DNA of 64,000 nucleotides from Thermobifida halotolerans (GTDB taxonomy: Bacteria > Actinomycetota > Actinomycetes > Streptosporangiales > Streptosporangiaceae), in assembly GCF_003574835.2 (NCBI RefSeq), contig NZ_CP063196.1:372001-436000 (forward strand), given 5' to 3'. The notes beneath the pieces were generated by a model. That model had not been told where the DNA came from, did not search any database, and worked only from the letters and a program-made list of their open reading frames with translations. The translations under genes were made by a program, and so were the position numbers. Shown in pieces: positions 1 to 64,000 of the stretch; positions within the stretch are counted from its first letter, which is position 1, and each line of letters starts with the position of its first letter.

Positions 1-391
1 CCAGCGCCTTCAGGTAGCTCTCGCGGGCCTCCTCGACCTTGGCCCGTCCCCGTTCGGTGATCTGGGTGTAGACCCCGCGCCGGTCGCTCATGCAGTGGTA
101 GCGCTCGGTGAGGCCGTGCTGCTCCAAGCGGCCGACCATCCGGCTCAGGGAACTCTGGTTGATGGGGATGGAGTCGGCCAGGAACTGCTGGCGCAGGTGC
201 CCTTCGTCGTCGGAGTAGTGGAGGGCAGCCAGGGCCGCGTACTCGGAGCAGGTCAGGCCGTGCGGTTCGAGTGCGCGCTCCAGGCGTTCGCGTACGCGCG
301 CCTCGAACAGCCGCAACCTCTGCCAGCGGGCCTCCAGCACGGTCGGCAGTTCGATCCGGGGGGCGGGGCCGCTGGAAGCTGTCGGGCTCAT
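1..391 (-). CDS. MarR-family transcriptional regulator (3' end outside window)
   Basis: Reading the minus strand from an ATG at 391, preceded by AAAGGAG, gives about 130 residues beginning MSPTASSGPAPRIELPTVLE and still open at the window edge. The middle shows a winged-helix layout typical of MarR proteins: SEYAALAALHYS, a recognition helix region INQSSLSRMVGRLEQHGL, then a wing ending RRGVYTQITERG. MarR dimers usually repress a divergent gene and release DNA on ligand binding. Here the divergent gene is an MFS exporter 187 bp away, with two 17-bp palindromes between them, so local repression of the exporter is inferred. The C-terminal dimerisation helix is cut off by the window start. Confidence 0.85.
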   Translation of the reverse strand, partial: MSPTASSGPAPRIELPTVLEARWQRLRLFEARVRERLERALEPHGLTCSEYAALAALHYSDDEGHLRQQFLADSIPINQSSLSRMVGRLEQHGLTERYHCMSDRRGVYTQITERGRAKVEEARESYLKAL

Positions 392-455
392 GACCGGGCT
401 CCTTTCTGTTGCGGATTTTGTACCAGCATATCCCCTCCGAACATCTAGCGCATGC

Positions 456-499
456 GCATTAGTTTGAAATGCATATAACTCACATGCAATAGTTGTATG
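456..499. promoter_or_regulatory. Two 17-bp palindromes between divergent MarR and MFS genes
   Basis: Site one (456-472) has arms GCATT and AATGC around 7 bases. Site two (483-499) reads CATGCAATAGTTGTATG, with CAT.CAA arms matching TTG.ATG. Spacing and symmetry fit operators for the neighbouring MarR protein. The assignment is inferred from position; no binding data are available. Confidence 0.5.
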
Positions 500-577
500 A
501 GCGCAGACACGGATGCCGTTCCACTCCGGTCCGCGCCGCCGAGCGTCCACACGACAGGGCCGAAGAAGGAGTCCGTC

Positions 578-1792
578 ATGCCCCTTGCCGTATTCGCGTT
601 GATGATCGCCAGTTTCGGCATCGGAACAACCGAGTTCGTGATCATGGGCCTCCTGCCGGAGGTCGCCGCAGACATGTCGGTGAGCCTCACGAGGGCCGGG
701 CTGCTCATCTCCGGTTACGCGCTCGGCGTCGTCTTCGGCGGGCCGGTCTTCACCGCCGCCGCCAGCCGCATGCCGCGCAAGACCATGCTGCTGATCCTCA
801 TGGTGCTGTTCATCATCGGCAACGCGCTCGCCGCGGTCGCCCCCGCCTACTGGGTGCTCATGGTCGGTCGCGTCTTCGCCGCGGTCTGTCACGGCGCGTT
901 CCTCGGCATCGGTTCCGTGGTCGCCGCCGACCTGGTCGACCGGGACAGGCGCTCCCGTGCCATCTCCCTGGTGTTCACCGGTCTGACCGTCGCCAACGTG
1001 TTCGGCGCTCCCATGGGCACCTGGATCGGCCAGTCCTTCGACTGGCGGGCCACCTTCTGGATGATCACCGCGATCGGCGTGGTCAGCCTGATCGGTCTGA
1101 TCGTCCTGGTCCCCACCCGGAGGAACGAGACGCCCGCACGCCTGCGCGACGAACTCGGGGTCTTCGCCCGCGGCCAGGTCTGGGCGGCACTGGCCATCGC
1201 CGGTCTGAGCATCGGTTCGCTGTTCGCGGCCTTCAGCTACATCTCCCCGCTGATGACCGAGGTCGCGGGATTCTCCTCGGGCATGCTGACCCCGCTGCTG
1301 GTGCTCTTCGGTATCGGCCTGGTCGCCGGCAACCTGCTGGGCGGCCGCTACGCCGACCGCGCCCAGGTCGCCACCCTGCTCACCGCCCAGGCGGCGCTGG
1401 TCGCGGTGCTGCTCGTCTTCACCCTGACCGTCCAGTTCCAGGTGGCCGCCGCGGCCACGCTCATGCTGCTCGGCGGAGCGGGGTTCGCGACCGTTCCCGG
1501 ATTCATGACCCGTGTCATCGACAAGGCCGCCGGAGCGCCGACCCTGGCCTCCGCGGTCGCCTCCTCCGCGGCGAACGCGGGCATCGCCGTCGGTTCCTAC
1601 CTCGCCGGAGCGACCATCGACGCCGGTCTGGGCTACACCGCCCCGCTGTGGGTGGGCGCCGCCATGGCGGCCGTCGCCTTCGCGGTCACCTTCGCCTCCG
1701 GCGCGCTGGACCGGCGCGGGAGCCTGGCACGCGCGGCCGGGGCCGCCGCGGAGCCCCGGCTCGCCGGGAGCAGCCAGGGGGAGGCGCGGTGA
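578..1792 (+). CDS. MFS transporter, DHA1 drug-exporter type
   Basis: The product has about 404 residues and twelve predicted membrane helices, beginning MPLAVFALMIASFGIGTTEF. The N-terminal GTTEFVIMGLLPEVA segment is characteristic of the AraJ/YdhP-like DHA1 group of proton-driven exporters of drugs or sugars. The start at 578 is preferred over 497 because GAAGAAGGA lies 7 bases upstream and because the first transmembrane helix begins directly after it; the earlier ATG falls inside a probable operator. The stop overlaps the GTG of the next gene by 3 bases, so the two are translationally coupled. Control by the divergent MarR protein is likely. The substrate cannot be told from sequence. Confidence 0.88.
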   Translation: MPLAVFALMIASFGIGTTEFVIMGLLPEVAADMSVSLTRAGLLISGYALGVVFGGPVFTAAASRMPRKTMLLILMVLFIIGNALAAVAPAYWVLMVGRVFAAVCHGAFLGIGSVVAADLVDRDRRSRAISLVFTGLTVANVFGAPMGTWIGQSFDWRATFWMITAIGVVSLIGLIVLVPTRRNETPARLRDELGVFARGQVWAALAIAGLSIGSLFAAFSYISPLMTEVAGFSSGMLTPLLVLFGIGLVAGNLLGGRYADRAQVATLLTAQAALVAVLLVFTLTVQFQVAAAATLMLLGGAGFATVPGFMTRVIDKAAGAPTLASAVASSAANAGIAVGSYLAGATIDAGLGYTAPLWVGAAMAAVAFAVTFASGALDRRGSLARAAGAAAEPRLAGSSQGEAR

Positions 1793-2835
1793 CGGGGGCA
1801 CAGGACACCGCCGGGGCCGCGGCCGACGCCCTGCGCAGGGTCGCCCCGGGGCCCGGCCGGATGACCGTCGGTCTGGAACTGCCCCTGGACAACGACTGGT
1901 CGGAGACTGGGGAGCGGGCGCGCCGCAGCGCTGGCAGGCTCGTCGGCGAGCCTGACATGTCCCGGCACGCGGAGCGGGCCGTCCTCGCGGACCGGTGGGG
2001 GTTCGCCGCGCTGTGGCTGCGCGACGTCCCCCTCTACGACCCGGGGTTCGGCGACGCCGGACAGGTCTTCGATCCCTTCCCCTACCTGGGATACCTGGCG
2101 TCGGCGACGAGCGGCGTCGTCCTGGGCACCGCCGCCGTGGTACTGCCCCTGCGCCATCCGCTGCACGTCGCCAAGATGGCCGCGACGGTCGACCGGCTGT
2201 CGGACGGGCGGCTGCTGCTCGGCGTGGCGTCCGGCGACCGGCGGGTGGAGTTCCCGCTGTTCGGTATGGACTACGGGCGGCGCGCCGTGACCCTCCGGGA
2301 AGGCGTCCACATCCTCACCTCCCTGTGGGGCGGTGAGGAACAGCGCGGCGGGGGCGGCGTCCGGCTGCTGCCGTCCCCGGTCCGTACCCGGCCGCCCATC
2401 GTCATGGCCGGCCGCGGCGGCCAGTCCCTGGAGTGGATCGCCGACAACGTCGACGGCTACTTCACCTACCACCGCGCTGCCGGCGCGATGGAGCCCGTGG
2501 CCGCGGCGTGGCACACGCAGGTGCGCAGACGGTGCGGGGAGGCGGCGTTCAAGCCGCTGCTGACCACCATGCTCGTGGACCTGGCCGGGAACCCGCACGA
2601 GGAGGCCGTGCCGATCCGCTTCGGCGCGCGCCTCGGACGCGAGGCGTTGCTGGACCGCCTCCGGGACCTGCGCGCCGCCGGGGTCAACCACGTGGCGATC
2701 AACCTGCGGCCCTGCCGCCGCCCGGTGGAGGAGGTGGTCGAGGAGCTCGGGCGCTACATCCTCCCCGAGTTCCCGGCGCCCGGCCCGGTGGCGCGGTGCG
2801 GGACCGAGCCGGCGCGGCAGGACACCTCCTGCTGA
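1789..2835 (+). CDS. LLM-class flavin-dependent oxidoreductase
   Basis: A luciferase-like TIM-barrel protein of about 348 residues, using FMN or F420. The GTG at 1789 overlaps the upstream stop and has GGGGAG before it; an ATG at 1861 (MTVGLELPLDNDW) is a plausible alternative because homologues as I recall them start close to that motif. Recognisable segments are VVLGTAAVVLPLRHPLHVAK, DRLSDGRLLLGVASGD and RTRPPIVMAGRGGQS, all typical of bacterial luciferase-like monooxygenases. It is co-transcribed with an exporter, suggesting detoxification of a compound that is also pumped out. The substrate is unknown. Confidence 0.85.
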   Translation: MTGAQDTAGAAADALRRVAPGPGRMTVGLELPLDNDWSETGERARRSAGRLVGEPDMSRHAERAVLADRWGFAALWLRDVPLYDPGFGDAGQVFDPFPYLGYLASATSGVVLGTAAVVLPLRHPLHVAKMAATVDRLSDGRLLLGVASGDRRVEFPLFGMDYGRRAVTLREGVHILTSLWGGEEQRGGGGVRLLPSPVRTRPPIVMAGRGGQSLEWIADNVDGYFTYHRAAGAMEPVAAAWHTQVRRRCGEAAFKPLLTTMLVDLAGNPHEEAVPIRFGARLGREALLDRLRDLRAAGVNHVAINLRPCRRPVEEVVEELGRYILPEFPAPGPVARCGTEPARQDTSC

Positions 2836-2853
2836 CCCTCGCGGGGACAGGGG

Positions 2854-2891
2854 CGGCCGACCGGCCCCGCTCGTCCGGGGCCGGTCGGCCG
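2854..2891 (+). terminator. Strong hairpin after the MFS-oxidoreductase operon
   Basis: A perfect 15-bp stem (arms 2854-2868 and 2877-2891) with an 8-base loop lies 18 bases after the stop. There is no U-tract, which is usual in high-GC actinobacteria. Confidence 0.7.
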
Positions 2892-2953
2892 ACCGGTCAC
2901 AACAGCTCCGCCCGGGCAGCGGGAAGCGGTACGGAACGGCGCGTTCCGGTGAC

Positions 2954-3020
2954 GGGTGGCACGGGACGCGGCGGCCTCACAATCCCTGGGCCGCGGGTTC
3001 GATTCCCGACCGGCCACCCC
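2954..3020 (+). other. tRNA-like fragment (T-arm and acceptor-like ends)
   Basis: The segment contains a canonical T-loop block GGGTTCGATTCCC (2995-3007) and flanking arms GGGTGGC (2954-2960) and GCCACCC (3013-3019) that could pair like an acceptor stem. No normal D-arm or 5-bp anticodon stem can be folded, the spacing is about 8 bases short, and 4 unpaired bases separate T-arm and acceptor. It therefore looks like a decayed tRNA or the 3' remnant left at an integration site rather than a working tRNA. Confidence 0.3.
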
Positions 3021-3104
3021 CTCATACACCCCCGGTTGCCGCCTCCCCGGTGCCGAACGCTGCGGAACGCCGGTGGGACAGGGGCGGTTCGGCGCCTCCC
3101 GTCC

Positions 3105-3713
3105 TCATCCGTTCCCCGCGCGCAGCCTTCCCAGAAGGGGGAGGAAGCGGCCGGTGCGTGCGGCGTAGTCACGGTAGGCCGCGCCGTGCGTGCGCAGCAG
3201 GTAGGGCTCTTCGACGGCGCGGACCTGGACCTGGACGGCGGCGGCGAACACCAGCAGAGCCACCGCGGACAGGACCGAGGGCACCGCGAGCACCTGCCCG
3301 GTGAGCAGCACTCCCATCCCGGTGAAGATCGGGTTGCGCGCGAACGCGAAGACGCCGTGGGTGACCAGTTCGGTGCGTTCGGTCTCTTCGACGCCGATAC
3401 GCCAGGAAGCGCCCATCGTGGCCTGGGAGAGGAGGACCAGAACCAGGCCGAGCAGCATGAGGACCGCTCCCGACGCGCCCACGGCCGTCGGGAGGTCGGC
3501 CCCGGGGAGACCGAGGAGTCCGGCCACGGGTGCGGCCAGGCCCAGGACGAGGGCGCCGACGAAGAGCACGGTGCCCCACCAGGCCGGGGTGAAGGCGGTG
3601 GTGTCCGGGCGGCGGAACCCGGTGTCGCCGGTGCGCCGCCACGCGATGAAGGTGCGCACGCCGAAGGCCAGGAGCAGGCCGAGCAGGTAGAGGACGAGAG
3701 CGGACAGTGCCAT
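3105..3713 (-). CDS. Isoprenylcysteine methyltransferase-like membrane protein
   Basis: The product has 202 residues starting MALSALVLYLLGLLLAFGVR, with about five hydrophobic helices. The C-terminal half carries TELVTHGVFAFARNPIFTGM and EEPYLLRTHGAAYRDYAART, the RNP and late E-H-Y segments characteristic of the ICMT/PEMT group of membrane methyltransferases, which bind S-adenosylmethionine near that end. The start at 3713 gives a normal N-terminal helix; a longer in-frame start at 3782 adds an implausible charged leader. Actinobacterial members are mostly of unknown substrate. CATCGTCA direct repeats lie about 60-90 bases upstream. Confidence 0.8.
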   Translation of the reverse strand: MALSALVLYLLGLLLAFGVRTFIAWRRTGDTGFRRPDTTAFTPAWWGTVLFVGALVLGLAAPVAGLLGLPGADLPTAVGASGAVLMLLGLVLVLLSQATMGASWRIGVEETERTELVTHGVFAFARNPIFTGMGVLLTGQVLAVPSVLSAVALLVFAAAVQVQVRAVEEPYLLRTHGAAYRDYAARTGRFLPLLGRLRAGNG

Positions 3714-3773
3714 GGGGAGACTCCGCTTCGGGAGGACAGGGGGACTTCGGGACCGGTCGGCCTCACACTCTAA

Positions 3774-3800
3774 CATCGTCACTGATGGATAGCATCGTCA
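3774..3800. promoter_or_regulatory. Direct repeats CATCGTCA upstream of the methyltransferase-like gene
   Basis: CATCGTCA occurs at 3774-3781 and 3793-3800, 19 bases apart, with TGATG between them that can pair with part of either copy. This AT-richer stretch in a GC-rich gap looks like a regulator site for the minus-strand gene starting at 3713. The regulator is unknown. Confidence 0.35.
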
Positions 3801-4229
3801 ATAAGCGATGAGTCTTCCGGTTGAGGCCGTCCTGGTCCGCGGTGTCCGAACGCGGAACCGGCGCGGATGCCCGAAGCCTGTGGTGGACACCGGACCGACG
3901 TCTCCCCGGGAGGGCCGCGCACGGAACGGACGAGGCCGACACAGCCGTCGTCCACGACGTGTTCCGCGACACCGGGGGTGCGCTGGCGGGGCGCTGCGCG
4001 GAGGTCGGCCACCGGGGCGAGGTGATGGCGTTGGCGGTGCCGCGGCCGCGTCGCCTCGCCGACGCGGGGCGGCTTGCCCAGGCGAGGAAGCCGGCCGGAT
4101 CGCGGGGGTGTGTTGGCTTGTACGGCACTTTGGGAGGATTTGTAATCTACGGCGTACAGTACCGCGGGGTTCCGGTCACAGCCACCGGGAAAGCGACCGT
4201 GACCGGAACAGACCCTCACAGGGGCGGCC
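3801..4229. other. Gap without a recognisable gene
   Basis: Open frames exist on both strands but none has a family signature or a convincing start. Two features stand out: arms TGTACG (4119-4124) and CGTACA (4153-4158), and an AT-richer block around 4138-4160, which together resemble a regulated promoter. A decayed regulator gene is possible. Confidence 0.4.
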
Positions 4230-5060
4230 TCAGCGGTCCCACACTCCGGAGGCGGCCGCGGTCTTCGCGTACTCGGCGAAGGCTCGCGGCTCGCGGCCCA
4301 GGGCGCGCTGCACGCCGTCGGACAGGCGGGCGTCCGCGCCGCTGCGGATGAAGTCGAACAGTTGCACCAGTTCCGCGGCGACCTCGGCGGGGAGGTAGCG
4401 TTCCAGGAACCGCCGGTACTCCTCGGAGGAGACCGCGACCGCGCGGACCTCGCGGCCGGTCGCGGCGCCGATCTGCGCGACCGCCTCCTCCAGGGAGAGG
4501 GCGCGCGGCCCGGACAGTTCGTAGACCTGTCCGTCGTGCCCGTCCTCGACCAGTGCGGCCGTGGCGACATCGGCGATGTCCTCGGCGTCGACGAAGGCGT
4601 GGCGGCCCTCGCCGACACCGTGGACGACCTCCCCGGCGGCCACGCCGTCGGCGAGGAACGGCTCCTCGCCGAAGTTCTGCGCGAACCAGACCGGACGCAG
4701 GACGGTCCACGCCGTCCCGGAGTCGCGCACGATCTCCTCGCGCACCAGCGCCGGTTCCACGCCCAGGTCGCGCCACTGGCGCGCGGACAGCAGCACCAGG
4801 CGGCGCGCGCCGGAGGCGACGGCGGTCTCGGTGAACGCGCGGAACATCTCGGCGTCCCCCGCGTCGTAGGGCGTGATGTACACGGCCGCGGTCCCGTCGA
4901 GGGCCCGTGCCCAGGTGTCCGGGTCGGTCCAGTCGAACCGGGTCGTTCCGGCGCGCGACGCCGCGCGCACCTCGTGGCCCCGCTCCCGCAGTCGGGCGGC
5001 GACCCTGCGGCCGACCTTGCCGGTGCCGCCGATGACCGTGATGTGGCTGTCGTTCGTCAT
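4230..5060 (-). CDS. NmrA-like NAD(P)-binding reductase
   Basis: The product has 276 residues starting MTNDSHITVIGGTGKVGRRV. The GGTGKVG dinucleotide-binding loop sits at residues 10-16, followed by ARLRERGHEVRAASR, a short Rossmann fold. The serine-tyrosine-lysine triad of classical SDRs is absent, as in the atypical NmrA/HSCARG and azoreductase-like group. The C-terminal part (EDIADVATAALVEDGHDGQV, then SGPRALSLEEAVAQIG) matches the substrate lobe of that group. Such proteins act as quinone or NAD(P)H-sensing reductases. The start at 5060 gives the usual length. It stands alone in its transcription unit. Confidence 0.82.
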   Translation of the reverse strand: MTNDSHITVIGGTGKVGRRVAARLRERGHEVRAASRAGTTRFDWTDPDTWARALDGTAAVYITPYDAGDAEMFRAFTETAVASGARRLVLLSARQWRDLGVEPALVREEIVRDSGTAWTVLRPVWFAQNFGEEPFLADGVAAGEVVHGVGEGRHAFVDAEDIADVATAALVEDGHDGQVYELSGPRALSLEEAVAQIGAATGREVRAVAVSSEEYRRFLERYLPAEVAAELVQLFDFIRSGADARLSDGVQRALGREPRAFAEYAKTAAASGVWDR

Positions 5061-5157
5061 GGACCCCAGCCAACCGCGGTCGGCCCGGACGGAGAATGCG
5101 TCGGACTCTCGTCCCCATGCGTGATCGTCCGAGGCACTGGTGCGCCGGACGACGCGC

Positions 5158-5535
5158 TCAGGCGTCGCCGACGTGGCGCAGGACGCCCGAGGGGTCCGGG
5201 GCGTAGCGGGACCTGCCGGAGCCGTGGCGGGCGGGGAGCGTGACTCCCCGGGCGATCTGCTCCTCGGTGAGGCTGGACAGGTCCAGACGCTCACCGTCCA
5301 GGGGACCGCCGTACAGTTCCACGACCCGCTGGTGCGGTCCGCCCTCCCGGTAGGCGAGGGCGGTCATGACGAAGGTGAGGACCACGACCACTCCGGCGGC
5401 GATGACCCACAGCGGATGGCCGGACCACAGCCAGCCGGTCATCAGCCCGGGAACCGCCAGAAAGGCGCAGAAGACGAACCCCTTGTGCAGCGGCTTCCGG
5501 GCGGCGGTGGTCGTTCCTGACAGCCGGTTCACCAT
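5158..5535 (-). CDS. Small two-helix membrane protein of unknown function
   Basis: About 125 residues with two adjacent hydrophobic segments near residues 15-55 (FVFCAFLAVPGLMTGWLW and LWVIAAGVVVVLTFVMTALA) and a polar C-terminal tail. I do not recognise a family. The start at 5535 is chosen because GGGAGG lies 7 bases upstream; this SD sits inside the longer in-frame reading from 5550. A near-perfect 27-bp palindrome lies 63 bases upstream, and a related site lies in front of the next MarR gene, so control by that regulator is likely. Confidence 0.65.
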   Translation of the reverse strand: MVNRLSGTTTAARKPLHKGFVFCAFLAVPGLMTGWLWSGHPLWVIAAGVVVVLTFVMTALAYREGGPHQRVVELYGGPLDGERLDLSSLTEEQIARGVTLPARHGSGRSRYAPDPSGVLRHVGDA

Positions 5536-5597
5536 GCTCTTGCCTCCCATCGGGACCCCTCTACCCACCGGGCCGAAAGTCCCACCCGTTCAAGGAC

Positions 5598-5624
5598 TTA
5601 GTGCTCAAATCATTTGCGCACTAA
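5598..5624. promoter_or_regulatory. 27-bp palindromic operator
   Basis: TTAGTGC (5598-5604) and GCACTAA (5618-5624) flank inner arms CAAAT and ATTTG; only one symmetric pair and the centre mismatch. A related 31-bp element lies at 6263-6293, with 21 of 29 aligned positions identical. One sits before the small membrane gene and the other before the MarR gene, which is the pattern expected of an autoregulated MarR-type repressor with a neighbouring target. Confidence 0.65.
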
Positions 5625-5738
5625 TTGATAGCGTGGATGTTATCCCGGGGATTCGGGGCGCTGACAGCGGGGGCTTCGAAGGAGGGGCCGGTGAGACGTG
5701 GAGCGGGTGTTCCGGGGAAGAGGGGCGGGGTGCGGCGC

Positions 5739-6218
5739 TCAGGAGCCGTCCGCGGAGAGGTCCGCGTCGGCCGCCGCCGTGCTGAGGCGGCCGAGCACGG
5801 CGTTGAGTCGCCGGAGTTCGTCGGCGTCCATGTCCAGCAGCCGCATCATCCGCTCGGGAACCTCCCTGGCCTGCTCCCGCAGTTCCCGGCCGGCGGGGGT
5901 GAGGGTCACCACGAGCCGACGCTCGTCCTCGGGGTCGCGCTCCCGGCGCACCAGGCCCGCCGCCTCCAACCGTTTGAGCAGGGGGGACAGGGTCGCGGAG
6001 TCCAGCTCCAGCAGACCCGCCAGCTCCTTGACCGACAGGGGGGCGGACTGCCACAGCGCCAGCATCACCAGGTACTGCGGGTGGGTCAGGCCGAGCGGTG
6101 CCAGAACGGGGCGGTAGAGCGCGACGACGTTGCGCGCCGCGATCGTCAACGCGAAGCAGACCTGGTTCTCCAGGGCCAGCGGATCGCCGATGCCGGAGTC
6201 GCCGCTCACAGTCCTCAC
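5739..6218 (-). CDS. MarR-family regulator, OhrR-like
   Basis: The product has 159 residues. The N-terminus holds LENQVCFALTIAARNV with Cys21 in the place of the peroxide-sensing cysteine of OhrR (usually followed by FALY). The winged helix covers roughly residues 55-110: LSVKELAGLLELDSATLSPL then LVRRERDPEDERRLVVTLT. OhrR proteins repress an organic-peroxide reductase and release DNA when the cysteine is oxidised. No ohr gene is adjacent; the likely targets are itself and the small membrane protein, because matching palindromes lie before both. Peroxide sensing is inferred from the cysteine context only. Confidence 0.82.
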   Translation of the reverse strand: MRTVSGDSGIGDPLALENQVCFALTIAARNVVALYRPVLAPLGLTHPQYLVMLALWQSAPLSVKELAGLLELDSATLSPLLKRLEAAGLVRRERDPEDERRLVVTLTPAGRELREQAREVPERMMRLLDMDADELRRLNAVLGRLSTAAADADLSADGS

Positions 6219-6262
6219 CCCCAGTGAGACCCCCTCTGGGCCCTGTGTAGCATCTTACAAGT

Positions 6263-6293
6263 AATTAGGGCACTAAATTTTTGCGTGCTAATT
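6263..6293. promoter_or_regulatory. Palindromic operator before the OhrR-like gene
   Basis: AATTAG and CTAATT end arms enclose AAA and TTT inner arms. It lies 45 bases before the minus-strand regulator start and about 100 before ctaD on the plus strand. It is related to the 5598-5624 palindrome. Confidence 0.55.
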
Positions 6294-6391
6294 CTTTGTC
6301 AGTACTCGCCTGTCTGGAGCGCGGCGCGTCCCGGCGGACTCCGCCGGGCACCCAGGGACGCCAGGCGGTCGACCCGAAGGGGAGATGAATC

Positions 6392-8059
6392 GTGGCCACA
6401 CAGGTCACGACGGCTCCGAAGCCGTCTGTCCGGGCACGTCCCGGGTCAAGGATCGTCAGCTGGCTGACGTCGACCGACCACAAGGTCATCGGGTACATGT
6501 ACCTGATCACCTCGTTCGGCTTCTTCGTCGTCGGCGGCATCATGGCGCTGCTGATCCGCGCCGAACTGATGTTCCCCGGCATGCAGCTGATGAACAACGA
6601 GACCTACAACCAGTTGTTCACCATGCACGGCACGGTGATGCTGTTCCTGTTCGCCACCCCGCTGTTCGCGGGCTTCGGCAACGTCCTGGTGCCGCTGCAG
6701 ATCGGCGCGCCCGACGTCGCCTTCCCCCGGCTCAACCAGTTGGCGTACTACCTGCTCCTGTTCGGCGGACTGATCACTCTCGCGGGCTTCGTCACCCCCG
6801 GCGGCGCGGCGAGCTTCGGCTGGTTCGCCTACGTCCCGCTGTCGGACGCGGTGCGCTCGCCCGGACTCGGCGGCGACCTGTGGATCATGGGGCTGGCGCT
6901 GACCGGCCTGTCCTCGGTGCTGGGCGCCGTCAACTTCGTCACCACCGTGCTGGCCATGCGCGCCCCCGGCATGACCATGTTCCGCATGCCGGTCTTCACC
7001 TGGAACGTGGTGCTCACCAGCGTCCTGGTGCTGCTCACCTTCCCGGTGCTCACCGCGGCCTTCATCGCCCTGTTCGCCGACCGGGTCCTCGGCACGCACG
7101 TCTACGACCCCTCGCACGGCGGCCCCATCCTCTACCAGCACCTGTTCTGGTTCTTCGGCCACCCGGAGGTCTACATCCTGGCCCTGCCGTTCTTCGGCAT
7201 CGTCACCGAGGTCCTGCCGGTGTTCAGCCGCAAGCCGATCTTCGGCTACAAGAGCCTGGTCGGCGCGACCATCGCGATCTCGGGACTGTCGGCGACGGTG
7301 TGGGCGCACCACATGTTCCCCACCGGCGCGGTCCTGCTGCCGTTCTTCTCGTTCATGACCTTCCTGATCGCGGTGCCCACCGGCGTGAAGTTCTTCAACT
7401 GGATCGGCACCATGTGGCGCGGCCAGCTCACCTTCGAGTCGCCGATGCTGTTCGTCATCGGCTTCCTGGTCACCTTCCTGTTCGGCGGCCTCACCGGGGT
7501 CATGCTCGCGTCCCCGCCGCTGGACTTCCACGTCACCGACTCCTACTTCGTGGTGGCCCACTTCCACTACACCCTCTTCGGGACCGTGGTGTTCGCGATG
7601 TTCGCGGGCTTCTACTTCTGGTGGCCCAAGTTCACCGGGAAGATGCTCAACGAGGCGCTGGCCAGGTGGCACTTCTGGACGCTGTTCGTCGGCTTCCACG
7701 GCACCTTCCTGGTCCAGCACTGGCTGGGCGCCGAGGGCATGCCGCGCCGCTACGCCGACTACCTGCCCGGCGACGGCTTCACCCTGCTCAACCAGATCTC
7801 CACGGTCTCCTCGTTCGTGCTCGGCGTCTCGACCCTGTTCTTCCTCTGGAACGCCTGGTACACCGCCCGGCACGGAAAGAAGGTCACCGTGGACGACCCG
7901 TGGGGCCACGGCTGCTCCCTGGAGTGGGCGACCTCGTGCCCGCCGCCGCGGCACAACTTCACCTCGCTGCCGCGCATCCGTTCCGAACGCCCCGCGTTCG
8001 ACCTGCACCACCCCTACGCCGCCGTCACCGCCGAGCAGCAGACTCCCACACGGAGGTGA
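6392..8059 (+). CDS. ctaD: Cytochrome c oxidase subunit I (aa3 type)
   Basis: The product has 555 residues and twelve membrane helices. It is the haem-copper core that reduces oxygen to water and pumps protons. Metal ligands are visible: His79 (haem a), His257 in [14 protein letters not shown] with the cross-linkable Tyr (CuB), the His306-His307 pair (CuB), His390 (haem a3) and His392 (haem a). The start is GTG at 6392 with GGGGAGA upstream; an ATG at 6385 is out of frame. No subunit II, III or assembly gene is adjacent, so this is an isolated copy, probably in addition to the main oxidase operon elsewhere. The C-terminal tail after the last helix is about 60 residues long and proline-rich. 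Confidence 0.95.
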
Positions 8060-8119
8060 CGGCGGCCGGGACACGCTCGCCGGTTCCTCCGGGCGCGTCC
8101 ACCGCTCCGTTCGCAAAGG

Positions 8120-8152
8120 CCGACGGCGGCCGCGGAGCGCGGCCGCCGTCGG
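8120..8152. terminator. Bidirectional terminator between ctaD and cutinase
   Basis: Perfect 15-bp arms (8120-8134 and 8138-8152) with a GAG loop lie between convergent genes and can serve both strands. Confidence 0.8.
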
Positions 8153-8177
8153 TGGGAGGGGTCTGCCGTGGTTCCTC

Positions 8178-9107
8178 CTAGAACGGGCAGGTGGAGCGGT
8201 ACTCCTCGACGTCGCTGCCCCAACCGGTGCTGGGTCCGGGGCAGAGGAACTGGGTGTAGCGGGTGTCGTCGTCCACGAACCGCTTGAGCCAGGAGATGCT
8301 GTACTTGGCGATGGTGGTGTTGGACAGGTTCGGGGCGAAGTGGCTCGCTCCGTCGAGTTCCAGGTAGGCCTTGTCCAGTGAGCCGGGCAGGCTGTTGTAG
8401 AACGGCTCGGAGTGGGAGCGGACCGAGGCGATGGTGTCGTTCTCGGCTCCGATGATCAGGGTGGGGACCCGGACGCTGCCCCAGGTCTTGTCGGTGTGCC
8501 AGGGGGTCAGCGGGATGGCGGCCTGGAGGTCGGGGCGGCGTTCGGCCAGGCGCAGGGTGCCGCCGCCGCCCATGGAGTGGCCCATCGCCGCCAGGCGGCT
8601 GGAGTCGATGCGGTTGCGCACCGAGTAGGAAGAGTCCTCGACCATGTAGTCCAGGGCGGCGTCCAGTTGGCTGGCGCGGCTGTCCGGCTGGTCCAGGGTG
8701 GTGTTGGTGTCGATGGTCATGACCACGAAACCGTGGGAGGCCAGCCGCTCACCCAACCAGGAGATGGAGGACTGGGTGCCGGTGTAGCCGGGGGAGATCG
8801 CCACCGCGCCGAAGGTGTTGTTGTCGGTCGGGTAGTAGATCGTGCCCCCACCGAAACCGCGCGCCTGCAGACGGGACACTCTCTCCTCGTCGACCCGGAA
8901 CGGGCCGCGCAGCGCCTCGATGCTGGAGTTGGTGGGGTTGGGGCCGCGCTCGTAGGGGTTGGCGGCCTGTGCGGGGGAGGCGACGGCCACGGTGGCGGCG
9001 ACGACGGTGGCGGCCACGGCGGTCCTGGCGGCGGTCCTGGCGGCGGTCCGGGCGAGGCGGGACAGCGCCGACCGCGACGTGTCCCGCTGGGGGGTGGTGA
9101 TCGACAT
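8178..9107 (-). CDS. cut1: Secreted polyester hydrolase (cutinase), copy 1
   Basis: The product has 309 residues with a long twin-arginine-free Sec signal of about 47 residues ending ASPAQA before [10 protein letters not shown]. The mature enzyme is an alpha/beta hydrolase of the Thermobifida cutinase (PET-hydrolysing) family: oxyanion GYTG, nucleophile in GHSMGG, Asp in GAENDTIAS, His in DGASHFAP, and two cysteines near the C-terminus (FLCPGP and STCPF) for the usual disulfide. It cleaves cutin, triglycerides and aliphatic or aromatic polyesters outside the cell. The start at 9107 has an AGAGGAA region upstream. It is a duplicate of the next gene and differs mostly in residues 58-80, the loop after TFGAV, residues near VEDSSYS and the C-terminal GWGSD. 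Confidence 0.95.
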
Positions 9108-9271
9108 TCTCGTGTTCCTCTTCGTCTCTGGGCGGGGACCGGGCCTGGGCCGCACACTGCGCGTGTCGACGGGCCCGGTCCGCCACCTGACAACAGGGGG
9201 GTGAGCGGTGCCGCTCGGGGGATGCGGAACCGGCCTGTCCTCGTCGCGTCCGGTACCAGGGGTTCCTCCGT

Positions 9272-9298
9272 GCCGTTCGCCGTGGGGAACCGAACGGC
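9272..9298 (-). promoter_or_regulatory. Conserved hairpin in the cutinase 1 leader
   Basis: Arms GCCGTTCG (9272-9279) and CGAACGGC (9291-9298) lie about 165 bases upstream of the cutinase 1 start. The equivalent hairpin before cutinase 2 is kept with a longer stem. If transcription starts in the conserved AT-rich block near 9430-9500, this would be a structured 5' leader; it could instead be a transcription stop or regulator site. Confidence 0.4.
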
Positions 9299-9612
9299 CC
9301 GGACTCACCGGAGCCGCGCCTCCCCGGCGAGGAGGCGGGAGGCGTGACCTTCACGACCGATGGACGGGGCGGGTACCGCGCGTCTCCCGGACGGTGTGCC
9401 GCTCGGCGAGCGCGGAAGGAGACTCGGTGTTTATCAGCTCCTTATCTCGGCTGCGTTGCCACTATGTGTCATCGCTCGATTACGACGCATCCGTGAAACC
9501 ACCAGTGTGTCCGAGTGGCCGGGGCGGCGGCTGCCGTGCGAGGCCGGAGCCGGTGCGGGGCGACCGGCGCCCCGTGGGAGGGCGGAGGAGCCGCGTACCG
9601 ATGGCGGAAAGG

Positions 9613-9645
9613 CCGATGGCGGCCACGGAACGTGACCGCCATCGG
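9613..9645 (-). terminator. Terminator after cutinase 2
   Basis: CCGATGGCGG (9613-9622) pairs with CCGCCATCGG (9636-9645), and the 13-base loop can add an inner ACG/CGT stem. It lies 51 bases after the minus-strand stop at 9696. Confidence 0.65.
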
Positions 9646-9695
9646 GGTGAGGGGGAGAGGCCCTCCCGAGGGGAGGGAGAAGGAAGCCGGCGTCC

Positions 9696-10607
9696 TTAGA
9701 ACGGGCAGGTGGAGCGGTACTCCTCCACCTCGCCGAACAGGCCGGTGCTGGGTCCGGGGCAGAGGAACTGGGTGTAGCGGGTGTCGTCGTCCACGAACCG
9801 CTTGAGCCAGGAGATGCTGTACTTGGCGATGGTGGTGTTGGACAGGTTCGGGGCGAAGTGGCTCGCTCCGTCGAGTTCCAGGTAGGCCTTGTCCAGTGAG
9901 CCGGGCAGGCTGTTGTAGAACGGCTCGGAGTGGGAGCGGACCGAGGCGATGGTGTCGTTCTCGGCTCCGATGATCAGGGTGGGGACCCGGACGCTGCCCC
10001 AGGTCTTGTCGGTGTGCCAGGGGGTCAGCGGGATGGCGGCCTGGAGGTCGGGGCGGCGTTCGGCCAGGCGCAGGGTGCCGCCGCCGCCCATGGAGTGGCC
10101 CATCGCCGCCAGGCGGCTGGAGTCGATGCGGTTGCGCACCGTGGAGGAGCTCCGGTTGACCATGTAGTCCAGGGCGGCGTCCAGTTGGCTGGCGCGGCTG
10201 TCCGGCTGGTCCAGGGTGGTGTTGGTGTCGATGGTCATGACCACGAAGCCCTGGGAGGCCAGGCGCGGACCGAGCCAGGAGATGGAGGACTGGGTGCCGG
10301 TGTAGCCGGGGGAGATCGCCACCGCGCCGAAGGTCTCGTTGGTGCCGGTCGGGTAGTAGATCGTGCCCCCACCGAAACCGCTCACCAGCGAGGAGACGCT
10401 GTCCTCGCTGACCGAGTAGGGGCCGCGCAGCGCCTCGATGCTGGAGTTGGTGGGGTTGGGGCCGCGCTCGTAGGGGTTGGCGGCCTGTGCGGGGGAGGCG
10501 ACGGCCACGGTGGCGGCGACAGCCGTGGCGGCCACGGCGGTCCTGGCAGCGACCCGAACGAGGCGGGACAGGGCCGAGGAGGCCTGCCGGGGGGAGGTGC
10601 TGGACAT
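9696..10607 (-). CDS. cut2: Secreted polyester hydrolase (cutinase), copy 2
   Basis: The product has 303 residues with a signal peptide of about 39 residues ending ASPAQA and the same mature start [10 protein letters not shown]. The catalytic Ser (GHSMGG), Asp (AENDTIAS) and His (ASHFAP) and the C-terminal cysteine pair are all kept. Compared with copy 1 it has [14 protein letters not shown] in the early loop, a two-residue longer GTNETF loop, [10 protein letters not shown] in place of VEDSSYS, and a C-terminus [10 protein letters not shown] identical to the T. fusca type. Since both copies keep all active-site residues, both are probably functional, with small differences in surface loops. 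The start at 10607 follows the first copy; the longer reading to 10745 is not needed. Confidence 0.95.
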
Positions 10608-10765
10608 TCTCGTGTTCCTTTTCGTCCATGGGCGGGGCCGCACCGGAGTCGCACGCGGCGCGTGTCGACAGATGCGGTCCTCCGCCTCACAACAGGGGGT
10701 TGGGCGGCGCCGTCCGGGCGGCGCGCAGACCGACGTCCCGGTCACCCGGTGTCAGGGGTTCCTCC

Positions 10766-10796
10766 GTGCCGTTCGCCGTGGGGAACCGAACGGCAC
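10766..10796 (-). promoter_or_regulatory. Conserved hairpin in the cutinase 2 leader
   Basis: GTGCCGTTCG (10766-10775) pairs with CGAACGGCAC (10787-10796) around 11 bases. Position and loop match the hairpin upstream of cutinase 1, and the stem is 2 bp longer. Confidence 0.4.
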
Positions 10797-11043
10797 GGAC
10801 TCACCGGAGCCGCGCCTCCCGGGGAGGAGATCGGGAGGCGCGGCTCCACCGCCGTCGGAACGGACGGAATCCGATCCGGAAAGGACGTCGGGAGGGATCT
10901 CGGGAGGGATCTCGGGGCTCCGGGCCGTTGCGGTCGGCCCCGCCCGAGGGGGTTGTACTGGGGAAATCCGGTGTTTATCAACTCCTTGTCTCGGATGCAT
11001 CGCAACTATTCGCTACCGCTTGATTACGGCGCATCCGTGAAAT

Positions 11044-11271
11044 CACCAGTGTAGGGAAAACCCCTGTTCAGAGTGGGTGGTTTGGAAGAGGAAGAGGGGG
11101 ACCGAAGGAGCGGGCAGGGGTGGGAGGGCTCCCAGGAAACCGTTGGCCATCAGCGGGAGAAACCGGAAATACCGGAAAGAAAAGCACTCGGAGGGTATTT
11201 CACGGAGGAAAGGGCGCCACTCCGCCGCCCGCCCCCGGCCCGAAACGCCCCGCCGGGAGGCCCCGCCCGGA
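11044..11271. other. Purine-rich spacer without a gene
   Basis: G/A-rich runs with several CCGGAAA-like words occur here. I see no coding signature or clear hairpin. Confidence 0.4.
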
Positions 11272-12792
11272 TCACTCGGACGCGGCCGCCGGGCTCCACT
11301 CGGGCACGTACAGCACCCAGGCGCGCGGATCGTCGTCGGGGCCCAGCGGCAGGGCGCGCCAGTCGGCGGCCCAGTCGGGCGGGTCGCCGTCCTTGGCGAG
11401 CAGGCCGAACGGGACGGTGCGGCCCAGGGCGAGCAGTTCGTCCAGGGTGTGCGTGGTGTTGTTGCCCGACGGCGCGGCCGAGGCGCACCCCGTGTAGTAG
11501 GCGACCGGGATGGCCTCGTCCCCGGTGAGCAGGCAGGGCGGACGCAGCCCGGCGGCGTGCAGTTCACCGGCGAGCCGCTCGTAGTCCTCCCGCGCCACCA
11601 CATGGGTGTTGACCCAGTGTGTCAGGATCACTCCCTGGATGAGCAGGTGCCCGACCACCGCCACGGCCAGGCCCGCGCCCAGCACGGGACGCAGCCTCGG
11701 GCGTACCGACGCCCACGAGTAGGCCAGTCCGGCCGCCGCGGGCAGCATCAGCAGGGCGTAGGTCGGCTGCAGGAAGCGCGGGGCCGAGTAGGAGATGAGG
11801 AAGAGGTAGGTGAACGACATCGACGCCGCGACGACAACGGGCAGCCATCCCAGAGCGGGCCGTCCCACCCGGTGGGCGGTCGCCACCCCGAACACCGCCA
11901 GCGCCGACAGCGCGATCGGCCACAGCAGGGCCGGCCAGCGCACCAGGTCCTCGTCGCAGGGGCGACACAGCAGCGGCCCGTCCAGGGTGTTGAGCGCATA
12001 CCCCAGGCTGAAGGTCCACCCGGTGCCGCCCTGGATCTCCGAGGCCCGGTCCAGCCGCTCCCACACGCCCCCGTAGGCCAGTTCCGCCTCCGCCAGCCAC
12101 GGCCCCACACCGGCCAGGGCGCCGAGGACGACGGCCGCGACGACCGCAGGGCGGCGCCACGCCGGAACCGCCAGCACGGCCAGCCCCAGGGGCGCGGTCA
12201 GCCAGAAGGCGTCGCTGGGCCGCATCAGCCCGGCCACCGCCAGCATCGCCGCCAGTGCCACCAGCGCCGACCGGGACCCCGGTTCGCGCACCGCCACCAG
12301 GAGCCAGCCGACCGCGCCCACGGCGGCCATCGCCGTGTAGTGGTTGGGCATCGCCGCGGCCGCGTAGAACAGGCTCACCCACAGGCTCGCGTAGCCCAGC
12401 GCCGCCAGCGGAGCCACCGAACCGCGCGGCCACAGCCGCAGCCACGGCCAGAACGCCGCGAACATCGCCGCGGCGGCGGCCACCGCCAGCCACAGCCGCA
12501 GCGCGACCACCGAGTCGGTCACCAGCACCACCGGCGCGGTCAGCAGTGAGACGCCCCGGGAACGGGGAGCGCTGAAGAAGGCCGCGGGATTGCGCGGGTC
12601 GTACTGGCTGGCGTAGACGATCTCGTCCCAGCCGAGCCCCAGCCACGGCGGCACCAGGGTGAGGCCCACGGCGGCGAAGCCCGCGCACACCGCGCCCAGC
12701 GCCCACGCCCCCTCGGGGAGCCGCCGTCCCCGCCCTCTCGGCGCTCGGTCCGGCTCCGCGGTGGTCGGGGAAGTCCTGAGTACGGATGACAC
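11272..12792 (-). CDS. Polytopic membrane protein resembling GT-C glycosyltransferases
   Basis: The product has 506 residues with about ten hydrophobic segments. After the first helix comes WLGLGWDEIVYASQYDPRN, an acidic D-E pair on the first extracellular loop as in GT-C enzymes (ArnT/PMT-like) that use lipid-phosphate sugars. The last ~110 residues (from YERLAGELHAAG) form a soluble extracellular tail, and CLLTGDEAIPVAYYTGC may hold a disulfide. The start is GTG at 12792 with GAGGAGAGA upstream. It is a single gene. A role in cell-surface glycosylation is inferred; a protein of unknown function with the same topology cannot be excluded. Confidence 0.6.
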   Translation of the reverse strand: MSSVLRTSPTTAEPDRAPRGRGRRLPEGAWALGAVCAGFAAVGLTLVPPWLGLGWDEIVYASQYDPRNPAAFFSAPRSRGVSLLTAPVVLVTDSVVALRLWLAVAAAAAMFAAFWPWLRLWPRGSVAPLAALGYASLWVSLFYAAAAMPNHYTAMAAVGAVGWLLVAVREPGSRSALVALAAMLAVAGLMRPSDAFWLTAPLGLAVLAVPAWRRPAVVAAVVLGALAGVGPWLAEAELAYGGVWERLDRASEIQGGTGWTFSLGYALNTLDGPLLCRPCDEDLVRWPALLWPIALSALAVFGVATAHRVGRPALGWLPVVVAASMSFTYLFLISYSAPRFLQPTYALLMLPAAAGLAYSWASVRPRLRPVLGAGLAVAVVGHLLIQGVILTHWVNTHVVAREDYERLAGELHAAGLRPPCLLTGDEAIPVAYYTGCASAAPSGNNTTHTLDELLALGRTVPFGLLAKDGDPPDWAADWRALPLGPDDDPRAWVLYVPEWSPAAASE

Positions 12793-12906
12793 GGTCTCTC
12801 CTCGGTCGGACGGGCAGATGCCGGAGGGAACGCGGGGCGCGGCGGTCAGTCAGCCCCGGGAGACGGCACGCCCGACTCCCCGGAGCGGATTCGGTCGTCC
12901 CGCGCG

Positions 12907-12949
12907 GCGCCGCGGCCGACGGGCGCTCCGCCGACGGCGGCCGCGGCGC
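12907..12949 (-). terminator. Terminator after the zinc dehydrogenase
   Basis: Perfect 12-bp GC arms (12907-12918, 12938-12949) lie 16 bases beyond the minus-strand stop at 12965. Confidence 0.65.
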
Positions 12950-12964
12950 GCGGCCCCGCACGGG

Positions 12965-14140
12965 TCACGGGTGGAACAGCGTCTTGACCATCCCGCCGGA
13001 CTTGCGCTGGAACGCCGAGTAGGCGCGTGGCGCGTCGGACAGGGGGAGCCGGTGGGTGGCGAAGGAGTCCACACCCAGTGGGTCGTCGTCGATGAGCAGC
13101 GGCATGATCTCGTCCATCCAGCGTCGGACGTTGGCCTGCCCCATGCGCAACTGGATCTGCTTGTCGAACAGGGTGAGCATGGGAAGCGGGTCGGCCGTGC
13201 CGCCGTAGACCCCGGTCAGGGAGATGGTGCCCCCGCGTCTGACCAGGTCGATGGCGGTGTGGAAGGCGGTGAGCCGGTCCACGCCCGCGGTGGTCATGGC
13301 CTTGGCGGCCAATCCCTTGGGCAGCAGCGACGTCATGCGCTGCACGGTCTTGACCACCGTCGCCCCGTGCGCCTCCATACCGACGGCGTCGATGACGGAG
13401 TCGGGACCGCGTCCGTCGGTGCGGTCCCGGATCGCCTCGACGACGTCGTCGCCGAAGACGAAGGTCTGCACTCCGCGCTTCTCGGCCCGGGCGATCCGCT
13501 CGGGCACCAGGTCCACGCCGAAGACCTGTTCGATACCGAGGTGCTGGGCGATCCGGCAGCACATGTCGCCGATGGGGCCCAGCCCCAGCACCGCGAGGCT
13601 CCCGCCGGGCGGGACCTCGGCGTAGCGCACGGCCTGCCACGCGGTCGACAGAACGTCGGAGAGGTAGACGAAACGGTCGTCGGGCGGACCCTCGGGGACT
13701 TTGACGGGGCCGTAGTCGGCGTGCGGAACGCGCAGGAACTCCGCCTGCGCGCCGGGGACGGCGCCGTAGAGGTTGGTGTAGCCGAAGATCTCGGCGCCCA
13801 TGCCCTTCTCGCGGACCTGGGTGGTCTCGCACTGGGTCTGCAGTCCCTGCTCGCACATGAAACAGTGGCCGCAGGCGATCTGGAACGGCACCACGACCCG
13901 GTCGCCGGGGCGCAGGTCGGTCACCTCGTCGCCGACCTCCTCCACCACGCCCATCGGCTCGTGGCCGAGGATGTCGCCCTCGTTCATGAAGGGCGCCATC
14001 ACCTCGTACAGGTGCAGGTCGGAGCCGCACAGTCCGGTACTGGTGACGCGGATGACCGCGTCGGTGGGCTCCTGGACCGTCGGATCGGGCACGGTCTCCA
14101 CGCGCACATCGCGCGGTCCGTGCCAGGTGAGGGCTCGCAT
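12965..14140 (-). CDS. Zinc-dependent alcohol dehydrogenase (formaldehyde dehydrogenase-like)
   Basis: The product has 391 residues of the medium-chain dehydrogenase family. Catalytic zinc ligands are in GLCGSDLHLY (Cys) and LGHEPMGVVEEVG (His-Glu). Structural zinc would be held by CGHCFMCEQGLQTQC, which has the expected four cysteines. The Rossmann fold carries LGLGPIGDMCCRIAQHLG. The extra loop and length place it with the 390-residue, NAD-linked group related to glutathione-independent formaldehyde dehydrogenases. The start at 14140 has GGAGGAG upstream. It lies beside manganese catalase on the same strand but is separated by a terminator, so it is transcribed independently. Detoxification of an aldehyde or alcohol is the likely role. 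Confidence 0.9.
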   Translation of the reverse strand: MRALTWHGPRDVRVETVPDPTVQEPTDAVIRVTSTGLCGSDLHLYEVMAPFMNEGDILGHEPMGVVEEVGDEVTDLRPGDRVVVPFQIACGHCFMCEQGLQTQCETTQVREKGMGAEIFGYTNLYGAVPGAQAEFLRVPHADYGPVKVPEGPPDDRFVYLSDVLSTAWQAVRYAEVPPGGSLAVLGLGPIGDMCCRIAQHLGIEQVFGVDLVPERIARAEKRGVQTFVFGDDVVEAIRDRTDGRGPDSVIDAVGMEAHGATVVKTVQRMTSLLPKGLAAKAMTTAGVDRLTAFHTAIDLVRRGGTISLTGVYGGTADPLPMLTLFDKQIQLRMGQANVRRWMDEIMPLLIDDDPLGVDSFATHRLPLSDAPRAYSAFQRKSGGMVKTLFHP

Positions 14141-14243
14141 TCGGGTCTTCTCCTCCCGCGTGTCCGGTCGCGTTGTGCACAGGTGACCGGAAACGGCGCC
14201 GTCAATCACCCCGAAGCGGAATCTTTTCCGCGATCGTGGGAGA

Positions 14244-14277
14244 ACCGGTGCCGGACCCGGACGGGTCCGGCACCGGT
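14244..14277 (-). terminator. Terminator after manganese catalase
   Basis: Perfect 15-bp arms (14244-14258, 14263-14277) with a 4-base loop lie 39 bases after the catalase stop on the minus strand. Confidence 0.75.
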
Positions 14278-14315
14278 GCGCCGACGGGAGGCACGGCCTC
14301 CCGTCGCGGGTGGGC

Positions 14316-15224
14316 CTACTCGAAGACGTCCTTGACCTTGTCGGTCAGGCTCTCGCGAGGACCGGGGGCGCGCTGGGCGCCCTTGGCCGACCCCTCACCG
14401 GGTACTCCGGCGAACGTTCCGTACAGTTTCGGGTCGGGCGGCGGAGCCGAGGCGGGGCCGCCCAGCGGGTCGGGGTTGTCGAGGTAGCGCAGTTCGTGCT
14501 GACCGTCGGGCGCGGGCCGCTGCGCCCAGCGGCCCTGGGCGGCCGTGCTCCCCTCCGACAGCCCCCAGATGGTGTTGGCGTGGGTCTGGTTCTCCTCGTC
14601 GAACAGGGCGGTGGGCGCGACCGTGCCCTCCAGCCCGTCCTCCTTGAGTTCCTCGATGGCGGCCAGCCACATGTTCTGGTGCACGGTGTCGCGGGCGAGG
14701 TTGAACTTCAGCATCTCCTTCACGCCCGGGTCGTCGGTCATGTTGTACAGCCGCGCGGTCTGCAGCCGCCCCTGCGCCTCGGCCGCGACGTTGGCGTAGA
14801 AGTCGGCGAGGAGGTTGCCGCTGGCCACGATGTACTTGCCGTTCCAGGGGGTGCCCGCCGAGTCGGCCGGAACGGGGCCGCCTCCCGACACGATCGCCTG
14901 CTGGGGGTTCATCCCGCCGACGACGGCCGCCACCACCGGGTCCCTCACCGCTTCGGCGGTGGTCTCGGAGGGGGCGCCCTCCAGCAGCCGCGCCACCATC
15001 GTGGCCAGCATCTCCACGTGGCCGATCTCCTCGGTGGCCACGTCCATGATGAGGTCCTTGTACTTGCCCTCCATGCGGCAGTTCCACCCCTGGAAGAGGT
15101 ACTGCATGGTCACGGTCATCTCACCGAAGGCCCCGCCGATCAGCTCCTGGAGCTTCATCGCGAACAGCGGGTCGGGCTTCTCGGGCTTGGCTTCGAACTG
15201 CAGGCGTTTGTCGTGACGGAACAT
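14316..15224 (-). CDS. Manganese catalase
   Basis: The product has 302 residues of the ferritin-like di-manganese catalase family, which turns hydrogen peroxide into water and oxygen without haem. The helical bundle ligand segments are visible: a Glu in the LQELIGGAFGEMTVTMQYLF helix, VATEEIGHVEMLATM with a Glu and His, and a later helix NLARDTVHQNMWLAAIEELK with Glu and His. The C-terminal strap is long, with PDPKLYGTFAGVPGEG. The start at 15224 has GGGAG upstream. A GTTC-N16-GGTAGC motif 62 bases upstream fits control by the SigB-type factor encoded 0.5 kb away. Catalases of this type in actinobacteria often belong to spore or desiccation responses. Confidence 0.92.
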   Translation of the reverse strand: MFRHDKRLQFEAKPEKPDPLFAMKLQELIGGAFGEMTVTMQYLFQGWNCRMEGKYKDLIMDVATEEIGHVEMLATMVARLLEGAPSETTAEAVRDPVVAAVVGGMNPQQAIVSGGGPVPADSAGTPWNGKYIVASGNLLADFYANVAAEAQGRLQTARLYNMTDDPGVKEMLKFNLARDTVHQNMWLAAIEELKEDGLEGTVAPTALFDEENQTHANTIWGLSEGSTAAQGRWAQRPAPDGQHELRYLDNPDPLGGPASAPPPDPKLYGTFAGVPGEGSAKGAQRAPGPRESLTDKVKDVFE

Positions 15225-15285
15225 CCCTGCTCCCTTCCGAGTGGGACGGACCCCTGCCCGGCCGCAGGAGTCCGGAGTGGCGACG

Positions 15286-15311
15286 GCTACCCGGCAGATC
15301 GGCGAAGGAAC
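15286..15311 (-). promoter_or_regulatory. SigB/SigF-type promoter for manganese catalase
   Basis: Read on the minus strand, GTTC (15311-15308), 16 bases, then GGTAGC (15291-15286). This is the same pattern as before five other genes in this island. Confidence 0.6.
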
Positions 15312-15355
15312 GCGGAGGTGCCAGGGATGGTGAAAGCTTTCCGTCGACTCTTCGG

Positions 15356-15380
15356 GTTTCACGGCGGCTTCTGTGGTCAG
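15356..15380 (+). promoter_or_regulatory. Variant SigB-type motif before the MerR gene
   Basis: GTTT (15356-15359), 15 bases, GGTCAG (15375-15380), 43 bases before the MerR start. ChaB has the identical -10 word and spacing (22394-22418). Confidence 0.35.
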
Positions 15381-15423
15381 CGACGGTGCCGAGAACACCG
15401 AATCGATCGGGAAGGGGACCACC

Positions 15424-15684
15424 ATGGCCAACACCTCGACACCGCCCGAGCCGGGGCTGAGGTCGCTGCGCGCGGTGGCCGACAGCGTGGGCGTCTCGCC
15501 TCTGGCGGTCCGGCTGTACGAGAACAGGGGGCTGGTGTCACCGATCCGTCGCCCCGACGGGAGCCGCGGTTACCGGGACACCGACGTCGTCCGGCTGCGC
15601 CGCGTGGTGGAACTGCTCGACCAGGGCGTCGACTTCACCACGATCGGCTACGTCCTCGACTCCGGGCCGGAACCGGCGGAGTGA
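15424..15684 (+). CDS. Short MerR-family DNA-binding protein
   Basis: At 86 residues this is only a MerR DNA-binding domain: SLRAVADSVGVSPLAVRLYE, then RGLVSPIRRPDGSRGYRDTD, with the wing ending VVRLRRVVELLDQGVDFTTI. The long dimerisation helix and effector domain are missing. MerR usually starts helix 2 with R-Y-Y/W; here it is RLYE. Short versions of this kind occur in actinobacteria (BldC-like or HspR-like), where they act as small DNA-binding proteins. The start at 15424 has AAGGGGA upstream. It is divergent from manganese catalase, with 199 bp between, so it may regulate it. Confidence 0.8.
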   Translation: MANTSTPPEPGLRSLRAVADSVGVSPLAVRLYENRGLVSPIRRPDGSRGYRDTDVVRLRRVVELLDQGVDFTTIGYVLDSGPEPAE

Positions 15685-15738
15685 GCCGACGTCAACGGGG
15701 AATCGGTGCGTCCCCGCTGACGTCGGAAACCTCCCGTG

Positions 15739-16578
15739 TCAGTGCTCCCCCACGAGCTGGCTGCGCAGGGTCGCCAGGATGGCCGCGAGCCTGCGTGACA
15801 CGTGCATCTGCGACAGCCCCACGATCTCGGCGATCTGCGCCTGGGTCTTGTCCCCGGCGAACCGGAGCAGCAGGATGCGCCGGTCGCGGGGAGACAGCGC
15901 GGCCAGTGCGGGACGCAGCGCCGCGTGGTCGACGACCCGCTCCAGGGCGTCGTCCAGTCCGCCGAGTGTGTCGCCCAGCGTGGCGCCGTCGTCGTCGGGG
16001 CCGAAGGGCACGTCCAGGGAGAGCGTGCTGTAGGCGCGTGCGGCGTCGATGAGCTCGAGGGTCTCCTCCTCGCCCATCTCCAGCAGTTCCCCCAGTTCCC
16101 GCACGGTCGGCGAACGCCCGTGCTGCTGGGTGAACTCGGCGGTCACCCGGTTGAGTTCGGCGCGCCGCTCCTGGTACTTGCGCGGTACCCGGATCGCCCA
16201 CGTGCGGTCCCGGAAGTGCCGTTTCACCTCGCCGGTCATCATCGGCAGCGCGTAGGAGATGAACTCCTTGCCGTAGGCGGGGTTGAAGTTGCGGATGGCG
16301 TTGTACAGCCCGACCATCGCGACCTGGCGCAGGTCCTCCTCGGGTTCGCCGCGGTTGCGGTACTGGCGCGCGATGCGTCGGGCCACGGGAGCGTGCAGTT
16401 CGGTCAGCTTGAGGTAGATGCGTTCGCGGGCGTCCGGATTCTCGCGGACGCGGTCGAGTTCGTCGAGCAGTTCGCGGGTCTGGCGCAGGTAGGCTTCGTC
16501 GGCATGGCGGGTTGACGGGCCGCGGCGACCGCGTCTGCCGCTGGCGCCGCAACCGCTGTGTGAAACCGAAACGGACAT
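15739..16578 (-). CDS. RNA polymerase sigma factor, SigB/SigF/SigG family
   Basis: The product has 279 residues. Region 2 is seen as EEDLRQVAMVGLYNAIRNFN and then FISYALPMMTGEVKRHFRD; region 3 follows with RVPRKYQERRAELN and GRSPTVRELGELLEMGEEE; region 4 ends with DKTQAQIAEIVGLSQMHVSR, a standard helix-turn-helix. Group 3 factors of this type direct general stress and sporulation genes in actinobacteria and are normally held by an anti-sigma kinase. No anti-sigma or antagonist gene is adjacent, so its partners are elsewhere. Genes around it carry GTTT-N15/16-GGT motifs that resemble the known SigB/SigF consensus (GTTT and GGGTA-type). Confidence 0.92.
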   Translation of the reverse strand: MSVSVSHSGCGASGRRGRRGPSTRHADEAYLRQTRELLDELDRVRENPDARERIYLKLTELHAPVARRIARQYRNRGEPEEDLRQVAMVGLYNAIRNFNPAYGKEFISYALPMMTGEVKRHFRDRTWAIRVPRKYQERRAELNRVTAEFTQQHGRSPTVRELGELLEMGEEETLELIDAARAYSTLSLDVPFGPDDDGATLGDTLGGLDDALERVVDHAALRPALAALSPRDRRILLLRFAGDKTQAQIAEIVGLSQMHVSRRLAAILATLRSQLVGEH

Positions 16579-16926
16579 TGCGAAACGTCCCCCGCAGGGT
16601 CATGGTGCGTGGTCTGCGCACTTCGGACGGGCGTGACGACGACGGCCCGCTCCGCCCGGTGCCGTCGCCGTTTCTGGTCCAGAGCGGGTCACCGGGTGGT
16701 CTCCGGTGCCGTTCTTCCGGCGAAATCGGGCCGAAGTGGCGGATGGGATTTAGGTCCGCATTTGGACCCGGATTCGCCACCCACTGTAAGCAAGAGATCA
16801 CGCAAGGGGAACAGACGCGGCCGAAACCGGGAAGTTGTTTTGCCCAGGGACAACACGCCGAGGTTTGGGACGGGCCGGATCGGTGAGTGGGTTTCCCCAG
16901 CGGCTACGGACGACCGGGGAGGCGGT
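16579..16926. promoter_or_regulatory. Divergent promoter region (sigma factor and SDR)
   Basis: A 348-bp gap without a gene. For the plus strand, GTTT (16863-16866), 15 bases and GGTGAG (16882-16887) lie 39 bases before the SDR start and resemble the local SigB-type motif. I see no equally clear motif for the sigma gene itself. Confidence 0.4.
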
Positions 16927-17988
16927 ATGCGAGGACGCACGGCACTGATGGCACTGGCGGGGGCCGTGGCGGTCGCGGGGTACGCGGCCCGGCGCGCCCA
17001 CCGGTTCCCGTTGGACGGCCGTACGGCGCTGATCACCGGCGGCTCCCGCGGACTGGGCCTGCTGCTCGCCCGCGAACTGGGCGCACGGGGCTGCCGTGTC
17101 GTGGTGTGCGCCCGCGACGGCGACGAACTGCACAAGGCGGTCGCGGACCTGCGCGACCGCGGGGTCCAGGCCCACGCCGTCCGCTGCGACCTGCGCGACC
17201 GCGACCAGGTGCACGCCATGGTGGCCGACGCCGTGTCCCGCTTCGGAGGGCTCGACATCGTGGTCAACAACGCCGGGATCATCCACAGCGCCCCACTGGA
17301 CTCGCTGGGCGAGGCCGAGTTCGACGACGCGATGCGGACCATGTTCTGGGCGTCCCTGTACGTGACCCAGGAGACCCGGCCGCACCTGGGCGGCGGGGTG
17401 TTGGTCAACATCACCTCGATCGGCGGCAAGATCAGCCCGCCCCACCTGCTGACCTACGCCTGCGCCAAGTTCGCGCAGGTCGGCCTCTCCGAGGGGCTCG
17501 ACGCGGAACTGGCCCGCCACGGCATCCGCGTGCTGACCGTGGTTCCCGGCCTGATGCGCACCGGATCGCCCCGCCGCGCCTTCTACGCGGGGCGGCCGGG
17601 CCTGGAGTACGCCTGGTTCTCCCTGCTCGCGGCAGTGCCGCCGGTGTCGATGAACAGTAAGCGCGCCGCACGCAGGATCGTCAACGCGATCCGGGACGGG
17701 CGCCACCACCTCACCCTGACCCTTGAGGCGCGCGTCGCCATGGCCGTCCACGGCGTGGCGCCGTCACTCACCCAGACGCTGCTGCGCGCCGCGAACCGGG
17801 TGCTGCCGGGACCGGGGGCCGAAGGCCCCACCAGCGGTCTGGAGGCCGCGCCCCGCGCCGACCGGTGGGGGATGCGGCTGCTCACCCGGCTCAACGACCG
17901 GGCCAGCCGCGACCTCAACCAACTGCCCGGCGCGGAGCACGGCCGCGTCCCCGAACCCCGGGACTCCGGTCGACACGCGCGCCGGTGA
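16927..17988 (+). CDS. Membrane-anchored short-chain dehydrogenase/reductase
   Basis: The product has 353 residues starting MRGRTALMALAGAVAVAGYA, a single N-terminal helix that would anchor the enzyme. The SDR core follows: TGGSRGLG cofactor loop near residue 40, NNAGIIHSAP, catalytic Ser in NITSIGG, and YACAK as the Tyr-Lys pair. A basic residue after the second strand (CARDGDEL) leaves NADP(H) likely. The last ~75 residues extend beyond a normal SDR. The start at 16927 has GGGAGG upstream. A SigB-like motif precedes it. The substrate is unknown. Confidence 0.85.
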   Translation: MRGRTALMALAGAVAVAGYAARRAHRFPLDGRTALITGGSRGLGLLLARELGARGCRVVVCARDGDELHKAVADLRDRGVQAHAVRCDLRDRDQVHAMVADAVSRFGGLDIVVNNAGIIHSAPLDSLGEAEFDDAMRTMFWASLYVTQETRPHLGGGVLVNITSIGGKISPPHLLTYACAKFAQVGLSEGLDAELARHGIRVLTVVPGLMRTGSPRRAFYAGRPGLEYAWFSLLAAVPPVSMNSKRAARRIVNAIRDGRHHLTLTLEARVAMAVHGVAPSLTQTLLRAANRVLPGPGAEGPTSGLEAAPRADRWGMRLLTRLNDRASRDLNQLPGAEHGRVPEPRDSGRHARR

Positions 17989-18011
17989 CGCCGGGCCCCA
18001 CGGGGCGGCGG

Positions 18012-18037
18012 GTTTGAAGCGGTTCGGCGGCGGTAGC
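18012..18037 (+). promoter_or_regulatory. SigB/SigF-type promoter for the nucleotidyltransferase operon
   Basis: GTTT (18012-18015), 16 bases, GGTAGC (18032-18037), 76 bases before the start at 18114. Confidence 0.6.
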
Positions 18038-18113
18038 GGAGGAAACCACGCAGCATCACGCGGCTTTGGGGGTTCACCACGTCACCGCCCGATCCGCGCG
18101 GGAGGGGCACCCG

Positions 18114-18935
18114 ATGGAGCACGAACCGCAGATCCAGGACCTGTTGACCACGCTCAAACGCGTCGCCGGTGCCTTCAAGGCCGACGGGGTGCCGTTCGCG
18201 TTGAGCGGAGGATTCGCGGCGTTCGCCCGGGGAGCCCCGCCCTCCCGGCACGACGTCGACTTCGCGGTGCTGCCCGAGGACGCCGAACGCGCCCTGGAGG
18301 TTCTCGCCAAGGCCGGGCTCCGACCCACCGACGCCGTGGAGGACTGGCTGGTCAAGGCCTACGACGGGGAGATCCTGGTGGACCTCATCCACAGTCCGGC
18401 CGACGTCCCGATCACGTCCGCCATGCTGGACCGGGCCACGCTGTTGAAGGTGAACTCGGTGCACGTTCCGGTGCTGGACGCCACCGACCTGATGATCATG
18501 CGGCTGCGCGCCTTCACCGAGCACGAGTGCGACTTCTCCGGACCGCTCGTCACCGCCCGGGCGTTGCGCGAACAGGTGGACTGGGCGCGGGTGTGCGTCG
18601 AGACCGGGGGGTCGCCGTATGCGCGGGCGTTCCTGGTGCTGCTGAGCCGACTGGGCGTGATCAGCGGAAAGGAGAGCGGAATGCCGCACGAGCCGCCGCA
18701 GTACGTGGCGGGCCACCTCCAGCAGGCGCTGGCGGAGGACCCCCGCACCGCGGAGCAGGGAATCCGGGTGCGCGTGGTGGAGGACGACATCTACCTGTCG
18801 GGCCAGGTCACCTGCTCACGACGCCGCGACAGGGTTCTGGAGGTGGCCCGGGAGCGGATGCCGGAGTACCGGGTCCATGACGAGCTGTCCGTGGTCCGGT
18901 TCGACGGCCCGGTCCGAGAGGAGCGACTGACATGA
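18114..18935 (+). CDS. Nucleotidyltransferase fused to a BON domain
   Basis: The product has 273 residues. Residues ~1-110 hold a minimal nucleotidyltransferase fold: LSGGFAAFARGAPPSRHDVD has the GG, the spaced D-x-D pair and a following strand FAVLPED; a third acidic residue lies in ILVDLIHSP. From about residue 190 the protein changes to a BON-type domain: YVAGHLQQALAEDPRTAEQG, IRVRVVEDDIYLSGQVTC and RDRVLEVARERMPEYRVHD, the alpha-beta pattern of BON lipid- or protein-binding domains. The joining is continuous with no internal start. The stop overlaps the next ATG (ATGA), so it is coupled to a metallophosphoesterase. The function of this fusion is not known to me; a nucleotide-modifying enzyme of the stress response is an inference. 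Confidence 0.75.
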   Translation: MEHEPQIQDLLTTLKRVAGAFKADGVPFALSGGFAAFARGAPPSRHDVDFAVLPEDAERALEVLAKAGLRPTDAVEDWLVKAYDGEILVDLIHSPADVPITSAMLDRATLLKVNSVHVPVLDATDLMIMRLRAFTEHECDFSGPLVTARALREQVDWARVCVETGGSPYARAFLVLLSRLGVISGKESGMPHEPPQYVAGHLQQALAEDPRTAEQGIRVRVVEDDIYLSGQVTCSRRRDRVLEVARERMPEYRVHDELSVVRFDGPVREERLT

Positions 18936-19642
18936 TCACCGTTGCCGCGGTGGGCGATGTGCACCTGGACGGGGAGATGCGCGGACGCTACCGGCAGCGG
19001 CTCGGCGGTCTGGCCGACGACGCCGACGTGCTGCTGCTGGCGGGGGACCTCACCAAGCACGGCACAGTCGACGAGGGCAGGGTGGTGGCCGAGGAGTTCC
19101 GCGACCTGCCCGTGCCCGTCATAGCGGTCCTCGGCAACCACGACTACCAGTCCGACTCCCAGGACAAGATCGCCGAACTGATGCGGGCCGAGGGGATCAC
19201 GGTCCTGGACGGCGAGGGGACGATCGTCGACTGCCCGGGGGGACGGCTCGGTGTCGCCGGGGTGAAGGGCTTCGCCATGGGGTTCGCGGGCAAGTGCGCC
19301 TCGGAGTTCGGCGAACCCGAGATGAAGAGCTTCGTCCGCCACTCGCGGGACGCCGCCGAACGCCTGAGGGAGGCGTTCAAGCCACTGGACGCCGACATCA
19401 CGGTCGCGCTCACCCACTACGCGCCGGTCAAGGACACCCTGGCCGGTGAGCCGCCGGAGATCTTCCCTTTTCTGGGCAGCTACCTGCTGGCCGAGGCCAT
19501 CGACACGGCGGAGGCGCACCTGGCGGTGCACGGACACGCCCACCGGGGCACCGAGTTCGGGATGACGCCGGGAGGGGTCCGGGTGCGCAACGTCGCGCTG
19601 CCGGTCCTGGGCCGCCCCTACGGGGTGTACCGCATCGAATGA
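18932..19642 (+). CDS. Calcineurin-like metallophosphoesterase
   Basis: The product has 236 residues with all metallophosphoesterase motifs in order: GDVHLDG near residue 8, GDLTKHG, GNHDY, the single His in LTHYAP and GHAHRG. These residues hold two divalent metals and cleave phosphomono- or diesters. The ATG overlaps the stop of the nucleotidyltransferase-BON gene by 4 bases, implying that the two work on a common nucleotide or nucleic acid. It has no signal peptide, so it is cytosolic. A perfect palindromic terminator follows. Confidence 0.88.
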   Translation: MITVAAVGDVHLDGEMRGRYRQRLGGLADDADVLLLAGDLTKHGTVDEGRVVAEEFRDLPVPVIAVLGNHDYQSDSQDKIAELMRAEGITVLDGEGTIVDCPGGRLGVAGVKGFAMGFAGKCASEFGEPEMKSFVRHSRDAAERLREAFKPLDADITVALTHYAPVKDTLAGEPPEIFPFLGSYLLAEAIDTAEAHLAVHGHAHRGTEFGMTPGGVRVRNVALPVLGRPYGVYRIE

Positions 19643-19672
19643 CCGGGGAGGAAGCCAGACAGCGGACAACAG

Positions 19673-19702
19673 GCGGGGCGCGCCCGATCGGGCGCGCCCC
19701 GC
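19673..19702. terminator. 30-bp perfect palindrome between convergent genes
   Basis: Symmetric around GATC at 19686-19689, with arms GCGGGGCGCGCCC and its complement. It lies between the phosphoesterase and P450 stops and can serve both strands. Confidence 0.75.
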
Positions 19703-19727
19703 GGTGTCCTCGCGGCGTCGCGGCCTC

Positions 19728-21350
19728 TCACCGGCCCCCGGTGGTCTCGGACACCGCCTTGCTCACCTCGTCGGGCCCCGAGTAGCTGCGGTCGGCGACA
19801 CCGCGCAGCGCCTCCAGCACCCGGTCCTCGGCCCCCCTGCCCCTGGCGTGGTTGACGAGGTCGTCCCTGTTCGCCGGATAGTCGACGCCGGACAGCGCCT
19901 TCTGCACCTCGATGAAGGTCGGATTGGCCATGGTCGTCGTTCCCTCCTGGACGGAATCGGTTCTTCGCCGCGGCGGCGACGGGCGGTTCCCCGGCACGCC
20001 GTGCGGACGCACGGGCCGGGTGGCCATGCGCAGGGCGAAGTGGTTGAGCGAGTAGGGCAGCGGCCGGTCCGGGCGCAGCGCGGCCGGCTCCACCAGACGC
20101 AGGTCGCGGCGCTCCAGCAGGGCGGCGAGCAGTGCGGTGGTCGTGAACAGCACCAGGTTGCGGCCCGCGCAGTCCGCGGGTCCGCCGCTGAACGGGACCA
20201 GCCCGTCCTCCTCGGCGGTGCCGTCCAGCCACACCTCCGGCGCGAACAGGTCGGCGTAGGGCAGCCGCTCGGGGTCGCGGTGGAAGAACGCGCTGAGGAT
20301 CACAAAAGCCGTGCCCGCGGGAACCACCGCGCCGTCCCACTCGGTGGCCTCGGTGCTGTCGCGGAGGATGGCCAGCGTGGTCGGCCACAGGCGGACCGAC
20401 TCCAGGACGGTGGCCCGCAGCCGCTCCAGACGGGCCGTTCCCTCCGGCGCGGCCGGGTTGTGCTCGTCGAGTTCGGCGCGGAGCACCTCCGCCTGCTCGG
20501 GGTGGGACGCGATCAGCGCGAGCGCGCGGAAGGCGGCGATCACGGCGGCGTCGAACGCGAAAAGCCAGTGCGGCGCCTGCCCGGCCGGGTCGACGCCGCC
20601 CGGCGCCCGGTCGCCGGCGAACGCACCGGCCAGGCTGTCCGGGTCGGCCCGGTCCAGGTGGGCGCGGAGCCGTTCGCCGAATCCGGCGCGCAACCGGTCG
20701 CGCCGGGGACGCAGGTAGAACCAGTTGGAGTCGGAGCGCAGCCGGTACAGCAGGTCGGTGAGGCGCTGGTCGTCCCTGGCGGCGTCGCCCAGCACGATGC
20801 GCCGCACCGCGTTCCAGAAGGACGGCGCGAACCGGGACCAGGTCAGTTCACCGTCCGGACCCAGGGCGCGGTCCAGGATCTCGACCTCCTCGCGGATCAC
20901 GGCGAGGAAGGAGTCGGCCAGGGCGTGCACCCGGTGGGGCGTGTCCAGAGCGGTCTCGTTGAACTCCCGGCGCCGCTGCCGCTCCTGCCCCTCGGAGATG
21001 AGCACCCCGTGCGGCTGGAAGTGTGACAGCGCCCCCTGCTTCTCGGCGTTGGCCGAGGTGAACGGCTCGGGTGTGCCCTCCAGGACCCGGCGCACCTGGT
21101 CGGGTTCGAGCAGCAGGACCGCGCGCCTGCCGAACAGGTTCGTCCGGACCGGTCCGGGACCGTGCGCGGCGCGCAGCCGCCGCATCGTCTCCACCGCGTG
21201 CCGGTCGGCGTCCAGGGCGCCCACCGCCGCCATGCCGCCGGGCCGACGCACGATAACCCCTCTGACCAGGGTGGGAGTCAGCAGGGTGGCGGTGATCCGC
21301 GCCTGCTCCGACACGGAGGCGCGGGGTAGAGAGGGCAGAGGTGACGACAT
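19728..21350 (-). CDS. Cytochrome P450 with an in-frame C-terminal DUF2795 domain
   Basis: The open frame encodes 540 residues. Residues ~1-440 are a P450: ESVRLWP is the ExxR motif and FSGGPADCAGRN holds the haem cysteine in the F-x-x-G-x-x-x-C-x-G pattern. The I-helix reads FAFDAAVIAAFRALALIA, lacking the usual acid-threonine pair, which suggests peroxide use or an unusual proton path. From MANPTFIEVQKALSGVDYPA (ATG at 19931) to the end is a DUF2795 domain, normally a free ~65-residue stress protein. AGGAGGGAA lies just before that ATG, so the domain could also be made separately from 19728-19931. The fusion linker is proline- and arginine-rich. The start at 21350 has GAAAGG upstream. Confidence 0.8.
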   Translation of the reverse strand: MSSPLPSLPRASVSEQARITATLLTPTLVRGVIVRRPGGMAAVGALDADRHAVETMRRLRAAHGPGPVRTNLFGRRAVLLLEPDQVRRVLEGTPEPFTSANAEKQGALSHFQPHGVLISEGQERQRRREFNETALDTPHRVHALADSFLAVIREEVEILDRALGPDGELTWSRFAPSFWNAVRRIVLGDAARDDQRLTDLLYRLRSDSNWFYLRPRRDRLRAGFGERLRAHLDRADPDSLAGAFAGDRAPGGVDPAGQAPHWLFAFDAAVIAAFRALALIASHPEQAEVLRAELDEHNPAAPEGTARLERLRATVLESVRLWPTTLAILRDSTEATEWDGAVVPAGTAFVILSAFFHRDPERLPYADLFAPEVWLDGTAEEDGLVPFSGGPADCAGRNLVLFTTTALLAALLERRDLRLVEPAALRPDRPLPYSLNHFALRMATRPVRPHGVPGNRPSPPRRRTDSVQEGTTTMANPTFIEVQKALSGVDYPANRDDLVNHARGRGAEDRVLEALRGVADRSYSGPDEVSKAVSETTGGR

Positions 21351-21399
21351 GGGATGCCTTTCTGATGTCAGACGCCGCGCGGGCTCCGGGGCCCGCGGG

Positions 21400-21780
21400 T
21401 TACTCGGAACCGTTGATCTCCGGGTCCTCTCCCGGACGGGGCGAGTCCGGCTTGAGCGGGTCGTGTCCCAGGCTCATCAGGGTGCGCCGCCAGTTCTCGT
21501 CGTCCGGCCGCGGCTCGACGAGCAGGGACGACACCTCCTCCACCACGGCGCGCATGGTCTGCACGTCCTCGTCGGTCAGGTCGGTGCGCCGCTTGTCCAG
21601 CACGTGGATGATGTCCCGCCCGGTGACATCGATGTCCAGGGAGGGGTGGGAGGTGAAGACCTCCGGTCCCGACGCCTCCGTCAACAGCCACGAACGCAGT
21701 TCGTTGCCGTTCATGTTGACGAGTTCGTGGAATCGCGTCCACAGTTCGGCGGTGTCGCCGCCGAGGCGGTTGTGAGCCAT
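21400..21780 (-). CDS. DUF3140-family protein
   Basis: The product has 126 residues beginning MAHNRLGGDTAELWTRFHEL. The LWTRFHELVNMNGNELRSWL pattern and the following SLDIDVTGRDIIHVLDKR match the DUF3140 family as I know it: small cytosolic actinobacterial proteins of unknown role often found with ChaB and DUF2795 genes. The start has GGGGAGG upstream. A SigB-type motif lies 48 bases upstream. The gap to the P450 start is 49 bp, so the two may form an operon. Confidence 0.75.
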   Translation of the reverse strand: MAHNRLGGDTAELWTRFHELVNMNGNELRSWLLTEASGPEVFTSHPSLDIDVTGRDIIHVLDKRRTDLTDEDVQTMRAVVEEVSSLLVEPRPDDENWRRTLMSLGHDPLKPDSPRPGEDPEINGSE

Positions 21781-21827
21781 GTCTGCCTCCCCGTGACTCC
21801 TCCGGATCCGACGTTTCTCCCGGTCCC

Positions 21828-21853
21828 GCTACCGAACTCCGCCCACCGCAAAC
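21828..21853 (-). promoter_or_regulatory. SigB/SigF-type promoter for DUF3140
   Basis: On the minus strand, GTTT (21853-21850), 16 bases, GGTAGC (21833-21828). It is back to back with the plus-strand copy at 21873-21898. Confidence 0.65.
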
Positions 21854-21872
21854 CCCGGCGCGCCGTGGCGGG

Positions 21873-21898
21873 GTTTGGCGGCCGGTCCGGGCGGTAGC
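21873..21898 (+). promoter_or_regulatory. SigB/SigF-type promoter for the YagU-like gene
   Basis: GTTT (21873-21876), 16 bases, GGTAGC (21893-21898), 48 bases before the start at 21946. Confidence 0.65.
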
Positions 21899-21945
21899 GG
21901 GGGGACGGCACACGACACGATTCGCGCAGTGGTTCGGAGGAGAGC

Positions 21946-22392
21946 ATGGGCGTGCTGGGATCGGCCGCGCAGGGGGCGGTGGCGGGACTCGCGGCGACGG
22001 TTGCCATGAGCGGGGCCATGGCGGCGGCGCGGAAGGAGGGCAAGGTCGGCCGTACGCCGCCGAAGCTGCTGATCCGCCGCTTCCTGCCGGGGGGACGGGA
22101 GCAGAGTCCGCGTCCGGGGGAGAATCTCGCGGCCGCCGCGGCGCACTGGGGGTTCGGTGCGGGCGCGGGAGCCGTCTTCGGCGCGCTGACCGGCGGGCGC
22201 CCGCCCCGCGCCCTGCTCGGTCTGGGCTACGGGCTGGGGGTGTGGCTGGTCAGCTACGAGGGCTGGGTACCGAAGGTGACCGCCGAGCCGCCCGCCCACC
22301 GCGACGCTCCCGGACGCGCCGCCACCATGGTGACGGCGCACCTGGTGTACGGGTACGCGCTGGCCGCCGCGCTGCGTCGGATGCGCCGGTGA
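21946..22392 (+). CDS. Small membrane protein, possibly YagU/DUF1440-like
   Basis: The product has 148 residues with three or four hydrophobic segments: AVAGLAATVAMSGAMAA at the start, AAAHWGFGAGAGAVFGALTG in the middle, a segment at LGLGYGLGVWLVSY, and a last one at VTAHLVYGYALAAAL. Conserved-looking His residues in AAAHWGFG and TAHLVYGYA match the general layout of DUF1440-like proteins, which are linked to acid or stress tolerance in other bacteria. The family call is tentative. GGAGGAGAG precedes the start. Confidence 0.6.
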   Translation: MGVLGSAAQGAVAGLAATVAMSGAMAAARKEGKVGRTPPKLLIRRFLPGGREQSPRPGENLAAAAAHWGFGAGAGAVFGALTGGRPPRALLGLGYGLGVWLVSYEGWVPKVTAEPPAHRDAPGRAATMVTAHLVYGYALAAALRRMRR

Positions 22393-22393
22393 C

Positions 22394-22418
22394 GTTTATC
22401 CGCGCGCGGTCGGGTCAG
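22394..22418 (+). promoter_or_regulatory. Variant SigB-type motif before ChaB
   Basis: GTTT (22394-22397), 15 bases, GGTCAG (22413-22418), 52 bases before the ChaB start. Weaker than the GGTAGC sites. Confidence 0.35.
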
Positions 22419-22469
22419 CCGCGCCACTGAGGAGCCGGGTCCGATCAGCACAGCAGAGGAGGACCGGTC

Positions 22470-22877
22470 ATGCCAGCCAAGGACGAACTTCCCAGCACGT
22501 TGCAGCGTTCTCCCGAAGAAGCCCAGCGCACCTGGGCCGAGGCGCACGACTCGGCGGTGGAGACCTACGGGGAGGGCGAACGCGCCCACCGCACCGCCTA
22601 CGCCGCCCTGAAGCACAAGTTCGAGAAGGTCGGCGACCACTGGGAGCCCAAGGAGGGCAAGGGGCCGTCGGATCCGCAGGCGACCAACCCCCGGGCAGGG
22701 CGGGGGAGGGACACCGCCACCGCGGAGGGCGTGGACGCCAACGCCTCCAAGAAGCACCTGTACGAACGCGCCCGTGAACTGGGCATCTCCGGCCGCTCCA
22801 CCATGGACAAGGACGAGCTGGTCGACGCGCTGCGCAAGGAGAACCGCTCCCGCACCCGCCAGGCGCGCAAATCGTGA
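22470..22877 (+). CDS. ChaB-family protein with C-terminal SAP/Rho-N-like helices
   Basis: The product has 135 residues. The N-terminal ~60 residues (ELPSTLQRSPEEAQRTWAEA then HDSAVETYGEGERAHRTAYA and ALKHKFEKVGDHW) form the ChaB fold, first named with a cation antiporter regulator. The C-terminal ~40 residues, KHLYERARELGISGRSTMDK then DELVDALRKENRS, look like a Rho N-terminal or SAP helix-extended loop, a nucleic-acid-binding unit. This two-part form is common in actinobacteria beside stress genes. AGAGGAGGA precedes the start. Confidence 0.85.
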   Translation: MPAKDELPSTLQRSPEEAQRTWAEAHDSAVETYGEGERAHRTAYAALKHKFEKVGDHWEPKEGKGPSDPQATNPRAGRGRDTATAEGVDANASKKHLYERARELGISGRSTMDKDELVDALRKENRSRTRQARKS

Positions 22878-22882
22878 GACCG

Positions 22883-22922
22883 CCGCCGTGGTCACGGTCC
22901 CCGGCGACCGTGACCACGGCGG
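22883..22922. terminator. Terminator between ChaB and GT9
   Basis: A perfect 17-bp stem (22883-22899, 22906-22922) with a 6-base loop lies between convergent genes. Confidence 0.8.
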
Positions 22923-22948
22923 CACGTTCACGTGCGGGGCCGCGGCCG

Positions 22949-23974
22949 TCAGGGCCGGGACGGGACGTCCGCGCGGGGACGTGCGGCGAGCAGGTCCTCG
23001 CAGGCGTTGAGCACCTCGTCCGCGGTGATCGAGGCCAGCCCCGGGTCGATCCGGTCGGCGTGCGGGTCGCCGGTGGTGCCCGCCCACAGGCAGCGGTGCC
23101 GGTCGGTGTCGATGCGCGGCCCCCACGTCTTCGGTGAGGACGGGCCGAACAGCACGACCGACGGGGTGCCGTAGGCGGTCGCCAGATGCGCCACCCCCGT
23201 GTCGCCGCTGACCACCAGGCGCGCGCCCGCGACGAGCGCGGCGAGCTGGGACAGTCCGGTCGTGCCCGCCGCGATGCCCTGCGGGTGCAGCCCCGCGACC
23301 CGGGCGACACGCTCGGCGATCCGGCGCTCCTCCGCCGAACCGGTGACCATCACCCGCAGCCCCCGCTCCCGCAGGCGGCGGGCGACCTCGGCGAACCGCA
23401 GCTCCGGCCAGCGGCGGGAACCGGACGCCGCGCCCGGGTGGACCACCGCCGTCCCCGTGGGGACCGCGCCGCCCGCGGGCTCGGGCCACCTCAGGTCCTC
23501 GGGGTCGGCGGTGACGCCGTAGTGGGCGAGCAGGCGGCACCAGCGGTCCACCTCGTGGACGTCGTCGGCCCAGGGCGGCCCGTCGGGGGCCGCGGGGTCC
23601 GCGCCGCTGTGCGTCCACAGCCGCCGGGGGCCGAGCGCGGCCAGCGCGCGCACGCTCTGCGGTCCGCGTCCGTGCAGGTTGACCGCGAGGTCCGGCGGGT
23701 TCAGCCCCTTCCAGGGCGGGGTGTGGGGACCGTCCACGGTGACGGTCTCCCAGGGCAGACCGGCCAACGCGAGCAGGTCGTCGTAGGAGTCGGGACCCGC
23801 CAGGATGTGGCGGTGGTGGGGAAAGGCGCGGTCCAGCGCACGCAGCGCGGGAACCGCAGTCGCGAAGTCACCGAGCCCGAGTGCGCGCAGTACCAGCAGG
23901 ATCGGCCGGTTGCGGTCCGGTCCGGAGGGGCGGGGGACAGCGACGATGGGTGAGGCAGCACGGTCTTCTTCCAT
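22949..23974 (-). CDS. Glycosyltransferase family 9 (heptosyltransferase-like)
   Basis: The product has 341 residues with a GT-B fold of the ADP-heptose transferase type. ILLVLRALGLGDFATAVPAL is the N-terminal glycine-rich segment, AVVHPGAASGSRRWPELRFA the donor-side loop, and LVVSGDTGVAHLATAYGTPS followed by VVLFGPSSPKTWGP the diagnostic C-terminal motif. GT9 enzymes move heptose from ADP-heptose to a glycan. Two kilobases away is an operon that makes ADP-heptose, so this gene probably adds to the same polymer while being under separate control: a GTTT-N16-GGTAGG promoter ends 9 bases before the ATG, implying a nearly leaderless transcript. No good SD is present, in agreement. Confidence 0.88.
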   Translation of the reverse strand: MEEDRAASPIVAVPRPSGPDRNRPILLVLRALGLGDFATAVPALRALDRAFPHHRHILAGPDSYDDLLALAGLPWETVTVDGPHTPPWKGLNPPDLAVNLHGRGPQSVRALAALGPRRLWTHSGADPAAPDGPPWADDVHEVDRWCRLLAHYGVTADPEDLRWPEPAGGAVPTGTAVVHPGAASGSRRWPELRFAEVARRLRERGLRVMVTGSAEERRIAERVARVAGLHPQGIAAGTTGLSQLAALVAGARLVVSGDTGVAHLATAYGTPSVVLFGPSSPKTWGPRIDTDRHRCLWAGTTGDPHADRIDPGLASITADEVLNACEDLLAARPRADVPSRP

Positions 23975-23982
23975 GTGGAACG

Positions 23983-24008
23983 CCTACCGAAAGGCGGGGA
24001 GGGCAAAC
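23983..24008 (-). promoter_or_regulatory. SigB/SigF-type promoter for GT9, nearly leaderless
   Basis: On the minus strand, GTTT (24008-24005), 16 bases, GGTAGG (23988-23983). The ATG at 23974 lies 8 bases past the -10. Confidence 0.6.
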
Positions 24009-24073
24009 GTCGACCGGGGAGTCCGGGCCCCTCCGACCTCCGCGTTCCCGACCGGAAACGGCCGCGGCGCACG

Positions 24074-24099
24074 GTTCGGCTCGCCGCTTCGCGGGTAGC
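24074..24099 (+). promoter_or_regulatory. SigB/SigF-type promoter for DUF2231-Rieske
   Basis: GTTC (24074-24077), 16 bases, GGTAGC (24094-24099). The first ATG at 24109 begins 10 bases after the -10, the same geometry as the divergent GT9 gene. Confidence 0.6.
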
Positions 24100-24108
24100 C
24101 GGGCGCCC

Positions 24109-25044
24109 ATGAGACTCGGTGAACCCATGCGAAAGATCGAACGGAGCCGGGGCCTGGACCGGATCGCGGCCTTCGCCAAGCGAGTGGTGGACCGCGTCGT
24201 CCCCGAGGGGAAGGTGCGCGACGCACTGCACGGCGTGCCGCTCGGCCACCCGGCGCATCCGCTGCTGGTCCAGTTGCCGATCGGCGCGTGGCTGTCGGCG
24301 ACCCTGCTCGACCTGGTCCCCGGCGGCGGCCCCGGCCTGCGCAGATCGGCCCATCTCCTGGTGAACGTCGGCATCCTGGCGTCCGTTCCGGCCGTGCTCG
24401 CCGGATGGATGGACCTGACGCGCCAGCACGAGCGGCAGCAACGCGTCGGCGTGGTCCACGCGCTGACCAACGGGACGGGCATAGCGCTGTACGGGCTGTC
24501 CTCGCTGGCGCGGTCGCGGGGCCAGCAGCCTCTGGGGGCGACGCTGGCCGGAATGGGCATGGGCGCGGTGGCGGTCGGCGGCATGCTGGGCGGCCACCTG
24601 TCCTACTACCGGGCCAGCGGGGTCAACCGCGCGGACTTCCTGATCGACTGGATGCCCTCCGACTGGGAGGAGATCGGTCGGGTCGAGGACTTCCCCGAGG
24701 GCAGGCCCACCCGCGCCGACGTCGGCAACGTGCCGCTGGCGGTGGTGCGTACCAGCGGGCAGGTGCGCGCGCTCGTGGGCTTCTGCAACCACCTGGGCGG
24801 ACCGCTGTACGAGGGCGAGATCGACGGCGACTGCCTCGTCTGCCCCTGGCACGGCAGCACCTTCCGCACCACCGACGGCGTGGTGGCGCAGGGCCCGGCC
24901 ACCGCGGCCCAGCCGATGATGGAGGTGTCGGTGCGCGACGGCGTGGTGCGGGTACGCCGCCCCAAGGACCGGCCGGACATGGAGGTCCCGCGCCCCCGGG
25001 CCGAGACCGGGGCTCCGAGCGAGGAGAAGACCCAGGCCCGTTGA
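24109..25044 (+). CDS. DUF2231 membrane domain fused to a Rieske [2Fe-2S] domain
   Basis: The product has about 311 residues. The first ~165 residues contain ALHGVPLGHPAHPLLVQLPI and four hydrophobic helices, the DUF2231 signature with paired histidines that may bind haem. Residues ~195-290 form a Rieske domain: FCNHLGG (Cys-x-His) and CPWHGS (Cys-x-x-His), 17 residues apart as needed to hold a [2Fe-2S] cluster. The combination suggests a membrane electron-transfer protein. Two starts are possible: 24109, favoured by the promoter only 9 bases upstream and the lack of SD, or 24127 (MRKIERSRG). The C-terminus is charged and flexible. Confidence 0.82.
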   Translation: MRLGEPMRKIERSRGLDRIAAFAKRVVDRVVPEGKVRDALHGVPLGHPAHPLLVQLPIGAWLSATLLDLVPGGGPGLRRSAHLLVNVGILASVPAVLAGWMDLTRQHERQQRVGVVHALTNGTGIALYGLSSLARSRGQQPLGATLAGMGMGAVAVGGMLGGHLSYYRASGVNRADFLIDWMPSDWEEIGRVEDFPEGRPTRADVGNVPLAVVRTSGQVRALVGFCNHLGGPLYEGEIDGDCLVCPWHGSTFRTTDGVVAQGPATAAQPMMEVSVRDGVVRVRRPKDRPDMEVPRPRAETGAPSEEKTQAR

Positions 25045-25096
25045 CGGTTTCCGACGAGCCTCGCCGGGGGCGAGAGGGTGTGGCCTCCGGGGAGTC

Positions 25097-25285
25097 TTCG
25101 GGCGGCCTCCACCCCGGGGGTGTGGAAGCTCGGCCCTGTGGGGGCTTCGGGCGGCCTCAGCCCGAGGGGGTCTTGTGACACCACTCCCACGGGGCCGAGG
25201 TTCCAAGACCCCGGAGGTCAAGGTCACTTGAAAACCACCCTCGGGGCTGGGGTTGCAAGGCCCCCTGGGGTGGAGGCCGCCCGAA
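25097..25285. repeat. Nested inverted repeats in a non-coding gap
   Basis: Outer arms of 19 bp are perfect (25097-25115 with 25267-25285). Inside, 25129-25142 pairs with 25186-25199 (13 of 14), and GGGGTCTTG (25167-25175) matches CAAGACCCC (25204-25212) across the boundary, which would make a pseudoknot-like arrangement. The word CTTCGGGCGGCCTC also occurs as a direct repeat at 25096-25109 and 25145-25158. The region lies between convergent genes. It may be a composite terminator, a structured RNA or a small palindromic element. Confidence 0.55.
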
Positions 25286-25318
25286 ACCCCTGGGCAGGGG
25301 CGGCCGTCGGTTCCGGTG

Positions 25319-25780
25319 TCACCCGGTCGAGTCGCGGCCCACGTCGAAGCGGGCGGTGTAGCGGTGGCGGGCCTCCTCCACCGTGGCCTCCGACAGCCAG
25401 GCCATCGGGGTGACGTCGGTGAGGAGGGGTTCGTGGTCGGGGCCGCGACCGCTCACCCGGCCCGACAGCACCCACGCCGCGCGGTCGTCCGCCGAGTCGG
25501 TGATCTCGACGTACTTGCAGATCTGCCGCGCCAGCCAGTCGGCGAGCGGACGGGTCCACCACGGTTCCGGAGTCAGTACGGTCGCCGAGAGTCCCGGCAG
25601 CGTCAGACCGCTCTCGTAGTCCCTGCTGACACTGGCCGAGTCGGCGTCCGGTCCCCGGGAGTGGCGCAGGTAGAGCGGCCGTTCGGCCCCGGCCACCAGC
25701 GACACCAGCGCCTCCAGGCCCTCCACCACGGGCAGGCGCGTGTCGTGGGACTCCTGCTCGGTTCCGGACGAGGTCCTCAT
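25319..25780 (-). CDS. Hypothetical protein, probably DUF6098 family
   Basis: The product has 153 residues starting MRTSSGTEQESHDTRLPVVE. Features are LYLRHSRGPDADSASVSRDY, ESGLTLPGLSATVLTPEPWW, TRPLADWLARQICKYVEITD and AWVLSGRVSGRGPDHEPLLT. I recall this pattern as a small actinobacterial family annotated DUF6098, of unknown role; the family name is tentative. The start at 25780 has GGGAG upstream; a longer start at 25852 would run through the promoter. A weaker SigB-type motif lies just upstream. Confidence 0.65.
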   Translation of the reverse strand: MRTSSGTEQESHDTRLPVVEGLEALVSLVAGAERPLYLRHSRGPDADSASVSRDYESGLTLPGLSATVLTPEPWWTRPLADWLARQICKYVEITDSADDRAAWVLSGRVSGRGPDHEPLLTDVTPMAWLSEATVEEARHRYTARFDVGRDSTG

Positions 25781-25790
25781 GGGCTCCCGC

Positions 25791-25816
25791 ACTACCCCGT
25801 CCCCCACGGGGCAATC
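25791..25816 (-). promoter_or_regulatory. Weak SigB-type motif before the DUF6098-like gene
   Basis: On the minus strand GATT (25816-25813), 16 bases, GGTAGT (25796-25791). The -35 differs at one base from GTTT. Confidence 0.3.
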
Positions 25817-25899
25817 CCGCATCCCTCCCCGATACCCCGTGTGACCGGCCACAGCATCCCGGACACGCCCGTTTTTGCCCCTTCGACGACGCAGTGTTT

Positions 25900-25913
25900 G
25901 AGAAGCGCTTCTC
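25900..25913 (+). promoter_or_regulatory. LacI-type palindrome before the heptose operon
   Basis: GAGAAGCGCTTCTC is a perfect 14-bp palindrome with a central CG, the form bound by LacI-family regulators. It lies 43 bases before the carbamoyltransferase start. It shares the AGCGCT core of the CelR box but not its TGGG/CCCA ends. The regulator is unknown. Confidence 0.55.
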
Positions 25914-25956
25914 TTGGTAGTCGATGGTCCGATACGAGGCGAGAGGGGACGACCTG

Positions 25957-27603
25957 ATGCGATTCCTCGGCGTCAACGCCGTTTTTCACGATCCGGCCGC
26001 TGCGCTCGTCATCGACGGGCGGATCGTGGCGGCGGCCGAAGAGGAGCGGTTCAGCAGACGCAAGCACGGCAAGGAGGCCGTTCCGTTCTCCGCGTGGGAG
26101 CTGCCCGTCCAGGCCATGCGGTGGTGCCTGGAGGAGGCCGGGATACGGGCCGAGGAACTCGACGCCGTCGGCTACTCCTACGATCCCGCGCTCGTCGTCC
26201 CCGACGGCCCCGGCCAGGACCCGTCCTGGGAGAAGCTGCGCACCCTGTACGCCCGGCGCGCCCCCGCGTTCCTGGCCACCGCCCTGCCCGGACTGGACCC
26301 GGCCCGGGTACGGCACATCCCGCACCACGTGGCGCACGCCGCCTCCGCCGGACTGGCCGCCCCGCCCGCGGACGGCAGCGCCGACAGCGCCGTGTTCGTC
26401 GCCGACGGCCGCGGCGAGGACGCCTGCCACCTGGCCGGGGTCTACACCGGCGGACGCCTGGAGGTGCTGGCCCGCCAGGAACTGCCGCACTCCCTGGGGC
26501 TGATGTACGAGAACCTCACCGCGCACCTGGGATTCCGCCGCTCCAGCGACGAGTACAAGGTCATGGCGCTGGCCTCCTACGGCCGCCCCCGCATGCTCGC
26601 GGAACTGCGCGACCTGGTCCGCTACGAGGGCGACGGGCGCGTCCACGTCGCCGACATCGACTTCAACGCCCTCGCCAAACGCCGCGACCCCGGCCAGGAG
26701 CACACCACCGACCACGCCGACCTGGCCGCCAGCGTCCAGCGGCGGCTGGAGGAGGTGCTGCTGGACATCCTGGGCTGGCTGCACGAACGCACCGGGCAGA
26801 GCAGGCTGACCATGGCGGGCGGGGTGGCGCTCAACTGCGTGGCCAACACCCGGATCTTCCGGGAGAGCCCGTTCACCGACGTGTGGGTGCAGCCCGCCTC
26901 CGGCGACGCCGGGACGGCGCTGGGCTGCGCACTGCACCTGGCGGCCGAGGCGGGAGAGCCCGTCATCCCCATGCACGGCGCCGACCTGGGCCGCTCCTGG
27001 ACCGACGCGGAACTCGCCGCGGTCCTGGACGAGGCCGACATCGCCTACGAGCGCCCCGACGACCTGGCCGACGTGGTCGCCGACGCGCTGGCCCGCGACG
27101 CGCTCGTCGCGTGGTTCCAGGGGCGCGCCGAGTTCGGACCGCGCGCCCTGGGCCACCGCTCCCTCCTCGCCCACCCGGGCGACGCCGCCAACCTGGAACG
27201 CCTCAACCGGGTCAAGGGCCGCGAGCAGTTCCGGCCCGTGGCGCCGATGGTGCTGGCCGACCGGGCCGCCGAGATCTTCTCCGCCGGGCCGCTGCCCAGC
27301 CCGTACATGCTCTTCGTGCACGACGTCGCCTCCGAGTGGCGCGACCGGATTCCCGCGGTGGTGCACGTCGACGGCACCGCCCGCGTCCAGACCGTGGACG
27401 CCGCCGCCGAACCGCTCGTCGCCCGCCTCCTGGAGCGTTTCGAAGCCCGGACCGGCCTGCCGGTACTGGTCAACACCAGCCTCAACACGGCGGGACGGCC
27501 CATGGTGGACTCCCCGCGCGACGCCCTGGAGTGCTTCGGCTCCGCCCCCGTGGACCTGCTCGTCCTCGGCCCCCTCGTCGTCCGACGGCACGGGAGGAGC
27601 TGA
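25957..27603 (+). CDS. Carbamoyltransferase (NodU/CmcH family)
   Basis: The product has 548 residues. The N-terminal Kae1-like domain starts MRFLGVNAVFHDPAAALVID, with EEERFSRRKHGK and the metal-binding HHVAHAASA; the middle shows ENLTAHLGF and YKVMALASYG; AGGVALNCVANTRI and GDAGTALGCAL follow. The C-terminal domain has FGPRALGHRSLLAHP and LPVLVNTSLNTAGRPMVDSP, typical of the carbamoylphosphate-using half. Such enzymes form carbamoyl-AMP and carbamoylate a sugar or antibiotic hydroxyl. As first gene of the heptose operon it probably decorates the glycan or its precursor. The start at 25957 has GAGAGGGG upstream; a longer start at 25924 lies too close to the palindrome. Confidence 0.92.
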   Translation: MRFLGVNAVFHDPAAALVIDGRIVAAAEEERFSRRKHGKEAVPFSAWELPVQAMRWCLEEAGIRAEELDAVGYSYDPALVVPDGPGQDPSWEKLRTLYARRAPAFLATALPGLDPARVRHIPHHVAHAASAGLAAPPADGSADSAVFVADGRGEDACHLAGVYTGGRLEVLARQELPHSLGLMYENLTAHLGFRRSSDEYKVMALASYGRPRMLAELRDLVRYEGDGRVHVADIDFNALAKRRDPGQEHTTDHADLAASVQRRLEEVLLDILGWLHERTGQSRLTMAGGVALNCVANTRIFRESPFTDVWVQPASGDAGTALGCALHLAAEAGEPVIPMHGADLGRSWTDAELAAVLDEADIAYERPDDLADVVADALARDALVAWFQGRAEFGPRALGHRSLLAHPGDAANLERLNRVKGREQFRPVAPMVLADRAAEIFSAGPLPSPYMLFVHDVASEWRDRIPAVVHVDGTARVQTVDAAAEPLVARLLERFEARTGLPVLVNTSLNTAGRPMVDSPRDALECFGSAPVDLLVLGPLVVRRHGRS

Positions 27604-27604
27604 C

Positions 27605-29137
27605 ATGCCGCAGCCGGACTACGCGGTGGTCGTCCCCACCGTGGGACGCCCCACCCTGGAACGCGCCCTGCGTCCGCTCCTGGCGGCCGACCCCGTCGAC
27701 GCGCCGACCGAGATCGTCGTCGTCGACGACCGGCTGGAGCCCGGACCGCTGCCGCTGCCCGAGTCGCCGCTGCTGCGCCTGCTGCGCTCCGGCGGCAACG
27801 GACCCGCCATGGCCCGGGAGCTCGGCTGGCGGGCCACCGGCACCGAATGGGTGGCCTTCCTCGACGACGACGTGGAACCGCCCGCGGACTGGCCCGCCAG
27901 GCTCCGCGCGGACCTGGCGGGACTGCCCGGCGACGTGGCGGGCAGCCAGGGGCGGATCGAGGTGCCCGTCCCAGAGGGGCACCGGCCCACCGACGCCGAG
28001 CGCGCCACCCTGGCGCTGCGGGACGCGCGCTGGATCACCGCGGACATGGCCTACCGGCGCGCCGCGCTGGAGGAGGTCGGCGGATTCGACCCGAGGTTCA
28101 CCCGCGCCTACCGCGAGGACACCGACCTGGCGCTGCGCGTCATGGACGCCGGGTACCGCCTGGTGCGCGGCGACCGGGTGTGCGCCCACCCGCTGCGCTC
28201 GGGCGGACGCTGGGCGAGCCTGGCCGCCCAGCGCGGCAACGCCGACGACGTGCTGATGCGGCGGCTGCACGGTCCCCGCTGGCGCGACCGTGTGGGGGAG
28301 CGGCCCGGCAGGTTCCGCTGGCACGTGGCGACCACCGCGACCCTGGCGGGAGCCGTCGCCGCCGCCGCCACGGGACGGCGCCGCCTCGCCGCCGCCCTGG
28401 GCGCGGTCTGGCTGGCCCGTACCGCCGAGTTCACCTGGCGGCGGGTCAGCCCCGGACCGCGCGACGCCGCCGAGATCACGGACATGGCCGTCACCAGCGC
28501 ACTCATCCCGCCGCTGGCGTGCTGGCAGCGCCTGCGCGGCGAGCTGCGCGCCGCCCGCCTCCTCGCGGGCGAGTCCCGCATCCGGGCGGTCCTGTTCGAC
28601 CGCGACGGCACCCTCGTCGAGGACGTGCCCTACAACGGCGACCCCGAGAAGGTGCGTCCGGTGCCCGCCGCGCGCGCCGCCCTGCGGCTGGCCCGCAACG
28701 CGGGCCTGCGGGTGGGCGTGGTGAGCAACCAGTCGGGGATCGCCCGCGGGCTGCTCACCCGCGAGCAGGTCGACGCGGTCAACGCCCGCGTCGACGAACT
28801 CCTCGGCCCCTTCGACGTGTGGCGGGTCTGCCCGCACGGCGACGGCGACGGCTGCCGCTGTCGCAAGCCCGCCCCGGGGATGATCGAGGACGCCGCCGCC
28901 GCGCTGGGGCTGCGTCCTCGCGACTGCGCGGTCGTCGGCGACATCGGCGCCGACGTGGCCGCCGCCGCGGCCGCCGGAGCCCGGGGAGTGCTCGTGCCCA
29001 CCGCGGCCACCCTCGACACCGAACGCCACGCCGCCCCCGAGACGGCGACCGACCTGGTCGACGCCGTGCAACTGCTGATCGACGCGGGTGCGTCCAACAG
29101 AGCGGAGGGACGGGTTTGGTTTCCGTTTCGCGGCTGA
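27605..29137 (+). CDS. GT2 glycosyltransferase fused to GmhB-like HAD phosphatase
   Basis: The product has 510 residues and two enzymes in one chain. Residues ~1-230 are a GT2 (GT-A) domain: YAVVVPTVGRPTLERALRPL, EIVVVDDR, AFLDDDVEPP and a YREDTDLALRVMDAG acceptor-side segment. A short hydrophobic linker follows. From about residue 325 comes an HAD-IIIA phosphatase: FDRDGTLVEDVPYNGDPEKV (Asp332 and Asp334), VVSNQSGIARGL, a CPH...CRCRKP zinc loop and GDIGADVAAA. This matches D,D-heptose 1,7-bisphosphate 7-phosphatase (GmhB), the second step of ADP-heptose synthesis. It starts 1 base after the carbamoyltransferase stop. Confidence 0.9.
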   Translation: MPQPDYAVVVPTVGRPTLERALRPLLAADPVDAPTEIVVVDDRLEPGPLPLPESPLLRLLRSGGNGPAMARELGWRATGTEWVAFLDDDVEPPADWPARLRADLAGLPGDVAGSQGRIEVPVPEGHRPTDAERATLALRDARWITADMAYRRAALEEVGGFDPRFTRAYREDTDLALRVMDAGYRLVRGDRVCAHPLRSGGRWASLAAQRGNADDVLMRRLHGPRWRDRVGERPGRFRWHVATTATLAGAVAAAATGRRRLAAALGAVWLARTAEFTWRRVSPGPRDAAEITDMAVTSALIPPLACWQRLRGELRAARLLAGESRIRAVLFDRDGTLVEDVPYNGDPEKVRPVPAARAALRLARNAGLRVGVVSNQSGIARGLLTREQVDAVNARVDELLGPFDVWRVCPHGDGDGCRCRKPAPGMIEDAAAALGLRPRDCAVVGDIGADVAAAAAAGARGVLVPTAATLDTERHAAPETATDLVDAVQLLIDAGASNRAEGRVWFPFRG

Positions 29138-30357
29138 CACCACACAATCCCGACGCGCGCGAGCCGAGCCCGCGACCGCAGGAGTGGACCGCCGATCCGC
29201 GGCGCCCGTCCACCGCGACCCGGCGCCGCCGCCCGCCCTCCCGGCGGCGCACCCCGCCCGCCCCCGTCGCCTGCGGGCACGCCCACCCGCTGCGTCCCAG
29301 ACCCGTCCCGCAGAGCGCCGGACCTCCCCCGGGGGAGGGGGGAGACGGAAGAACCGTCCTGGTCGCCCGGATGGACAGCATCGGCGACGTGCTGCTGGCC
29401 GGTCCCGCGATCAGGGCCGTGGCGCGCACCGCCCGACGGGTGGTCGTGCTGGCGGGGCCGCGGGGCGGCGCCGCGGCCCGGATGCTGCCCGGCGTGGACC
29501 GGGTCATCGAGTGGTGCGCCCCGTGGATCGACCCCGACCCGCCGCCCGTGGAACGCGCCGAGGTCGACCTGCTGTGCTCCCAGGTGCGCGCCGAACGCCC
29601 CGACGCGGCGCTGATCCTGACCTCCTTCCACCAGTCGCCGCTGCCGCTGGCCCTGCTGCTGCGCCTGGCGGGGGTGCCGTGGATCGGCGCGGTGAGTGTG
29701 GACTACCCCGGAAGCCTGCTCGACCTGCGCCACCGCGTCCCCGACGGCATCCCCGAGGCGGAGCGCATGCTGTCGCTGGCGGAGGCCGCCGGATACCGGC
29801 TCGAATCGAACGACCCCGGACGGCTCGCCGTGCGCCGCCCCCTGCCCGACACCACCGCCCTGACCGGGCCGGACGGGTACGTGGCGGTGCACGTGGGCGC
29901 GTCGGTGCCCGCACGGGAGCTGCCGGTGCCCCTGGCGACCGAGGTCACGGCGCGGCTGAGCGCGTCGGGAATCCGGGTGGTGGTGACCGCCTCGGCCGAG
30001 GACAAGGGGGAGGCGGCGACCGTCGCCGAAGCCGGGGGAGCCGACCTGGCCGGGCGCACCGACCTGCCGGAACTCGCCGACGTCCTGGACCGCGCCGCGG
30101 TGCTGGTCGCCGGGAACACCGGCCCCGCCCACCTGGCCGCCGCCGTGGGAACGCCCGTGGTCTCGCTGTTCTCCCCGGTCGTGCCCGCCTCGGCGTGGGC
30201 GCCCTACGGCACCCCGCTGCGCCTGCTGGGCAACCAGACGGAGCGCTGCGCCGGAAGCCGCGCCAGGGTCTGCCCGGTACCGGGACACCCCTGCCTGAAC
30301 TCGGTCACCGCCGACGAGGTCGTGCGGGCCGTCCGCGAACTCATGGAGGGACGATGA
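29116..30357 (+). CDS. Glycosyltransferase family 9, heptosyltransferase-like
   Basis: The core from about residue 80 reads TVLVARMDSIGDVLLAGPAI, AAVHVG-type donor loop (YVAVHVGASVPARELPVPLA), then AAVLVAGNTGPAHLAAAVGT and VVSLFSPVVPASAW, the GT9 signature. It would transfer heptose from ADP-heptose. The start is uncertain. No ATG or GTG lies upstream of the core in frame; a TTG at 29116 with GGAGGGA upstream overlaps the previous gene by 22 bases and gives an unusual Arg/Pro-rich leader of ~80 residues (ATRRRRPPSRRRTPP). An ATG inside the conserved motif (29371) would remove essential residues. The last residues overlap the next ATG. Confidence 0.8.
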   Translation: MVSVSRLTPHNPDAREPSPRPQEWTADPRRPSTATRRRRPPSRRRTPPAPVACGHAHPLRPRPVPQSAGPPPGEGGDGRTVLVARMDSIGDVLLAGPAIRAVARTARRVVVLAGPRGGAAARMLPGVDRVIEWCAPWIDPDPPPVERAEVDLLCSQVRAERPDAALILTSFHQSPLPLALLLRLAGVPWIGAVSVDYPGSLLDLRHRVPDGIPEAERMLSLAEAAGYRLESNDPGRLAVRRPLPDTTALTGPDGYVAVHVGASVPARELPVPLATEVTARLSASGIRVVVTASAEDKGEAATVAEAGGADLAGRTDLPELADVLDRAAVLVAGNTGPAHLAAAVGTPVVSLFSPVVPASAWAPYGTPLRLLGNQTERCAGSRARVCPVPGHPCLNSVTADEVVRAVRELMEGR

Positions 30358-31400
30358 CGCAGATCGGAGACCGCTGGCTGGCGCGCGCCGCGGTGGGTGC
30401 CAGACTCCACGCGGGGCCGCCGCCCCGGCGCACCCTGCGCATCCTGATGTGGCACGTGCACGGCTCGTGGACCACGTCGTTCGTGCACGGCGGCCACGTC
30501 TGCCTGCTGCCGGTCACCCCCGACCGCGGCCCCGACGGCAGGGGGCGCGCGGCCACCTGGACGTGGCCGGACAACGCCGTCGAGATCCCCCACGAGAAGC
30601 TGCGCCACACCGACGTGGACCTCGTCATCGCGCAGCGCCCCCACGAACTCGACCTGGCCGAGCGCCTGCTGGGCCGCCGCCCAGGCCGCGACGTGCCCGC
30701 GGTCTACGTCGAACACAACACCCCCAAGGGCGACGTTCCGCTCACCCGGCACCCGATGGCCGACCGCGACGACGTCACGGTGGTGCACGTCACCCACTTC
30801 AACGCCCTGTTCTGGGACTGCGGGCGCGCCCCCACCGCGGTGGTCGAGCACGGCGTCGCCGACCCCGGCCACCGCTACACCGGGGAGACGGAGCGGGCCG
30901 GGGCGGTGATCAACGAACCGCTGCGGCGCTGGCGGGTCACCGGAACCGACCTGCTGCCGCTGATCGCGCAGAGCGCGCCGCTGGACCTGTTCGGCATGGG
31001 CGTCACCGGGGTCCCCGCACGCCTGGGGCTGCCGCCCGACCGGCTGCGCGTCCACGAGGACCTGCCGCAGCACGCCATGCACGACCGGCTCGCGCGCTGC
31101 CGCGCCTACGTCCACCCCATCCGCTGGACCTCGCTGGGCCTGTCCCTGATCGAGGCCATGATGCTGGGCCTGCCCGTGGCGGTCCTGGGCACCACCGAGG
31201 CCTACGAGGCGGTTCCGCCGGAGGCCGGAATCGTCACGACCCGACCCGACCGCCTGCGCGCGGCGCTGCGCGACTTCCTCGCCGACCCCGACCACGCCCG
31301 CGCGGTCGGGGCGGCGGCCCGCGCCGCGGCCCTGCGCAGATACGGACTCGCCCGGTTCCACTCCGACTGGGACCGGTTGCTCCAGGAGGTGACACGGTGA
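30354..31400 (+). CDS. Glycosyltransferase (GT-B, GT4-like)
   Basis: The product has 348 residues. The first part has RILMWHVHGSWTTSFVHGGH and VYVEHNTPKGDVPL; the C-terminal half holds RLRVHEDLPQHAMHDRLARC, AYVHPIRWTSLGLSLIEAMM and LGLPVAVLGTTEAYEAVP, with the E-x7-E-like nucleotide-sugar motif of GT4 enzymes. HVTHFNALFWDCGRAPTAVV is the middle hinge. ATGA overlaps with the previous stop and GTGA with the next gene show tight coupling. In several actinobacterial clusters a related gene sits at the same place. The donor and acceptor are unknown. Confidence 0.82.
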   Translation: MTQIGDRWLARAAVGARLHAGPPPRRTLRILMWHVHGSWTTSFVHGGHVCLLPVTPDRGPDGRGRAATWTWPDNAVEIPHEKLRHTDVDLVIAQRPHELDLAERLLGRRPGRDVPAVYVEHNTPKGDVPLTRHPMADRDDVTVVHVTHFNALFWDCGRAPTAVVEHGVADPGHRYTGETERAGAVINEPLRRWRVTGTDLLPLIAQSAPLDLFGMGVTGVPARLGLPPDRLRVHEDLPQHAMHDRLARCRAYVHPIRWTSLGLSLIEAMMLGLPVAVLGTTEAYEAVPPEAGIVTTRPDRLRAALRDFLADPDHARAVGAAARAAALRRYGLARFHSDWDRLLQEVTR

Positions 31401-32662
31401 GGATCGCCATGGTCTCCGAGCACGCCAGCCCGCTGGCGGCGCTCGGCGGAGAAGACGCCGGGGGACAGAACGTCCACGTGGCCGAACTCTCCCAGGCGTT
31501 GGCGCGGCTGGGGCACGAGGTGGTCGTGTACACCCGGCGCACAGACGAGGAGTCACCCGATGACGTGACGATGGGCCCCGGTGTGCGGGTCCGTCACGTG
31601 CGCGCCGGCCCCGCCGAGGAGATCGGCAAGGACGACCTGCCCCAGCACATGCCGGAGTTCGCCCGGCAACTGCGCGCGGACTGGGCCCGCGACGTCCCCG
31701 ACATCGTGCACGCCCACTTCTGGATGAGCGGCATGGCGTCGCTGAACGCCGCCCAGGACGCGGGCGTCCCGGTCGTGCAGACCTTCCACGCCCTGGGCGT
31801 CACCAAACGCCGCCACCAGGGGGTCGCCGACACCAGCCCCACCGAACGCATCGCCATCGAGCGGTCCGTGGCGCTGCGCTCCGACCTGATCATCGCCACC
31901 TCCACCGAGGAGCAGCGGGAACTCCGTTCCTGGGGGGTGCGGCCCGACCGGGTCCAGGTCGTGCCCTGCGGGGTCGACCTGGACCGCTTCACCCCCGAGG
32001 GGCCGCGCGCGCCGCGCGGCGACCGGCCGCGCGTGGTCAGCCTGGGCCGCCTGGTCGAACGCAAGGGCGTGGAGACGGTCATCCGGGCGCTGACCGCGGT
32101 CCCCGAGGCCGAACTCCTCGTCGCCGGAGGCCCCGAGGCCCACCTGCTGCGCACCGACCCCGAGGCGGTGCGCCTGCACCGGATCGCCCGGGAGGTCGGG
32201 GTGGCCGACCGGGTCTGCTTCCTGGGCCGGGTGGCGCGCGAGGACGTCCCGGCGCTGCTGCGCTCGGCCGACGTCTCCGTCAACGTCCCCTGGTACGAAC
32301 CGTTCGGCATGAGCACGGTGGAGGCGATGGCCTGCGGCGTCCCGGTCGCCGCCTCCGACGTCGGAGGCCACCGGGACACCGTCGTGCACGAGGTCACCGG
32401 CCTGCTCGTGCCGCCGCGCGCCCCCGAGACGCTCGGCGCGCGGCTGCGCACCCTCCTCGGCGACGTCGTCGCGGCCGAGAGCTACGGGATCGCCGGGGCC
32501 GACCGGGCCGCGGCCTGCTTCTCCTGGGAGTTCGTGGCGCACCGCACCGAGGAGTGCTACACCGAGGCGCTGCGCCTGGCACGCCACCCCTCCTTCGCCC
32601 CCGACCTGCCCCGGGTCCGCCCCCACGTCCTGACCGGTCCCAACAGCTTGAGGGGGGAGTAG
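31397..32662 (+). CDS. Glycosyltransferase family 4
   Basis: The product has 421 residues of a GT4 enzyme. The N-terminus VRIAMVSEHASPLAALGGED then AGGQNVHVAELSQALARLGH is the sucrose-phosphate-synthase-like donor loop; HAHFWMSGMA follows. The C-terminal domain shows RVVSLGRLVERKGVETVIRA, VNVPWYEPFGMSTVEAMACG (the E-x7-E motif) and VPVAASDVGGHRDTVVHEVT. The start is GTG at 31397, overlapping the previous stop. These enzymes are retaining and often use NDP-glucose, NDP-mannose or ADP-linked donors. It is part of the glycan-building set of this operon. Confidence 0.9.
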   Translation: MRIAMVSEHASPLAALGGEDAGGQNVHVAELSQALARLGHEVVVYTRRTDEESPDDVTMGPGVRVRHVRAGPAEEIGKDDLPQHMPEFARQLRADWARDVPDIVHAHFWMSGMASLNAAQDAGVPVVQTFHALGVTKRRHQGVADTSPTERIAIERSVALRSDLIIATSTEEQRELRSWGVRPDRVQVVPCGVDLDRFTPEGPRAPRGDRPRVVSLGRLVERKGVETVIRALTAVPEAELLVAGGPEAHLLRTDPEAVRLHRIAREVGVADRVCFLGRVAREDVPALLRSADVSVNVPWYEPFGMSTVEAMACGVPVAASDVGGHRDTVVHEVTGLLVPPRAPETLGARLRTLLGDVVAAESYGIAGADRAAACFSWEFVAHRTEECYTEALRLARHPSFAPDLPRVRPHVLTGPNSLRGE

Positions 32663-32664
32663 CC

Positions 32665-33258
32665 ATGCACGCCCACCTGGAGGAACTACGGGCGGCACTG
32701 GAGGCCACCGACACCGGACGCGTCGAGGAGTGGGGGCGCGTCGCGGCCGCCGCGCTGCGCTCCGGCCACCGCCTCTTCGCCTGCGGCAACGGAGGCAGCG
32801 CCGCCGAGGCCCAGCACCTCACCGCGGAGCTGACCGGACGGTTCGAGAGCGAGCGCCGTCCCCTGTCGGCCATCGCCCTGCACGCCGAGACCTCCAGCGT
32901 CACGGCCATCGCCAACGACTACGGCTACCGCCAGGTCTACGCGCGGCAACTGCGCGCCCACGCCCGCCCCGGCGACATCCTGGTGTGCCTGTCCACCAGC
33001 GGAACCAGCGACAACGTCATCGCCGCGGCCCTGACCGCCCGGGAGCTCGGCGTCACCTGCTGGTCCCTGACCGGGGGCGCGCCCAGCGCACTGGCCGCGG
33101 CCAGCGACGAGACCGTGGCGGTGCCCACCACCCGCACCTCCACGGTCCAGGAGGTCCACCTCGCGCTGGTCCACCTGTTCTGCGAGGCGGTCGACGCGGC
33201 GCTGGCCCCGGTCGGTCTGCTGGCCCGGACCGCGGGCAACGGGGAGGCGCGCGCATGA
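32665..33258 (+). CDS. Sedoheptulose-7-phosphate isomerase (GmhA-like SIS protein)
   Basis: The product has 197 residues of a SIS fold. ACGNGGSAAEAQHLTAELTG and FESERRPLSAIALHAETSSV match phosphoheptose isomerase, and so do NDYGYRQVYARQL, LVCLSTSGTSDNVIAAALTA and TSTVQEVHLALVHLFCEAVD. GmhA converts sedoheptulose 7-phosphate to D-glycero-D-manno-heptose 7-phosphate, the first committed step toward ADP-heptose. The start at 32665 has GGGGGGAG upstream and lies 2 bases after the previous stop; the longer ORF from 32554 overlaps the GT4. The last bases overlap the next ATG. Confidence 0.92.
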   Translation: MHAHLEELRAALEATDTGRVEEWGRVAAAALRSGHRLFACGNGGSAAEAQHLTAELTGRFESERRPLSAIALHAETSSVTAIANDYGYRQVYARQLRAHARPGDILVCLSTSGTSDNVIAAALTARELGVTCWSLTGGAPSALAAASDETVAVPTTRTSTVQEVHLALVHLFCEAVDAALAPVGLLARTAGNGEARA

Positions 33259-34649
33259 CCGGCAGGACGGGACCGCTGGTGGTGATCGGAGACGCCCTGC
33301 TCGACGTCGACCTGAACGGTGTCTCCCGCCGCGACTGCCCCGACGCGCCCGGCGCGCCCGTGGTGGAGGACGCGCGCGTCCGGCACCGCCCCGGCGGGGC
33401 CGCCCTGGCCGCCTGGTGCGCCGCGCTGCGCAACCGCCGGGTCGTGCTGGTCACCGCGCTGGGCCACGACGCCGCGGGTGTCCGCCTGGCCGAACTGCTG
33501 GGCGACGCGGTGTCCCTGGTGACCCTCCCCCTGCTGGGCCGCACCCCGGTCAAGACCCGCGTCCGCGCCGACGGTCGCACCGTGGCCCGCCTCGACGAGG
33601 GAGCGGGTCGGGCCGCGCTCACCGCGTCGACCGCGCGGCTGGCCGAGGTGCTCGACAGCGCGGCGGCGATCCTGGTCTCCGACTACGGACGCGGCCTGAC
33701 CGAACTCGCGGAGGTGCGCCGACTCCTCGCCGAACGCGCCGCGACCACACCGATCGTGTGGGACCCGCACCCGCGCGGCTCCGATCCCGTGCCGGGCGCG
33801 CGTCTGGTCACCCCCAACGCGGCCGAGGCGGGAGGCGCCGACGGCGACCCGCGCGCCGTGGCGCTGCGGGCCGCGGAGCTGGCGGAGCGGTGGCGCGCCG
33901 GGTCGGTGGCGATCACCCTCGGAGCGGACGGCGCGGTGTGGGCGGACGCCCGCGGCGACCACCGCCGCGTCACCGCCGAGCCCCTGTCCGACCCCGGTGA
34001 CGTCTGCGGCGCGGGAGACGCCTTCGCGGCGCACACCGCGGGCGCGCTGGCTGACGGCGACGACCCCGCGCGGGCCGTCGCCCGCGGCGTGGCCGGGGCC
34101 ACCGAGTTCGTGCGCGCGGGCGGCGCCGCGGCGGTGGGCGGGGCCGCGGCCGGATTCGACCCCCAGCCGTCGGCCCTGGCGGTGACCCCCGGCGGTGACG
34201 CCTTGGCCGTGGCCGAGGAGGTGCGCTCCCGCGGCGGCCGGGTCGTGGCGGCCGGAGGCTGCTTCGACGTCCTGCACGCCGGACACGTCAGCCTGCTGCG
34301 CAGGGCCCGCTCCCTCGGGGACTGCCTCGTCGTGTGCCTCAACGGCGACGCGTCGGTGCGCGCCCTCAAGGGCCCCGACCGGCCGCTGGTGGGCCAGCAC
34401 GACCGCGCGCACGTCCTGTCGGCGCTGGAGTGCGTGGACGCGGTGTGGATCTTCGACGAGGAGACCCCGCTGGACGCGCTGGAACGCCTGCGTCCGGACG
34501 TGTGGGTCAAGGGCGGCGACTACACGCCCGACGAACTGCCCGAAACCCCGGTGGTGCGCCGCCACGGCGGGGAGGTGGTGTGCCTGCCGCTGCTGCCCGG
34601 GCGCTCCACCAGCGGTCTGGTGGAGTCCGTGCGCGCCACCTCCCGCTGA
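33255..34649 (+). CDS. Bifunctional heptose-7-P kinase / heptose-1-P adenylyltransferase (HldE-like)
   Basis: The product has 464 residues. The first ~300 residues are a PfkB/ribokinase domain: VVIGDALLDVDLNGVSRRDC, RHRPGGAALAAW, SDYGRGLT, and DPGDVCGAGDAFAAHTAGAL with the catalytic Asp of the GAGD motif. From about residue 330 a cytidylyltransferase-type domain follows: GGCFDVLHAGHVSLLRRARS, LNGDASVRALKGPDRPLV and WVKGGDYTPDELPE. Together they phosphorylate heptose 7-phosphate at C1 and, after GmhB acts, make ADP-heptose. ATGA overlap couples it to gmhA. This completes the pathway within the operon, as gmhA, hldE and gmhB-like genes are all present. Confidence 0.92.
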   Translation: MTGRTGPLVVIGDALLDVDLNGVSRRDCPDAPGAPVVEDARVRHRPGGAALAAWCAALRNRRVVLVTALGHDAAGVRLAELLGDAVSLVTLPLLGRTPVKTRVRADGRTVARLDEGAGRAALTASTARLAEVLDSAAAILVSDYGRGLTELAEVRRLLAERAATTPIVWDPHPRGSDPVPGARLVTPNAAEAGGADGDPRAVALRAAELAERWRAGSVAITLGADGAVWADARGDHRRVTAEPLSDPGDVCGAGDAFAAHTAGALADGDDPARAVARGVAGATEFVRAGGAAAVGGAAAGFDPQPSALAVTPGGDALAVAEEVRSRGGRVVAAGGCFDVLHAGHVSLLRRARSLGDCLVVCLNGDASVRALKGPDRPLVGQHDRAHVLSALECVDAVWIFDEETPLDALERLRPDVWVKGGDYTPDELPETPVVRRHGGEVVCLPLLPGRSTSGLVESVRATSR

Positions 34650-34705
34650 CCCGGCCCCGAAGCCCCGTCCGACCCGAAGTGACGAACCGACAGAAGGGAA
34701 ACGCG

Positions 34706-35392
34706 ATGCGCCCGTTGGGAAACACGCTGATCACCGGTGGCGCCTCCGGCCTGGGAGCCGCCGTGGCCCGAGCCGTGGCGGACGAGGGGGGCACCCCGCT
34801 CGTCATCGACATCCACCACCCCGGCGAGGAGTGGCCGTTCGTCAAGGCCGACCTGGCCGACCGGACCGCCACGGAGAACGCGGTCGGGGAGTTGGCGGCC
34901 CGGGCGGGCGGCATCGACGCGGTGGTCAACGCCGCCGGGACCGACGCCTGCGGACGCCTGGAGGACGTGCCCGCCGACGACTGGGAGCGGGTGGTCCGCG
35001 TCAACCTCCTCGGCACCGCCGCGGTGGTGCGCGCCGCGCTGCCGCACCTGCGCGCCAGCGGCGGCACGATCGTCGACTGCGCCTCCACGCTGGGGCTGCG
35101 CGCCCTCAGCGACGCCACCGCCTACTGCGCCTCCAAGTTCGGGGTCGTCGGGTTCACCCGGGCGCTGGCCGCGGAGCTCGCCGGGCAGGTCGGGGTGACC
35201 CTGCTGGTTCCCGGCGGCATGGACACCGCGTTCTTCGACGGCCGCAGCGAGCAGTACAAGCCCGGCCCCGACGCCAAACTCAACCGGCCCGAGGACGTGG
35301 CGAACGCGGTGCTCTTCGCGCTGCGCCAGCCGTCCGGCTGCGAGGTCCGCGAACTCGTCATCTGCCCCTCGACGGAGACGTCCTGGCCGTGA
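34706..35392 (+). CDS. Short-chain dehydrogenase/reductase of the heptose operon
   Basis: The product has 228 residues. GGASGLGAAVARAVADEGGT is the cofactor loop; D-I-H-H after strand 2 suggests NAD(H). NAAGTD, the catalytic Ser in DCASTLGLRA and YCASK complete the SDR set. It would oxidise or reduce a sugar carbon, for example to modify the heptose or another NDP-sugar of the cluster. It starts 56 bp after the hldE-like stop with AGAAGGG upstream, so an operon is likely. The substrate is unknown. Confidence 0.85.
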   Translation: MRPLGNTLITGGASGLGAAVARAVADEGGTPLVIDIHHPGEEWPFVKADLADRTATENAVGELAARAGGIDAVVNAAGTDACGRLEDVPADDWERVVRVNLLGTAAVVRAALPHLRASGGTIVDCASTLGLRALSDATAYCASKFGVVGFTRALAAELAGQVGVTLLVPGGMDTAFFDGRSEQYKPGPDAKLNRPEDVANAVLFALRQPSGCEVRELVICPSTETSWP

Positions 35393-35466
35393 CTCCCATC
35401 CGAGGACCCCGCCGCCGCACCGACGCGGGTCGCGGCGGCGGGGACGGACCCTGTGAGGAGGCCCGA

Positions 35467-36441
35467 ATGGCACCCACCACCCTGGTGACCGGAGGAGCCG
35501 GATTCATCGGCTCCCACCTGTGCGAACGACTCTTGGACGAGGGCATGGACGTGGTGTGCGCGGACAACTTCGCCACCGGCAGCGCCGCCAACGTCGCCCA
35601 CCTGCTCGACCGCGGGAACTTCCGCCTGGTCGAGGCGGACCTGACCGAACCCGTGGACCTGGACGAACCCGTCGACCTCGTCTTCCACCTGGCCTCCGCC
35701 GCGTCGCCGCGGGACTACCTCCGGCTGCCGGTGGAGACCCTGGAGGCGGGCAGCCTGGGCACCCGCAACGCCCTGCGGCTCGCCGAGGAGCACGGCGCCC
35801 GGTTCGTCCTCGCCTCCACCAGCGAGGTCTACGGCGACCCGCTGGAGTATCCGCAGCGCGAGAACTACTGGGGAAACGTCAACCCGGTGGGCCCGCGCAG
35901 CGTCTACGACGAGGCCAAACGCTACGCCGAGTCGCTGACGATGGCCTGCCACCGCGCGCACGGCACCAACGTGGGGATCGCGCGGATCTTCAACAGCTAC
36001 GGTCCCAGACTGCGCCCCGGCGACGGCCGCGTCATCCCCACCTTCATCCGCCAGGCGCTCGACGGCGAACCGCTCACCGTCGCCGGTGACGGCCGCCAGA
36101 CCCGCTCGGTCTGCTACGTCGACGACACCGTGGCGGGACTGCTCGCACTGGCCCGCAGCGACCTGACCGGGCCGGTCAACATCGGCAGCGACGAGGAACT
36201 GTCGGTGCTGGCCCTGGCCGAACTCGTCAAGGAGGTCACCTGCTCCAACTCGCCGATCGTCTTCGTCGACCGGCCGGAGGACGACCCGCGGTTCCGGCGG
36301 CCCGACATCACCCTGGCCCGGACCAGCCTCGGCTGGCGGCCGCGGGTGCTGCTGGAGGAGGGGCTGCGCCGCACCGTCGACTACTTCCGCAGGGAGCGGG
36401 GCCTGCCGCCCATGTCCGAGCGGGTCGTTCCGGTGAACTGA
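35467..36441 (+). CDS. NAD-dependent sugar epimerase/dehydratase (UXS-like extended SDR)
   Basis: The product has 324 residues of an extended SDR. TGGAGFIGSHLCERLLDEGM is the NAD loop, FHLASAASPRDYLRLPVETL and STSEVYGDPLEYPQRENYWG are the segments that in UDP-glucuronate decarboxylases surround the active site, and YDEAKRYAESL holds the Tyr-x-x-x-Lys pair. The C-terminal half has RIFNSYGPRLRPGDGRVIPT and ARTSLGWRPRVLLEEGLRRT. The substrate is an NDP-sugar, perhaps UDP-glucuronate or ADP-heptose; this cannot be decided by eye. GAGGAGG lies before the ATG at 35467. It would supply a further sugar for the glycan. Confidence 0.88.
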   Translation: MAPTTLVTGGAGFIGSHLCERLLDEGMDVVCADNFATGSAANVAHLLDRGNFRLVEADLTEPVDLDEPVDLVFHLASAASPRDYLRLPVETLEAGSLGTRNALRLAEEHGARFVLASTSEVYGDPLEYPQRENYWGNVNPVGPRSVYDEAKRYAESLTMACHRAHGTNVGIARIFNSYGPRLRPGDGRVIPTFIRQALDGEPLTVAGDGRQTRSVCYVDDTVAGLLALARSDLTGPVNIGSDEELSVLALAELVKEVTCSNSPIVFVDRPEDDPRFRRPDITLARTSLGWRPRVLLEEGLRRTVDYFRRERGLPPMSERVVPVN

Positions 36442-36522
36442 CCGCCTCCGCGCGGACGGTAGGCGCCCGCGCACGCGGGTAGTCGTGATCACCGGGGGAC
36501 CAGACCGAGGAGGGGGACACGG

Positions 36523-37401
36523 GTGAAGCAGAACCGGGAGACGGCAGGACGGGTCACCGTCGTCATCGCCACCCGCAACCGCCGGGAGGAACTGCACCGG
36601 ACGCTGCGCCGACTGGCGCGGCTGCGCCCCCGGCCGCCGGTGGTCGTCGTGGACAACGCCTCCACCGACGACACCGCCGAGTCGGTGCGCGCGCTCTTTC
36701 CCGAGACGCAGGTGGTGTCGCTGGCCCGCAACATCGGAAGCGCCGCGCGCAACATAGGGGTGTCGCTGGCCCGCACCCCGTACGCGGCGTTCTGCGACGA
36801 CGACTCCTGGTGGGAGCCCGGAGCGCTGGAGCGCGCCGCCGACGCCTTCGACGCCCATCCCCGCCTGGGACTCGTCGCGGCCTCGGTCAGCGTCGGCGAG
36901 GACGCGCGGCCCGACCCCATCAACGCGCAGTTGGCCGACGGGCTGGGCACCGTGCCCGGCCTGCCGGGCCCGCGCGTCCTGGGGTTCATGGCGTGCGCGT
37001 CGGTCGTGCGCGTGGCGGCGTTCGAGGAGGTGGGCGGGTTCAACCCGCTGCTGTTCTTCGCGGGGGAGGAGACCCTGCTCGCCCTGGACCTGGCCGCCGC
37101 CGGGTGGGAGCCGTGCCATCTGCCCGAGGTGTGGGCGCATCATCATCCCTCCACCCAGCGGCCGCCCGGTCCGTGGCGGCGGCGCCTGGAGGAGCGCAAC
37201 GCGGTGCTGACGATGTGGCTGCGCCGCCCCTGGGCGCGGGCGCTCGGCGCGACCGCGGGCCTGGCCCGGCGGGGGCTGCGGGACGCACCGGCCCGCCAGG
37301 CCCTCGGCGACGTGCTGCGCGGCATGCCGCGGGTGCTCGCGGCCCGGCACCGTCTGCCGCCGTCGGTGGAGAACGACATGCGCGTGCTGGAGACGCGGTG
37401 A
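36523..37401 (+). CDS. GT2 glycosyltransferase, first of a tandem pair
   Basis: The product has 292 residues and starts with GTG at 36523, with GAGGAGGGGG upstream. VTVVIATRNRREELHRTLRR, VVVVDNASTDDTAESVRALF and FCDDDSWWEPGALERAADAF give the GT-A fold and the D-D-D metal motif; AGEETLLALDLAAAGWEPCH is the ED-type acceptor segment. The next gene is a paralogue of about equal length with the same motif set, so the pair arose by duplication. Such rhamnosyl- or mannosyltransferase-like enzymes add a single sugar to a growing glycan. Confidence 0.88.
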   Translation: MKQNRETAGRVTVVIATRNRREELHRTLRRLARLRPRPPVVVVDNASTDDTAESVRALFPETQVVSLARNIGSAARNIGVSLARTPYAAFCDDDSWWEPGALERAADAFDAHPRLGLVAASVSVGEDARPDPINAQLADGLGTVPGLPGPRVLGFMACASVVRVAAFEEVGGFNPLLFFAGEETLLALDLAAAGWEPCHLPEVWAHHHPSTQRPPGPWRRRLEERNAVLTMWLRRPWARALGATAGLARRGLRDAPARQALGDVLRGMPRVLAARHRLPPSVENDMRVLETR

Positions 37402-38297
37402 GCGCCGAGCCGCGGGTCGGCGTCGTCGTCATCACCCACCAGCGCCGCCCGGAGGTGCTGCACACCCTGCGCAGACTCCGCGACCTGCCCGAGTCGCCCC
37501 CCGTCGTGGTGGTGGACAACGCCTCCACCGACGGCACCGCCGAGGCGGTGGCGGCGCAGCACCCCGAGGTCGCGCTGATCCGCGCCCCCGTCAACCTGGG
37601 GGCGGTGGCCCGCAACATCGGCGTGGAGGCGCTCGACACCCCGTACGTGGCGTTCTGCGACGACGACACCTGGTGGGAGCCGGGGTCGCTGGAGCGCGCC
37701 GCCGACCTGCTCGACGAGTTCCCCCGGATCGGCTGTCTGACCGCGCGCATCGTCGTCGAGCCGGACGGCCGGGAGGACCCCATCACCCCGGAGCTGCGCC
37801 ACTCTCCGGTGCCGGGGCCGCCGGAGCTTCCGGGCCCGGCCCTGCTGAGTGTGCTGGCGGGCGCGTCGGTGTTCCGGGTGAGCGCGTTCACCGAGGCGGG
37901 CGGGTTCTCCCCGAGGCTGTGGCTGGGCGGGGAGGAGGAGCTGCTCTCCCTGGATCTGGCCGCCGCCGGATGGTGGCTGTGCTGGATCGAGGACATGGTC
38001 GTGCACCACGCCGCCTCCCGCAGGCGCGACAGCCGCGTGCGCCGCCGCCTGGGCATCCGCAACACGCTGTGGACGGCGTGGCTGCGCCGCCCCCTGGGCG
38101 GGGCGCTGCTGCGCACCGGCGCGGTGCTGCGCGCCGTGCCCAAGGACGCGGCCAGCGCCCGGGCACTGGCCGCGGCCGTCGCGGGGCTGCCGTGGGTGCT
38201 GCGGGAACGGCGCCCGGTGCCCCGCGAGATCGAGCGGGGACTGCGCCTGCTGGCCGAACCGCAGCGCCACTCCCGAGCTCGCCGCTACGTGGGCTGA
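37398..38297 (+). CDS. GT2 glycosyltransferase, second of a tandem pair
   Basis: The product has 299 residues, with GTG at 37398 overlapping the previous stop. VGVVVITHQRRPEVLHTLRR, VVVVDNASTDGTAEAVAAQH and FCDDDTWWEPGSLERAADLL align throughout with the preceding gene; GGEEELLSLDLAAAGWWLCW is the acceptor-side motif. The two proteins diverge in the C-terminal ~70 residues, which suggests different acceptors. This is the last gene of the operon; GC-rich hairpins follow. Confidence 0.88.
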   Translation: MSAEPRVGVVVITHQRRPEVLHTLRRLRDLPESPPVVVVDNASTDGTAEAVAAQHPEVALIRAPVNLGAVARNIGVEALDTPYVAFCDDDTWWEPGSLERAADLLDEFPRIGCLTARIVVEPDGREDPITPELRHSPVPGPPELPGPALLSVLAGASVFRVSAFTEAGGFSPRLWLGGEEELLSLDLAAAGWWLCWIEDMVVHHAASRRRDSRVRRRLGIRNTLWTAWLRRPLGGALLRTGAVLRAVPKDAASARALAAAVAGLPWVLRERRPVPREIERGLRLLAEPQRHSRARRYVG

Positions 38298-38329
38298 GGC
38301 CCGCCCCGGGGGTGTCGGCATCGACGTGA

Positions 38330-38358
38330 GTGGGGCCGTGAAGCGCGAGTGCGGCCCC
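38330..38358 (+). terminator. Possible terminator after the heptose operon
   Basis: GGGGCCG (38330-38336) pairs with CGGCCCC (38352-38358) around 15 bases, 33 bases after the last stop. This is a modest stem. Confidence 0.35.
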
Positions 38359-38388
38359 CTGGTGTCAAGATCAACGAGGGGGACGCGG

Positions 38389-38443
38389 GGTATTCCGCCT
38401 GGGCCTCAGGGGTGGGGCACCGCTGGGGTCGGGGTGGAATGCC
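38389..38443. repeat. GGTATTCC-type hairpin, copy 1
   Basis: GGTATTCCGCC (38389-38399) can pair with GGTGGAATGCC (38433-38443). A related hairpin lies at 41689-41734 and a single arm at 42788-42800. The remainder of the gap 38298-38658 holds no recognisable gene. Confidence 0.45.
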
Positions 38444-38658
38444 GTGGGCTGGTCGGCGCGGAGTCCTACGGCCGGTGCTCGCCAGGCGGCCGTCAGACCT
38501 CGGTCGGAGCGCGCCGTGTGCGCTCCGAAGAACACCGGCCACCATTGAACGCCCGAGGGTTTCCCGTTTCGGAAAACATTCATGCTTGTCTTCCAGGGCA
38601 GGGGCTTCTAACGTCGTGGCATGAAATCCCGAATCCTGTCGGAGGGAGAGCGGCCCCC

Positions 38659-38836
38659 GTGCGTCTGACCAGGATCGACGGAACGTACAGTCTACGCAAC
38701 TGACCGAGGAACGTACGTGATCCAGGGGTACGTGGTCAGCGACAGCGAGATGGCGGGTCAAGTGGACCTTCCTCAGGGGGAGACCGCTGTCGAGGTTCCC
38801 CGGGAACTCCTTGAGAGGGTCGCCCGTGATCTCTGA
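38659..38836 (+). pseudogene. Small partner gene of DUF6879, apparent frameshift
   Basis: GTG at 38659 begins VRLTRIDGTYSLRN and then meets a stop. One frame over, the text TVYATDRGTYVIQGYVVSDS and EMAGQVDLPQGETAVEVPRE continues to a stop at 38834-38836. As I recall, actinobacterial DUF6879 genes are commonly preceded by a ~65-residue protein of just this two-part sequence, so the two halves belong together and one base appears to have been gained near 38680-38700. It overlaps the DUF6879 start. A sequencing error would look the same. Confidence 0.55.
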
Positions 38837-39350
38837 GGAAGAGCTCGCAGAATACTTCGCTTCGTTCACGTCATCGGCTTTCCGACTGGAGACACTCGAC
38901 ACGTACCGTGTCGCAGAGGAAGCCGAATACTTCGACCGTTTCCTTTCCGGCGGGGATTTCCCCGAGGAGTGGCGGCACAACCCCTGGGTCCGCAGCATCA
39001 CCAGCACCGGGAGAAGGCTGCGACGAGTCCGCGTTCTCACTCCTCCACTGAGTGATTACCTGAGGTTCCAACTCTCTTGGGGCTACCCCGGAAACGTCAG
39101 GGACGGCGAGGAGATCAGTATCCTCAACCTCTCCGACCACCCCGTCCCAGACCTTCCAGATCATGATTTCTGGCTCTTCGACGAGAAGACGGTCCTCAGG
39201 ATGCACTACACCGGGACCGGTGAGTTCCTGGGCGCCGAGCGCATCGACGAAGACTTGACCGCCGAGTATTTGGGATACCGCGACAAAGCGCTCGCCGCCG
39301 CCGTTCCCTACACCGATTACTGGGACCGCGTCCACCACGATGTCGAGTGA
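38826..39350 (+). CDS. DUF6879-family protein
   Basis: The product has 174 residues from GTG at 38826 (VISEEELAEYFASFTSSAFR), with GAGAGGG upstream. TLDTYRVAEEAEYFDRFLSG, WVRSITSTGRRLRRVRVLTP, DYLRFQLSWGYPGNVRDGEE and DFWLFDEKTVLRMHYTGTGE are the conserved blocks of DUF6879, as I know it. These proteins accompany XRE-DUF5753 and DUF397 genes in actinobacteria, a regulatory module related to the WhiJ/BldB-type systems. The molecular function is unknown. Confidence 0.8.
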   Translation: MISEEELAEYFASFTSSAFRLETLDTYRVAEEAEYFDRFLSGGDFPEEWRHNPWVRSITSTGRRLRRVRVLTPPLSDYLRFQLSWGYPGNVRDGEEISILNLSDHPVPDLPDHDFWLFDEKTVLRMHYTGTGEFLGAERIDEDLTAEYLGYRDKALAAAVPYTDYWDRVHHDVE

Positions 39351-39400
39351 CGAGAGCAGCGATCTCGCGGCCGTTTCCCGTTTGAGGTAGGCCGTCCCGG

Positions 39401-40240
39401 TCAGTGCGGGGGTTGTCGGCCGGTGAGGTGGGGTTGGATGCGGTTGCGCACGGCGGTCTTGCTGAGGCCGACGGTCTCGGCGATGGCTTTGAGGGTTTCG
39501 CCTGCCTGGTAGCGGCGGGCGAGTTCGGTGTCGGGGATGCCGATGTCCTTTCTGCGGTGGCGGGGGTGGGGGACGGGCGCGCCGCGTCGGGCGCGTTGGC
39601 GTTGGCGCAGTCGCAGGACGGTTCCGGTGACGGTGCGGCGGCCGTGGGTGTGTTTGCCGCGCACGTCGTGGCCCCACGGGCGGGACGGAATCTCGTGTTG
39701 GTGCCACAGGGCGAGGAAGGCTCGGCGGGCCTGGGAGAGGGCGGAGACGAAGCTGTGGTACTTCAGGCCGACGGCTTCGGCGGCTCGGGTGTGGTCGTCG
39801 TGGGCGGCCAGGGCGAGCAGGACCCGGCGGTGGCGGGGGCGCAGGGCGGGCCAGATCTGGGCGAGGGCGAGGCGTTCGACCACGCCGGGTTCGGGGCTGG
39901 GGTGGGGGTTGGCGGCGAGGGCCCAGTAGCGCTCGAAGCCGGGGCGGGTGACGGTGTCGTAGCCGGGGTGCCAGCCGCGGAAGGAGCAGTCGGCGCGGGC
40001 GGCGTCTCTGATGGCGTTCCAGGCGACGCGCAGGAGTTCGTGGCGCTGCGGCGGGGTGTCGGTGGCGTAGAGGTGGGTGGTGATGGCCTCCCACGCGGTT
40101 TCGGTGCGCACCTGCCGGTTGAGGTGGCTGCGGTGGTAGGCGGTGGCGGCGGCGGTCGCGGCGATGTCGTCGAGTTCGGCGAGGCTGTAGCCGAAGCGCA
40201 GGGGTTCGCGGCGGGCGTCGAGGGTGTCGGGTGCGGGCAT
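39401..40240 (-). CDS. Sigma-region-4-like DNA-binding protein with a second HTH
   Basis: The product has 279 residues beginning MPAPDTLDARREPLRFGYSL. Residues ~125-190 (IWPALRPRHRRVLLALAAHD, DHTRAAEAVGLKYHSFVSAL, SQARRAFLALWHQHE) resemble sigma factor region 4. The C-terminus (DIGIPDTELARRYQAGETLK then AIAETVGLSKTAVRNRIQPH) is a Hin-recombinase-like helix-turn-helix. A region 2 for the polymerase core is not evident; the N-terminal helical part is unassigned. A mobile-element or plasmid regulator is possible, as similar proteins occur on such elements. The start at 40240 follows the best methionine; the SD is weak. Confidence 0.6.
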   Translation of the reverse strand: MPAPDTLDARREPLRFGYSLAELDDIAATAAATAYHRSHLNRQVRTETAWEAITTHLYATDTPPQRHELLRVAWNAIRDAARADCSFRGWHPGYDTVTRPGFERYWALAANPHPSPEPGVVERLALAQIWPALRPRHRRVLLALAAHDDHTRAAEAVGLKYHSFVSALSQARRAFLALWHQHEIPSRPWGHDVRGKHTHGRRTVTGTVLRLRQRQRARRGAPVPHPRHRRKDIGIPDTELARRYQAGETLKAIAETVGLSKTAVRNRIQPHLTGRQPPH

Positions 40241-40332
40241 GGGCGGGCTTTCACGGGAGGGGTGGGTGCGGGCTTGACGCGGTCGAGGTGAGTGGGCCGT
40301 TGAGGGGCGGAAACGGCCCACTGCCGTCGAGA

Positions 40333-40698
40333 TCAGCGGGGAGCGGGGGTTCGAAGACGGCCCACACGGCGTGGCCGCCGTCCTCTCAGCGTGGCGCGGC
40401 GCTCGGCCACCAGGTTCCGGCGAGGAGCAGCCCCGGTGTGCTCGGCGCACAGCGCGGCGGCGGCCCCTGCCACGTGGGTGGTGGGCGCCTGCCCGGTGCG
40501 GCCCCAGATGAACCACCAGCCCCCGGTGACGCCGTGGACCACCACCACCGGCACCAGACGGCCGGAGGTGCGGACGTAGAGCACGGGGTGGGAGGTGGCG
40601 GACAGGGCGAGCAGCGCGGTCCCGCCCAGGGACCGGACGGCCTCGGCGAGTTGGGAGAGGAGGGCGATGCGGGGGTTGGGAACGAGAGGCTGGCTCTC
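40333..40698 (-). pseudogene. 5'-truncated companion gene of an XRE-DUF5753 module
   Basis: The reading frame VPNPRIALLSQLAEAVRSLG and TALLALSATSHPVLYVRTSG, ending RRPRRVGRLRTPAPR, matches the small proteins that I recall lying divergent to XRE-DUF5753 regulators. No start codon precedes NPRIALL; upstream the frame runs into what is, on the other strand, the middle of an XRE gene. The 5' end of about ten codons and the promoter appear to be lost through the same deletion that truncated the XRE gene. Confidence 0.5.
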
Positions 40699-40702
40699 TT
40701 GA

Positions 40703-41449
40703 GGGTTACTGCAGCAGAAGATTTCCAAGATCGAGAGCGGAGAGCAGAAGAGAATCCCCGCCTCCGAACTCGACGCACTGCTGAACATCTACAAGGTCAA
40801 CGACCCCCAGATCCGCGAGTCCCTGCACGAGTGCGCCAAGCTCGCCAAGCAGCGCGGATGGTGGACCAAGTACAAAGACGCCTTCCCCGGCGGCCTGCCC
40901 GACTTCGAGAGCGAAGCATCAGTCATCCGCTCCTACGAAGCCCAGGTCATCCCGGGACTGCTCCAGACACCGGACTACGCCGACGCGGTGTTCCGGGCCT
41001 ACAAGTTCCGCGAGGACGAAGAGATCAACCGCCTGGTCAAGGCACGCATGGAACGGCAGAACATCTTCAGCAGGGTCGATCCACCCCACTTCATGACAGT
41101 GATCGATGAGGGGGCGCTCCACCGCCTCGTCGGCTCAATCGAGGTGATGCGCACCCAACTGCGCCACCTGACCCACATGGCCTCCCGGCACAACATCGAC
41201 ATCTACGTCCTGCCGTTCAAAGCGGGAGCGCACGCCGCGACCACGGGAAGCTTCACGATCATGGACTTCCCCGACCCTATGGACACCAGCGTCGTCTACG
41301 TAGAAACCCCTACCTCTACCCTGTACCTCGAAGACGACGACGAAGTCCGGGAGTACAACGCCATGATCAGCCGAACCCAGTCGGCGGCGTTGAACCCCAC
41401 CCTGTCCATGAACCTCGTCGAAGAGGTCATCAAGTCCCTAGAAGAGTGA
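40703..41449 (+). pseudogene. XRE-DUF5753 regulator lacking its N-terminus
   Basis: In frame from 40703, just after a TGA, the protein reads LLQQKISKIESGEQKRIPAS, then ELDALLNIYKVNDPQIRESL: the last helix of an XRE domain. DUF5753 follows with SEASVIRSYEAQVIPGLLQT, VYVETPTSTLYLEDDDEVRE and a final NLVEEVIKSLEE. About 40 residues with the first HTH helices and the start codon are missing. The remaining DUF5753 part is intact, and an internal ATG at 40988 could in theory give a shorter product. The stop overlaps the DUF397 GTG, as in intact modules. Confidence 0.7.
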
Positions 41450-41679
41450 GCCAAGTGTCTGATCAGCAGGCGTGGCGCAAGAGCAGCTACAGCGGAGGCC
41501 GAGAGAACTGCGTCGAGGTCGCCGACCTCCCCGGCGCTACTGCTGTCCGTGACTCCAAGCATCCCGAGGCCGCCGTGTTGGCCTTCCCCGTCTCTGAGTG
41601 GGCCGCCTTCGTGCGGGCCGCCTTCGTGCGGGCGGCCCGGGGCGGGCGTGTCTGGCGGGTGTCTGGTTCGTGGGGCTAG
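41446..41679 (+). CDS. DUF397 protein
   Basis: The product has 77 residues from GTG at 41446, overlapping the previous stop. AWRKSSYSGGRENCVEVADL is the family hallmark, followed by AVRDSKHPEAAVLAFPVSEW. DUF397 proteins are partners of XRE-DUF5753 regulators. The usual ending AFVRAVK is altered: a 15-bp tandem duplication repeats AAFVR, and the tail then reads GGRVWRVSGSWG, longer than normal. Since the regulator partner is truncated, the module is probably inactive. Confidence 0.82.
   Translation: MSQVSDQQAWRKSSYSGGRENCVEVADLPGATAVRDSKHPEAAVLAFPVSEWAAFVRAAFVRAARGGRVWRVSGSWG
41602..41631 (+). repeat. 15-bp tandem duplication inside DUF397
   Basis: GCCGCCTTCGTGCGG is present twice in a row (41602-41616, 41617-41631), adding five residues in frame. 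Confidence 0.85.
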
Positions 41680-41688
41680 GGAGAGGCA

Positions 41689-41734
41689 GAGGTATTCCAC
41701 CCGAGCCCCCAGGGGGGCGGGCCTGGAATGCCTC
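41689..41734. repeat. GGTATTCC-type hairpin, copy 2
   Basis: GAGGTATTCCACC (41689-41701) pairs with CCTGGAATGCCTC (41722-41734). It shares a 30-base stretch with copy 1 at 38389 with few changes. It also follows a stop codon, so a terminator role is possible. Confidence 0.5.
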
Positions 41735-41831
41735 ATCCCGGACGGACCCGCACCGCGTCTCCCAGCTCGGGTCATGCACAGGCAGCAGACAGTCTTGCCG
41801 CAGCGTGAAGCGCCCCGCTCACACTCGGGGC

Positions 41832-42754
41832 ATGGGTGACCTTCCGCAGTACGGCTCCTCCCCCGAGAACATGAGCTTCTCCCAGCTCCTCAACGGCGCT
41901 CCCGCAGCGGGAATCCCCGCCCGGGTGCGTCAGGCGTCCCCCACCTGCCGCCCGGAGCGGTCTTCGTCTCCCGTACCGCCGCCTGGCTGCACGGTGTCGA
42001 CGTGTTCCCACCAGGTGTGTCGGACTCAAGGTGGCCACTGGAGATCACCGTTCCGCAGACCGGCCGCCTTCCCTCAGGTCCCGGTCCACGGTTCCACCGA
42101 TGGGACCTCACCGCAGAACAGGTCACCACCGTGACCGGGGTCGCCGTCACCACCAGGGAGCGCACCGTCCTCGACTGCGCCCGCCGCCTGCCGCGCCTGG
42201 AAGCGGTCGCGGCCGTGGACCAGCTCCTCTCCCTCGGAGCCGACACCGACCAGGTGGACGGCCTGGTCTCCTCCCTCACCGGGCACAGCCACGCGCGCCG
42301 GGTCCGCTCGGTGCTCGACGGGGCCGACCCCCAAGCCGCCTCGGCGATGGAAAGCTGGTGCAGGTGCCTGGTCCGCGACGCGGAACCGCCCCACCCCCAC
42401 TCCCAGGTTCCGCTCCTCCTGCCCGACGGCAGGCGGGCCTTCCTCGACCTGGGGTTTCCCCGTTACCGACTGGCACTGGAATACGACGGTCGAGAACACC
42501 ACACCCGGCCCGCCGACCAAAGCCACGACAAGCGGCGGCGTGCCCAATTCCGCGACCTGGGGTGGGAAGTGCTGGTGGTCACCAGCGCCAACGTGGTGGA
42601 GAGCCCCGACCAGGTGCTGTCCGCCTTACTGCTCCGCCTCCAACGACGCGGCTGGGCTCCCCATCCAGCGCGGCTGCGCCGAATCCAACGCCGCATCAAC
42701 TACATGGCGATGTGCCGCCGCCGCGACAGAGAACACTGGTACGAGTCGTACTGA
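41832..42754 (+). pseudogene. Frameshifted DUF559-like (Vsr/restriction-fold) protein gene
   Basis: ATG at 41832 opens MGDLPQYGSSPENMSFSQLL and then the frame degenerates after PARVRQ. From about 41938 another frame carries LPPGAVFVSRTAAWLHGVDV and FPPGVSDSRWPLEITVPQTG, and runs to 42754. One base missing in the C-run at 41938-41942 explains the shift. The C-terminal third has RRAFLDLGFPRYRLALEYDG, EHHTRPADQSHDKRRRAQFR and LGWEVLVVTSANVVESPDQV, the DUF559/Vsr-like nuclease fold with D-x-x-x-E-Y-D pattern. Whole proteins of this type are common in actinobacteria and resemble AbiEi-like antitoxins in their first half. The defect could be real or a sequencing error. Confidence 0.6.
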
Positions 42755-42787
42755 CACACGGAGGCAGAGGCGGCACCGGAGAAGGGC

Positions 42788-42800
42788 GAGGCATTCCAGG
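42788..42800 (+). repeat. Single arm of the GGCATTCC repeat
   Basis: GAGGCATTCCAGG is the exact complement of the right arm at 41722-41734. It is followed by a C/G-rich run. The surrounding words GGAGGCAGAGG also recur near 41683. Confidence 0.4.
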
Positions 42801-42845
42801 TCAGCACCCCGGGGGCCCCACGGGTTGGCGGCGGGGGCCGCCGTC

Positions 42846-44888
42846 CTACGCCGCCAGGCCCGGCTCGTCCGGGCGCAGGGCCTCGGCGACGGGGCGGGCG
42901 ACCTCGGGGTGGCGCAGGTACTCCTCGACGTCGTGGGGACGCCTGGGCGAGTTGGCGGTCACCACCTCGACGAGCCCCGGGCCCCACACGGGGTTCAGCG
43001 GACAGCCGATGGTCGCGGCGTCGGCCGGGCTCCAGGCGTTCAGCCAAGCCTCCACGCGGTCGGGGCGCCTCGGCGGCTGCAGCAGGACCCGCTCGTGGAC
43101 CGCGTCGAGACCGAGCGGACTTCCCGTGGTGACCAGCAGCGGCACGGCCACGTCGGGGCGGGCCCGGCTCAGCAGGTCCACGGCCACGACCGTGCCGAGG
43201 CTGTGCCCGACCACGACGACCTTTCCGTCCCGGGGGAAGTCGGCGGCCACCCGCTCCAGGACCGCCTCGCGCACCGACTCCTCGCCCAGGTAGGCGGCCA
43301 CGTCCCGCAGGAACAGGGCGATCAGCACCTCGTCCAGGCCGCTGCGGGCCGCCACCCAGCTCAACTCCCGCTGGAGTCGGCTGGTCAGCGCGGAGAGGAA
43401 GCCCATGCCGGTCGCGCCCTCCCGGTCCGCTTCCGTGTCGTCGGCCAGCAACTCGGTCGGCATGCCCGAGCGCAGTGCCGCCTGCGCCAGCAGCGACTCG
43501 TAGAGCGCGCGCGGTCCCTCCCGGGAGGGGGCCAGCGCCTCGGCGGGTTCGGTCGCCCCGGTCGGCGGCGGCTGCGCGGTCAGTTCGGCGAGCAGGTCGC
43601 CGTAGTAGGGGAACCACACCGACGTCGGGGACACGGTGGGCAGTTCGGCCGCGAGCAGTCCCGTGTTGAGTCCGGCCGTCCACGCGGCGCGCAGCCGTGC
43701 GGGGTCCTGTCCCTCCAGGCCGCGTCCGTGGACGAACACCAGCCGGACGGCGTCGGGTTGTGCGTTTCCGCGCAGGCCCGGGCCGCCGGAGCGGGGGCGG
43801 CGCTCGCGGCCCCAGAACGGTTCGGCCTCGGTGGGGGCGGGGGCGCCGGCCACTCCCGCGCCGGGGCCCAGCGCCGCGAGGAGGTCTCGCTGCGCCGCGG
43901 GGAGCTCCGCCTCGGCCAGGAAGTCCAGGATCGAACTGACACGGGTGCCCTCGTTGCCGATCCATCCGGCCGCGGAGTCGGGGTCGCCGGGACGCAGCGG
44001 TGTTCCGTCCGCGCGCAGCCGACGCCCCCGGGCGTCGCGTCGGGGCACGGCCGAGTGGTGCAGTGCCACGACCTCCCACTGGTCGTTGTAGACGGGTGAG
44101 CCGGAGCTTCCGGGCTCGGTGTCGGCGGAGTAGTGGAGGAAGTCCTCGGTCTGCTGGAGGATGCGGCTGCCGCGGACCGTGATCTCCTTGAGCCGCCCCC
44201 TCGGGTGGCCGATGACGTTCACCGGTTCCCCGGTGACGGCCTTGCCCTGGGTGCGCAGCAGCGGGTTCCAGCCGAAGACCGCGCCCGGGGAACGGCCGTC
44301 GGCGTCGGGCCGTACCCGGACGAGGGCGAAGTCGAGTTCCCGGTCGGCGACGAAGAACGTCTCCGGGTCGAGTCGGTGGCGCACCGGGACGCGGGGGCGC
44401 AGTTCGACGTCGACCTCGGCGGCGAACTCGGCGACGGTCCGCTCCGCGGTCTCGGCGTCGCTGATCACGTGGTGGTTGGTCAGCAGCAGTTCGGGGGAGA
44501 CCAGGAATCCCGTTCCGCACGGGATCTCCCGGCCGTTGTGGACCAGGACGATCCGGGCGACGGGGGAGGCCGCGCGCGCCCCCCGGTACAGGAAGCCCAC
44601 GGACTGGAGTTGGTCGGTGGCGCCGATGATCCGCTGACGGACCCGGTGCCGGTCGGCGGCGCTCGGCGCGGTGTCCGCCGTGAGCGCCTGGGCCGGAACC
44701 CGGCGGAGCGCGACGAGCCGTTCCGCGCGCGCCCGAACCTGGTCGAAGGTGTCGTGAACGGGGATTCCGGTCCGCTGCTGCAGTTCCCGGGTGCGGGCCC
44801 GGGCCTGCTCGGTTTCGGCGAACCGCTGGGCGGCCCGCTGCTCCTGCCACTGGTATTCGACGGTCGCCTGGTGGGGAAGCGCGTTCAT
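42846..44888 (-). CDS. Trypsin-like serine protease fused to an alpha/beta hydrolase
   Basis: The product has 680 residues and no signal peptide or membrane helix, so it is probably cytosolic. Residues 1-90 are mostly charged and helical (ARARTRELQQRTG). Residues ~95-325 form a V8/trypsin-like protease: His140 in LLTNHHVISD, Asp186 in RELDFALVRV, Ser262 in EPGSSGSPVYND. A variable linker follows. Residues ~380-680 form an alpha/beta hydrolase: FVHGRG near 385-390 as oxyanion element and Ser563 in VVVGHSLGTVVAV. Two separate serine-nucleophile sites in one chain are unusual. A strong AGGAGGGAAT lies before the start at 44888. It stands alone. A self-directed effector or defence role is a speculation based on architecture. 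Confidence 0.85.
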   Translation of the reverse strand: MNALPHQATVEYQWQEQRAAQRFAETEQARARTRELQQRTGIPVHDTFDQVRARAERLVALRRVPAQALTADTAPSAADRHRVRQRIIGATDQLQSVGFLYRGARAASPVARIVLVHNGREIPCGTGFLVSPELLLTNHHVISDAETAERTVAEFAAEVDVELRPRVPVRHRLDPETFFVADRELDFALVRVRPDADGRSPGAVFGWNPLLRTQGKAVTGEPVNVIGHPRGRLKEITVRGSRILQQTEDFLHYSADTEPGSSGSPVYNDQWEVVALHHSAVPRRDARGRRLRADGTPLRPGDPDSAAGWIGNEGTRVSSILDFLAEAELPAAQRDLLAALGPGAGVAGAPAPTEAEPFWGRERRPRSGGPGLRGNAQPDAVRLVFVHGRGLEGQDPARLRAAWTAGLNTGLLAAELPTVSPTSVWFPYYGDLLAELTAQPPPTGATEPAEALAPSREGPRALYESLLAQAALRSGMPTELLADDTEADREGATGMGFLSALTSRLQRELSWVAARSGLDEVLIALFLRDVAAYLGEESVREAVLERVAADFPRDGKVVVVGHSLGTVVAVDLLSRARPDVAVPLLVTTGSPLGLDAVHERVLLQPPRRPDRVEAWLNAWSPADAATIGCPLNPVWGPGLVEVVTANSPRRPHDVEEYLRHPEVARPVAEALRPDEPGLAA

Positions 44889-45272
44889 CCGATTCCCTCC
44901 TGCTCCTCGTCCGGCGGACCGGGCTGTCCGCCGGATCCTCCCTGGTCTTCATGGTCGCGCGTAACGCCGCGGAATACCGGGGAACTCGGAAAACGGCTGC
45001 TCCCCCGTGGGAGGAACAGTCCGGGTGGACCCTGTTTGTGCATGTCAGAAGCCTGTGTCAGAAAGGTGGCGAAAAGTCACGATCGCGGGTGGTTTGGGGT
45101 AATTCGCGAATGATAAAAACCGGTTCACCAAAAGACTGCTGAACCGGTTGTGTGAACTGGGACACCAAGGCTATTGTGGCGTCGGCGCCTCAGGAGGGAA
45201 AAGGCAGTCGGGGCCGCGTAAACCCACTCTTGTACACCTCTGCCCATCGGCAGTTCTTTCATGAGGAAGGCC
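44889..45272 (+). promoter_or_regulatory. Mannanase upstream region with two LacI-type half-perfect operators
   Basis: Sites AAAACCGGTTCA (45116-45127) and TGAACCGGTTGT (45140-45151), each two bases off TGAACCGGTTCA, lie 24 bases apart and 120-150 bases before the mannanase. A perfect ATTCGCGAAT palindrome is at 45102-45111. The sites match those before the LacI gene, the ABC operon and the beta-mannosidase. No gene lies in this gap. Confidence 0.7.
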
Positions 45273-46628
45273 ATGAGAAAACGTCTCACGGTCGCCGCGG
45301 CGACGATTCTCGCGCTGCTCGCGTCCGTCTTCGTGTTCGCGCAACCGGCGAACGCGGCCACCGGCTTCTACGTCGACAACGGTCGGCTCTACGAGGCGGG
45401 CGGCCAGGAGTTCGTCATCCGCGGCGTCAGCCACCCCCACGCCTGGTACGCGCAGGAGACCGACTCCTTCGCGGGCATCAAGTCCCACGGCGCCAACACC
45501 GTGCGCGTGGTGCTGAGCAACGGCGTCCGGTGGACCAAGAACGACGCCGCCGACGTCGCCAACGTCATCTCCCTGTGCAAGCAGAACCGGCTCATCTGCA
45601 TGCTGGAGGTGCACGACACCACCGGCTACGGCGAGCAGAGCGGCGCCTCCACCCTCGACCAGGCCGTCGACTACTGGATCGAGATCCAAAGCGCCCTGGA
45701 GGGCCAGGAGGACTACGTCCTCATCAACATCGGCAACGAGCCCTACGGCAACGACTCCGCCACCGTCGCCGACTGGGCCTCCGACACCTCCGCCGCCATC
45801 CAGCGGATGCGCGACGCCGGGTTCGACCACACCCTCGTGGTGGACGCCCCCAACTGGGGCCAGGACTGGTCGCACACCATGCGCGACAACGCCGGCAGCG
45901 TCTACACCAGCGACCCGACCGGCAACACGGTCTTCTCCATCCACATGTACGGCGTCTACGAGCAGGGCTCCACGGTCACCAGCTACCTGGAGCACTTCGT
46001 CAACGCCGGTCTGCCGATCATGATCGGCGAGTTCGGCCACGACCACTCCGACGGCAACCCCGACGAGGACACCATCATGGCCGAGGCCGAGCGGCTGGGC
46101 CTGGGCTACATCGGCTGGTCGTGGAGCGGCAACGGCGGCGGCGTCGAGTACCTGGACATGGTGAACAACTTCGACGCCGACAGCCTGACCTCGTGGGGCC
46201 AGCGGATCTTCTACGGTGCCAACGGCATCTCCAGCACCGCCGAGGAGGCCACCGTCTACGGCGGCGAGCCGCCGACCGACCCCACCGACCCGCCCACCGA
46301 CCCCACGGACCCGCCGACCGACCCGCCCGCCGAGGGCGACTGCTCGGCCGACTACACCACGGTCGGAAGCTGGGGCGGCGGCTTCCAGGGCGAGGTCACG
46401 GTCACCGCGGGCGACTCGGCCATCTCCAACTGGACGGTGAGCTGGACCTTCCCCGGTGGCCAGAGCGTCAGCCACGGCTGGAACGCCAGCTTCGGCGGCG
46501 GCTCCCCGGTCACGGCGAGCAACGCTCCCTACAACGGACAGCTCGGCGCCGGACAGTCCACCACGTTCGGCTTCATCGGCTCGGGCAGTGCCCCCGGATC
46601 GCTGACGCTGACCTGCACCACCGACTGA
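45273..46628 (+). CDS. man5A: Secreted endo-beta-1,4-mannanase, GH5_8-CBM2
   Basis: The product has about 451 residues. A signal peptide of ~30 residues ends PANA before ATGFYVDNGR. The GH5 subfamily 8 mannanase domain follows: RGVSHPHAWYAQ, acid/base Glu in NIGNEPYG and nucleophile in IMIGEFGHDH. A P-T-D linker (PPTDPTDPPTDPTDPPTDPP) leads to a C-terminal CBM2 of ~95 residues (WGGGFQGEVTVTAG, SNWTVSWTFPGGQSVSHGWN, LTCTTD) that binds cellulose. It cuts mannan backbones outside the cell. The start at 45273 is chosen since GAGGAAGG lies upstream; ATG 45261 (MRKAMRKR) is in frame and possible. Likely induced through the LacI regulator near 54.2 kb. Confidence 0.93.
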   Translation: MRKRLTVAAATILALLASVFVFAQPANAATGFYVDNGRLYEAGGQEFVIRGVSHPHAWYAQETDSFAGIKSHGANTVRVVLSNGVRWTKNDAADVANVISLCKQNRLICMLEVHDTTGYGEQSGASTLDQAVDYWIEIQSALEGQEDYVLINIGNEPYGNDSATVADWASDTSAAIQRMRDAGFDHTLVVDAPNWGQDWSHTMRDNAGSVYTSDPTGNTVFSIHMYGVYEQGSTVTSYLEHFVNAGLPIMIGEFGHDHSDGNPDEDTIMAEAERLGLGYIGWSWSGNGGGVEYLDMVNNFDADSLTSWGQRIFYGANGISSTAEEATVYGGEPPTDPTDPPTDPTDPPTDPPAEGDCSADYTTVGSWGGGFQGEVTVTAGDSAISNWTVSWTFPGGQSVSHGWNASFGGGSPVTASNAPYNGQLGAGQSTTFGFIGSGSAPGSLTLTCTTD

Positions 46629-46666
46629 CCTTCCGGTAGTCCCGGAGGGACGGAACACGGAAGCGG

Positions 46667-46697
46667 AGCGGCCCGCGAGTCTTTCTCGCGGGCCGCT
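46667..46697. terminator. Terminator between mannanase and Cel5A
   Basis: A 13-bp perfect stem AGCGGCCCGCGAG / CTCGCGGGCCGCT with a TCTTT loop lies between convergent genes. Confidence 0.85.
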
Positions 46698-46728
46698 CTG
46701 CGTGTGGTCCGGGGCCCGTCTCAGGGGG

Positions 46729-48117
46729 TCAGTCCCCGCGGAGCTGGTCGCGGGCCCACACGCCGGACGACTTCAGCGACGAGCCGTTCCACGGGCCCCC
46801 GGCCGAGCAGGTGCCCGGCTGGAAGACCGCTCCGGAGCGGTGGTCGTCGGAGTAGTTCCACTTCGTCCAGCCGATCTGCTCCTGCTCCATCAGGTCCAGG
46901 TAGCGCTCGGCCATCGCGTAGTCGTTGGTCCCGTCGCCGGTGTAGGACTCGGTGCCGAACTCGGTGACGAAGACCGGGAACATCTGGGCGGCGTCGCGCA
47001 GCGCGTTCAGGTAGTTGTCGCGGTGCGAGGCCGCGTAGAAGTGGAAGGTGTACATGACGTTGTCGGCGTCGACCGGGTCGGCGGCGATCTCGGCGGGACC
47101 GGAGCCCTCGGAGACGCCGAGCGAGGACCAGCCGGGGGTGCCGACGATGACCACCGAGTCGGGGTCGTGGCTCCGGATCACCGGAATGATCTCCTCGGCG
47201 TAGCTCCTGATCGAGCTCCAGCTCACCCCGTTGGGCTCGTTGGCGATCTCGTAGAGCACGTTGGTCTTGTCGGCGTGGCGCCGGGCGATCTCGGTGAAGA
47301 AGGTCCTGGCGCGGTCAGCGTTGTAGTGGGGGTCGCCCGGGGTGAGGATGTGCCAGTCCACGATCACGTACATGCCGCGCGCCGTGGCCATGTCGATCAA
47401 CTGGTGCATCCGGTCGGTGAAGCCGCGCGGATCGGTCTCGTAGCCCTCCTCCTGGACGTACATCGACAGCCGGACGATGTCGGCCTGCCAGTCGTGGGCC
47501 AGGGCGTCCAGCGAGCTGTCGGTCAGGCAGTGGTCGAACCACTGGATGCCGTGGGTGCTCATGCCGCGCAGCTGCACCGGGTTGCCGTTCTCGTCGCACA
47601 GCTTGGTGCCGCAGACCTGGACCCTGCCGTACCTCTCGACCGGGGTGCCGGGTTCGGGCTCCGGGTCGGGATCGGGGCTCGGGTCGGGGTCGGGGTCGCC
47701 TCCCGTGCAGGGCGCGCCGTTGACCGTGCAGCCCGTGGGATCGCCGGTACCGCTGGCGGTGAACCCGAAGGAGACGGAGCCGCCCGGGGCGATGCTGCTG
47801 TTCCAGGAGACGCCGGTGAAGGTGTGGGAGCCGCCGCTGCCGGTGTGCTCGGTGTTCCACGCGTGGCCGACCGTCGTCCCGGCGGGCAGGGTGAGAACGA
47901 CCTGCCAGTCCGAGACGGTGCTCGACGTGTCGTTGTGGACCGTGACGGACGCGGTGTAGCCGCTGCCCCAGGAGGAGTCCTTGGTGAAGGTGGCCGTGAC
48001 CCCGGCGGCACGCGCGACGCCGGGTGAGAGCACCGCGAGGACGAGGGCGAGTACGGCGGTCAGCGCGACCGCCGTCGGGGAGGCCGCCCGGAGCCGGGCG
48101 GTGGGGGATCTGGTCAT
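46729..48117 (-). CDS. cel5A: Secreted endoglucanase, CBM2-GH5 (Cel5A/E5 type)
   Basis: The product has 462 residues. A signal of ~37 residues ends GVARA. The CBM2 domain comes first (ATFTKDSSWGSGYTASVTVH, SDWQVVLTLPAGTTVGHAWN, SFGFTASGTGD), then an acidic D-P-E-P linker, then GH5 from ~residue 165: VQVCGTKLCDENGNPVQLRG, IVRLSMYVQEEG, IVDWHI, acid/base Glu in YEIANEPNG and nucleophile in FVTEFGTES. The domain order is that of T. fusca E5. It cuts internal bonds in cellulose. GAGGAACC lies before the start. A CelR-type box lies 36-49 bases upstream, fitting induction by cellobiose. Confidence 0.95.
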   Translation of the reverse strand: MTRSPTARLRAASPTAVALTAVLALVLAVLSPGVARAAGVTATFTKDSSWGSGYTASVTVHNDTSSTVSDWQVVLTLPAGTTVGHAWNTEHTGSGGSHTFTGVSWNSSIAPGGSVSFGFTASGTGDPTGCTVNGAPCTGGDPDPDPSPDPDPEPEPGTPVERYGRVQVCGTKLCDENGNPVQLRGMSTHGIQWFDHCLTDSSLDALAHDWQADIVRLSMYVQEEGYETDPRGFTDRMHQLIDMATARGMYVIVDWHILTPGDPHYNADRARTFFTEIARRHADKTNVLYEIANEPNGVSWSSIRSYAEEIIPVIRSHDPDSVVIVGTPGWSSLGVSEGSGPAEIAADPVDADNVMYTFHFYAASHRDNYLNALRDAAQMFPVFVTEFGTESYTGDGTNDYAMAERYLDLMEQEQIGWTKWNYSDDHRSGAVFQPGTCSAGGPWNGSSLKSSGVWARDQLRGD

Positions 48118-48142
48118 GGTTCCTCACATCGGTAGGAGACGG

Positions 48143-48166
48143 GGGAGCGTTCTGGGAACGCTCCCA
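48143..48166 (-). promoter_or_regulatory. CelR-type operator before cel5A
   Basis: TGGGAACGCTCCCA (48153-48166) differs at one base from TGGGAGCGCTCCCA, the box bound by the LacI-family regulator CelR in T. fusca. It overlaps a 10-bp inverted repeat (48143-48152 with 48156-48165), so a second half-site register is possible. Confidence 0.85.
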
Positions 48167-48499
48167 ACAGAAGGGGCCGCATTCGGGGTGAGGATCGGGT
48201 GACAGCGGGCAATGCGGTGAAACCGGAACGTAACGACTCGGTAGCGTCAAGTCAAGGGTGCTGGTGCTCCGGACGCGCCGGAAGGAGGTCACCGGTCCCC
48301 GAGCAGTGCCCGGAAGCGGGGGAGCGGCGGGGTGTTCCGGGGAGGGACCGGCGGCCCATCCCCTCGGCGGAGATCCCCTCACCGCTTCCCGTCCGCCCCG
48401 AGGCCGAGACCGACCCCCTCGGGCCGAGGACATCCCGGAACTTCCCCCGGTTCACCGGTGTTGGGCCTAGAGTGGGAGCGCGAGGGGAGGACGGTGACG

Positions 48500-49471
48500 A
48501 TGCGCGACACCTGGACCGCCGTCGACTTCGAGACCGCCAACCGCGACCGGGGCAGCGTCTGCGCGGTCGGACTGGTGCGGGTCGAGGACGGCCGGATCGT
48601 CGACCGCTACACCACTCTGGTCCGGCCCCCCGAACCGGTCGACCACTTCGCCCCCTTCAACATCGACTTCCACGGGATCACCCCCGAGCAGGTCGCCGAC
48701 GCCCCGGAGTGGCCGAGGGTGCACCGCACCATCCTGGAGTTCGCCGACGGAGGCCCCTTCGTCGCCCACAACGCCGTCTTCGACATGGGCGTCATCCAGG
48801 CCGCCTGCGCCCACACCGGCCTGGCCGAGCAGCCTCTCGACTACGTGTGCTCCCTGCACACCGCGCGGCGGACCTGGCCCGCGCTGCGCGACCACCGACT
48901 GCCCACGGTGTGCCGCCAGATCGGGCACGAACTGAGGCGGCACCACGCCGCCGACGCCGACGCCGAGGCCGCCGCGCACATCATGCTCGCCGCGTTCCGG
49001 GCGCACGGGGTGGCCACGCTGCCCGAGCTGTGCCTGCGGCTGCGCCGCCCGCCGCGACGCGCCACGGCGCCGACCGAGCCGCAGCCGCCCCGAACCGCTC
49101 CGCTGTGGTCCGCCGACTCCAGGTTCGACCGGTGGCGGCGGGAGGCCGACGAGCCGCTGCCCGAACCGGACCCCGGCGCCGACCCCGACGGCCCGCTGTT
49201 CGGCCGGGTCGTCTGCGTCAGCGGAGACCTGGTCGGCATGTCCAAGACCGAGGTGTGGCGGCGCGTCGCCGCGGTGGGCGGAGTCCCGGCCAAGAACGTC
49301 ACCCGCAGGACCGACGTCCTCGTCACGGGAGCCAACGGGGGAGCCAAGACCGCCAAACACCGCCGGGCCGAGTCCTACAACGCCAGCGGATCGCGCATCG
49401 ACATCATCGACGAGGCCGAACTGCTGGCCCGGCTGGCCGCCGGGGGCCAGCGGCTGCGCGGACGGCCCTGA
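48500..49471 (+). CDS. DEDD 3'-5' exonuclease with a C-terminal BRCT domain
   Basis: The product has 323 residues. The first ~170 residues are a DnaQ-like exonuclease: AVDFETAN holds the first Asp-Glu, HNAVFDMGV the next Asp, and HHAADADAEA the last His-Asp of a DEDDh type. After a proline-rich linker comes a BRCT domain (~residues 232-310): RVVCVSGDLVGMSKTEVWRR, VAAVGGVPAKNVTRRTDVLV and SRIDIIDEAELLARL. The arrangement is known from actinobacteria and suggests DNA repair or end processing. The start at 48500 has GGGGAGG upstream; GTG at 48494 is an in-frame alternative with closer SD. Confidence 0.88.
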   Translation: MRDTWTAVDFETANRDRGSVCAVGLVRVEDGRIVDRYTTLVRPPEPVDHFAPFNIDFHGITPEQVADAPEWPRVHRTILEFADGGPFVAHNAVFDMGVIQAACAHTGLAEQPLDYVCSLHTARRTWPALRDHRLPTVCRQIGHELRRHHAADADAEAAAHIMLAAFRAHGVATLPELCLRLRRPPRRATAPTEPQPPRTAPLWSADSRFDRWRREADEPLPEPDPGADPDGPLFGRVVCVSGDLVGMSKTEVWRRVAAVGGVPAKNVTRRTDVLVTGANGGAKTAKHRRAESYNASGSRIDIIDEAELLARLAAGGQRLRGRP

Positions 49472-49480
49472 CGGGCCCGC

Positions 49481-50011
49481 TCACAGGTCGGAGGGGCGGC
49501 AGCGGAAGACCTGCAGGCGGCGGCCGTAGTACTTGTCGGTCTCACCGACCCACTCCATGCCGATCCGGCGCGCCGTGGCGATGGCGCGCTCGTTGTCCGG
49601 CCGCGCCACCGCAAACAGCTCCTCCAGGCCCTGGCTGAACGCCCAGCGGATCAGCGCCTGACTCGCCTCCGTGGCATAGCCGCTGCCCCAGGTGTCGGGG
49701 CGCAGTTGCCAGTTGAGTTCGAAGTCCTCCTCGAACGGCGGGAGCAGCCGCAGCGACAGGCCGCCGATGACCTCGCCGTCCTCCCTGCGCACCACCGCCC
49801 ACCGCCCCGCCGGGGGGACCAGGTTGGGCTGCGCCTCCACCCACGCCTCCAGCACCGAACGCATCGCGGAGACGTCGTCGACCGCTCCCGTGCTGAGCCA
49901 GTGCGCCACCTCGGGGGAGCCGTAGATCGCGTAGGCGGCCTCGGTGTCGTCGAGGCTCCAGTCCCGGATGAGGAGACGCTCGGTGCTCAGGGGTGGTGTC
50001 ATGGAACACAT
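49481..50011 (-). CDS. GNAT-family N-acetyltransferase (RimJ/RimL type)
   Basis: The product has 176 residues. STERLLIRDWSLDDTEAAYA, GGLSLRLLPPFEEDFELNWQ, WGSGYATEASQALIRWAFSQ (acetyl-CoA loop) and ARPDNERAIATARRIGMEWV are characteristic of RimJ-like protein or small-molecule acetyltransferases. A -10-like TATACC (50027-50022) lies about 10 bases before the first ATG at 50011, which suggests a leaderless transcript; ATG 50002 is the in-frame alternative. It converges on the exonuclease gene with only 9 bp between stops. The substrate is unknown. Confidence 0.85.
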   Translation of the reverse strand: MCSMTPPLSTERLLIRDWSLDDTEAAYAIYGSPEVAHWLSTGAVDDVSAMRSVLEAWVEAQPNLVPPAGRWAVVRREDGEVIGGLSLRLLPPFEEDFELNWQLRPDTWGSGYATEASQALIRWAFSQGLEELFAVARPDNERAIATARRIGMEWVGETDKYYGRRLQVFRCRPSDL

Positions 50012-50037
50012 GGTAAGTGCCGGTATACCCGATTGGT

Positions 50038-50703
50038 CTATCCCTGTCGCCGAGGGTTTTCCCAGTTTTGGGGCCGCGGTTGACCGCGGTCGCGCCCGGG
50101 ATCCGGCCAGCGCTCGCGCAGGAGGGCGTCCACCTGCGCGGCCAGCGGCGGCGCGGCTCGTGTGTTGTCCAGTTCCGCGTGGGGAGCCGCGGGCGGCTCG
50201 GAGGGGCGGACGCGGGCGACGAAGGCGGTGAACTCCGCGAGCTTGCCCGCGTCGCGGGCCCGGCCGCGCCCGGTCAGGCGCTCGCGCAGGGTCTCGGCGT
50301 CGCTGCGCACCCAGACCAGGCGGACCGGGTCGCCGCCCAGTTCGGCGACCCAGGAGCGCCACCGGGACAGGTCGCGGATCTGCTGGGTGAAGGGGGCGTC
50401 CAGCAGCACCGGGCAGCCCGCGGAGCGGATCTGCCGCGCCGCCGCGGTCATCCCCCCGTACTCGTGCCTCTTGACGTGCTCGTCGTACCAGGGGCCCTCG
50501 CGCTCCCCGTGGGGGCGGTGGTGCGCGCGCAGCAGGGCCGCGACGAAACCGCTGTAGAGGGTGTCCTTGTCCAGCAGCGCCGGAACGGGGCGCAGCCGTC
50601 GCAGCAGCAGTCCGGCGACCGTGGACTTCCCGGCGCCGGGAGCGCCCGAGACGATCCACACGGGCGCCGGCGGCGGAGCGGGGGGAGGCGGTGCTTCGGT
50701 CAC
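50038..50703 (-). CDS. P-loop ATP-binding kinase-like protein
   Basis: The product has 221 residues from GTG at 50703. [20 protein letters not shown] is the Walker [17 protein letters not shown] follows with the acidic pair; [13 protein letters not shown] and [20 protein letters not shown] match the Walker B and lid of AAA_33-type predicted kinases related to zeta toxins and chloramphenicol phosphotransferase. The substrate is a small molecule or nucleotide. The C-terminal end is Arg/Pro-rich. It is divergent from the PIG-L gene, with a long palindrome between them. Confidence 0.8.
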
Positions 50704-50738
50704 CGTCCCAGTCTGTCGGGGCGGATCGGGCCGTGCCA

Positions 50739-50764
50739 CCCCGCACCGCGCATGCGGTGCGGGG
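50739..50764. promoter_or_regulatory. 26-bp palindrome in a divergent promoter region
   Basis: CCCCGCACCGC (50739-50749) and GCGGTGCGGGG (50754-50764) are perfect arms around GCAT. Because the flanking genes start on either side and none ends here, it is more likely an operator or leader hairpin than a terminator. Confidence 0.45.
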
Positions 50765-50815
50765 TTCTGGGCATGTGACCACCACACGGGACCGCCGCTG
50801 AAGAGGAGGCACACC

Positions 50816-51565
50816 ATGCGCGCCACACGGTGGGCGGAACGGCGCCGACACCCCATGGACCGGCCGGGGACCTCTGAAGCGTCCTGGCGGGGATGGCCCG
50901 CGCTGCGGGAGTTTCCCGCGGTCCATCTGGCCGGGATCACCAGTGCGGTCGCAGTCGCCCCGCACCCCGGGGACGAGATCCTGGCCGTGGGCGGGGCGAT
51001 CTCCATGCTGGCCGCGTCGGGGGCGCGGCTGCGCGTCGTCTCCGTCAGCGACGAGGGCGAGTTCGGTCCCGGGACGCGCGGAGCGTCCTGGGAGCGGTTG
51101 GCCGAGGTGCGTCACGCGCTGCGGGTGCTCGGCGCCGACGACGCCGAGGTCATCCCGCTGGGACTGTCCAGCGGACTGATCCGCGACGGCGCGGCGGGCC
51201 TGGAGCAGACACTCGCCAGGCTGTGCGCCGGGTTCGATCTGTGCCTGGGCCCCTGGGAGGGCGACCGGCACCCCGACCACGAGGCGGTCGCCGACGCGGC
51301 GCGGGCGGCGTCGGCGACGCTGGGGGTTCCGATGCTGGGCTGCCCGGTCTGGATGTGGCACTGGGCGCGTCCGGAGGACACGCGGGTGCCGTGGGAGCGG
51401 GTGAACCGCATCGTCCTGCCGGAGGAGACCCGCAGGCGCAAGGTCGACGCGATCGCCTGCCTCAACGTCTGGAACGGTGCGAACCACGTCACGGCCGACG
51501 GGACGACGCTCTCCACGGAGAAGGTGGCGCACTTCATCAGGGACGCCGAACTGGTCTTCCGCTAG
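50816..51565 (+). CDS. PIG-L/LmbE-family deacetylase-like protein with altered active-site motif
   Basis: The product has 249 residues. [20 protein letters not shown] corresponds to the AHPDDE zinc motif, but the first Asp is Gly. In MshB that Asp is the general base, while the His and second Asp, both kept here, bind zinc. The second motif [14 protein letters not shown] is intact. These enzymes remove acetyl groups from GlcNAc-containing small molecules such as the mycothiol precursor. With the base lost, activity is doubtful or the base comes from elsewhere. GAGGAGG lies before the start at 50816. Confidence 0.82.
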
Positions 51566-51593
51566 GCGGACGGAAGGGGCGCCTCCCCGGGGG

Positions 51594-52214
51594 TCAGGAG
51601 CGCGCGACGCCGAGCAGGTGGTGGAGGACCAGGTCCTCGTAGACGTCGCTGAGCTGCTCCAGGGGCAGCTTCGAGTCGGGCTCGTACCAGTTCAGGCTGG
51701 ATTCCAGGGTGCGCAGCACGGTGGTCGCCGACACCGGTTCGCGGGAGTCGTCGGACGGGTGGAACAGTCCGAGGGCGCACCCCTGCTCGATGAGGCGGTG
51801 CACCCGGTCGTGGTAGGCGCGCAGCAGTTGGGACAGTTCGCGGTAGCGCCGCGGGGAGATCGCCCGCAGTGTGGGCAGCAGCACCCGGCGCAGTTCCAGT
51901 TCGGTGCGGCAGCGGCAGTTGAACTCGATGTGGCGGCGGATGAGCGCGCGCATCTGCTCCACCGGGGACAGTTCGGTGTCGGTGGCCGTCGTCTCGCGTT
52001 CCACCAGGGTTTTGGTGCGGTCGAGGACGAGTTGGTGGATCAGGTCGAGTTTGCTGGGGAAAACACGGCGGAAATCGGCCGGGTCCACGCCGGCCGCGGA
52101 GGCGATCGTGTACATGCTGACACTGTTGGGACCGTGTTCGGAGAAGAGGCGCCCGGCGGTGTCGAGTGCGTGCTTGGTGAATGAGACGTCCTGGGGCGAA
52201 AGGTCAGCGGTCAT
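51594..52214 (-). CDS. TetR-family transcriptional regulator
   Basis: The product has 206 residues. Residues ~10-60 are the TetR DNA-binding domain: KHALDTAGRLFSEHGPNSVS, MYTIASAAGVDPADFRRVFP then SKLDLIHQLVLDR. The C-terminal all-helical ligand domain ends VYEDLVLHHLLGVARS. The recognition helix is a little unusual, with DPADFRR in place of the typical TxxYxYF. It is divergent from a DeoR gene 462 bp away. The effector is unknown. Confidence 0.85.
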   Translation of the reverse strand: MTADLSPQDVSFTKHALDTAGRLFSEHGPNSVSMYTIASAAGVDPADFRRVFPSKLDLIHQLVLDRTKTLVERETTATDTELSPVEQMRALIRRHIEFNCRCRTELELRRVLLPTLRAISPRRYRELSQLLRAYHDRVHRLIEQGCALGLFHPSDDSREPVSATTVLRTLESSLNWYEPDSKLPLEQLSDVYEDLVLHHLLGVARS

Positions 52215-52676
52215 TATTGTCTCTGGAGCCTCGGAGCGCGGAGCTGTGCGCCCTATGAGACGTTCTGAGTGGTTGGAGGTGGGAAGTCCGATATTTGGGA
52301 GTTTTTCGGCTTCGGTTACGAACCGTTTTCGAGGATAGCGCCGTCCGGGGCGGTGACCACAAATTCCCGGAGGGGAGAACGGAGGGCTGCCGTCTGCTGC
52401 GGCATTCCCTCCGTACTACTAAATCCCTTGGAAGAGGTGGGAAATCCGGGGAACGCGGCTCTTCGGTCCACGGGCCGGACGATGGGCGCGACGGCGCCGG
52501 ATTCCGGTCTCCGGGGGTGTCGCTCGCGTCCGCGGCGGTGCGGCGGCCCGGCGCGCGGGAGGCCCCGAGCGGGGGAGCGGCGCTGTCAGGAGGCCGGGGA
52601 GCTGCTAAGAAAGAGATGCGCGTCCTCACCGCAGGCGCCCCCCGCACCGAGCAGACCCGATCGCGAAGGCCAGAAG
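52215..52676. promoter_or_regulatory. Divergent TetR/DeoR upstream region
   Basis: A 462-bp gap without a gene I can support. An AT-richer stretch at 52290-52340 includes CGGTTACGAACCG, a possible regulator site. The rest is GC-rich and shows no strong hairpin. Confidence 0.4.
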
Positions 52677-53447
52677 ATGATCCCCGACCAGCGTCGCGAA
52701 CACATCCTCAAGCTGCTGCAGGAACGCCACGTTCTCAGCATCAGCGAACTCACGTCGATGCTGTCCGTCTCCCATATGACGGTGCGCAGGGACATCCAGG
52801 CGCTGGAGAACGAGGGAAAGGTCCTCTCCGTCACCGGAGGCGTCCGCCTGGCGGCGCGCCTCAAGAGCGAACCGTCCTACCTGGCCAAGGCGCAACTGGA
52901 GGTGCCGGCCAAGCGTGCCGTCGCCCGGGCCGCGGCCGAACTCGTCAGGGAGAACTTCACGATCTACCTGGACGCGGGGACGACCACGCTCCAGATGGTC
53001 CCGCTCCTCACCGACAAGGCGGGGCTGACCGTGGTGACCAACGACTTCAACGTGGTCGGCCACCTCATGGAGTACCCCAACATCGAGCTCATCCACACCG
53101 GCGGCGTGGTCTCGCACGCCGACCACTCCTCGGTGGGGCAGTTCACCGCCGAGTTCCTCCGCAGGGTCAACGTGGACATCGCGTTCGTCGCCAGCAGTTC
53201 CTGGGACGTCGACCGCGGTTCCACCACTCCCTCGGAGGCCAAGGTCGTGGCCAAGCAGGAGCTGCTGCGGGTCGCCTCCAAGAGCGTGCTGACGGTGGAC
53301 AGCACCAAGTACGGCAAGTTCGGCACCTTCACGGTCGCCCGGCTGGAGGAGTTCGACCTCATCGTCACCGACGACCGGCTGCCCGCGAACGCCGTACAGC
53401 AGCTCCGGGAGCGCGACATCCGCGTCGAACTGGTTCCGCTGGACTGA
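52677..53447 (+). CDS. DeoR-family transcriptional regulator
   Basis: The product has 256 residues. The N-terminal HTH is IPDQRREHILKLLQERHVLS, ISELTSMLSVSHMTVRRDIQ, ALENEGKVLSVTGGV. The sugar-phosphate domain has FTIYLDAGTTTLQMVPLL, VVTNDFNVVGHLMEYPNIEL, IHTGGVV and VDSTKYGKFGTFTVA. DeoR repressors sense phosphorylated sugars. No sugar operon directly follows; the next gene is a convergent VOC protein. It might control genes elsewhere. The start at 52677 follows GAAGGCCAGAAG. Confidence 0.9.
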   Translation: MIPDQRREHILKLLQERHVLSISELTSMLSVSHMTVRRDIQALENEGKVLSVTGGVRLAARLKSEPSYLAKAQLEVPAKRAVARAAAELVRENFTIYLDAGTTTLQMVPLLTDKAGLTVVTNDFNVVGHLMEYPNIELIHTGGVVSHADHSSVGQFTAEFLRRVNVDIAFVASSSWDVDRGSTTPSEAKVVAKQELLRVASKSVLTVDSTKYGKFGTFTVARLEEFDLIVTDDRLPANAVQQLRERDIRVELVPLD

Positions 53448-53465
53448 GCCGGGCCCGTTTCCGGA

Positions 53466-53867
53466 TCAGTCCTCGCGGGCGGGCGGACAGTACAGTTCGA
53501 GCTGGATGCCGTCGGGGTCCTCGAACATCACCAGCGACCCGTGGGCGCGGTGCACGATCGGGGAGTGCTCCACGTCGAAGTCGTCCAGGCGCCTCTCCCA
53601 CTCCTCCAGCTCCCCCAGGGAGGAGACGGCGAAGGCGAGGTGGTCCACACCGGCATGCCTGTGGTCGAAGCGCGCGTTGAAGTGGTCCCTGTGCTGGGTG
53701 AGGTACAGCAGCAGGCCGGTGGGGTGGCGGCAGAGCGTGCGCAGCCAGCGGGAGTCGTCCGTGGTCTCGTACTCGCGGAAACCCAGGACGTCACGGTAGA
53801 AGTCGACGCTGTCGTCTCGGTCGCGCACGGACAGGGTGATGTGCGCGATCCCTGTCAGAGTGGGCAC
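53466..53867 (-). CDS. VOC (glyoxalase/dioxygenase) superfamily protein
   Basis: The product has 133 residues with two beta-alpha-beta units: IAHITLSVRDRDDSVDFYRD, VLGFREYETTDD, HAGVDHLAFAVSSLGELEEW and HGSLVMFEDPDGIQLELYCP. Metal ligands of the type His in IAHI, His in VDHLA and Glu in QLELY are present. The family includes glyoxalases, extradiol dioxygenases and resistance proteins, so no substrate is assigned. The start at GTG 53867 has AGAGAGG 5 bases upstream. Confidence 0.85.
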   Translation of the reverse strand: MPTLTGIAHITLSVRDRDDSVDFYRDVLGFREYETTDDSRWLRTLCRHPTGLLLYLTQHRDHFNARFDHRHAGVDHLAFAVSSLGELEEWERRLDDFDVEHSPIVHRAHGSLVMFEDPDGIQLELYCPPARED

Positions 53868-54226
53868 GGGCACCTCTCTTCTTCGGTGCGGGGTCCGAAG
53901 CCTGAGCGGGGAGAACAAGGTAGGCACAAGCGCCCAGCTTACGCCGCTGTTTTCCGGTTGGAAACACGGCTCGGACATTGGTGGGAAATGTTCGCCTCCC
54001 GTGGCTCCGGAACGTTTCCGAACACCACGGAACGGTGTCGGGGCCCCGCTCCCGGGGGCCGGACCCCCTCGCCCCGAGGCGCCCGGAGCGCTCCCCGGGA
54101 GGGGGGAGTGGAGCCGGTCGCGGCCGGGCGAGACGCGCTGGAAACATTCCGTTGGTGGCTACGGACGAGGCGCCGGTTGGTAATCTCACCCCTGGTGAAC
54201 CGGTTCATCAAACACGGGGAGAGGGT
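53868..54226. promoter_or_regulatory. Upstream region of VOC and LacI genes with a perfect operator
   Basis: A perfect TGAACCGGTTCA palindrome lies at 54196-54207, 19 bases before the LacI ATG, consistent with autoregulation. Around 53940-54020 are GGAAAC/GTTTCC words in inverted pairs that could be further sites. No gene is seen. Confidence 0.75.
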
Positions 54227-55243
54227 ATGAGGCGCCCAACGATCGTTGACATCGCCAAGGCCGCCGGGGTCTCCAAGGGAGCGGTCTCCTACGCGCTCAA
54301 CGGTCGTCCCGGGGTCTCGGATGCCACGCGCCGCCGGATCCTGGACATCGCCGAGCAGTTGGGCTGGGCGCCCAGCAGCGCGGCGAGGGCGCTGTCGGAC
54401 GGTCGGGCCGGGGCGATCGGCATGGTCGTGGACCGGCCCGCCAAGACGCTGGCCGCCGAGCCGTTCTTCATGCGGCTGATCGGGGGAATCCAGTTCGAAC
54501 TCGACGGAAGCCCGGTCTCCCTCATGCTGCGCTCGGCGGACGACAGGGACGTGGAGATGGCCACCTACCAGCGCTGGCACGCCGAACGCCGGGTCGACGG
54601 CGTCCTCCTGGTGGACCTGCGCCGTGACGATCCCCGTCTGTCCTTTGTGAAGGGACTGGGACTGCCCGCGGTGGTGATCGGTGGCCCCGAGCATACCCAG
54701 GGTCTGCCGTGCGCGTGGACCGACGACTCCAACGCCATGGGAGAGGTGGTGCGCTACCTGGCGTCGCTGGGGCACCGGCGGATCGCCCGGGTGGCCGGAC
54801 CGGCGGAGTTCGTGCACACCGAGGTGCGCTCGCACGCCTTCGCCAGGGTGGCCGAGGAGGTCGGCCTGGTCCACGCCGAGGTGATCCACGCCGACTACTT
54901 CGACTCGCAGGCCGCGGAGATCACCCGGGCGCTGCTGTCCGGTCCGAACCCGCCCAGCGCGCTCGTGTTCGACAACGATCTGATGGCGGTGGCGGCGCTG
55001 GGCGTGGCCCAGGAGATGGGGGTCGCGGTCCCCGACCGGTTGTCCATCGTCGCCTGGGACGACTCGATGATCTGCCAGGCCATCCGCCCGGCTCTGACCG
55101 CTGTCGGCCGCGAGGTGACCCAGCACGGCAGGATCGCCGCCTCCCTGTTGCTGGAGGTCATCGAGGGCGGCGTGCCCCGTTCCAAGCAGACGCCGCGCAG
55201 CCGGTTGATTCCGCGGGCGAGCACCGGTCCCGCCGCGTTCTGA
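54227..55243 (+). CDS. LacI-family regulator of mannan use (ManR-like)
   Basis: The product has 338 residues. The HTH is TIVDIAKAAGVSKGAVSYAL then NGRPGVSDATRRRILDIAEQ, with the hinge LGWAPSSAARALSDGRAGAI. The periplasmic-binding-like effector domain contains RVDGVLLVDLRRDD, GHRRIARVAGPAEFVHTEVR and SALVFDNDLMAVAALGVAQE. It directly precedes an oligosaccharide ABC importer and a beta-mannosidase, and perfect or near-perfect TGAACCGGTTCA sites lie before itself, that importer, the beta-mannosidase and the mannanase. It is inferred to repress these until a mannooligosaccharide binds. GGGAGAGGG precedes the start. Confidence 0.9.
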   Translation: MRRPTIVDIAKAAGVSKGAVSYALNGRPGVSDATRRRILDIAEQLGWAPSSAARALSDGRAGAIGMVVDRPAKTLAAEPFFMRLIGGIQFELDGSPVSLMLRSADDRDVEMATYQRWHAERRVDGVLLVDLRRDDPRLSFVKGLGLPAVVIGGPEHTQGLPCAWTDDSNAMGEVVRYLASLGHRRIARVAGPAEFVHTEVRSHAFARVAEEVGLVHAEVIHADYFDSQAAEITRALLSGPNPPSALVFDNDLMAVAALGVAQEMGVAVPDRLSIVAWDDSMICQAIRPALTAVGREVTQHGRIAASLLLEVIEGGVPRSKQTPRSRLIPRASTGPAAF

Positions 55244-55338
55244 CCGCCGGTCCGGGACTGAAGTAGGATCTGCGTACTCCACGGGACTCCGCGGCTGGTA
55301 GGGCGGCTGAACTGCTGATTGGCGCGTCCACGCTTGCG

Positions 55339-55385
55339 TGAACCGGTTTAGTTTTCATAACACGTCTTGACGCTGAACCGGTTTA
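55339..55385 (+). promoter_or_regulatory. Two LacI-type operators before the ABC importer
   Basis: TGAACCGGTTTA occurs at 55339-55350 and 55374-55385, both one base off the perfect palindrome, 35 bases centre to centre. Confidence 0.8.
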
Positions 55386-55441
55386 TTGATGTTCTTTCGT
55401 TCACTCCCGACTGTGTTCTACGTCATGTCGGGAGGGGAGAG

Positions 55442-55540
55442 ATGAGACACGGCCGCGTCAAGCGGCGCATGCGTGCCCAGGTGAGCGGCCACGGGGGTGC
55501 CGACGCCTGGAAGCGCTCCCAGTCGGCTGTCGCCGGGTGA
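55442..55540 (+). CDS. Possible 32-residue leader peptide
   Basis: ATG at 55442 follows GGGAGGGGAGAG, a better SD than that of the downstream gene, and encodes MRHGRVKRRMRAQVSGHGGA and 12 more residues before TGA at 55538-55540, 36 bases before the binding protein. It is basic and has no family. It overlaps a CelR-like box. It may be a translated leader or chance. Confidence 0.35.
   Translation: MRHGRVKRRMRAQVSGHGGADAWKRSQSAVAG
55508..55521 (+). promoter_or_regulatory. CelR-like box in the ABC importer leader
   Basis: TGGAAGCGCTCCCA matches TGGGAGCGCTCCCA at 13 of 14 positions. It lies 56-69 bases before the substrate-binding protein start, downstream of the two TGAACCGGTTTA sites, where bound CelR could block transcription. 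Confidence 0.65.
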
Positions 55541-55576
55541 CACGTCCCCGGTGACAGATGGAGGAGAGAAGTGACG

Positions 55577-57295
55577 ATGCGAAACCGCTACAGGTTTCTG
55601 ATTCCCCTCGCGCTGGTCAGCCTGATGGCCACGTCCTGCGCGAGCGACACGGAAGGTGACGGTGGCGCGGCAGGGGACTACCCCCGTGCGGAGACCCTCT
55701 ACACCGGCGGCACCCAGTGGGGCCCGCCGAGCACCTGGAACCCTCTCGACACCGGCAACTACGCCACGGGAACGGTGGGTCTGGTCTACGAGACCCTGTT
55801 CCTGTTCGAGCCGCAGTCGGGCGAGTACATCCCCTGGCTGGCCGAGAGCGGTGAGTGGGTCGACGACTCGACCTACGAACTGAAGCTCCGCCAGGGCGTC
55901 CAGTGGAGCGACGGCGAGGACTTCACCGCCGACGACGTGGTGTTCACCGTCGAGCTCGGCCAGATCGAGGGCTCCACCTACGGCAACCTGTGGGAGTGGC
56001 TGGAAAGCGCCGAGGCCGTCGACGACCACACGGTCCGGTTCACCTTCTCCCAGGCCAACTACGCGCAGTGGGCGAACTGGCTGTACTTCAACGCCATCGT
56101 GCCCGAGCACATCTGGTCCGAGCGCTCCGACGAGGAGATCCTCACCGGCGCCAACGAGGAGCCCGTCGGCACCGGCCCCTACGCCTACGAGGCACACGAC
56201 CAGGACCGCCAGGTCTGGAAGAAGCGGGACGAATGGTGGGCCACCGAGGCCCTGGGCCACGAGGTCGCCCCCACCTACATCGTCGACGTGGTCAACACCA
56301 GCAACGAGGCCGCGCTCGGCCAGGTGCTGCAGGGCAACATCGACATGAACAACAACTTCCTGCCGGGCGTCGCCCAGTTGGTCCAGGGCGGCTACGGGGT
56401 GGAGACCTACTACCCCGAAGAGCCCTACATGCTCGCGGCCAACACCGCCTGGCTGGTGCCCAACACCACCAAGGAGCCGATGGACGACCCCGAGTTCCGC
56501 AAGGCGCTCTCGGCCTCCATCGACATGGACGAGATCGTCACCAACGTCTACGGCGGCCTGGTCACCGAGGCCAACCCCACCGGCCTGCTGCCCGCGTGGG
56601 AGGAGTACATCGACACCGAGGTCGTCGAGGAGTACGCCACCCCGCGTGACCCCGACGTGGCCAAGGACATCCTCGAAGAGGCCGGCTACGAGGACACCAA
56701 CAACGACGGCTTCGTCGAGACCCCCGACGGCGACCCGATCGACCTGACCCTCATCGTCCCCAGCGGCTGGACCGACTGGATGGAGTCGGCCCGGGTCATC
56801 AGCGAGAGCGCCGAGGCCGTCGGCATCAAGGTGACCGCCGAGTTCCCCGAGTTCAACGACCTGGTCGACCAGCGCAACAGCGGCGAGTTCGACCTGGTGA
56901 TCAACAACGAGCGCCAGATCAGCAACACGCCCTGGACCTACTACGACTACATCTTCCGTCTGCCGGTCCAGGAGCAGCAGACCACGGTCAACTTCGGCCG
57001 CTACGAGAACGAGGACGCCTGGGAGCTGGTCGGCGAGCTCGACGGTGTCCCGGTGGAGGACGTCGAGGCGGTCCGCGAGGTCGCCGGTGAGCTCCAGCAG
57101 ATCCACCTCGAGGAGATGCCCGTCATCCCGCTCTGGTACAACGGCCTGTGGTCGCAGACCAGCAACACGGTGTGGACCAACTGGCCCTCCAGCGAGACCG
57201 ACAACAACTACCTGCCCTCCACCTGGCGCGGCTACTTCCAGCTGGGCAGCATCCTGATGCTGACCGAGCTGGAGCCCGCTCCGGAGGAAGAGTAG
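55577..57295 (+). CDS. Family 5 extracellular solute-binding lipoprotein
   Basis: The product has 572 residues. A lipoprotein signal ends SLMATSCASD with the lipidated Cys near residue 23. The mature protein is an SBP_bac_5 (DppA/OppA-like) fold: ETLFLFEPQSGEYIPWLAES, DDSTYELKLRQGVQWSDGED, TADDVVFTVE and GTGPYAYEAHDQDRQVWKKR. In actinobacteria and Thermotoga, this class also binds cello- and mannooligosaccharides. Since it lies between a LacI regulator and a beta-mannosidase, mannooligosaccharides are the likely ligand. The ATG at 55577 is preferred over GTG 55571 because GGAGGAGAG then has normal spacing. Confidence 0.9.
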   Translation: MRNRYRFLIPLALVSLMATSCASDTEGDGGAAGDYPRAETLYTGGTQWGPPSTWNPLDTGNYATGTVGLVYETLFLFEPQSGEYIPWLAESGEWVDDSTYELKLRQGVQWSDGEDFTADDVVFTVELGQIEGSTYGNLWEWLESAEAVDDHTVRFTFSQANYAQWANWLYFNAIVPEHIWSERSDEEILTGANEEPVGTGPYAYEAHDQDRQVWKKRDEWWATEALGHEVAPTYIVDVVNTSNEAALGQVLQGNIDMNNNFLPGVAQLVQGGYGVETYYPEEPYMLAANTAWLVPNTTKEPMDDPEFRKALSASIDMDEIVTNVYGGLVTEANPTGLLPAWEEYIDTEVVEEYATPRDPDVAKDILEEAGYEDTNNDGFVETPDGDPIDLTLIVPSGWTDWMESARVISESAEAVGIKVTAEFPEFNDLVDQRNSGEFDLVINNERQISNTPWTYYDYIFRLPVQEQQTTVNFGRYENEDAWELVGELDGVPVEDVEAVREVAGELQQIHLEEMPVIPLWYNGLWSQTSNTVWTNWPSSETDNNYLPSTWRGYFQLGSILMLTELEPAPEEE

Positions 57296-57332
57296 GCAGC
57301 GAGTTTTTCCGAGACGTGGTCCCGGTGAACCG

Positions 57333-57377
57333 CCCCCGTCCCTCCGTCCGCACTCCCAGCGGACGGAGGGGCGGGGG
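57333..57377 (+). terminator. Hairpin between the binding protein and permease genes
   Basis: A 12-bp stem (57340-57351 with 57359-57370) extends outward through CCCCCG/CGGGGG to ~19 bp. It probably protects or partly terminates the transcript so that more binding protein than permease is made. Confidence 0.65.
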
Positions 57378-57409
57378 CCCCTCGCGACCACCGAGCCCAG
57401 GAGGGCCCG

Positions 57410-58405
57410 TTGCGTAAATACTTCGGCCGCAAGATCTTCGTCTATGTATTGACCTTCTTCGCCGCCGTCACCATCAACTGGATGATCCCGCGACTCATGC
57501 CCGGCGACCCCATCCAGAGCCGCCTCGCCCGCGCCTCGCTGACCGACGCGGGGGCCGCCGAGGCGCTGTACGAGTACTTCAACAACATGTTCGGCCTCGA
57601 CCAGCCGCTCTGGCAGCAGTACCTCAACTTCTGGGTGTCGCTGCTCCAGGGCGACCTGGGGATCAGCATCTGGAACTTTCCCACGCCGGTCACCGAACTG
57701 ATTATGGGAGCGGTCCCATACAGTCTGGGGCTGCTGCTGCCGTCCATCCTGCTCAGCTGGTTCGTCGGAAACTGGTTCGGCGCCTACGCCGCGCGCAGCA
57801 AGTGGCTGGACAACACGATCCTGCCGCTGGGCTACGTGCTGACCGCCACCCCCTACATGTGGCTCGCGCTGCTGCTGGCCTGGAGCCTCGGCATCGTCGC
57901 CGACCTCTTCCCCGCCTCGGGGTCCTACGGGCTCTCCCTGCAGCCCGCGTTCACGTGGACGTTCATCTCCAGCCTGCTGGAGCACTGGTTCCTGCCGTTC
58001 CTCTCGCTGTTCCTGGTCGCCCTGGGCGGTTGGGCGATCGGCATGCGCAACATGATCATCTACGAACTGGAGTCCGAGTACTCCAACTACCTGCAGGCCC
58101 TGGGCGCGCCGCGCCGCCTGATCCGCAGGTACGCCTTCCGCAACGCCATGCTCCCCCAGATCACCGGCCTGGCCGTGCAGTTGGGAACGGTCGTGGCGGG
58201 CGCGCTGCTCACCGAGATCGTCTTCTCCTACCAGGGACTGGGCTACCTGATCCTCCAGGCGATCCAGAACCAGGACTTCTTCCTGCTCCAGGGAGCCTTC
58301 CTGTTCATCGTCATCGGCGTGCTGATCGCCAACTTCATCATCGACGTCGTCTACGTCATGGTCGACCCACGGGTCCGAGTCCAGATGCAGGGAGGAGCCA
58401 AATGA
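57410..58405 (+). CDS. ABC transporter permease (DppB-like)
   Basis: The product has 331 residues with six membrane helices, starting at TTG 57410 with AGGAGGG upstream. The N-terminus VYVLTFFAAVTINWMIPRLM then PGDPIQSRLAR is typical of DppB-type permeases. The EAA loop is near YSNYLQALGAPRRLIRRYAF and contacts the ATPase. It forms the channel together with the next gene. The stop overlaps the next ATG. Confidence 0.92.
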   Translation: MRKYFGRKIFVYVLTFFAAVTINWMIPRLMPGDPIQSRLARASLTDAGAAEALYEYFNNMFGLDQPLWQQYLNFWVSLLQGDLGISIWNFPTPVTELIMGAVPYSLGLLLPSILLSWFVGNWFGAYAARSKWLDNTILPLGYVLTATPYMWLALLLAWSLGIVADLFPASGSYGLSLQPAFTWTFISSLLEHWFLPFLSLFLVALGGWAIGMRNMIIYELESEYSNYLQALGAPRRLIRRYAFRNAMLPQITGLAVQLGTVVAGALLTEIVFSYQGLGYLILQAIQNQDFFLLQGAFLFIVIGVLIANFIIDVVYVMVDPRVRVQMQGGAK

Positions 58406-59316
58406 CCGCCGCGCACTCGCTGCCCGACCCGACCACGGAGCCCGAGGAGCCGGCGGCCGCCGCTCCGGAGGCGCCCCGGCGCGAGGCCCTGTACTTCGCG
58501 CTGCGCAACCCCAAGCTGCTGATCGGCCTGGGGATCGTGCTCCTGCTGCTGCTGGCGGGCCTCGTCGTCCCGCCGTTTCTGGAGCACGGGCCCAACGAGC
58601 GGTACGCGCCGCCGCTGCTGCCCCCCTCCGGGGACCACCTGTTCGGCACCACGCAGTTCGGCCAGGACCTGTTCACCCAGTTCGTCCACGGCATCCGCGC
58701 GACCTTCGTGGTCGGCCTCCTCGGCGGCGGGATCGCGGCGGTCGTCGGCATGACGATCGGCTTCGTCGCCGGCTACAAGGGCGGCTGGATCGACGAGGTG
58801 CTCAACATGCTGACCAACGTCGTCCTGGTGCTGCCCACCCTGGCGGTGCTGTTCATCATCGCCGCCTACGTGGACTCCTACAGCGTGGTGACGCAGTCCT
58901 TCTTCATCGGCATGACCTCCTGGCCGTGGGCCGCGCGCGCGGTCCGCTCCCAGGCGCTGTCGCTCAGCTCCCGCGACTTCGTCGACCTGGCCCGGCTCAG
59001 CGGGGTGCGCCCCTGGAAGATCATCGTCCGCGACATCGCGCCGAACATGAGCTCCTACCTGTTCATGACGTTCATCCTGCTCTTCGGCGGCGCCGTGCTG
59101 GCCGCCGCGGGCCTGGACTTCGTGGGACTGGGGCCGAGCGACGGCATGTCGCTGGGCCTGATCATGCACCAGGCGGTCAAGTGGGGCGCCCTCCAGCTCG
59201 GCGTGTGGTGGTGGTTCGTGCCTCCGGGGCTGGGCATCACCGCGATCGTCGGAGCGATGTACGTCATGAACGTGGGTCTGGACGAGGTCTTCAACCCCAA
59301 GCTGAGGGAGATGTGA
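58402..59316 (+). CDS. ABC transporter permease (DppC-like)
   Basis: The product has 304 residues. An N-terminal cytosolic tail of ~30 residues (EPEEPAAAAPEAPRR) precedes the first helix at LLIGLGIVLLLLLAGLVVPP. GTTQFGQDLFTQFVHGIRAT is the typical OppC segment, and RDFVDLARLSGVRPWKIIVR the EAA loop. The second permease of the importer, coupled by ATGA overlap to the first. GGGAGGAG lies before the start. Confidence 0.92.
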   Translation: MTAAHSLPDPTTEPEEPAAAAPEAPRREALYFALRNPKLLIGLGIVLLLLLAGLVVPPFLEHGPNERYAPPLLPPSGDHLFGTTQFGQDLFTQFVHGIRATFVVGLLGGGIAAVVGMTIGFVAGYKGGWIDEVLNMLTNVVLVLPTLAVLFIIAAYVDSYSVVTQSFFIGMTSWPWAARAVRSQALSLSSRDFVDLARLSGVRPWKIIVRDIAPNMSSYLFMTFILLFGGAVLAAAGLDFVGLGPSDGMSLGLIMHQAVKWGALQLGVWWWFVPPGLGITAIVGAMYVMNVGLDEVFNPKLREM

Positions 59317-59320
59317 GCAG

Positions 59321-60271
59321 GTGACCCTCGAAGTCTCGGACCTGCGGGTCTACTACCGGACACTGCGCGGGGACGTCCGCGCGCTCGACGGTCCCACCTT
59401 CACCCTGGCCGACGGCGAGATCATGGGCCTGGCGGGGGAGTCGGGCAGCGGCAAGTCCACGCTCAGCAAGAGCCTGATCCGACTGGACGGGCGGATGCGC
59501 TACGTCGGCGGCGACGTCGTCCTGGACGGCGACACGGTGCCGGTGTGGGACGACAGGGCGATGAACGAGTTCCGCTACAAGCGGATCTCCCTCATCCCGC
59601 AGTACGCGATGAGCGCGATGAACCCCACCCGCAAGATCGGCAGGATGATCGCCGAACTGCTGGAGTCGCGGGGGGTCCGCTTCCGCGGGATCCAGGACGA
59701 GCTGCACCGCCGTCTGGAGCTGGTCGGGCTGGAGACGGACGTGCTCAACCGCTACCCGCTCGAACTGTCGGGCGGTATGAAGCAGCGCGTCGTCATGGTG
59801 ATGTCGACGCTGCTGGACCCGTCGCTGCTGATCGCCGACGAGGTGACCTCGGCGCTGGACGTGTCCACCCAGCGGGCGGTCGCCGAGACCCTGGTGGAGT
59901 TCCGCGACCGCGAGTTCGTCAAGAGCATGATCGTGGTCACCCACGACATCTCGCTGGTCTACCAGATCGCCGACACCATCATGGTGATGTACGCCGGACG
60001 TCTGGCGGAGAAGGCGTCGGCCAAGACGATCATCGAGATGCCCAGGCATCCCTACACCAAGATGCTGCTGGACTCGCTGCCGGAAGTGGGCGTCAAGTAC
60101 GAGGACAAGCGGCTGAGCGGCATCCCGGGCAGCCCGCCCGGTCTGCTCAGCCCGCCGCAGGGGTGCCGGTTCCGGGACCGCTGCCCGCTGGCCGACGAGC
60201 AGTGCCTGGAGCAGCCGCCGTTCGTGGAAGTGGAACGCGACCACCACGTCGCCTGTTGGAAGGCCGAGTGA
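59321..60271 (+). CDS. ABC transporter ATPase (DppD-like)
   Basis: The product has 316 residues from GTG at 59321. Walker A is GESGSGKST near residue 45, signature LSGGMKQRVVM, Walker B LLIADEVTSALDVST, switch His in VTHDIS. The C-terminal oligopeptide-type extension has GCRFRDRCPLADEQCLEQPP, whose four cysteines in OppD/DppD relatives hold an iron-sulfur cluster; here three are in that block and one near HHVACWKAE. It starts 4 bases after the permease stop. Confidence 0.92.
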   Translation: MTLEVSDLRVYYRTLRGDVRALDGPTFTLADGEIMGLAGESGSGKSTLSKSLIRLDGRMRYVGGDVVLDGDTVPVWDDRAMNEFRYKRISLIPQYAMSAMNPTRKIGRMIAELLESRGVRFRGIQDELHRRLELVGLETDVLNRYPLELSGGMKQRVVMVMSTLLDPSLLIADEVTSALDVSTQRAVAETLVEFRDREFVKSMIVVTHDISLVYQIADTIMVMYAGRLAEKASAKTIIEMPRHPYTKMLLDSLPEVGVKYEDKRLSGIPGSPPGLLSPPQGCRFRDRCPLADEQCLEQPPFVEVERDHHVACWKAE

Positions 60272-60275
60272 GCAG

Positions 60276-61208
60276 ATGTTGAAATTCGACCGGGTCTCCA
60301 AGGTCTACAAGGTGGGCGCCTTCGGCGGCGGGGAGCTCACGGCCGTGCGCGACGCCAGCTTCGAGGTGCGCCCCGGCGAGGTGGTGTCCCTCATCGGCGA
60401 GAGCGGCAGCGGCAAGAGCACCCTGGGCAAGATGGTGCTGCGGATCGCCTCGGTGACCAGGGGGGCGATCACCTGCGACGACATCAACGTCTCCGGCCTG
60501 CGCGGCCACCAGCAGCGCAAGGCCTACTACCGCAAGGTCCAGGGCGTCTTCCAGGACCCCTTCAGCAGCTACAACCCCGTCTTCAAGGCCGACCGGGTCT
60601 TCGCGATGATCCGGTCGGAGTACTACTCGGGCGTCTCCGACGCCGAGTGGAGGAAGAAGGTGGACTCGGCGCTGGAGGTGGTGCGGCTCGACCCGGGCCA
60701 GGTCCTGAACAAGTATCCGCACCAGCTCAGCGGTGGACAGTTGCAGCGCATGCTGCTCGCCCGGGCCCTGCTGCTGGACATCGACTACCTGGTGGCGGAC
60801 GAGGTGATCAGCATGCTGGACGCCTCCACCCGGATCGACGTGCTCAACCTGCTGGCCGATCTCAAGGCGCGGGGCATGGGCATCCTGTTCATCACCCACG
60901 ACCTGGCGCTGGGCAACTACATCAGCGACCAGACGGTGATCCTCTACAAGGGGTCGATCGTGGAGCGCGGCGTCACCGAGAAGGTGTTCGCCGATCCGCG
61001 GCACCCCTACACCAAGAAGCTGTTCGCCTCGGTGCCGCAGTTCCACAAGAAGTGGGACGAGGTCGAGGCGGAGCTGCGTGAGCGCGAGGCGGCCGACACC
61101 GCCTCCCAGCCCTACCACCTGGGAGAGGGCGAGGAGGTTCCCGGCGAACTGGTGGAGGTCGTGGAGGGGCATTTCGTGCAGCCCTTCCACCCCCGGGTCG
61201 CGGTCTGA
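60276..61208 (+). CDS. ABC transporter ATPase (DppF-like)
   Basis: The product has 310 residues. Walker A GESGSGKST, Q-loop GVFQDPFSSYNP, signature LSGGQLQRML, Walker B YLVADEVISMLDAST, switch FITHDLALGNY. Unlike its partner it lacks the C-terminal four-cysteine block and ends in a charged tail. The residues of both ATP sites are intact. It is the last gene of the importer, followed by a hairpin. Confidence 0.92.
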   Translation: MLKFDRVSKVYKVGAFGGGELTAVRDASFEVRPGEVVSLIGESGSGKSTLGKMVLRIASVTRGAITCDDINVSGLRGHQQRKAYYRKVQGVFQDPFSSYNPVFKADRVFAMIRSEYYSGVSDAEWRKKVDSALEVVRLDPGQVLNKYPHQLSGGQLQRMLLARALLLDIDYLVADEVISMLDASTRIDVLNLLADLKARGMGILFITHDLALGNYISDQTVILYKGSIVERGVTEKVFADPRHPYTKKLFASVPQFHKKWDEVEAELREREAADTASQPYHLGEGEEVPGELVEVVEGHFVQPFHPRVAV

Positions 61209-61226
61209 ACTCCGCTGTGAAACAGT

Positions 61227-61259
61227 CGGTCGGCGGTTGATCGGGTCATCCGCCGACCG
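61227..61259 (+). terminator. Terminator after the ABC importer
   Basis: CGGTCGGCGG (61227-61236) pairs with CCGCCGACCG (61250-61259), 19 bases after the stop, before the separately regulated beta-mannosidase. Confidence 0.6.
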
Positions 61260-61316
61260 GCGTTTCGGCGTGTCCGGGGTGGGGCGGGCGGAGGCAAGAC
61301 TTTCCCGAGTAAGAAC

Positions 61317-61364
61317 TGAACCGATTCATTTTCGGCCTCAACCTCTTGACCCTGAACCGGTTTA
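61317..61364 (+). promoter_or_regulatory. Two LacI-type operators before beta-mannosidase
   Basis: TGAACCGATTCA (61317-61328) and TGAACCGGTTTA (61353-61364) are each one base off the perfect palindrome; spacing is 36 bases, nearly equal to the 35 before the importer. Confidence 0.8.
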
Positions 61365-61509
61365 GTAGTCTCATTGAATTCCGGCGGCGCGACGAGGGCC
61401 GCCGAGAGAGCCGGGTGCGGCCCGGCACCGGGTTTACGCCCCCTCCCTCCTCCAGGCGCCTGGGCCGCACCCCCCCAAGTGGACACACTCGCTCACGTGT
61501 GGAGACGCC

Positions 61510-64000
61510 ATGGCAGTGCGCATCGAACTGCGCGAGAACTGGACCCTGCGAGCCGAGGACCCCGACGAGGTCCCCGTGGCCATCGGCTCCTCGGGGATAC
61601 CGGCGACCGTGCCGGGGTGCGTGCACACCGACCTCATGGCGGCGGATCTCATTCCCGACCCCTACAAGGGCCGCAACGAGACCGAACTCGGCTGGATCGG
61701 CCGCACCCGGTGGAGCTACACCACCGCCTTCGACGCCGCCGACCTGGCCGCGGCGGAGCGGGTGGACCTCGAATGCGAGGGGCTGGACACCGTGTCCTCG
61801 GTGTTCCTCAACGGGGACCCGGTCGGCCAGAGCCGCAACATGCACCGCTCCTACCGGTTCGACCTGCGTCCGGCACTGCGCCCGGACGGCAACGAACTGC
61901 GCGTCGAGTTCGCCTCCCCCTACGGCTACGCCGAGGCGCTGCGCGAGGAACTCGGCGACCGGCCCAACGCCTACCCCGAGCCGTTCCAGTTCATCCGCAA
62001 GATGGCCTGCAACTTCGGCTGGGACTGGGGCCCCACCCTGGTCACCTCGGGCATCTGGCGGCCGATCCGGGTGCACGCCTGGAACACCGCCCGCCTGGCC
62101 CAGGTGGTGCCGCAGGTCACCGTGGCCACCGCGCACGACGGCAGCGCGGAGGGCCGGGTCCTGGTCCGCGTCGAGGTCGAGCGCACCGAGGCCGGTGAGG
62201 ACGCCGAACTGACCCTGCGCGCCGAGATCGCCGGCCAGGTCGGCGCGGTCGTGCTGCCGCCCGGCGTGTGCCGCACCGAAGTCGAGGTGACCGTCGCCGA
62301 CCCCCGGCTGTGGTGGCCGCGCGGCTACGGCGACCAGCCGCTGTACGACCTGCGGGTCACGCTCGGCTCCGACGGCGCCGAACTGGACTCCTGGCAGCGC
62401 CGGGTCGGCTTCCGCACCGTCGAACTGGACACCGGCGTGGACGAGGGCGGACGCCGCTTCACCATCGTCGTCAACGGCGTCCCCGTGCTGGTCAAGGGAG
62501 CCAACTGGATTCCCGACGACTGCTTCGTCACCCGGGTGGGACGCGACCGCTACGCCGAGCGCATCGACCAGGCGATCGCGGCGAACATGAACCTGCTGCG
62601 GATCTGGGGCGGCGGCCGCTACGAGAGCGAGGAGTTCTACGAGCTCTGCGACGAGCGCGGGGTCCTCGTCTGGCAGGACTTCCTCTTCGCCTGCGCGGCC
62701 TACCCCGAGGAGTCGCCGCTGGCCGAGGAGGTCGAGGCCGAGGCGCGCGAGGCGGTGGTCCGGCTCGCCCCCTATCCCAGCCTGGTGCTGTGGAACGGCA
62801 ACAACGAGAACATCTGGGGCTTTTGGGACTGGGACTGGCAGGAGCCGCTGGCCGGCCGCAGCTGGGGCGAGGGCTACTACCTGGACCTGCTGCCGCGCAT
62901 CGTCGCCGAGATCGACCCCACCCGCCCCTACTGGCCGGGCAGCCCCTACTCCGGCTCGCCGGACGTCCACCCCAACGACCCCCGGCACGCCAACGTGCAC
63001 ATCTGGGACGTGTGGAACGAGGTGGACTACACCGTCTACCGCGACTACCGGCCCCGCTTCGTCTCCGAGTTCGGTTTCCAGGCCCCGCCCGCCTACGCCA
63101 CGCTGCGCGCGGCCCTGCCCGGGGAGGAGCTGCGGCCGGACTCCCCCGGCATGCTGCACCACCAGAAGGCCATCGACGGCAACGGCAAGCTCGCCCGCGG
63201 CCTCGCACCGCACTTCGGCGACGCCGCCGACTTCGACGACTGGCACTACCTGACCCAGGTCAACCAGGCCAGGGCGATCACCCTGGGCATCGAGCACTTC
63301 CGCGCCCAGTGGCCCGACTGCACCGGAAGCATCGTCTGGCAGCTCAACGACTGCTGGCCGGTCACCTCGTGGGCGGCGGTGGACGGCGACGGCCGCCGCA
63401 AGCCCCTGTGGTACGCGCTCCGCGCGGTCTACGCCGACCGGCTGGCCACCGTGCAGCCCGACGGGGACGGCCTGGTCCTGGTGTTGGCCAACGACACCGG
63501 CCGGGAGTGGTCGGCCACCGCGCGCCTGGCCCGGCGCGCCCTCGACGGCACGGTGCTGGCCTCGACCGAGACGCCCTTCACCGTGCCCGCCCGCGGCGCG
63601 GTCAGGGTGCCGCTGCCCGAGGACGTGGCACGCGCCGGCGACGCCGCCGAGGAGCTGGTCACCGCCGACACCGGGGCGCGCAGGGCGTACTGGTTCTTCG
63701 CGGAGGACCGCGACATCGCCTACCCCAAGCCCGAGTACGACGTCCGCGTCACGCCCAGCGGCGACGACCTGCGCGTGACCGTGACGGCGCAGAGCCTGCT
63801 GCGTGATCTCACGCTGTTCGCCGACCGCCTCGACCCGGGGGCCGAGGCGGACGACATGCTGGTCACCCTGCTCCCCGGGGAGTCGCACACCTTCACGGTG
63901 CGCGGAGGAGCCCACCTCGACCCACAACTCGTGGTGGAACCGCCCGTGCTGCGCACCGTCAACGATGCGCTGCGCTCCGCCGAGCAGGACGGCGTTCCGG
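61510..64000 (+). CDS. Beta-mannosidase, GH2 (3' end outside window)
   Basis: At least 830 residues are present without a stop. The GH2 layout is visible: N-terminal sugar-binding domain (VPGCVHTDLMAADLIPDPYK, ETELGWIGRTRWSYTTAFDA, CNFGWDWGP), an Ig-like domain ending at RVGFRTVELD, then the TIM barrel with VLVKGANWIPDDCF, LLRIWGGGRYES, acid/base Glu in VLWNGNNENIWGF and nucleophile Glu in PRFVSEFGFQAP. Bacterial and animal beta-mannosidases share exactly these blocks. No signal peptide, so it acts in the cytosol on imported mannobiose and longer oligomers. GGAG lies before ATG 61510. Operators of the LacI regulator lie upstream. Confidence 0.95.
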   Translation, partial: MAVRIELRENWTLRAEDPDEVPVAIGSSGIPATVPGCVHTDLMAADLIPDPYKGRNETELGWIGRTRWSYTTAFDAADLAAAERVDLECEGLDTVSSVFLNGDPVGQSRNMHRSYRFDLRPALRPDGNELRVEFASPYGYAEALREELGDRPNAYPEPFQFIRKMACNFGWDWGPTLVTSGIWRPIRVHAWNTARLAQVVPQVTVATAHDGSAEGRVLVRVEVERTEAGEDAELTLRAEIAGQVGAVVLPPGVCRTEVEVTVADPRLWWPRGYGDQPLYDLRVTLGSDGAELDSWQRRVGFRTVELDTGVDEGGRRFTIVVNGVPVLVKGANWIPDDCFVTRVGRDRYAERIDQAIAANMNLLRIWGGGRYESEEFYELCDERGVLVWQDFLFACAAYPEESPLAEEVEAEAREAVVRLAPYPSLVLWNGNNENIWGFWDWDWQEPLAGRSWGEGYYLDLLPRIVAEIDPTRPYWPGSPYSGSPDVHPNDPRHANVHIWDVWNEVDYTVYRDYRPRFVSEFGFQAPPAYATLRAALPGEELRPDSPGMLHHQKAIDGNGKLARGLAPHFGDAADFDDWHYLTQVNQARAITLGIEHFRAQWPDCTGSIVWQLNDCWPVTSWAAVDGDGRRKPLWYALRAVYADRLATVQPDGDGLVLVLANDTGREWSATARLARRALDGTVLASTETPFTVPARGAVRVPLPEDVARAGDAAEELVTADTGARRAYWFFAEDRDIAYPKPEYDVRVTPSGDDLRVTVTAQSLLRDLTLFADRLDPGAEADDMLVTLLPGESHTFTVRGGAHLDPQLVVEPPVLRTVNDALRSAEQDGVP

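Follow-up and report, generated by a model that had tools for sequence, protein, structure and literature searches.

The closest described system is the cwg ("cell wall glycan") operon of Streptomyces coelicolor, sco6179-6190, a 12-gene unit induced via sigma-E/vancomycin according to Hong et al. 2002, as rendered in passages of the citing papers PMC6767563, PMC5839063, PMC5882110 and PMC13011467. By these citations, cwg has served since 2002 to mark the envelope-stress response of Streptomyces, and the same passages still term its product predicted or putative. Excerpts of the literature also describe activation of cwgA by salt. Actinobacterial heptose enzymes as such are already known: Tang et al. 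2022 reported three-domain NDP-heptose synthetases, going by the title (cited in PMC10948575; see also excerpts of PMC11573728).

We analyzed a window, the whole 64,000-nucleotide stretch of DNA. In gene content, conservation and much of the gene order, 25957-38297 matches the Streptomyces cwg operon and is its local counterpart. We favor, with somewhat more confidence than doubt, the reading that this cwg-type operon makes a carbamate-bearing heptose oligosaccharide, most likely put on the envelope via outside genes under stress. The literature searched, in which Hong et al. 2002 was represented by citing papers, gave no structure, sugar chemistry or mutant data for the cwg product. The earlier note had called the product undefined, which agrees with this search; it gave the gene set no name, and this is supplied here by the identification with cwg.

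Gene organization, conservation and promoter-like element

The following features were detected:

22949..23974, minus strand: second GT9 glycosyltransferase, counterpart of cwgJ (sco6188); Pfam GT9, 101.7 bits
25894..25919, plus strand: promoter-like element GTGTTT-N16-GGTA; pattern counts across upstream regions
25900-25913: palindrome GAGAAGCGCTTCTC inside the spacer of the promoter-like element
25957..27603, plus strand: O-carbamoyltransferase, counterpart of cwgB; PF16861 220 bits, PF02543 174 bits
27605..29137, plus strand: GT2 fused to GmhB-type heptose-1,7-bisphosphate phosphatase, counterpart of cwgC and cwgD; families, motifs
29116..30357, plus strand: GT9 heptosyltransferase-family enzyme, counterpart of cwgE, start uncertain; PF01075 78.7 bits
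30354..31400, plus strand: GT4-like glycosyltransferase (GTx), counterpart of cwgF; family, structure model
31397..32662, plus strand: GT4 glycosyltransferase of sucrose-phosphate synthase (SPS)/MshA type, counterpart of cwgG; sequence comparison
32665..33258, plus strand: GmhA sedoheptulose-7-phosphate isomerase, counterpart of cwgH; family, motifs
33255..34649, plus strand: two-domain HldE kinase/nucleotidylyltransferase, counterpart of cwgI; family, motifs
34706..35392, plus strand: short-chain dehydrogenase (SDR), absent from Streptomyces cwg; family
35467..36441, plus strand: predicted UDP-glucuronate decarboxylase (UDP-xylose synthase, UXS), counterpart of cwgA; best match, motif
36523..37401, plus strand: GT2 glycosyltransferase, counterpart of cwgK; family, L113 match
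37398..38297, plus strand: GT2 glycosyltransferase, counterpart of cwgL; family, L113 match

All 11 open reading frames at 25957-38297 were confirmed on the plus strand, with third-position G+C of about 0.85-0.98 in the expected frame. The genes are spaced by at most 81 bases, and five pairs overlap if the GT9 gene starts at 29116; we infer that this TTG is probably the start, and the GT9 scans ran from 29251. For the carbamoyltransferase, the start at 25957 is preferred over 25924. No terminator was found after 38297 in the interval 38200-39450. The families assigned in the span were carbamoyltransferase, GT2-GmhB-type HAD fusion, GT9, two GT4, GmhA, two-domain HldE, SDR, NAD epimerase/dehydratase-type and two GT2. 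The eleven genes of the earlier note are all present as it placed them, and the further GT9 that it saw near 22949 was confirmed by its Pfam family.

The S. coelicoflavus locus L113 was the stand-in for S. coelicolor in a 12-protein comparison. Its 12 genes (EPI-CBM-GT2-HAD-GT9-GTx-GT4-gmhA-hldE-GT9-GT2-GT2) are 49-69% identical to those of the window, with 12/12 cwg functions matched, and upstream of the row lies a 29-base stretch that departs from the published cwg promoter at 3 positions (0/100 shuffles). Eight S. coelicolor annotations (sco6180-6183, sco6185-6188) fit their cwg positions, reading transferases, 'dehydratase', phosphoheptose isomerase and bifunctional enzyme; sco6183, labelled heptosyltransferase, is among those that fit. 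The window span holds 11 of the 12 functions, two of them fused, the 12th (GT9, cwgJ) being at 22949-23974, and the cwgA-L order as one 12-gene transcription unit was not found. In the Streptomyces part (L113) of the gene-order comparison proposed earlier, B to I are shared, while A, K, L and J have moved. Rearranged clusters were also observed in other actinobacteria.

The expectation of similar sets in other actinobacteria held, for instance in Streptomyces cwg and in 20 phylum loci chosen by hldE. GmhB, GT9, GT4 and gmhA are in 20/20 of these, GTx in 19/20, the carbamoyltransferase (CBM) and GT2 in 17/20 each, and the SDR in 16/20 at 60% identity or more and in 3/20 at 40-43%. A homologue of the second GT9 was detected in 18/20 phylum, 12/15 order and 54/58 named loci, and 15/20 order loci hold the cluster. 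UXS is present in only 6/20 phylum loci, GT2a in 4/20 and GT2b in 7/20, suggesting that xylose is not core. The heptose core appears common to many actinobacterial families, and xylose to be added depending on the lineage.

GTGTTT-N16-GG(T/C)A, which we propose as a new promoter-like element, precedes the carbamoyltransferase in 24/95 related upstream regions (10/32 non-Streptomyces, 14/63 Streptomyces-side; the loci are related, not independent) and occurs in 7/3800 pieces of 250 bases drawn at random from these loci. Outside the order and Streptomyces, L090 is the one phylum locus that carries it. With a looser pattern, 14 of 21 occurrences precede the carbamoyltransferase. In the window's own genome the strict 27-base pattern has one occurrence, as does the control pattern read backwards, so uniqueness by itself is no proof; the position before the carbamoyltransferase is what supports the element. 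A counterpart of the sigma-E-dependent cwg promoter lies before the L113 row; in the 240 bases before the window operon no sigma-E-like site AAC-N15-19-(C/G)(G/C)TC was found. We do not assign the element to the general-stress (sigma-B) regulon; the sigma-B-like pattern that was tried had no match before this operon.

Heptose and xylose enzymes

Most equivalog cut-offs were missed, namely for GmhA (180 of 276 and 158 of 209 bits), HldE (246 of 521 bits; kinase domain 102 of 345) and GmhB (110 of 178 bits), so the enzyme names rest on best family and intact motifs; the nucleotidylyltransferase domain of HldE clears its cut-off (183 of 181.5 bits). The motif residues, which we take to be catalytic, are intact in GmhA (H51/E55/Q162/H170, 41/41), GmhB (D332/D334/C409/H411/C417/C419, 41/41) and HldE (GAGD and HxGH, 42/42), and the three enzymes of the pathway are thus all present. 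Of the 32 loci holding both GT2 and GmhB, no fewer than 19 have the two in one reading frame (40 loci counted, 8 of them without one or both); since the test read through stop codons, some of the 13 'separate' loci are fused. In L093, L096 and L106 the fusion is a single gene of about 500 residues.

The HldD 6-epimerase is required only for the L,D form of heptose. HldD (TIGR02197) was above cut-off in 0/36 genomes (own genome best 89.8 of 274.6 bits), while 2/14 control genomes exceeded the cut-off, and the heptose of the cwg-type product should therefore stay D-glycero-D-manno. The nucleotide may not be ADP alone: the window HldE carries LLPGRSTS, one letter off (F/L)XXGRSTT, which PMC11573728 ties to use of ATP, CTP and UTP. 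Of the earlier statement that all ADP-heptose enzymes are present, a complete NDP-heptose pathway stands and ADP as the only nucleotide is doubtful.

The 35467..36441 product, previously noted as an 'epimerase', has the sequence of a UDP-xylose synthase: its score against human-type UDP-glucuronate decarboxylase 1 chains was 341.7 bits, versus 143.2 bits for the next family. S119/E120/Y147/K151/R213, presumably in active-site roles, are intact in 28/28. UDP-glucose dehydrogenase adjoins the cluster in 4/4 genomes searched of one family. HldD was also tried as the identity of this protein and rejected (69.4 of 274.6 bits).

Predicted product and alternative readings

By its genes, the product should be an oligosaccharide built of heptose, probably with xylose, and bearing carbamate. 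In the proposed pathway, UDP-xylose synthase would convert UDP-glucuronate to UDP-xylose, the GT4 would act on a phosphorylated molecule, beginning or lengthening a chain there, the two GT9s (for that of the span, TIGR02193 gave 61.9 of 185.3 bits) would attach heptose, GTx and three GT2 domains would attach more sugars, one probably xylose, and the carbamoyltransferase, with PDB relatives including GdmN, TobZ and the novobiocin enzyme, would put carbamate on the chain. These assembly steps would be cytosolic; the oligosaccharide would then most likely be set on the cell envelope by genes beyond the locus, within the cell's response to envelope or osmotic stress.

By gene families, the operon has no transporter, ligase, polymerase or membrane-bound initiating transferase, and hydropathy gave no clear membrane segment, with one borderline stretch in GT9 within the conserved fold. 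Among 46 loci and the window, 20 protein families recurred in at least 4 of the 47 sequences, in a survey that is approximate because no locus is longer than 20-21 kb and gene calling relied on a codon-usage script. Nine were non-cluster genes (Pfam): pyruvyl transferase-like, sigma factor, aldehyde dehydrogenase, NAD epimerase, topoisomerase IB, UDP-glucose dehydrogenase, nucleotidyltransferase, metallophosphoesterase and Polyketide_cyc2 ('Polyketide cyclase / dehydrase and lipid transport', barely over cut-off); no exporter was recognized among them. For the carbamoylated heptose-containing surface glycan, glycoprotein or secreted metabolite first suggested, the operon supplies a heptose pathway and a carbamoyltransferase; no feature of the locus points to delivery to the surface.

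Without a clear membrane segment or a recognized exporter nearby, a soluble product of the cytosol has to be reckoned with as a rival, although we consider it unlikely: a phosphate-primed, carbamoylated heptosyl oligosaccharide serving as stress metabolite or protectant, following mycothiol/sucrose phosphate logic and not that of a wall polymer. The GT4 is nearest to sucrose-phosphate synthase (257 bits), with MshA at 172 bits and the MshA equivalog score at 249.9 of 462.5 bits. MshA has, as we take it, four phosphate contacts, and two of them, Tyr110 and Thr134, are replaced by F and A in the window GT4, which speaks against this product. The GTx model (pLDDT 81, pTM 0.80) has a GT4-type fold whose nearest folds include BshA and the glucosyltransferase tll1591, in favor of a soluble product, but the closest is PimB', with PimA near too, and both of these act on lipids; LPS core enzymes, too, are soluble yet act on a lipid. 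According to PMC7264703, Arg105 and Arg178 of TeSPS bind the acceptor phosphate; GT4 K78 and R151 align with them and both are kept in 41/41 relatives, suggesting that the GT4 acceptor is probably phosphorylated. Salt activation of cwgA would also suit a soluble product, while the sigma-E/vancomycin control described for S. coelicolor in citing papers suggests the envelope. The wider proposal of a soluble, phosphate-primed, carbamoylated D,D-heptose stress metabolite (with xylose in some lineages) across Actinomycetota, partly under a conserved non-sigma-E promoter element, seems to us quite unlikely.

A likeness to bleomycin sugar genes could point to a secreted specialized metabolite along the lines of septacidin or the bleomycin sugars, a reading that we hold to be very improbable. 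Septacidin and spicamycin do draw on ADP-heptose (excerpts of PMC10948575), but GTx is spread over 104/150 order and 30/296 phylum genomes, for which reason this reading is not preferred, and the operon has no scaffold-making gene. Heptosylation of secreted or surface proteins is hardly to be expected: the GT9 match to the autotransporter heptosyltransferase family is weak and far under cut-off (23.5 of 200 bits), seven glycosyltransferase domains and a carbamoyltransferase would exceed the need, and the recurrent flanking families include no recognized acceptor protein.

The gene-by-gene reading predicts D-glycero-D-manno-heptose, carbamate, xylose and a phosphorylated primer as components, making the old question of the cwg product directly testable by sugar analysis.

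Comparison with known systems

The Gram-negative LPS inner-core pathway, which runs through GmhA, HldE, GmhB, HldD and WaaC/WaaF, has the first three enzymes and the GT9 family in common with the window; the window differs in having no HldD over cut-off and in its additional carbamoyltransferase, UXS, GT4s and GT2s. To our knowledge, there is no lipid A in such bacteria. The GT4 resembles sucrose-phosphate synthase and MshA in sequence and in the catalytic His and Glu; compared with the synthase, Lys replaces the acceptor-phosphate Arg105 while Arg178 is kept, and unlike MshA it scores under the MshA equivalog cut-off. In contrast to the three-domain enzymes of Tang et al. 2022 (by title), the isomerase and the kinase/nucleotidylyltransferase are separate genes.

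Like Streptomyces cwg, the window has all twelve functions, with the B-to-I run in identical order. It differs in that the cwgA counterpart sits after hldE and the SDR, with the K and L counterparts also after the SDR, the cwgC and cwgD counterparts are fused, and the cwgJ counterpart is separate, 2 kb upstream on the opposite strand. The SDR is extra relative to the Streptomyces clusters, no sigma-E-like site was found in the 240 bases before the operon, and the window carries a different promoter-like element.

Gene content and identity with the cwg operon

The window (contig 1, bases 372001-436000, in a 5.5 Mb genome) carries eleven reading frames at 25957-38297, which are supported by their translation, the context of their start sites and frame-specific G+C. 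Family scans assigned them as follows, in operon order (+ strand), and the eleven-gene observation of the earlier note proved sound:

carbamoyltransferase
GT2 fused to a GmhB-type HAD phosphatase
GT9
GTx, a GT4-like glycosyltransferase (30354-31400)
GT4
GmhA
two-domain HldE
SDR
NAD-dependent epimerase/dehydratase-type protein
GT2
GT2

The carbamoyltransferase is similar to antibiotic-pathway enzymes (GdmN, TobZ and the novobiocin enzyme). The beta-heptose model suits the phosphatase half better, at 110 bits (cut-off 178), than the alpha model does, at 34 bits (cut-off 250). The scored motifs, which we take to be catalytic, were invariant across related clusters for GmhA (41/41), GmhB (41/41), HldE (42/42) and UDP-xylose synthase (28/28), counting the window sequence and excluding short gene calls.

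The GTx alignment scan of named genomes gave at least 582 confirmed stretches; the best 80, which were kept, are nearly all from Streptomyces because a Streptomyces sequence headed the query. S. coelicoflavus is a near relative of S. coelicolor, and its locus L113, standing in for S. coelicolor A3(2), has a row of twelve homologues of window proteins, in an order that agrees with the labels of the S. coelicolor cwg (cell wall glycan) genes. The published cwg promoter matched there with 3 mismatches (0 in 100 shuffles), 161 bases before the called start, compared to the published 147 bases for sco6179. The match shares bases with the 5' end called for the divergent gene, so its conservation may be partly coding. 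The published sco6178 promoter is visible by eye nearby, and the divergent gene encodes a polysaccharide deacetylase, as has been published of sco6178. From these sequence comparisons (gene row, promoter and divergent deacetylase) we identify the window cluster as the local cwg operon.

Predicted sugars and acceptor

HldD was over the cut-off in 0/36 cluster-bearing genomes, suggesting that the heptose should stay D-glycero-D-manno. The window HldE motif, LLPGRSTS, varies among relatives and resembles (F/L)XXGRSTT, tied to ATP, CTP and UTP use in PMC11573728; by this likeness, HldE may produce CDP- or UDP-heptose. The gene previously called an epimerase is, by sequence, better described as UDP-glucuronate decarboxylase (UDP-xylose synthase, UXS), with 341.7 bits against those chains and 143.2 for the next family. 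UDP-glucose-type dehydrogenase was over the cut-off in 36/36 cluster genomes, a presence that alone says little because 13/14 control genomes also have one; it adjoins the cluster in all four family f4 genomes searched (G038, G050, G074, G096).

We detected a polysaccharide pyruvyl transferase-like gene (L111:18014-19072 and relatives) in 5/6 Streptomyces-side loci with genes called, three order loci and one phylum locus; a pyruvyl group on the cwg product is possible.

By score, GT4 lies closest to the sucrose-phosphate synthase of T. elongatus (257 bits) and to MshA (172 bits), and it keeps two of four phosphate contacts of MshA. With the numbering offset set by His158, its K78 and R151 align with Arg105 and Arg178 of the synthase, which bind the acceptor phosphate, and H131 and E301 correspond to two residues whose mutation abolished activity (PMC7264703). 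Each of the four was unchanged in 41/41 relatives. This comparison, which covered sucrose-phosphate synthase, MshA and the cluster relatives, is moderate evidence that the GT4 acceptor is phosphorylated, whether soluble or lipid. The GTx model (pLDDT 81, pTM 0.80) has a GT4-type fold, and its nearest folds, PimB', BshA, GlgM and tll1591 (15-18% identity), do not settle the modelled enzyme's acceptor.

Distribution and candidate promoter

HldE (E up to 1e-40) was found in 35/296 genomes and 27/199 genera of the phylum sample. GTx, the most cluster-specific protein, occurred in 30/296 genomes (24/199 genera) there and in 104/150 genomes (27/39 genera) of the order sample, patchily: among the three sampled congeners it is present in G312 but absent from G306 and G368. 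Forty 20-kb loci around hldE were fetched, 20 from each sample. The phylum loci, which contain hldE by choice since they were drawn from the best hldE hits, and some of which stop at contig ends, gave GmhB 20, GT9 20, GT4 20, gmhA 20, GTx 19, second GT9 18, carbamoyltransferase 17, GT2 17, UXS 6 and, for the tandem GT2 pair, GT2a 4 and GT2b 7. The cluster is present in 15/20 order loci; in the other five (L072, L073, L074, L080 and L082) hldE has a different setting. Thus, ten functions make up a widespread heptose core, to which some lineages add UXS and the GT2 pair. A second hldE kind (38-40% identical) lies in a different gene setting in L072, L074, L080 and L082 of the same order.

No sigma-E-like site was detected in the 240 bases upstream of the window operon. 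A candidate promoter-like element lies upstream of the carbamoyltransferase gene:

25894-25919, GTGTTTGAGAAGCGCTTCTCTTGGTA

Across the window and 46 loci, the form (G/A)TGTTT-N14-17-GG(T/C)A has 21 occurrences, of which 14 lie 30 to 181 bases upstream of a called carbamoyltransferase start; it is present in 24/95 upstream regions versus 7/3800 random pieces. The strict form occurs once in its own genome, as does the reversed control. Judged by eye, the element resembles a promoter whose spacer is palindromic; if it is the promoter, translation should start at 25957, not 25924. A GTGTTT-type element also lies 36 bases upstream of the second-kind hldE of L082.

Other features of the window are:

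15739-16578, -, sigma-70 family factor that contains regions 2, 3 and 4 and is separated from the operon by about 9 kb (relatives within 20-kb hldE loci: 5/20 phylum, 1/20 order)
19728-21350, -, cytochrome P450 with C-terminal DUF2795 domain
63188-63279, -, one tRNA called by ARAGORN, possibly in error, whose two-base anticodon cannot be read

Product location and comparison with Streptomyces

In a simple hydropathy test the window proteins showed no clear membrane segment, and the recurrent flanking families include no recognised transporter, polymerase or ligase. The product is either exported by an unlinked system or kept in the cytosol. By analogy with S. coelicolor, where sigma-E and vancomycin control the operon, an envelope glycan is preferred over a metabolite staying in the cytosol. 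The product may instead be such a metabolite, since salt activates S. coelicolor cwgA without sigE upregulation, according to PMC13011467. Text searches of the literature, with most subscription journals outside their reach, found no product structure.

The SDR is present at 60% identity or more in 16/20 phylum loci (3 more at 40-43%) and 10/15 order loci. None of 58 named-scan loci (those of at least 20 kb among the best 80 of at least 582) has one at 38% or more, and a few have SDRs of 26-37% identity somewhere in the locus. The L113:14212-14803 region between hldE and cwgJ, the SDR site in most other clusters, holds Ala/Arg/Pro-rich low-complexity frames and no SDR.

Taken together, the system is already known, and the present analysis identifies it here and contributes the xylose branch, the stereochemistry to be expected, a hint that the acceptor is phosphorylated, the wide spread of the core and a candidate promoter. 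The window operon differs from Streptomyces cwg in that the cwgC and cwgD counterparts are a single gene and the cwgA counterpart is placed downstream of hldE and the SDR gene. The cwgJ counterpart lies at 22949-23974 on the opposite strand (-), and therefore the second GT9, described earlier as nearby, belongs to the system.
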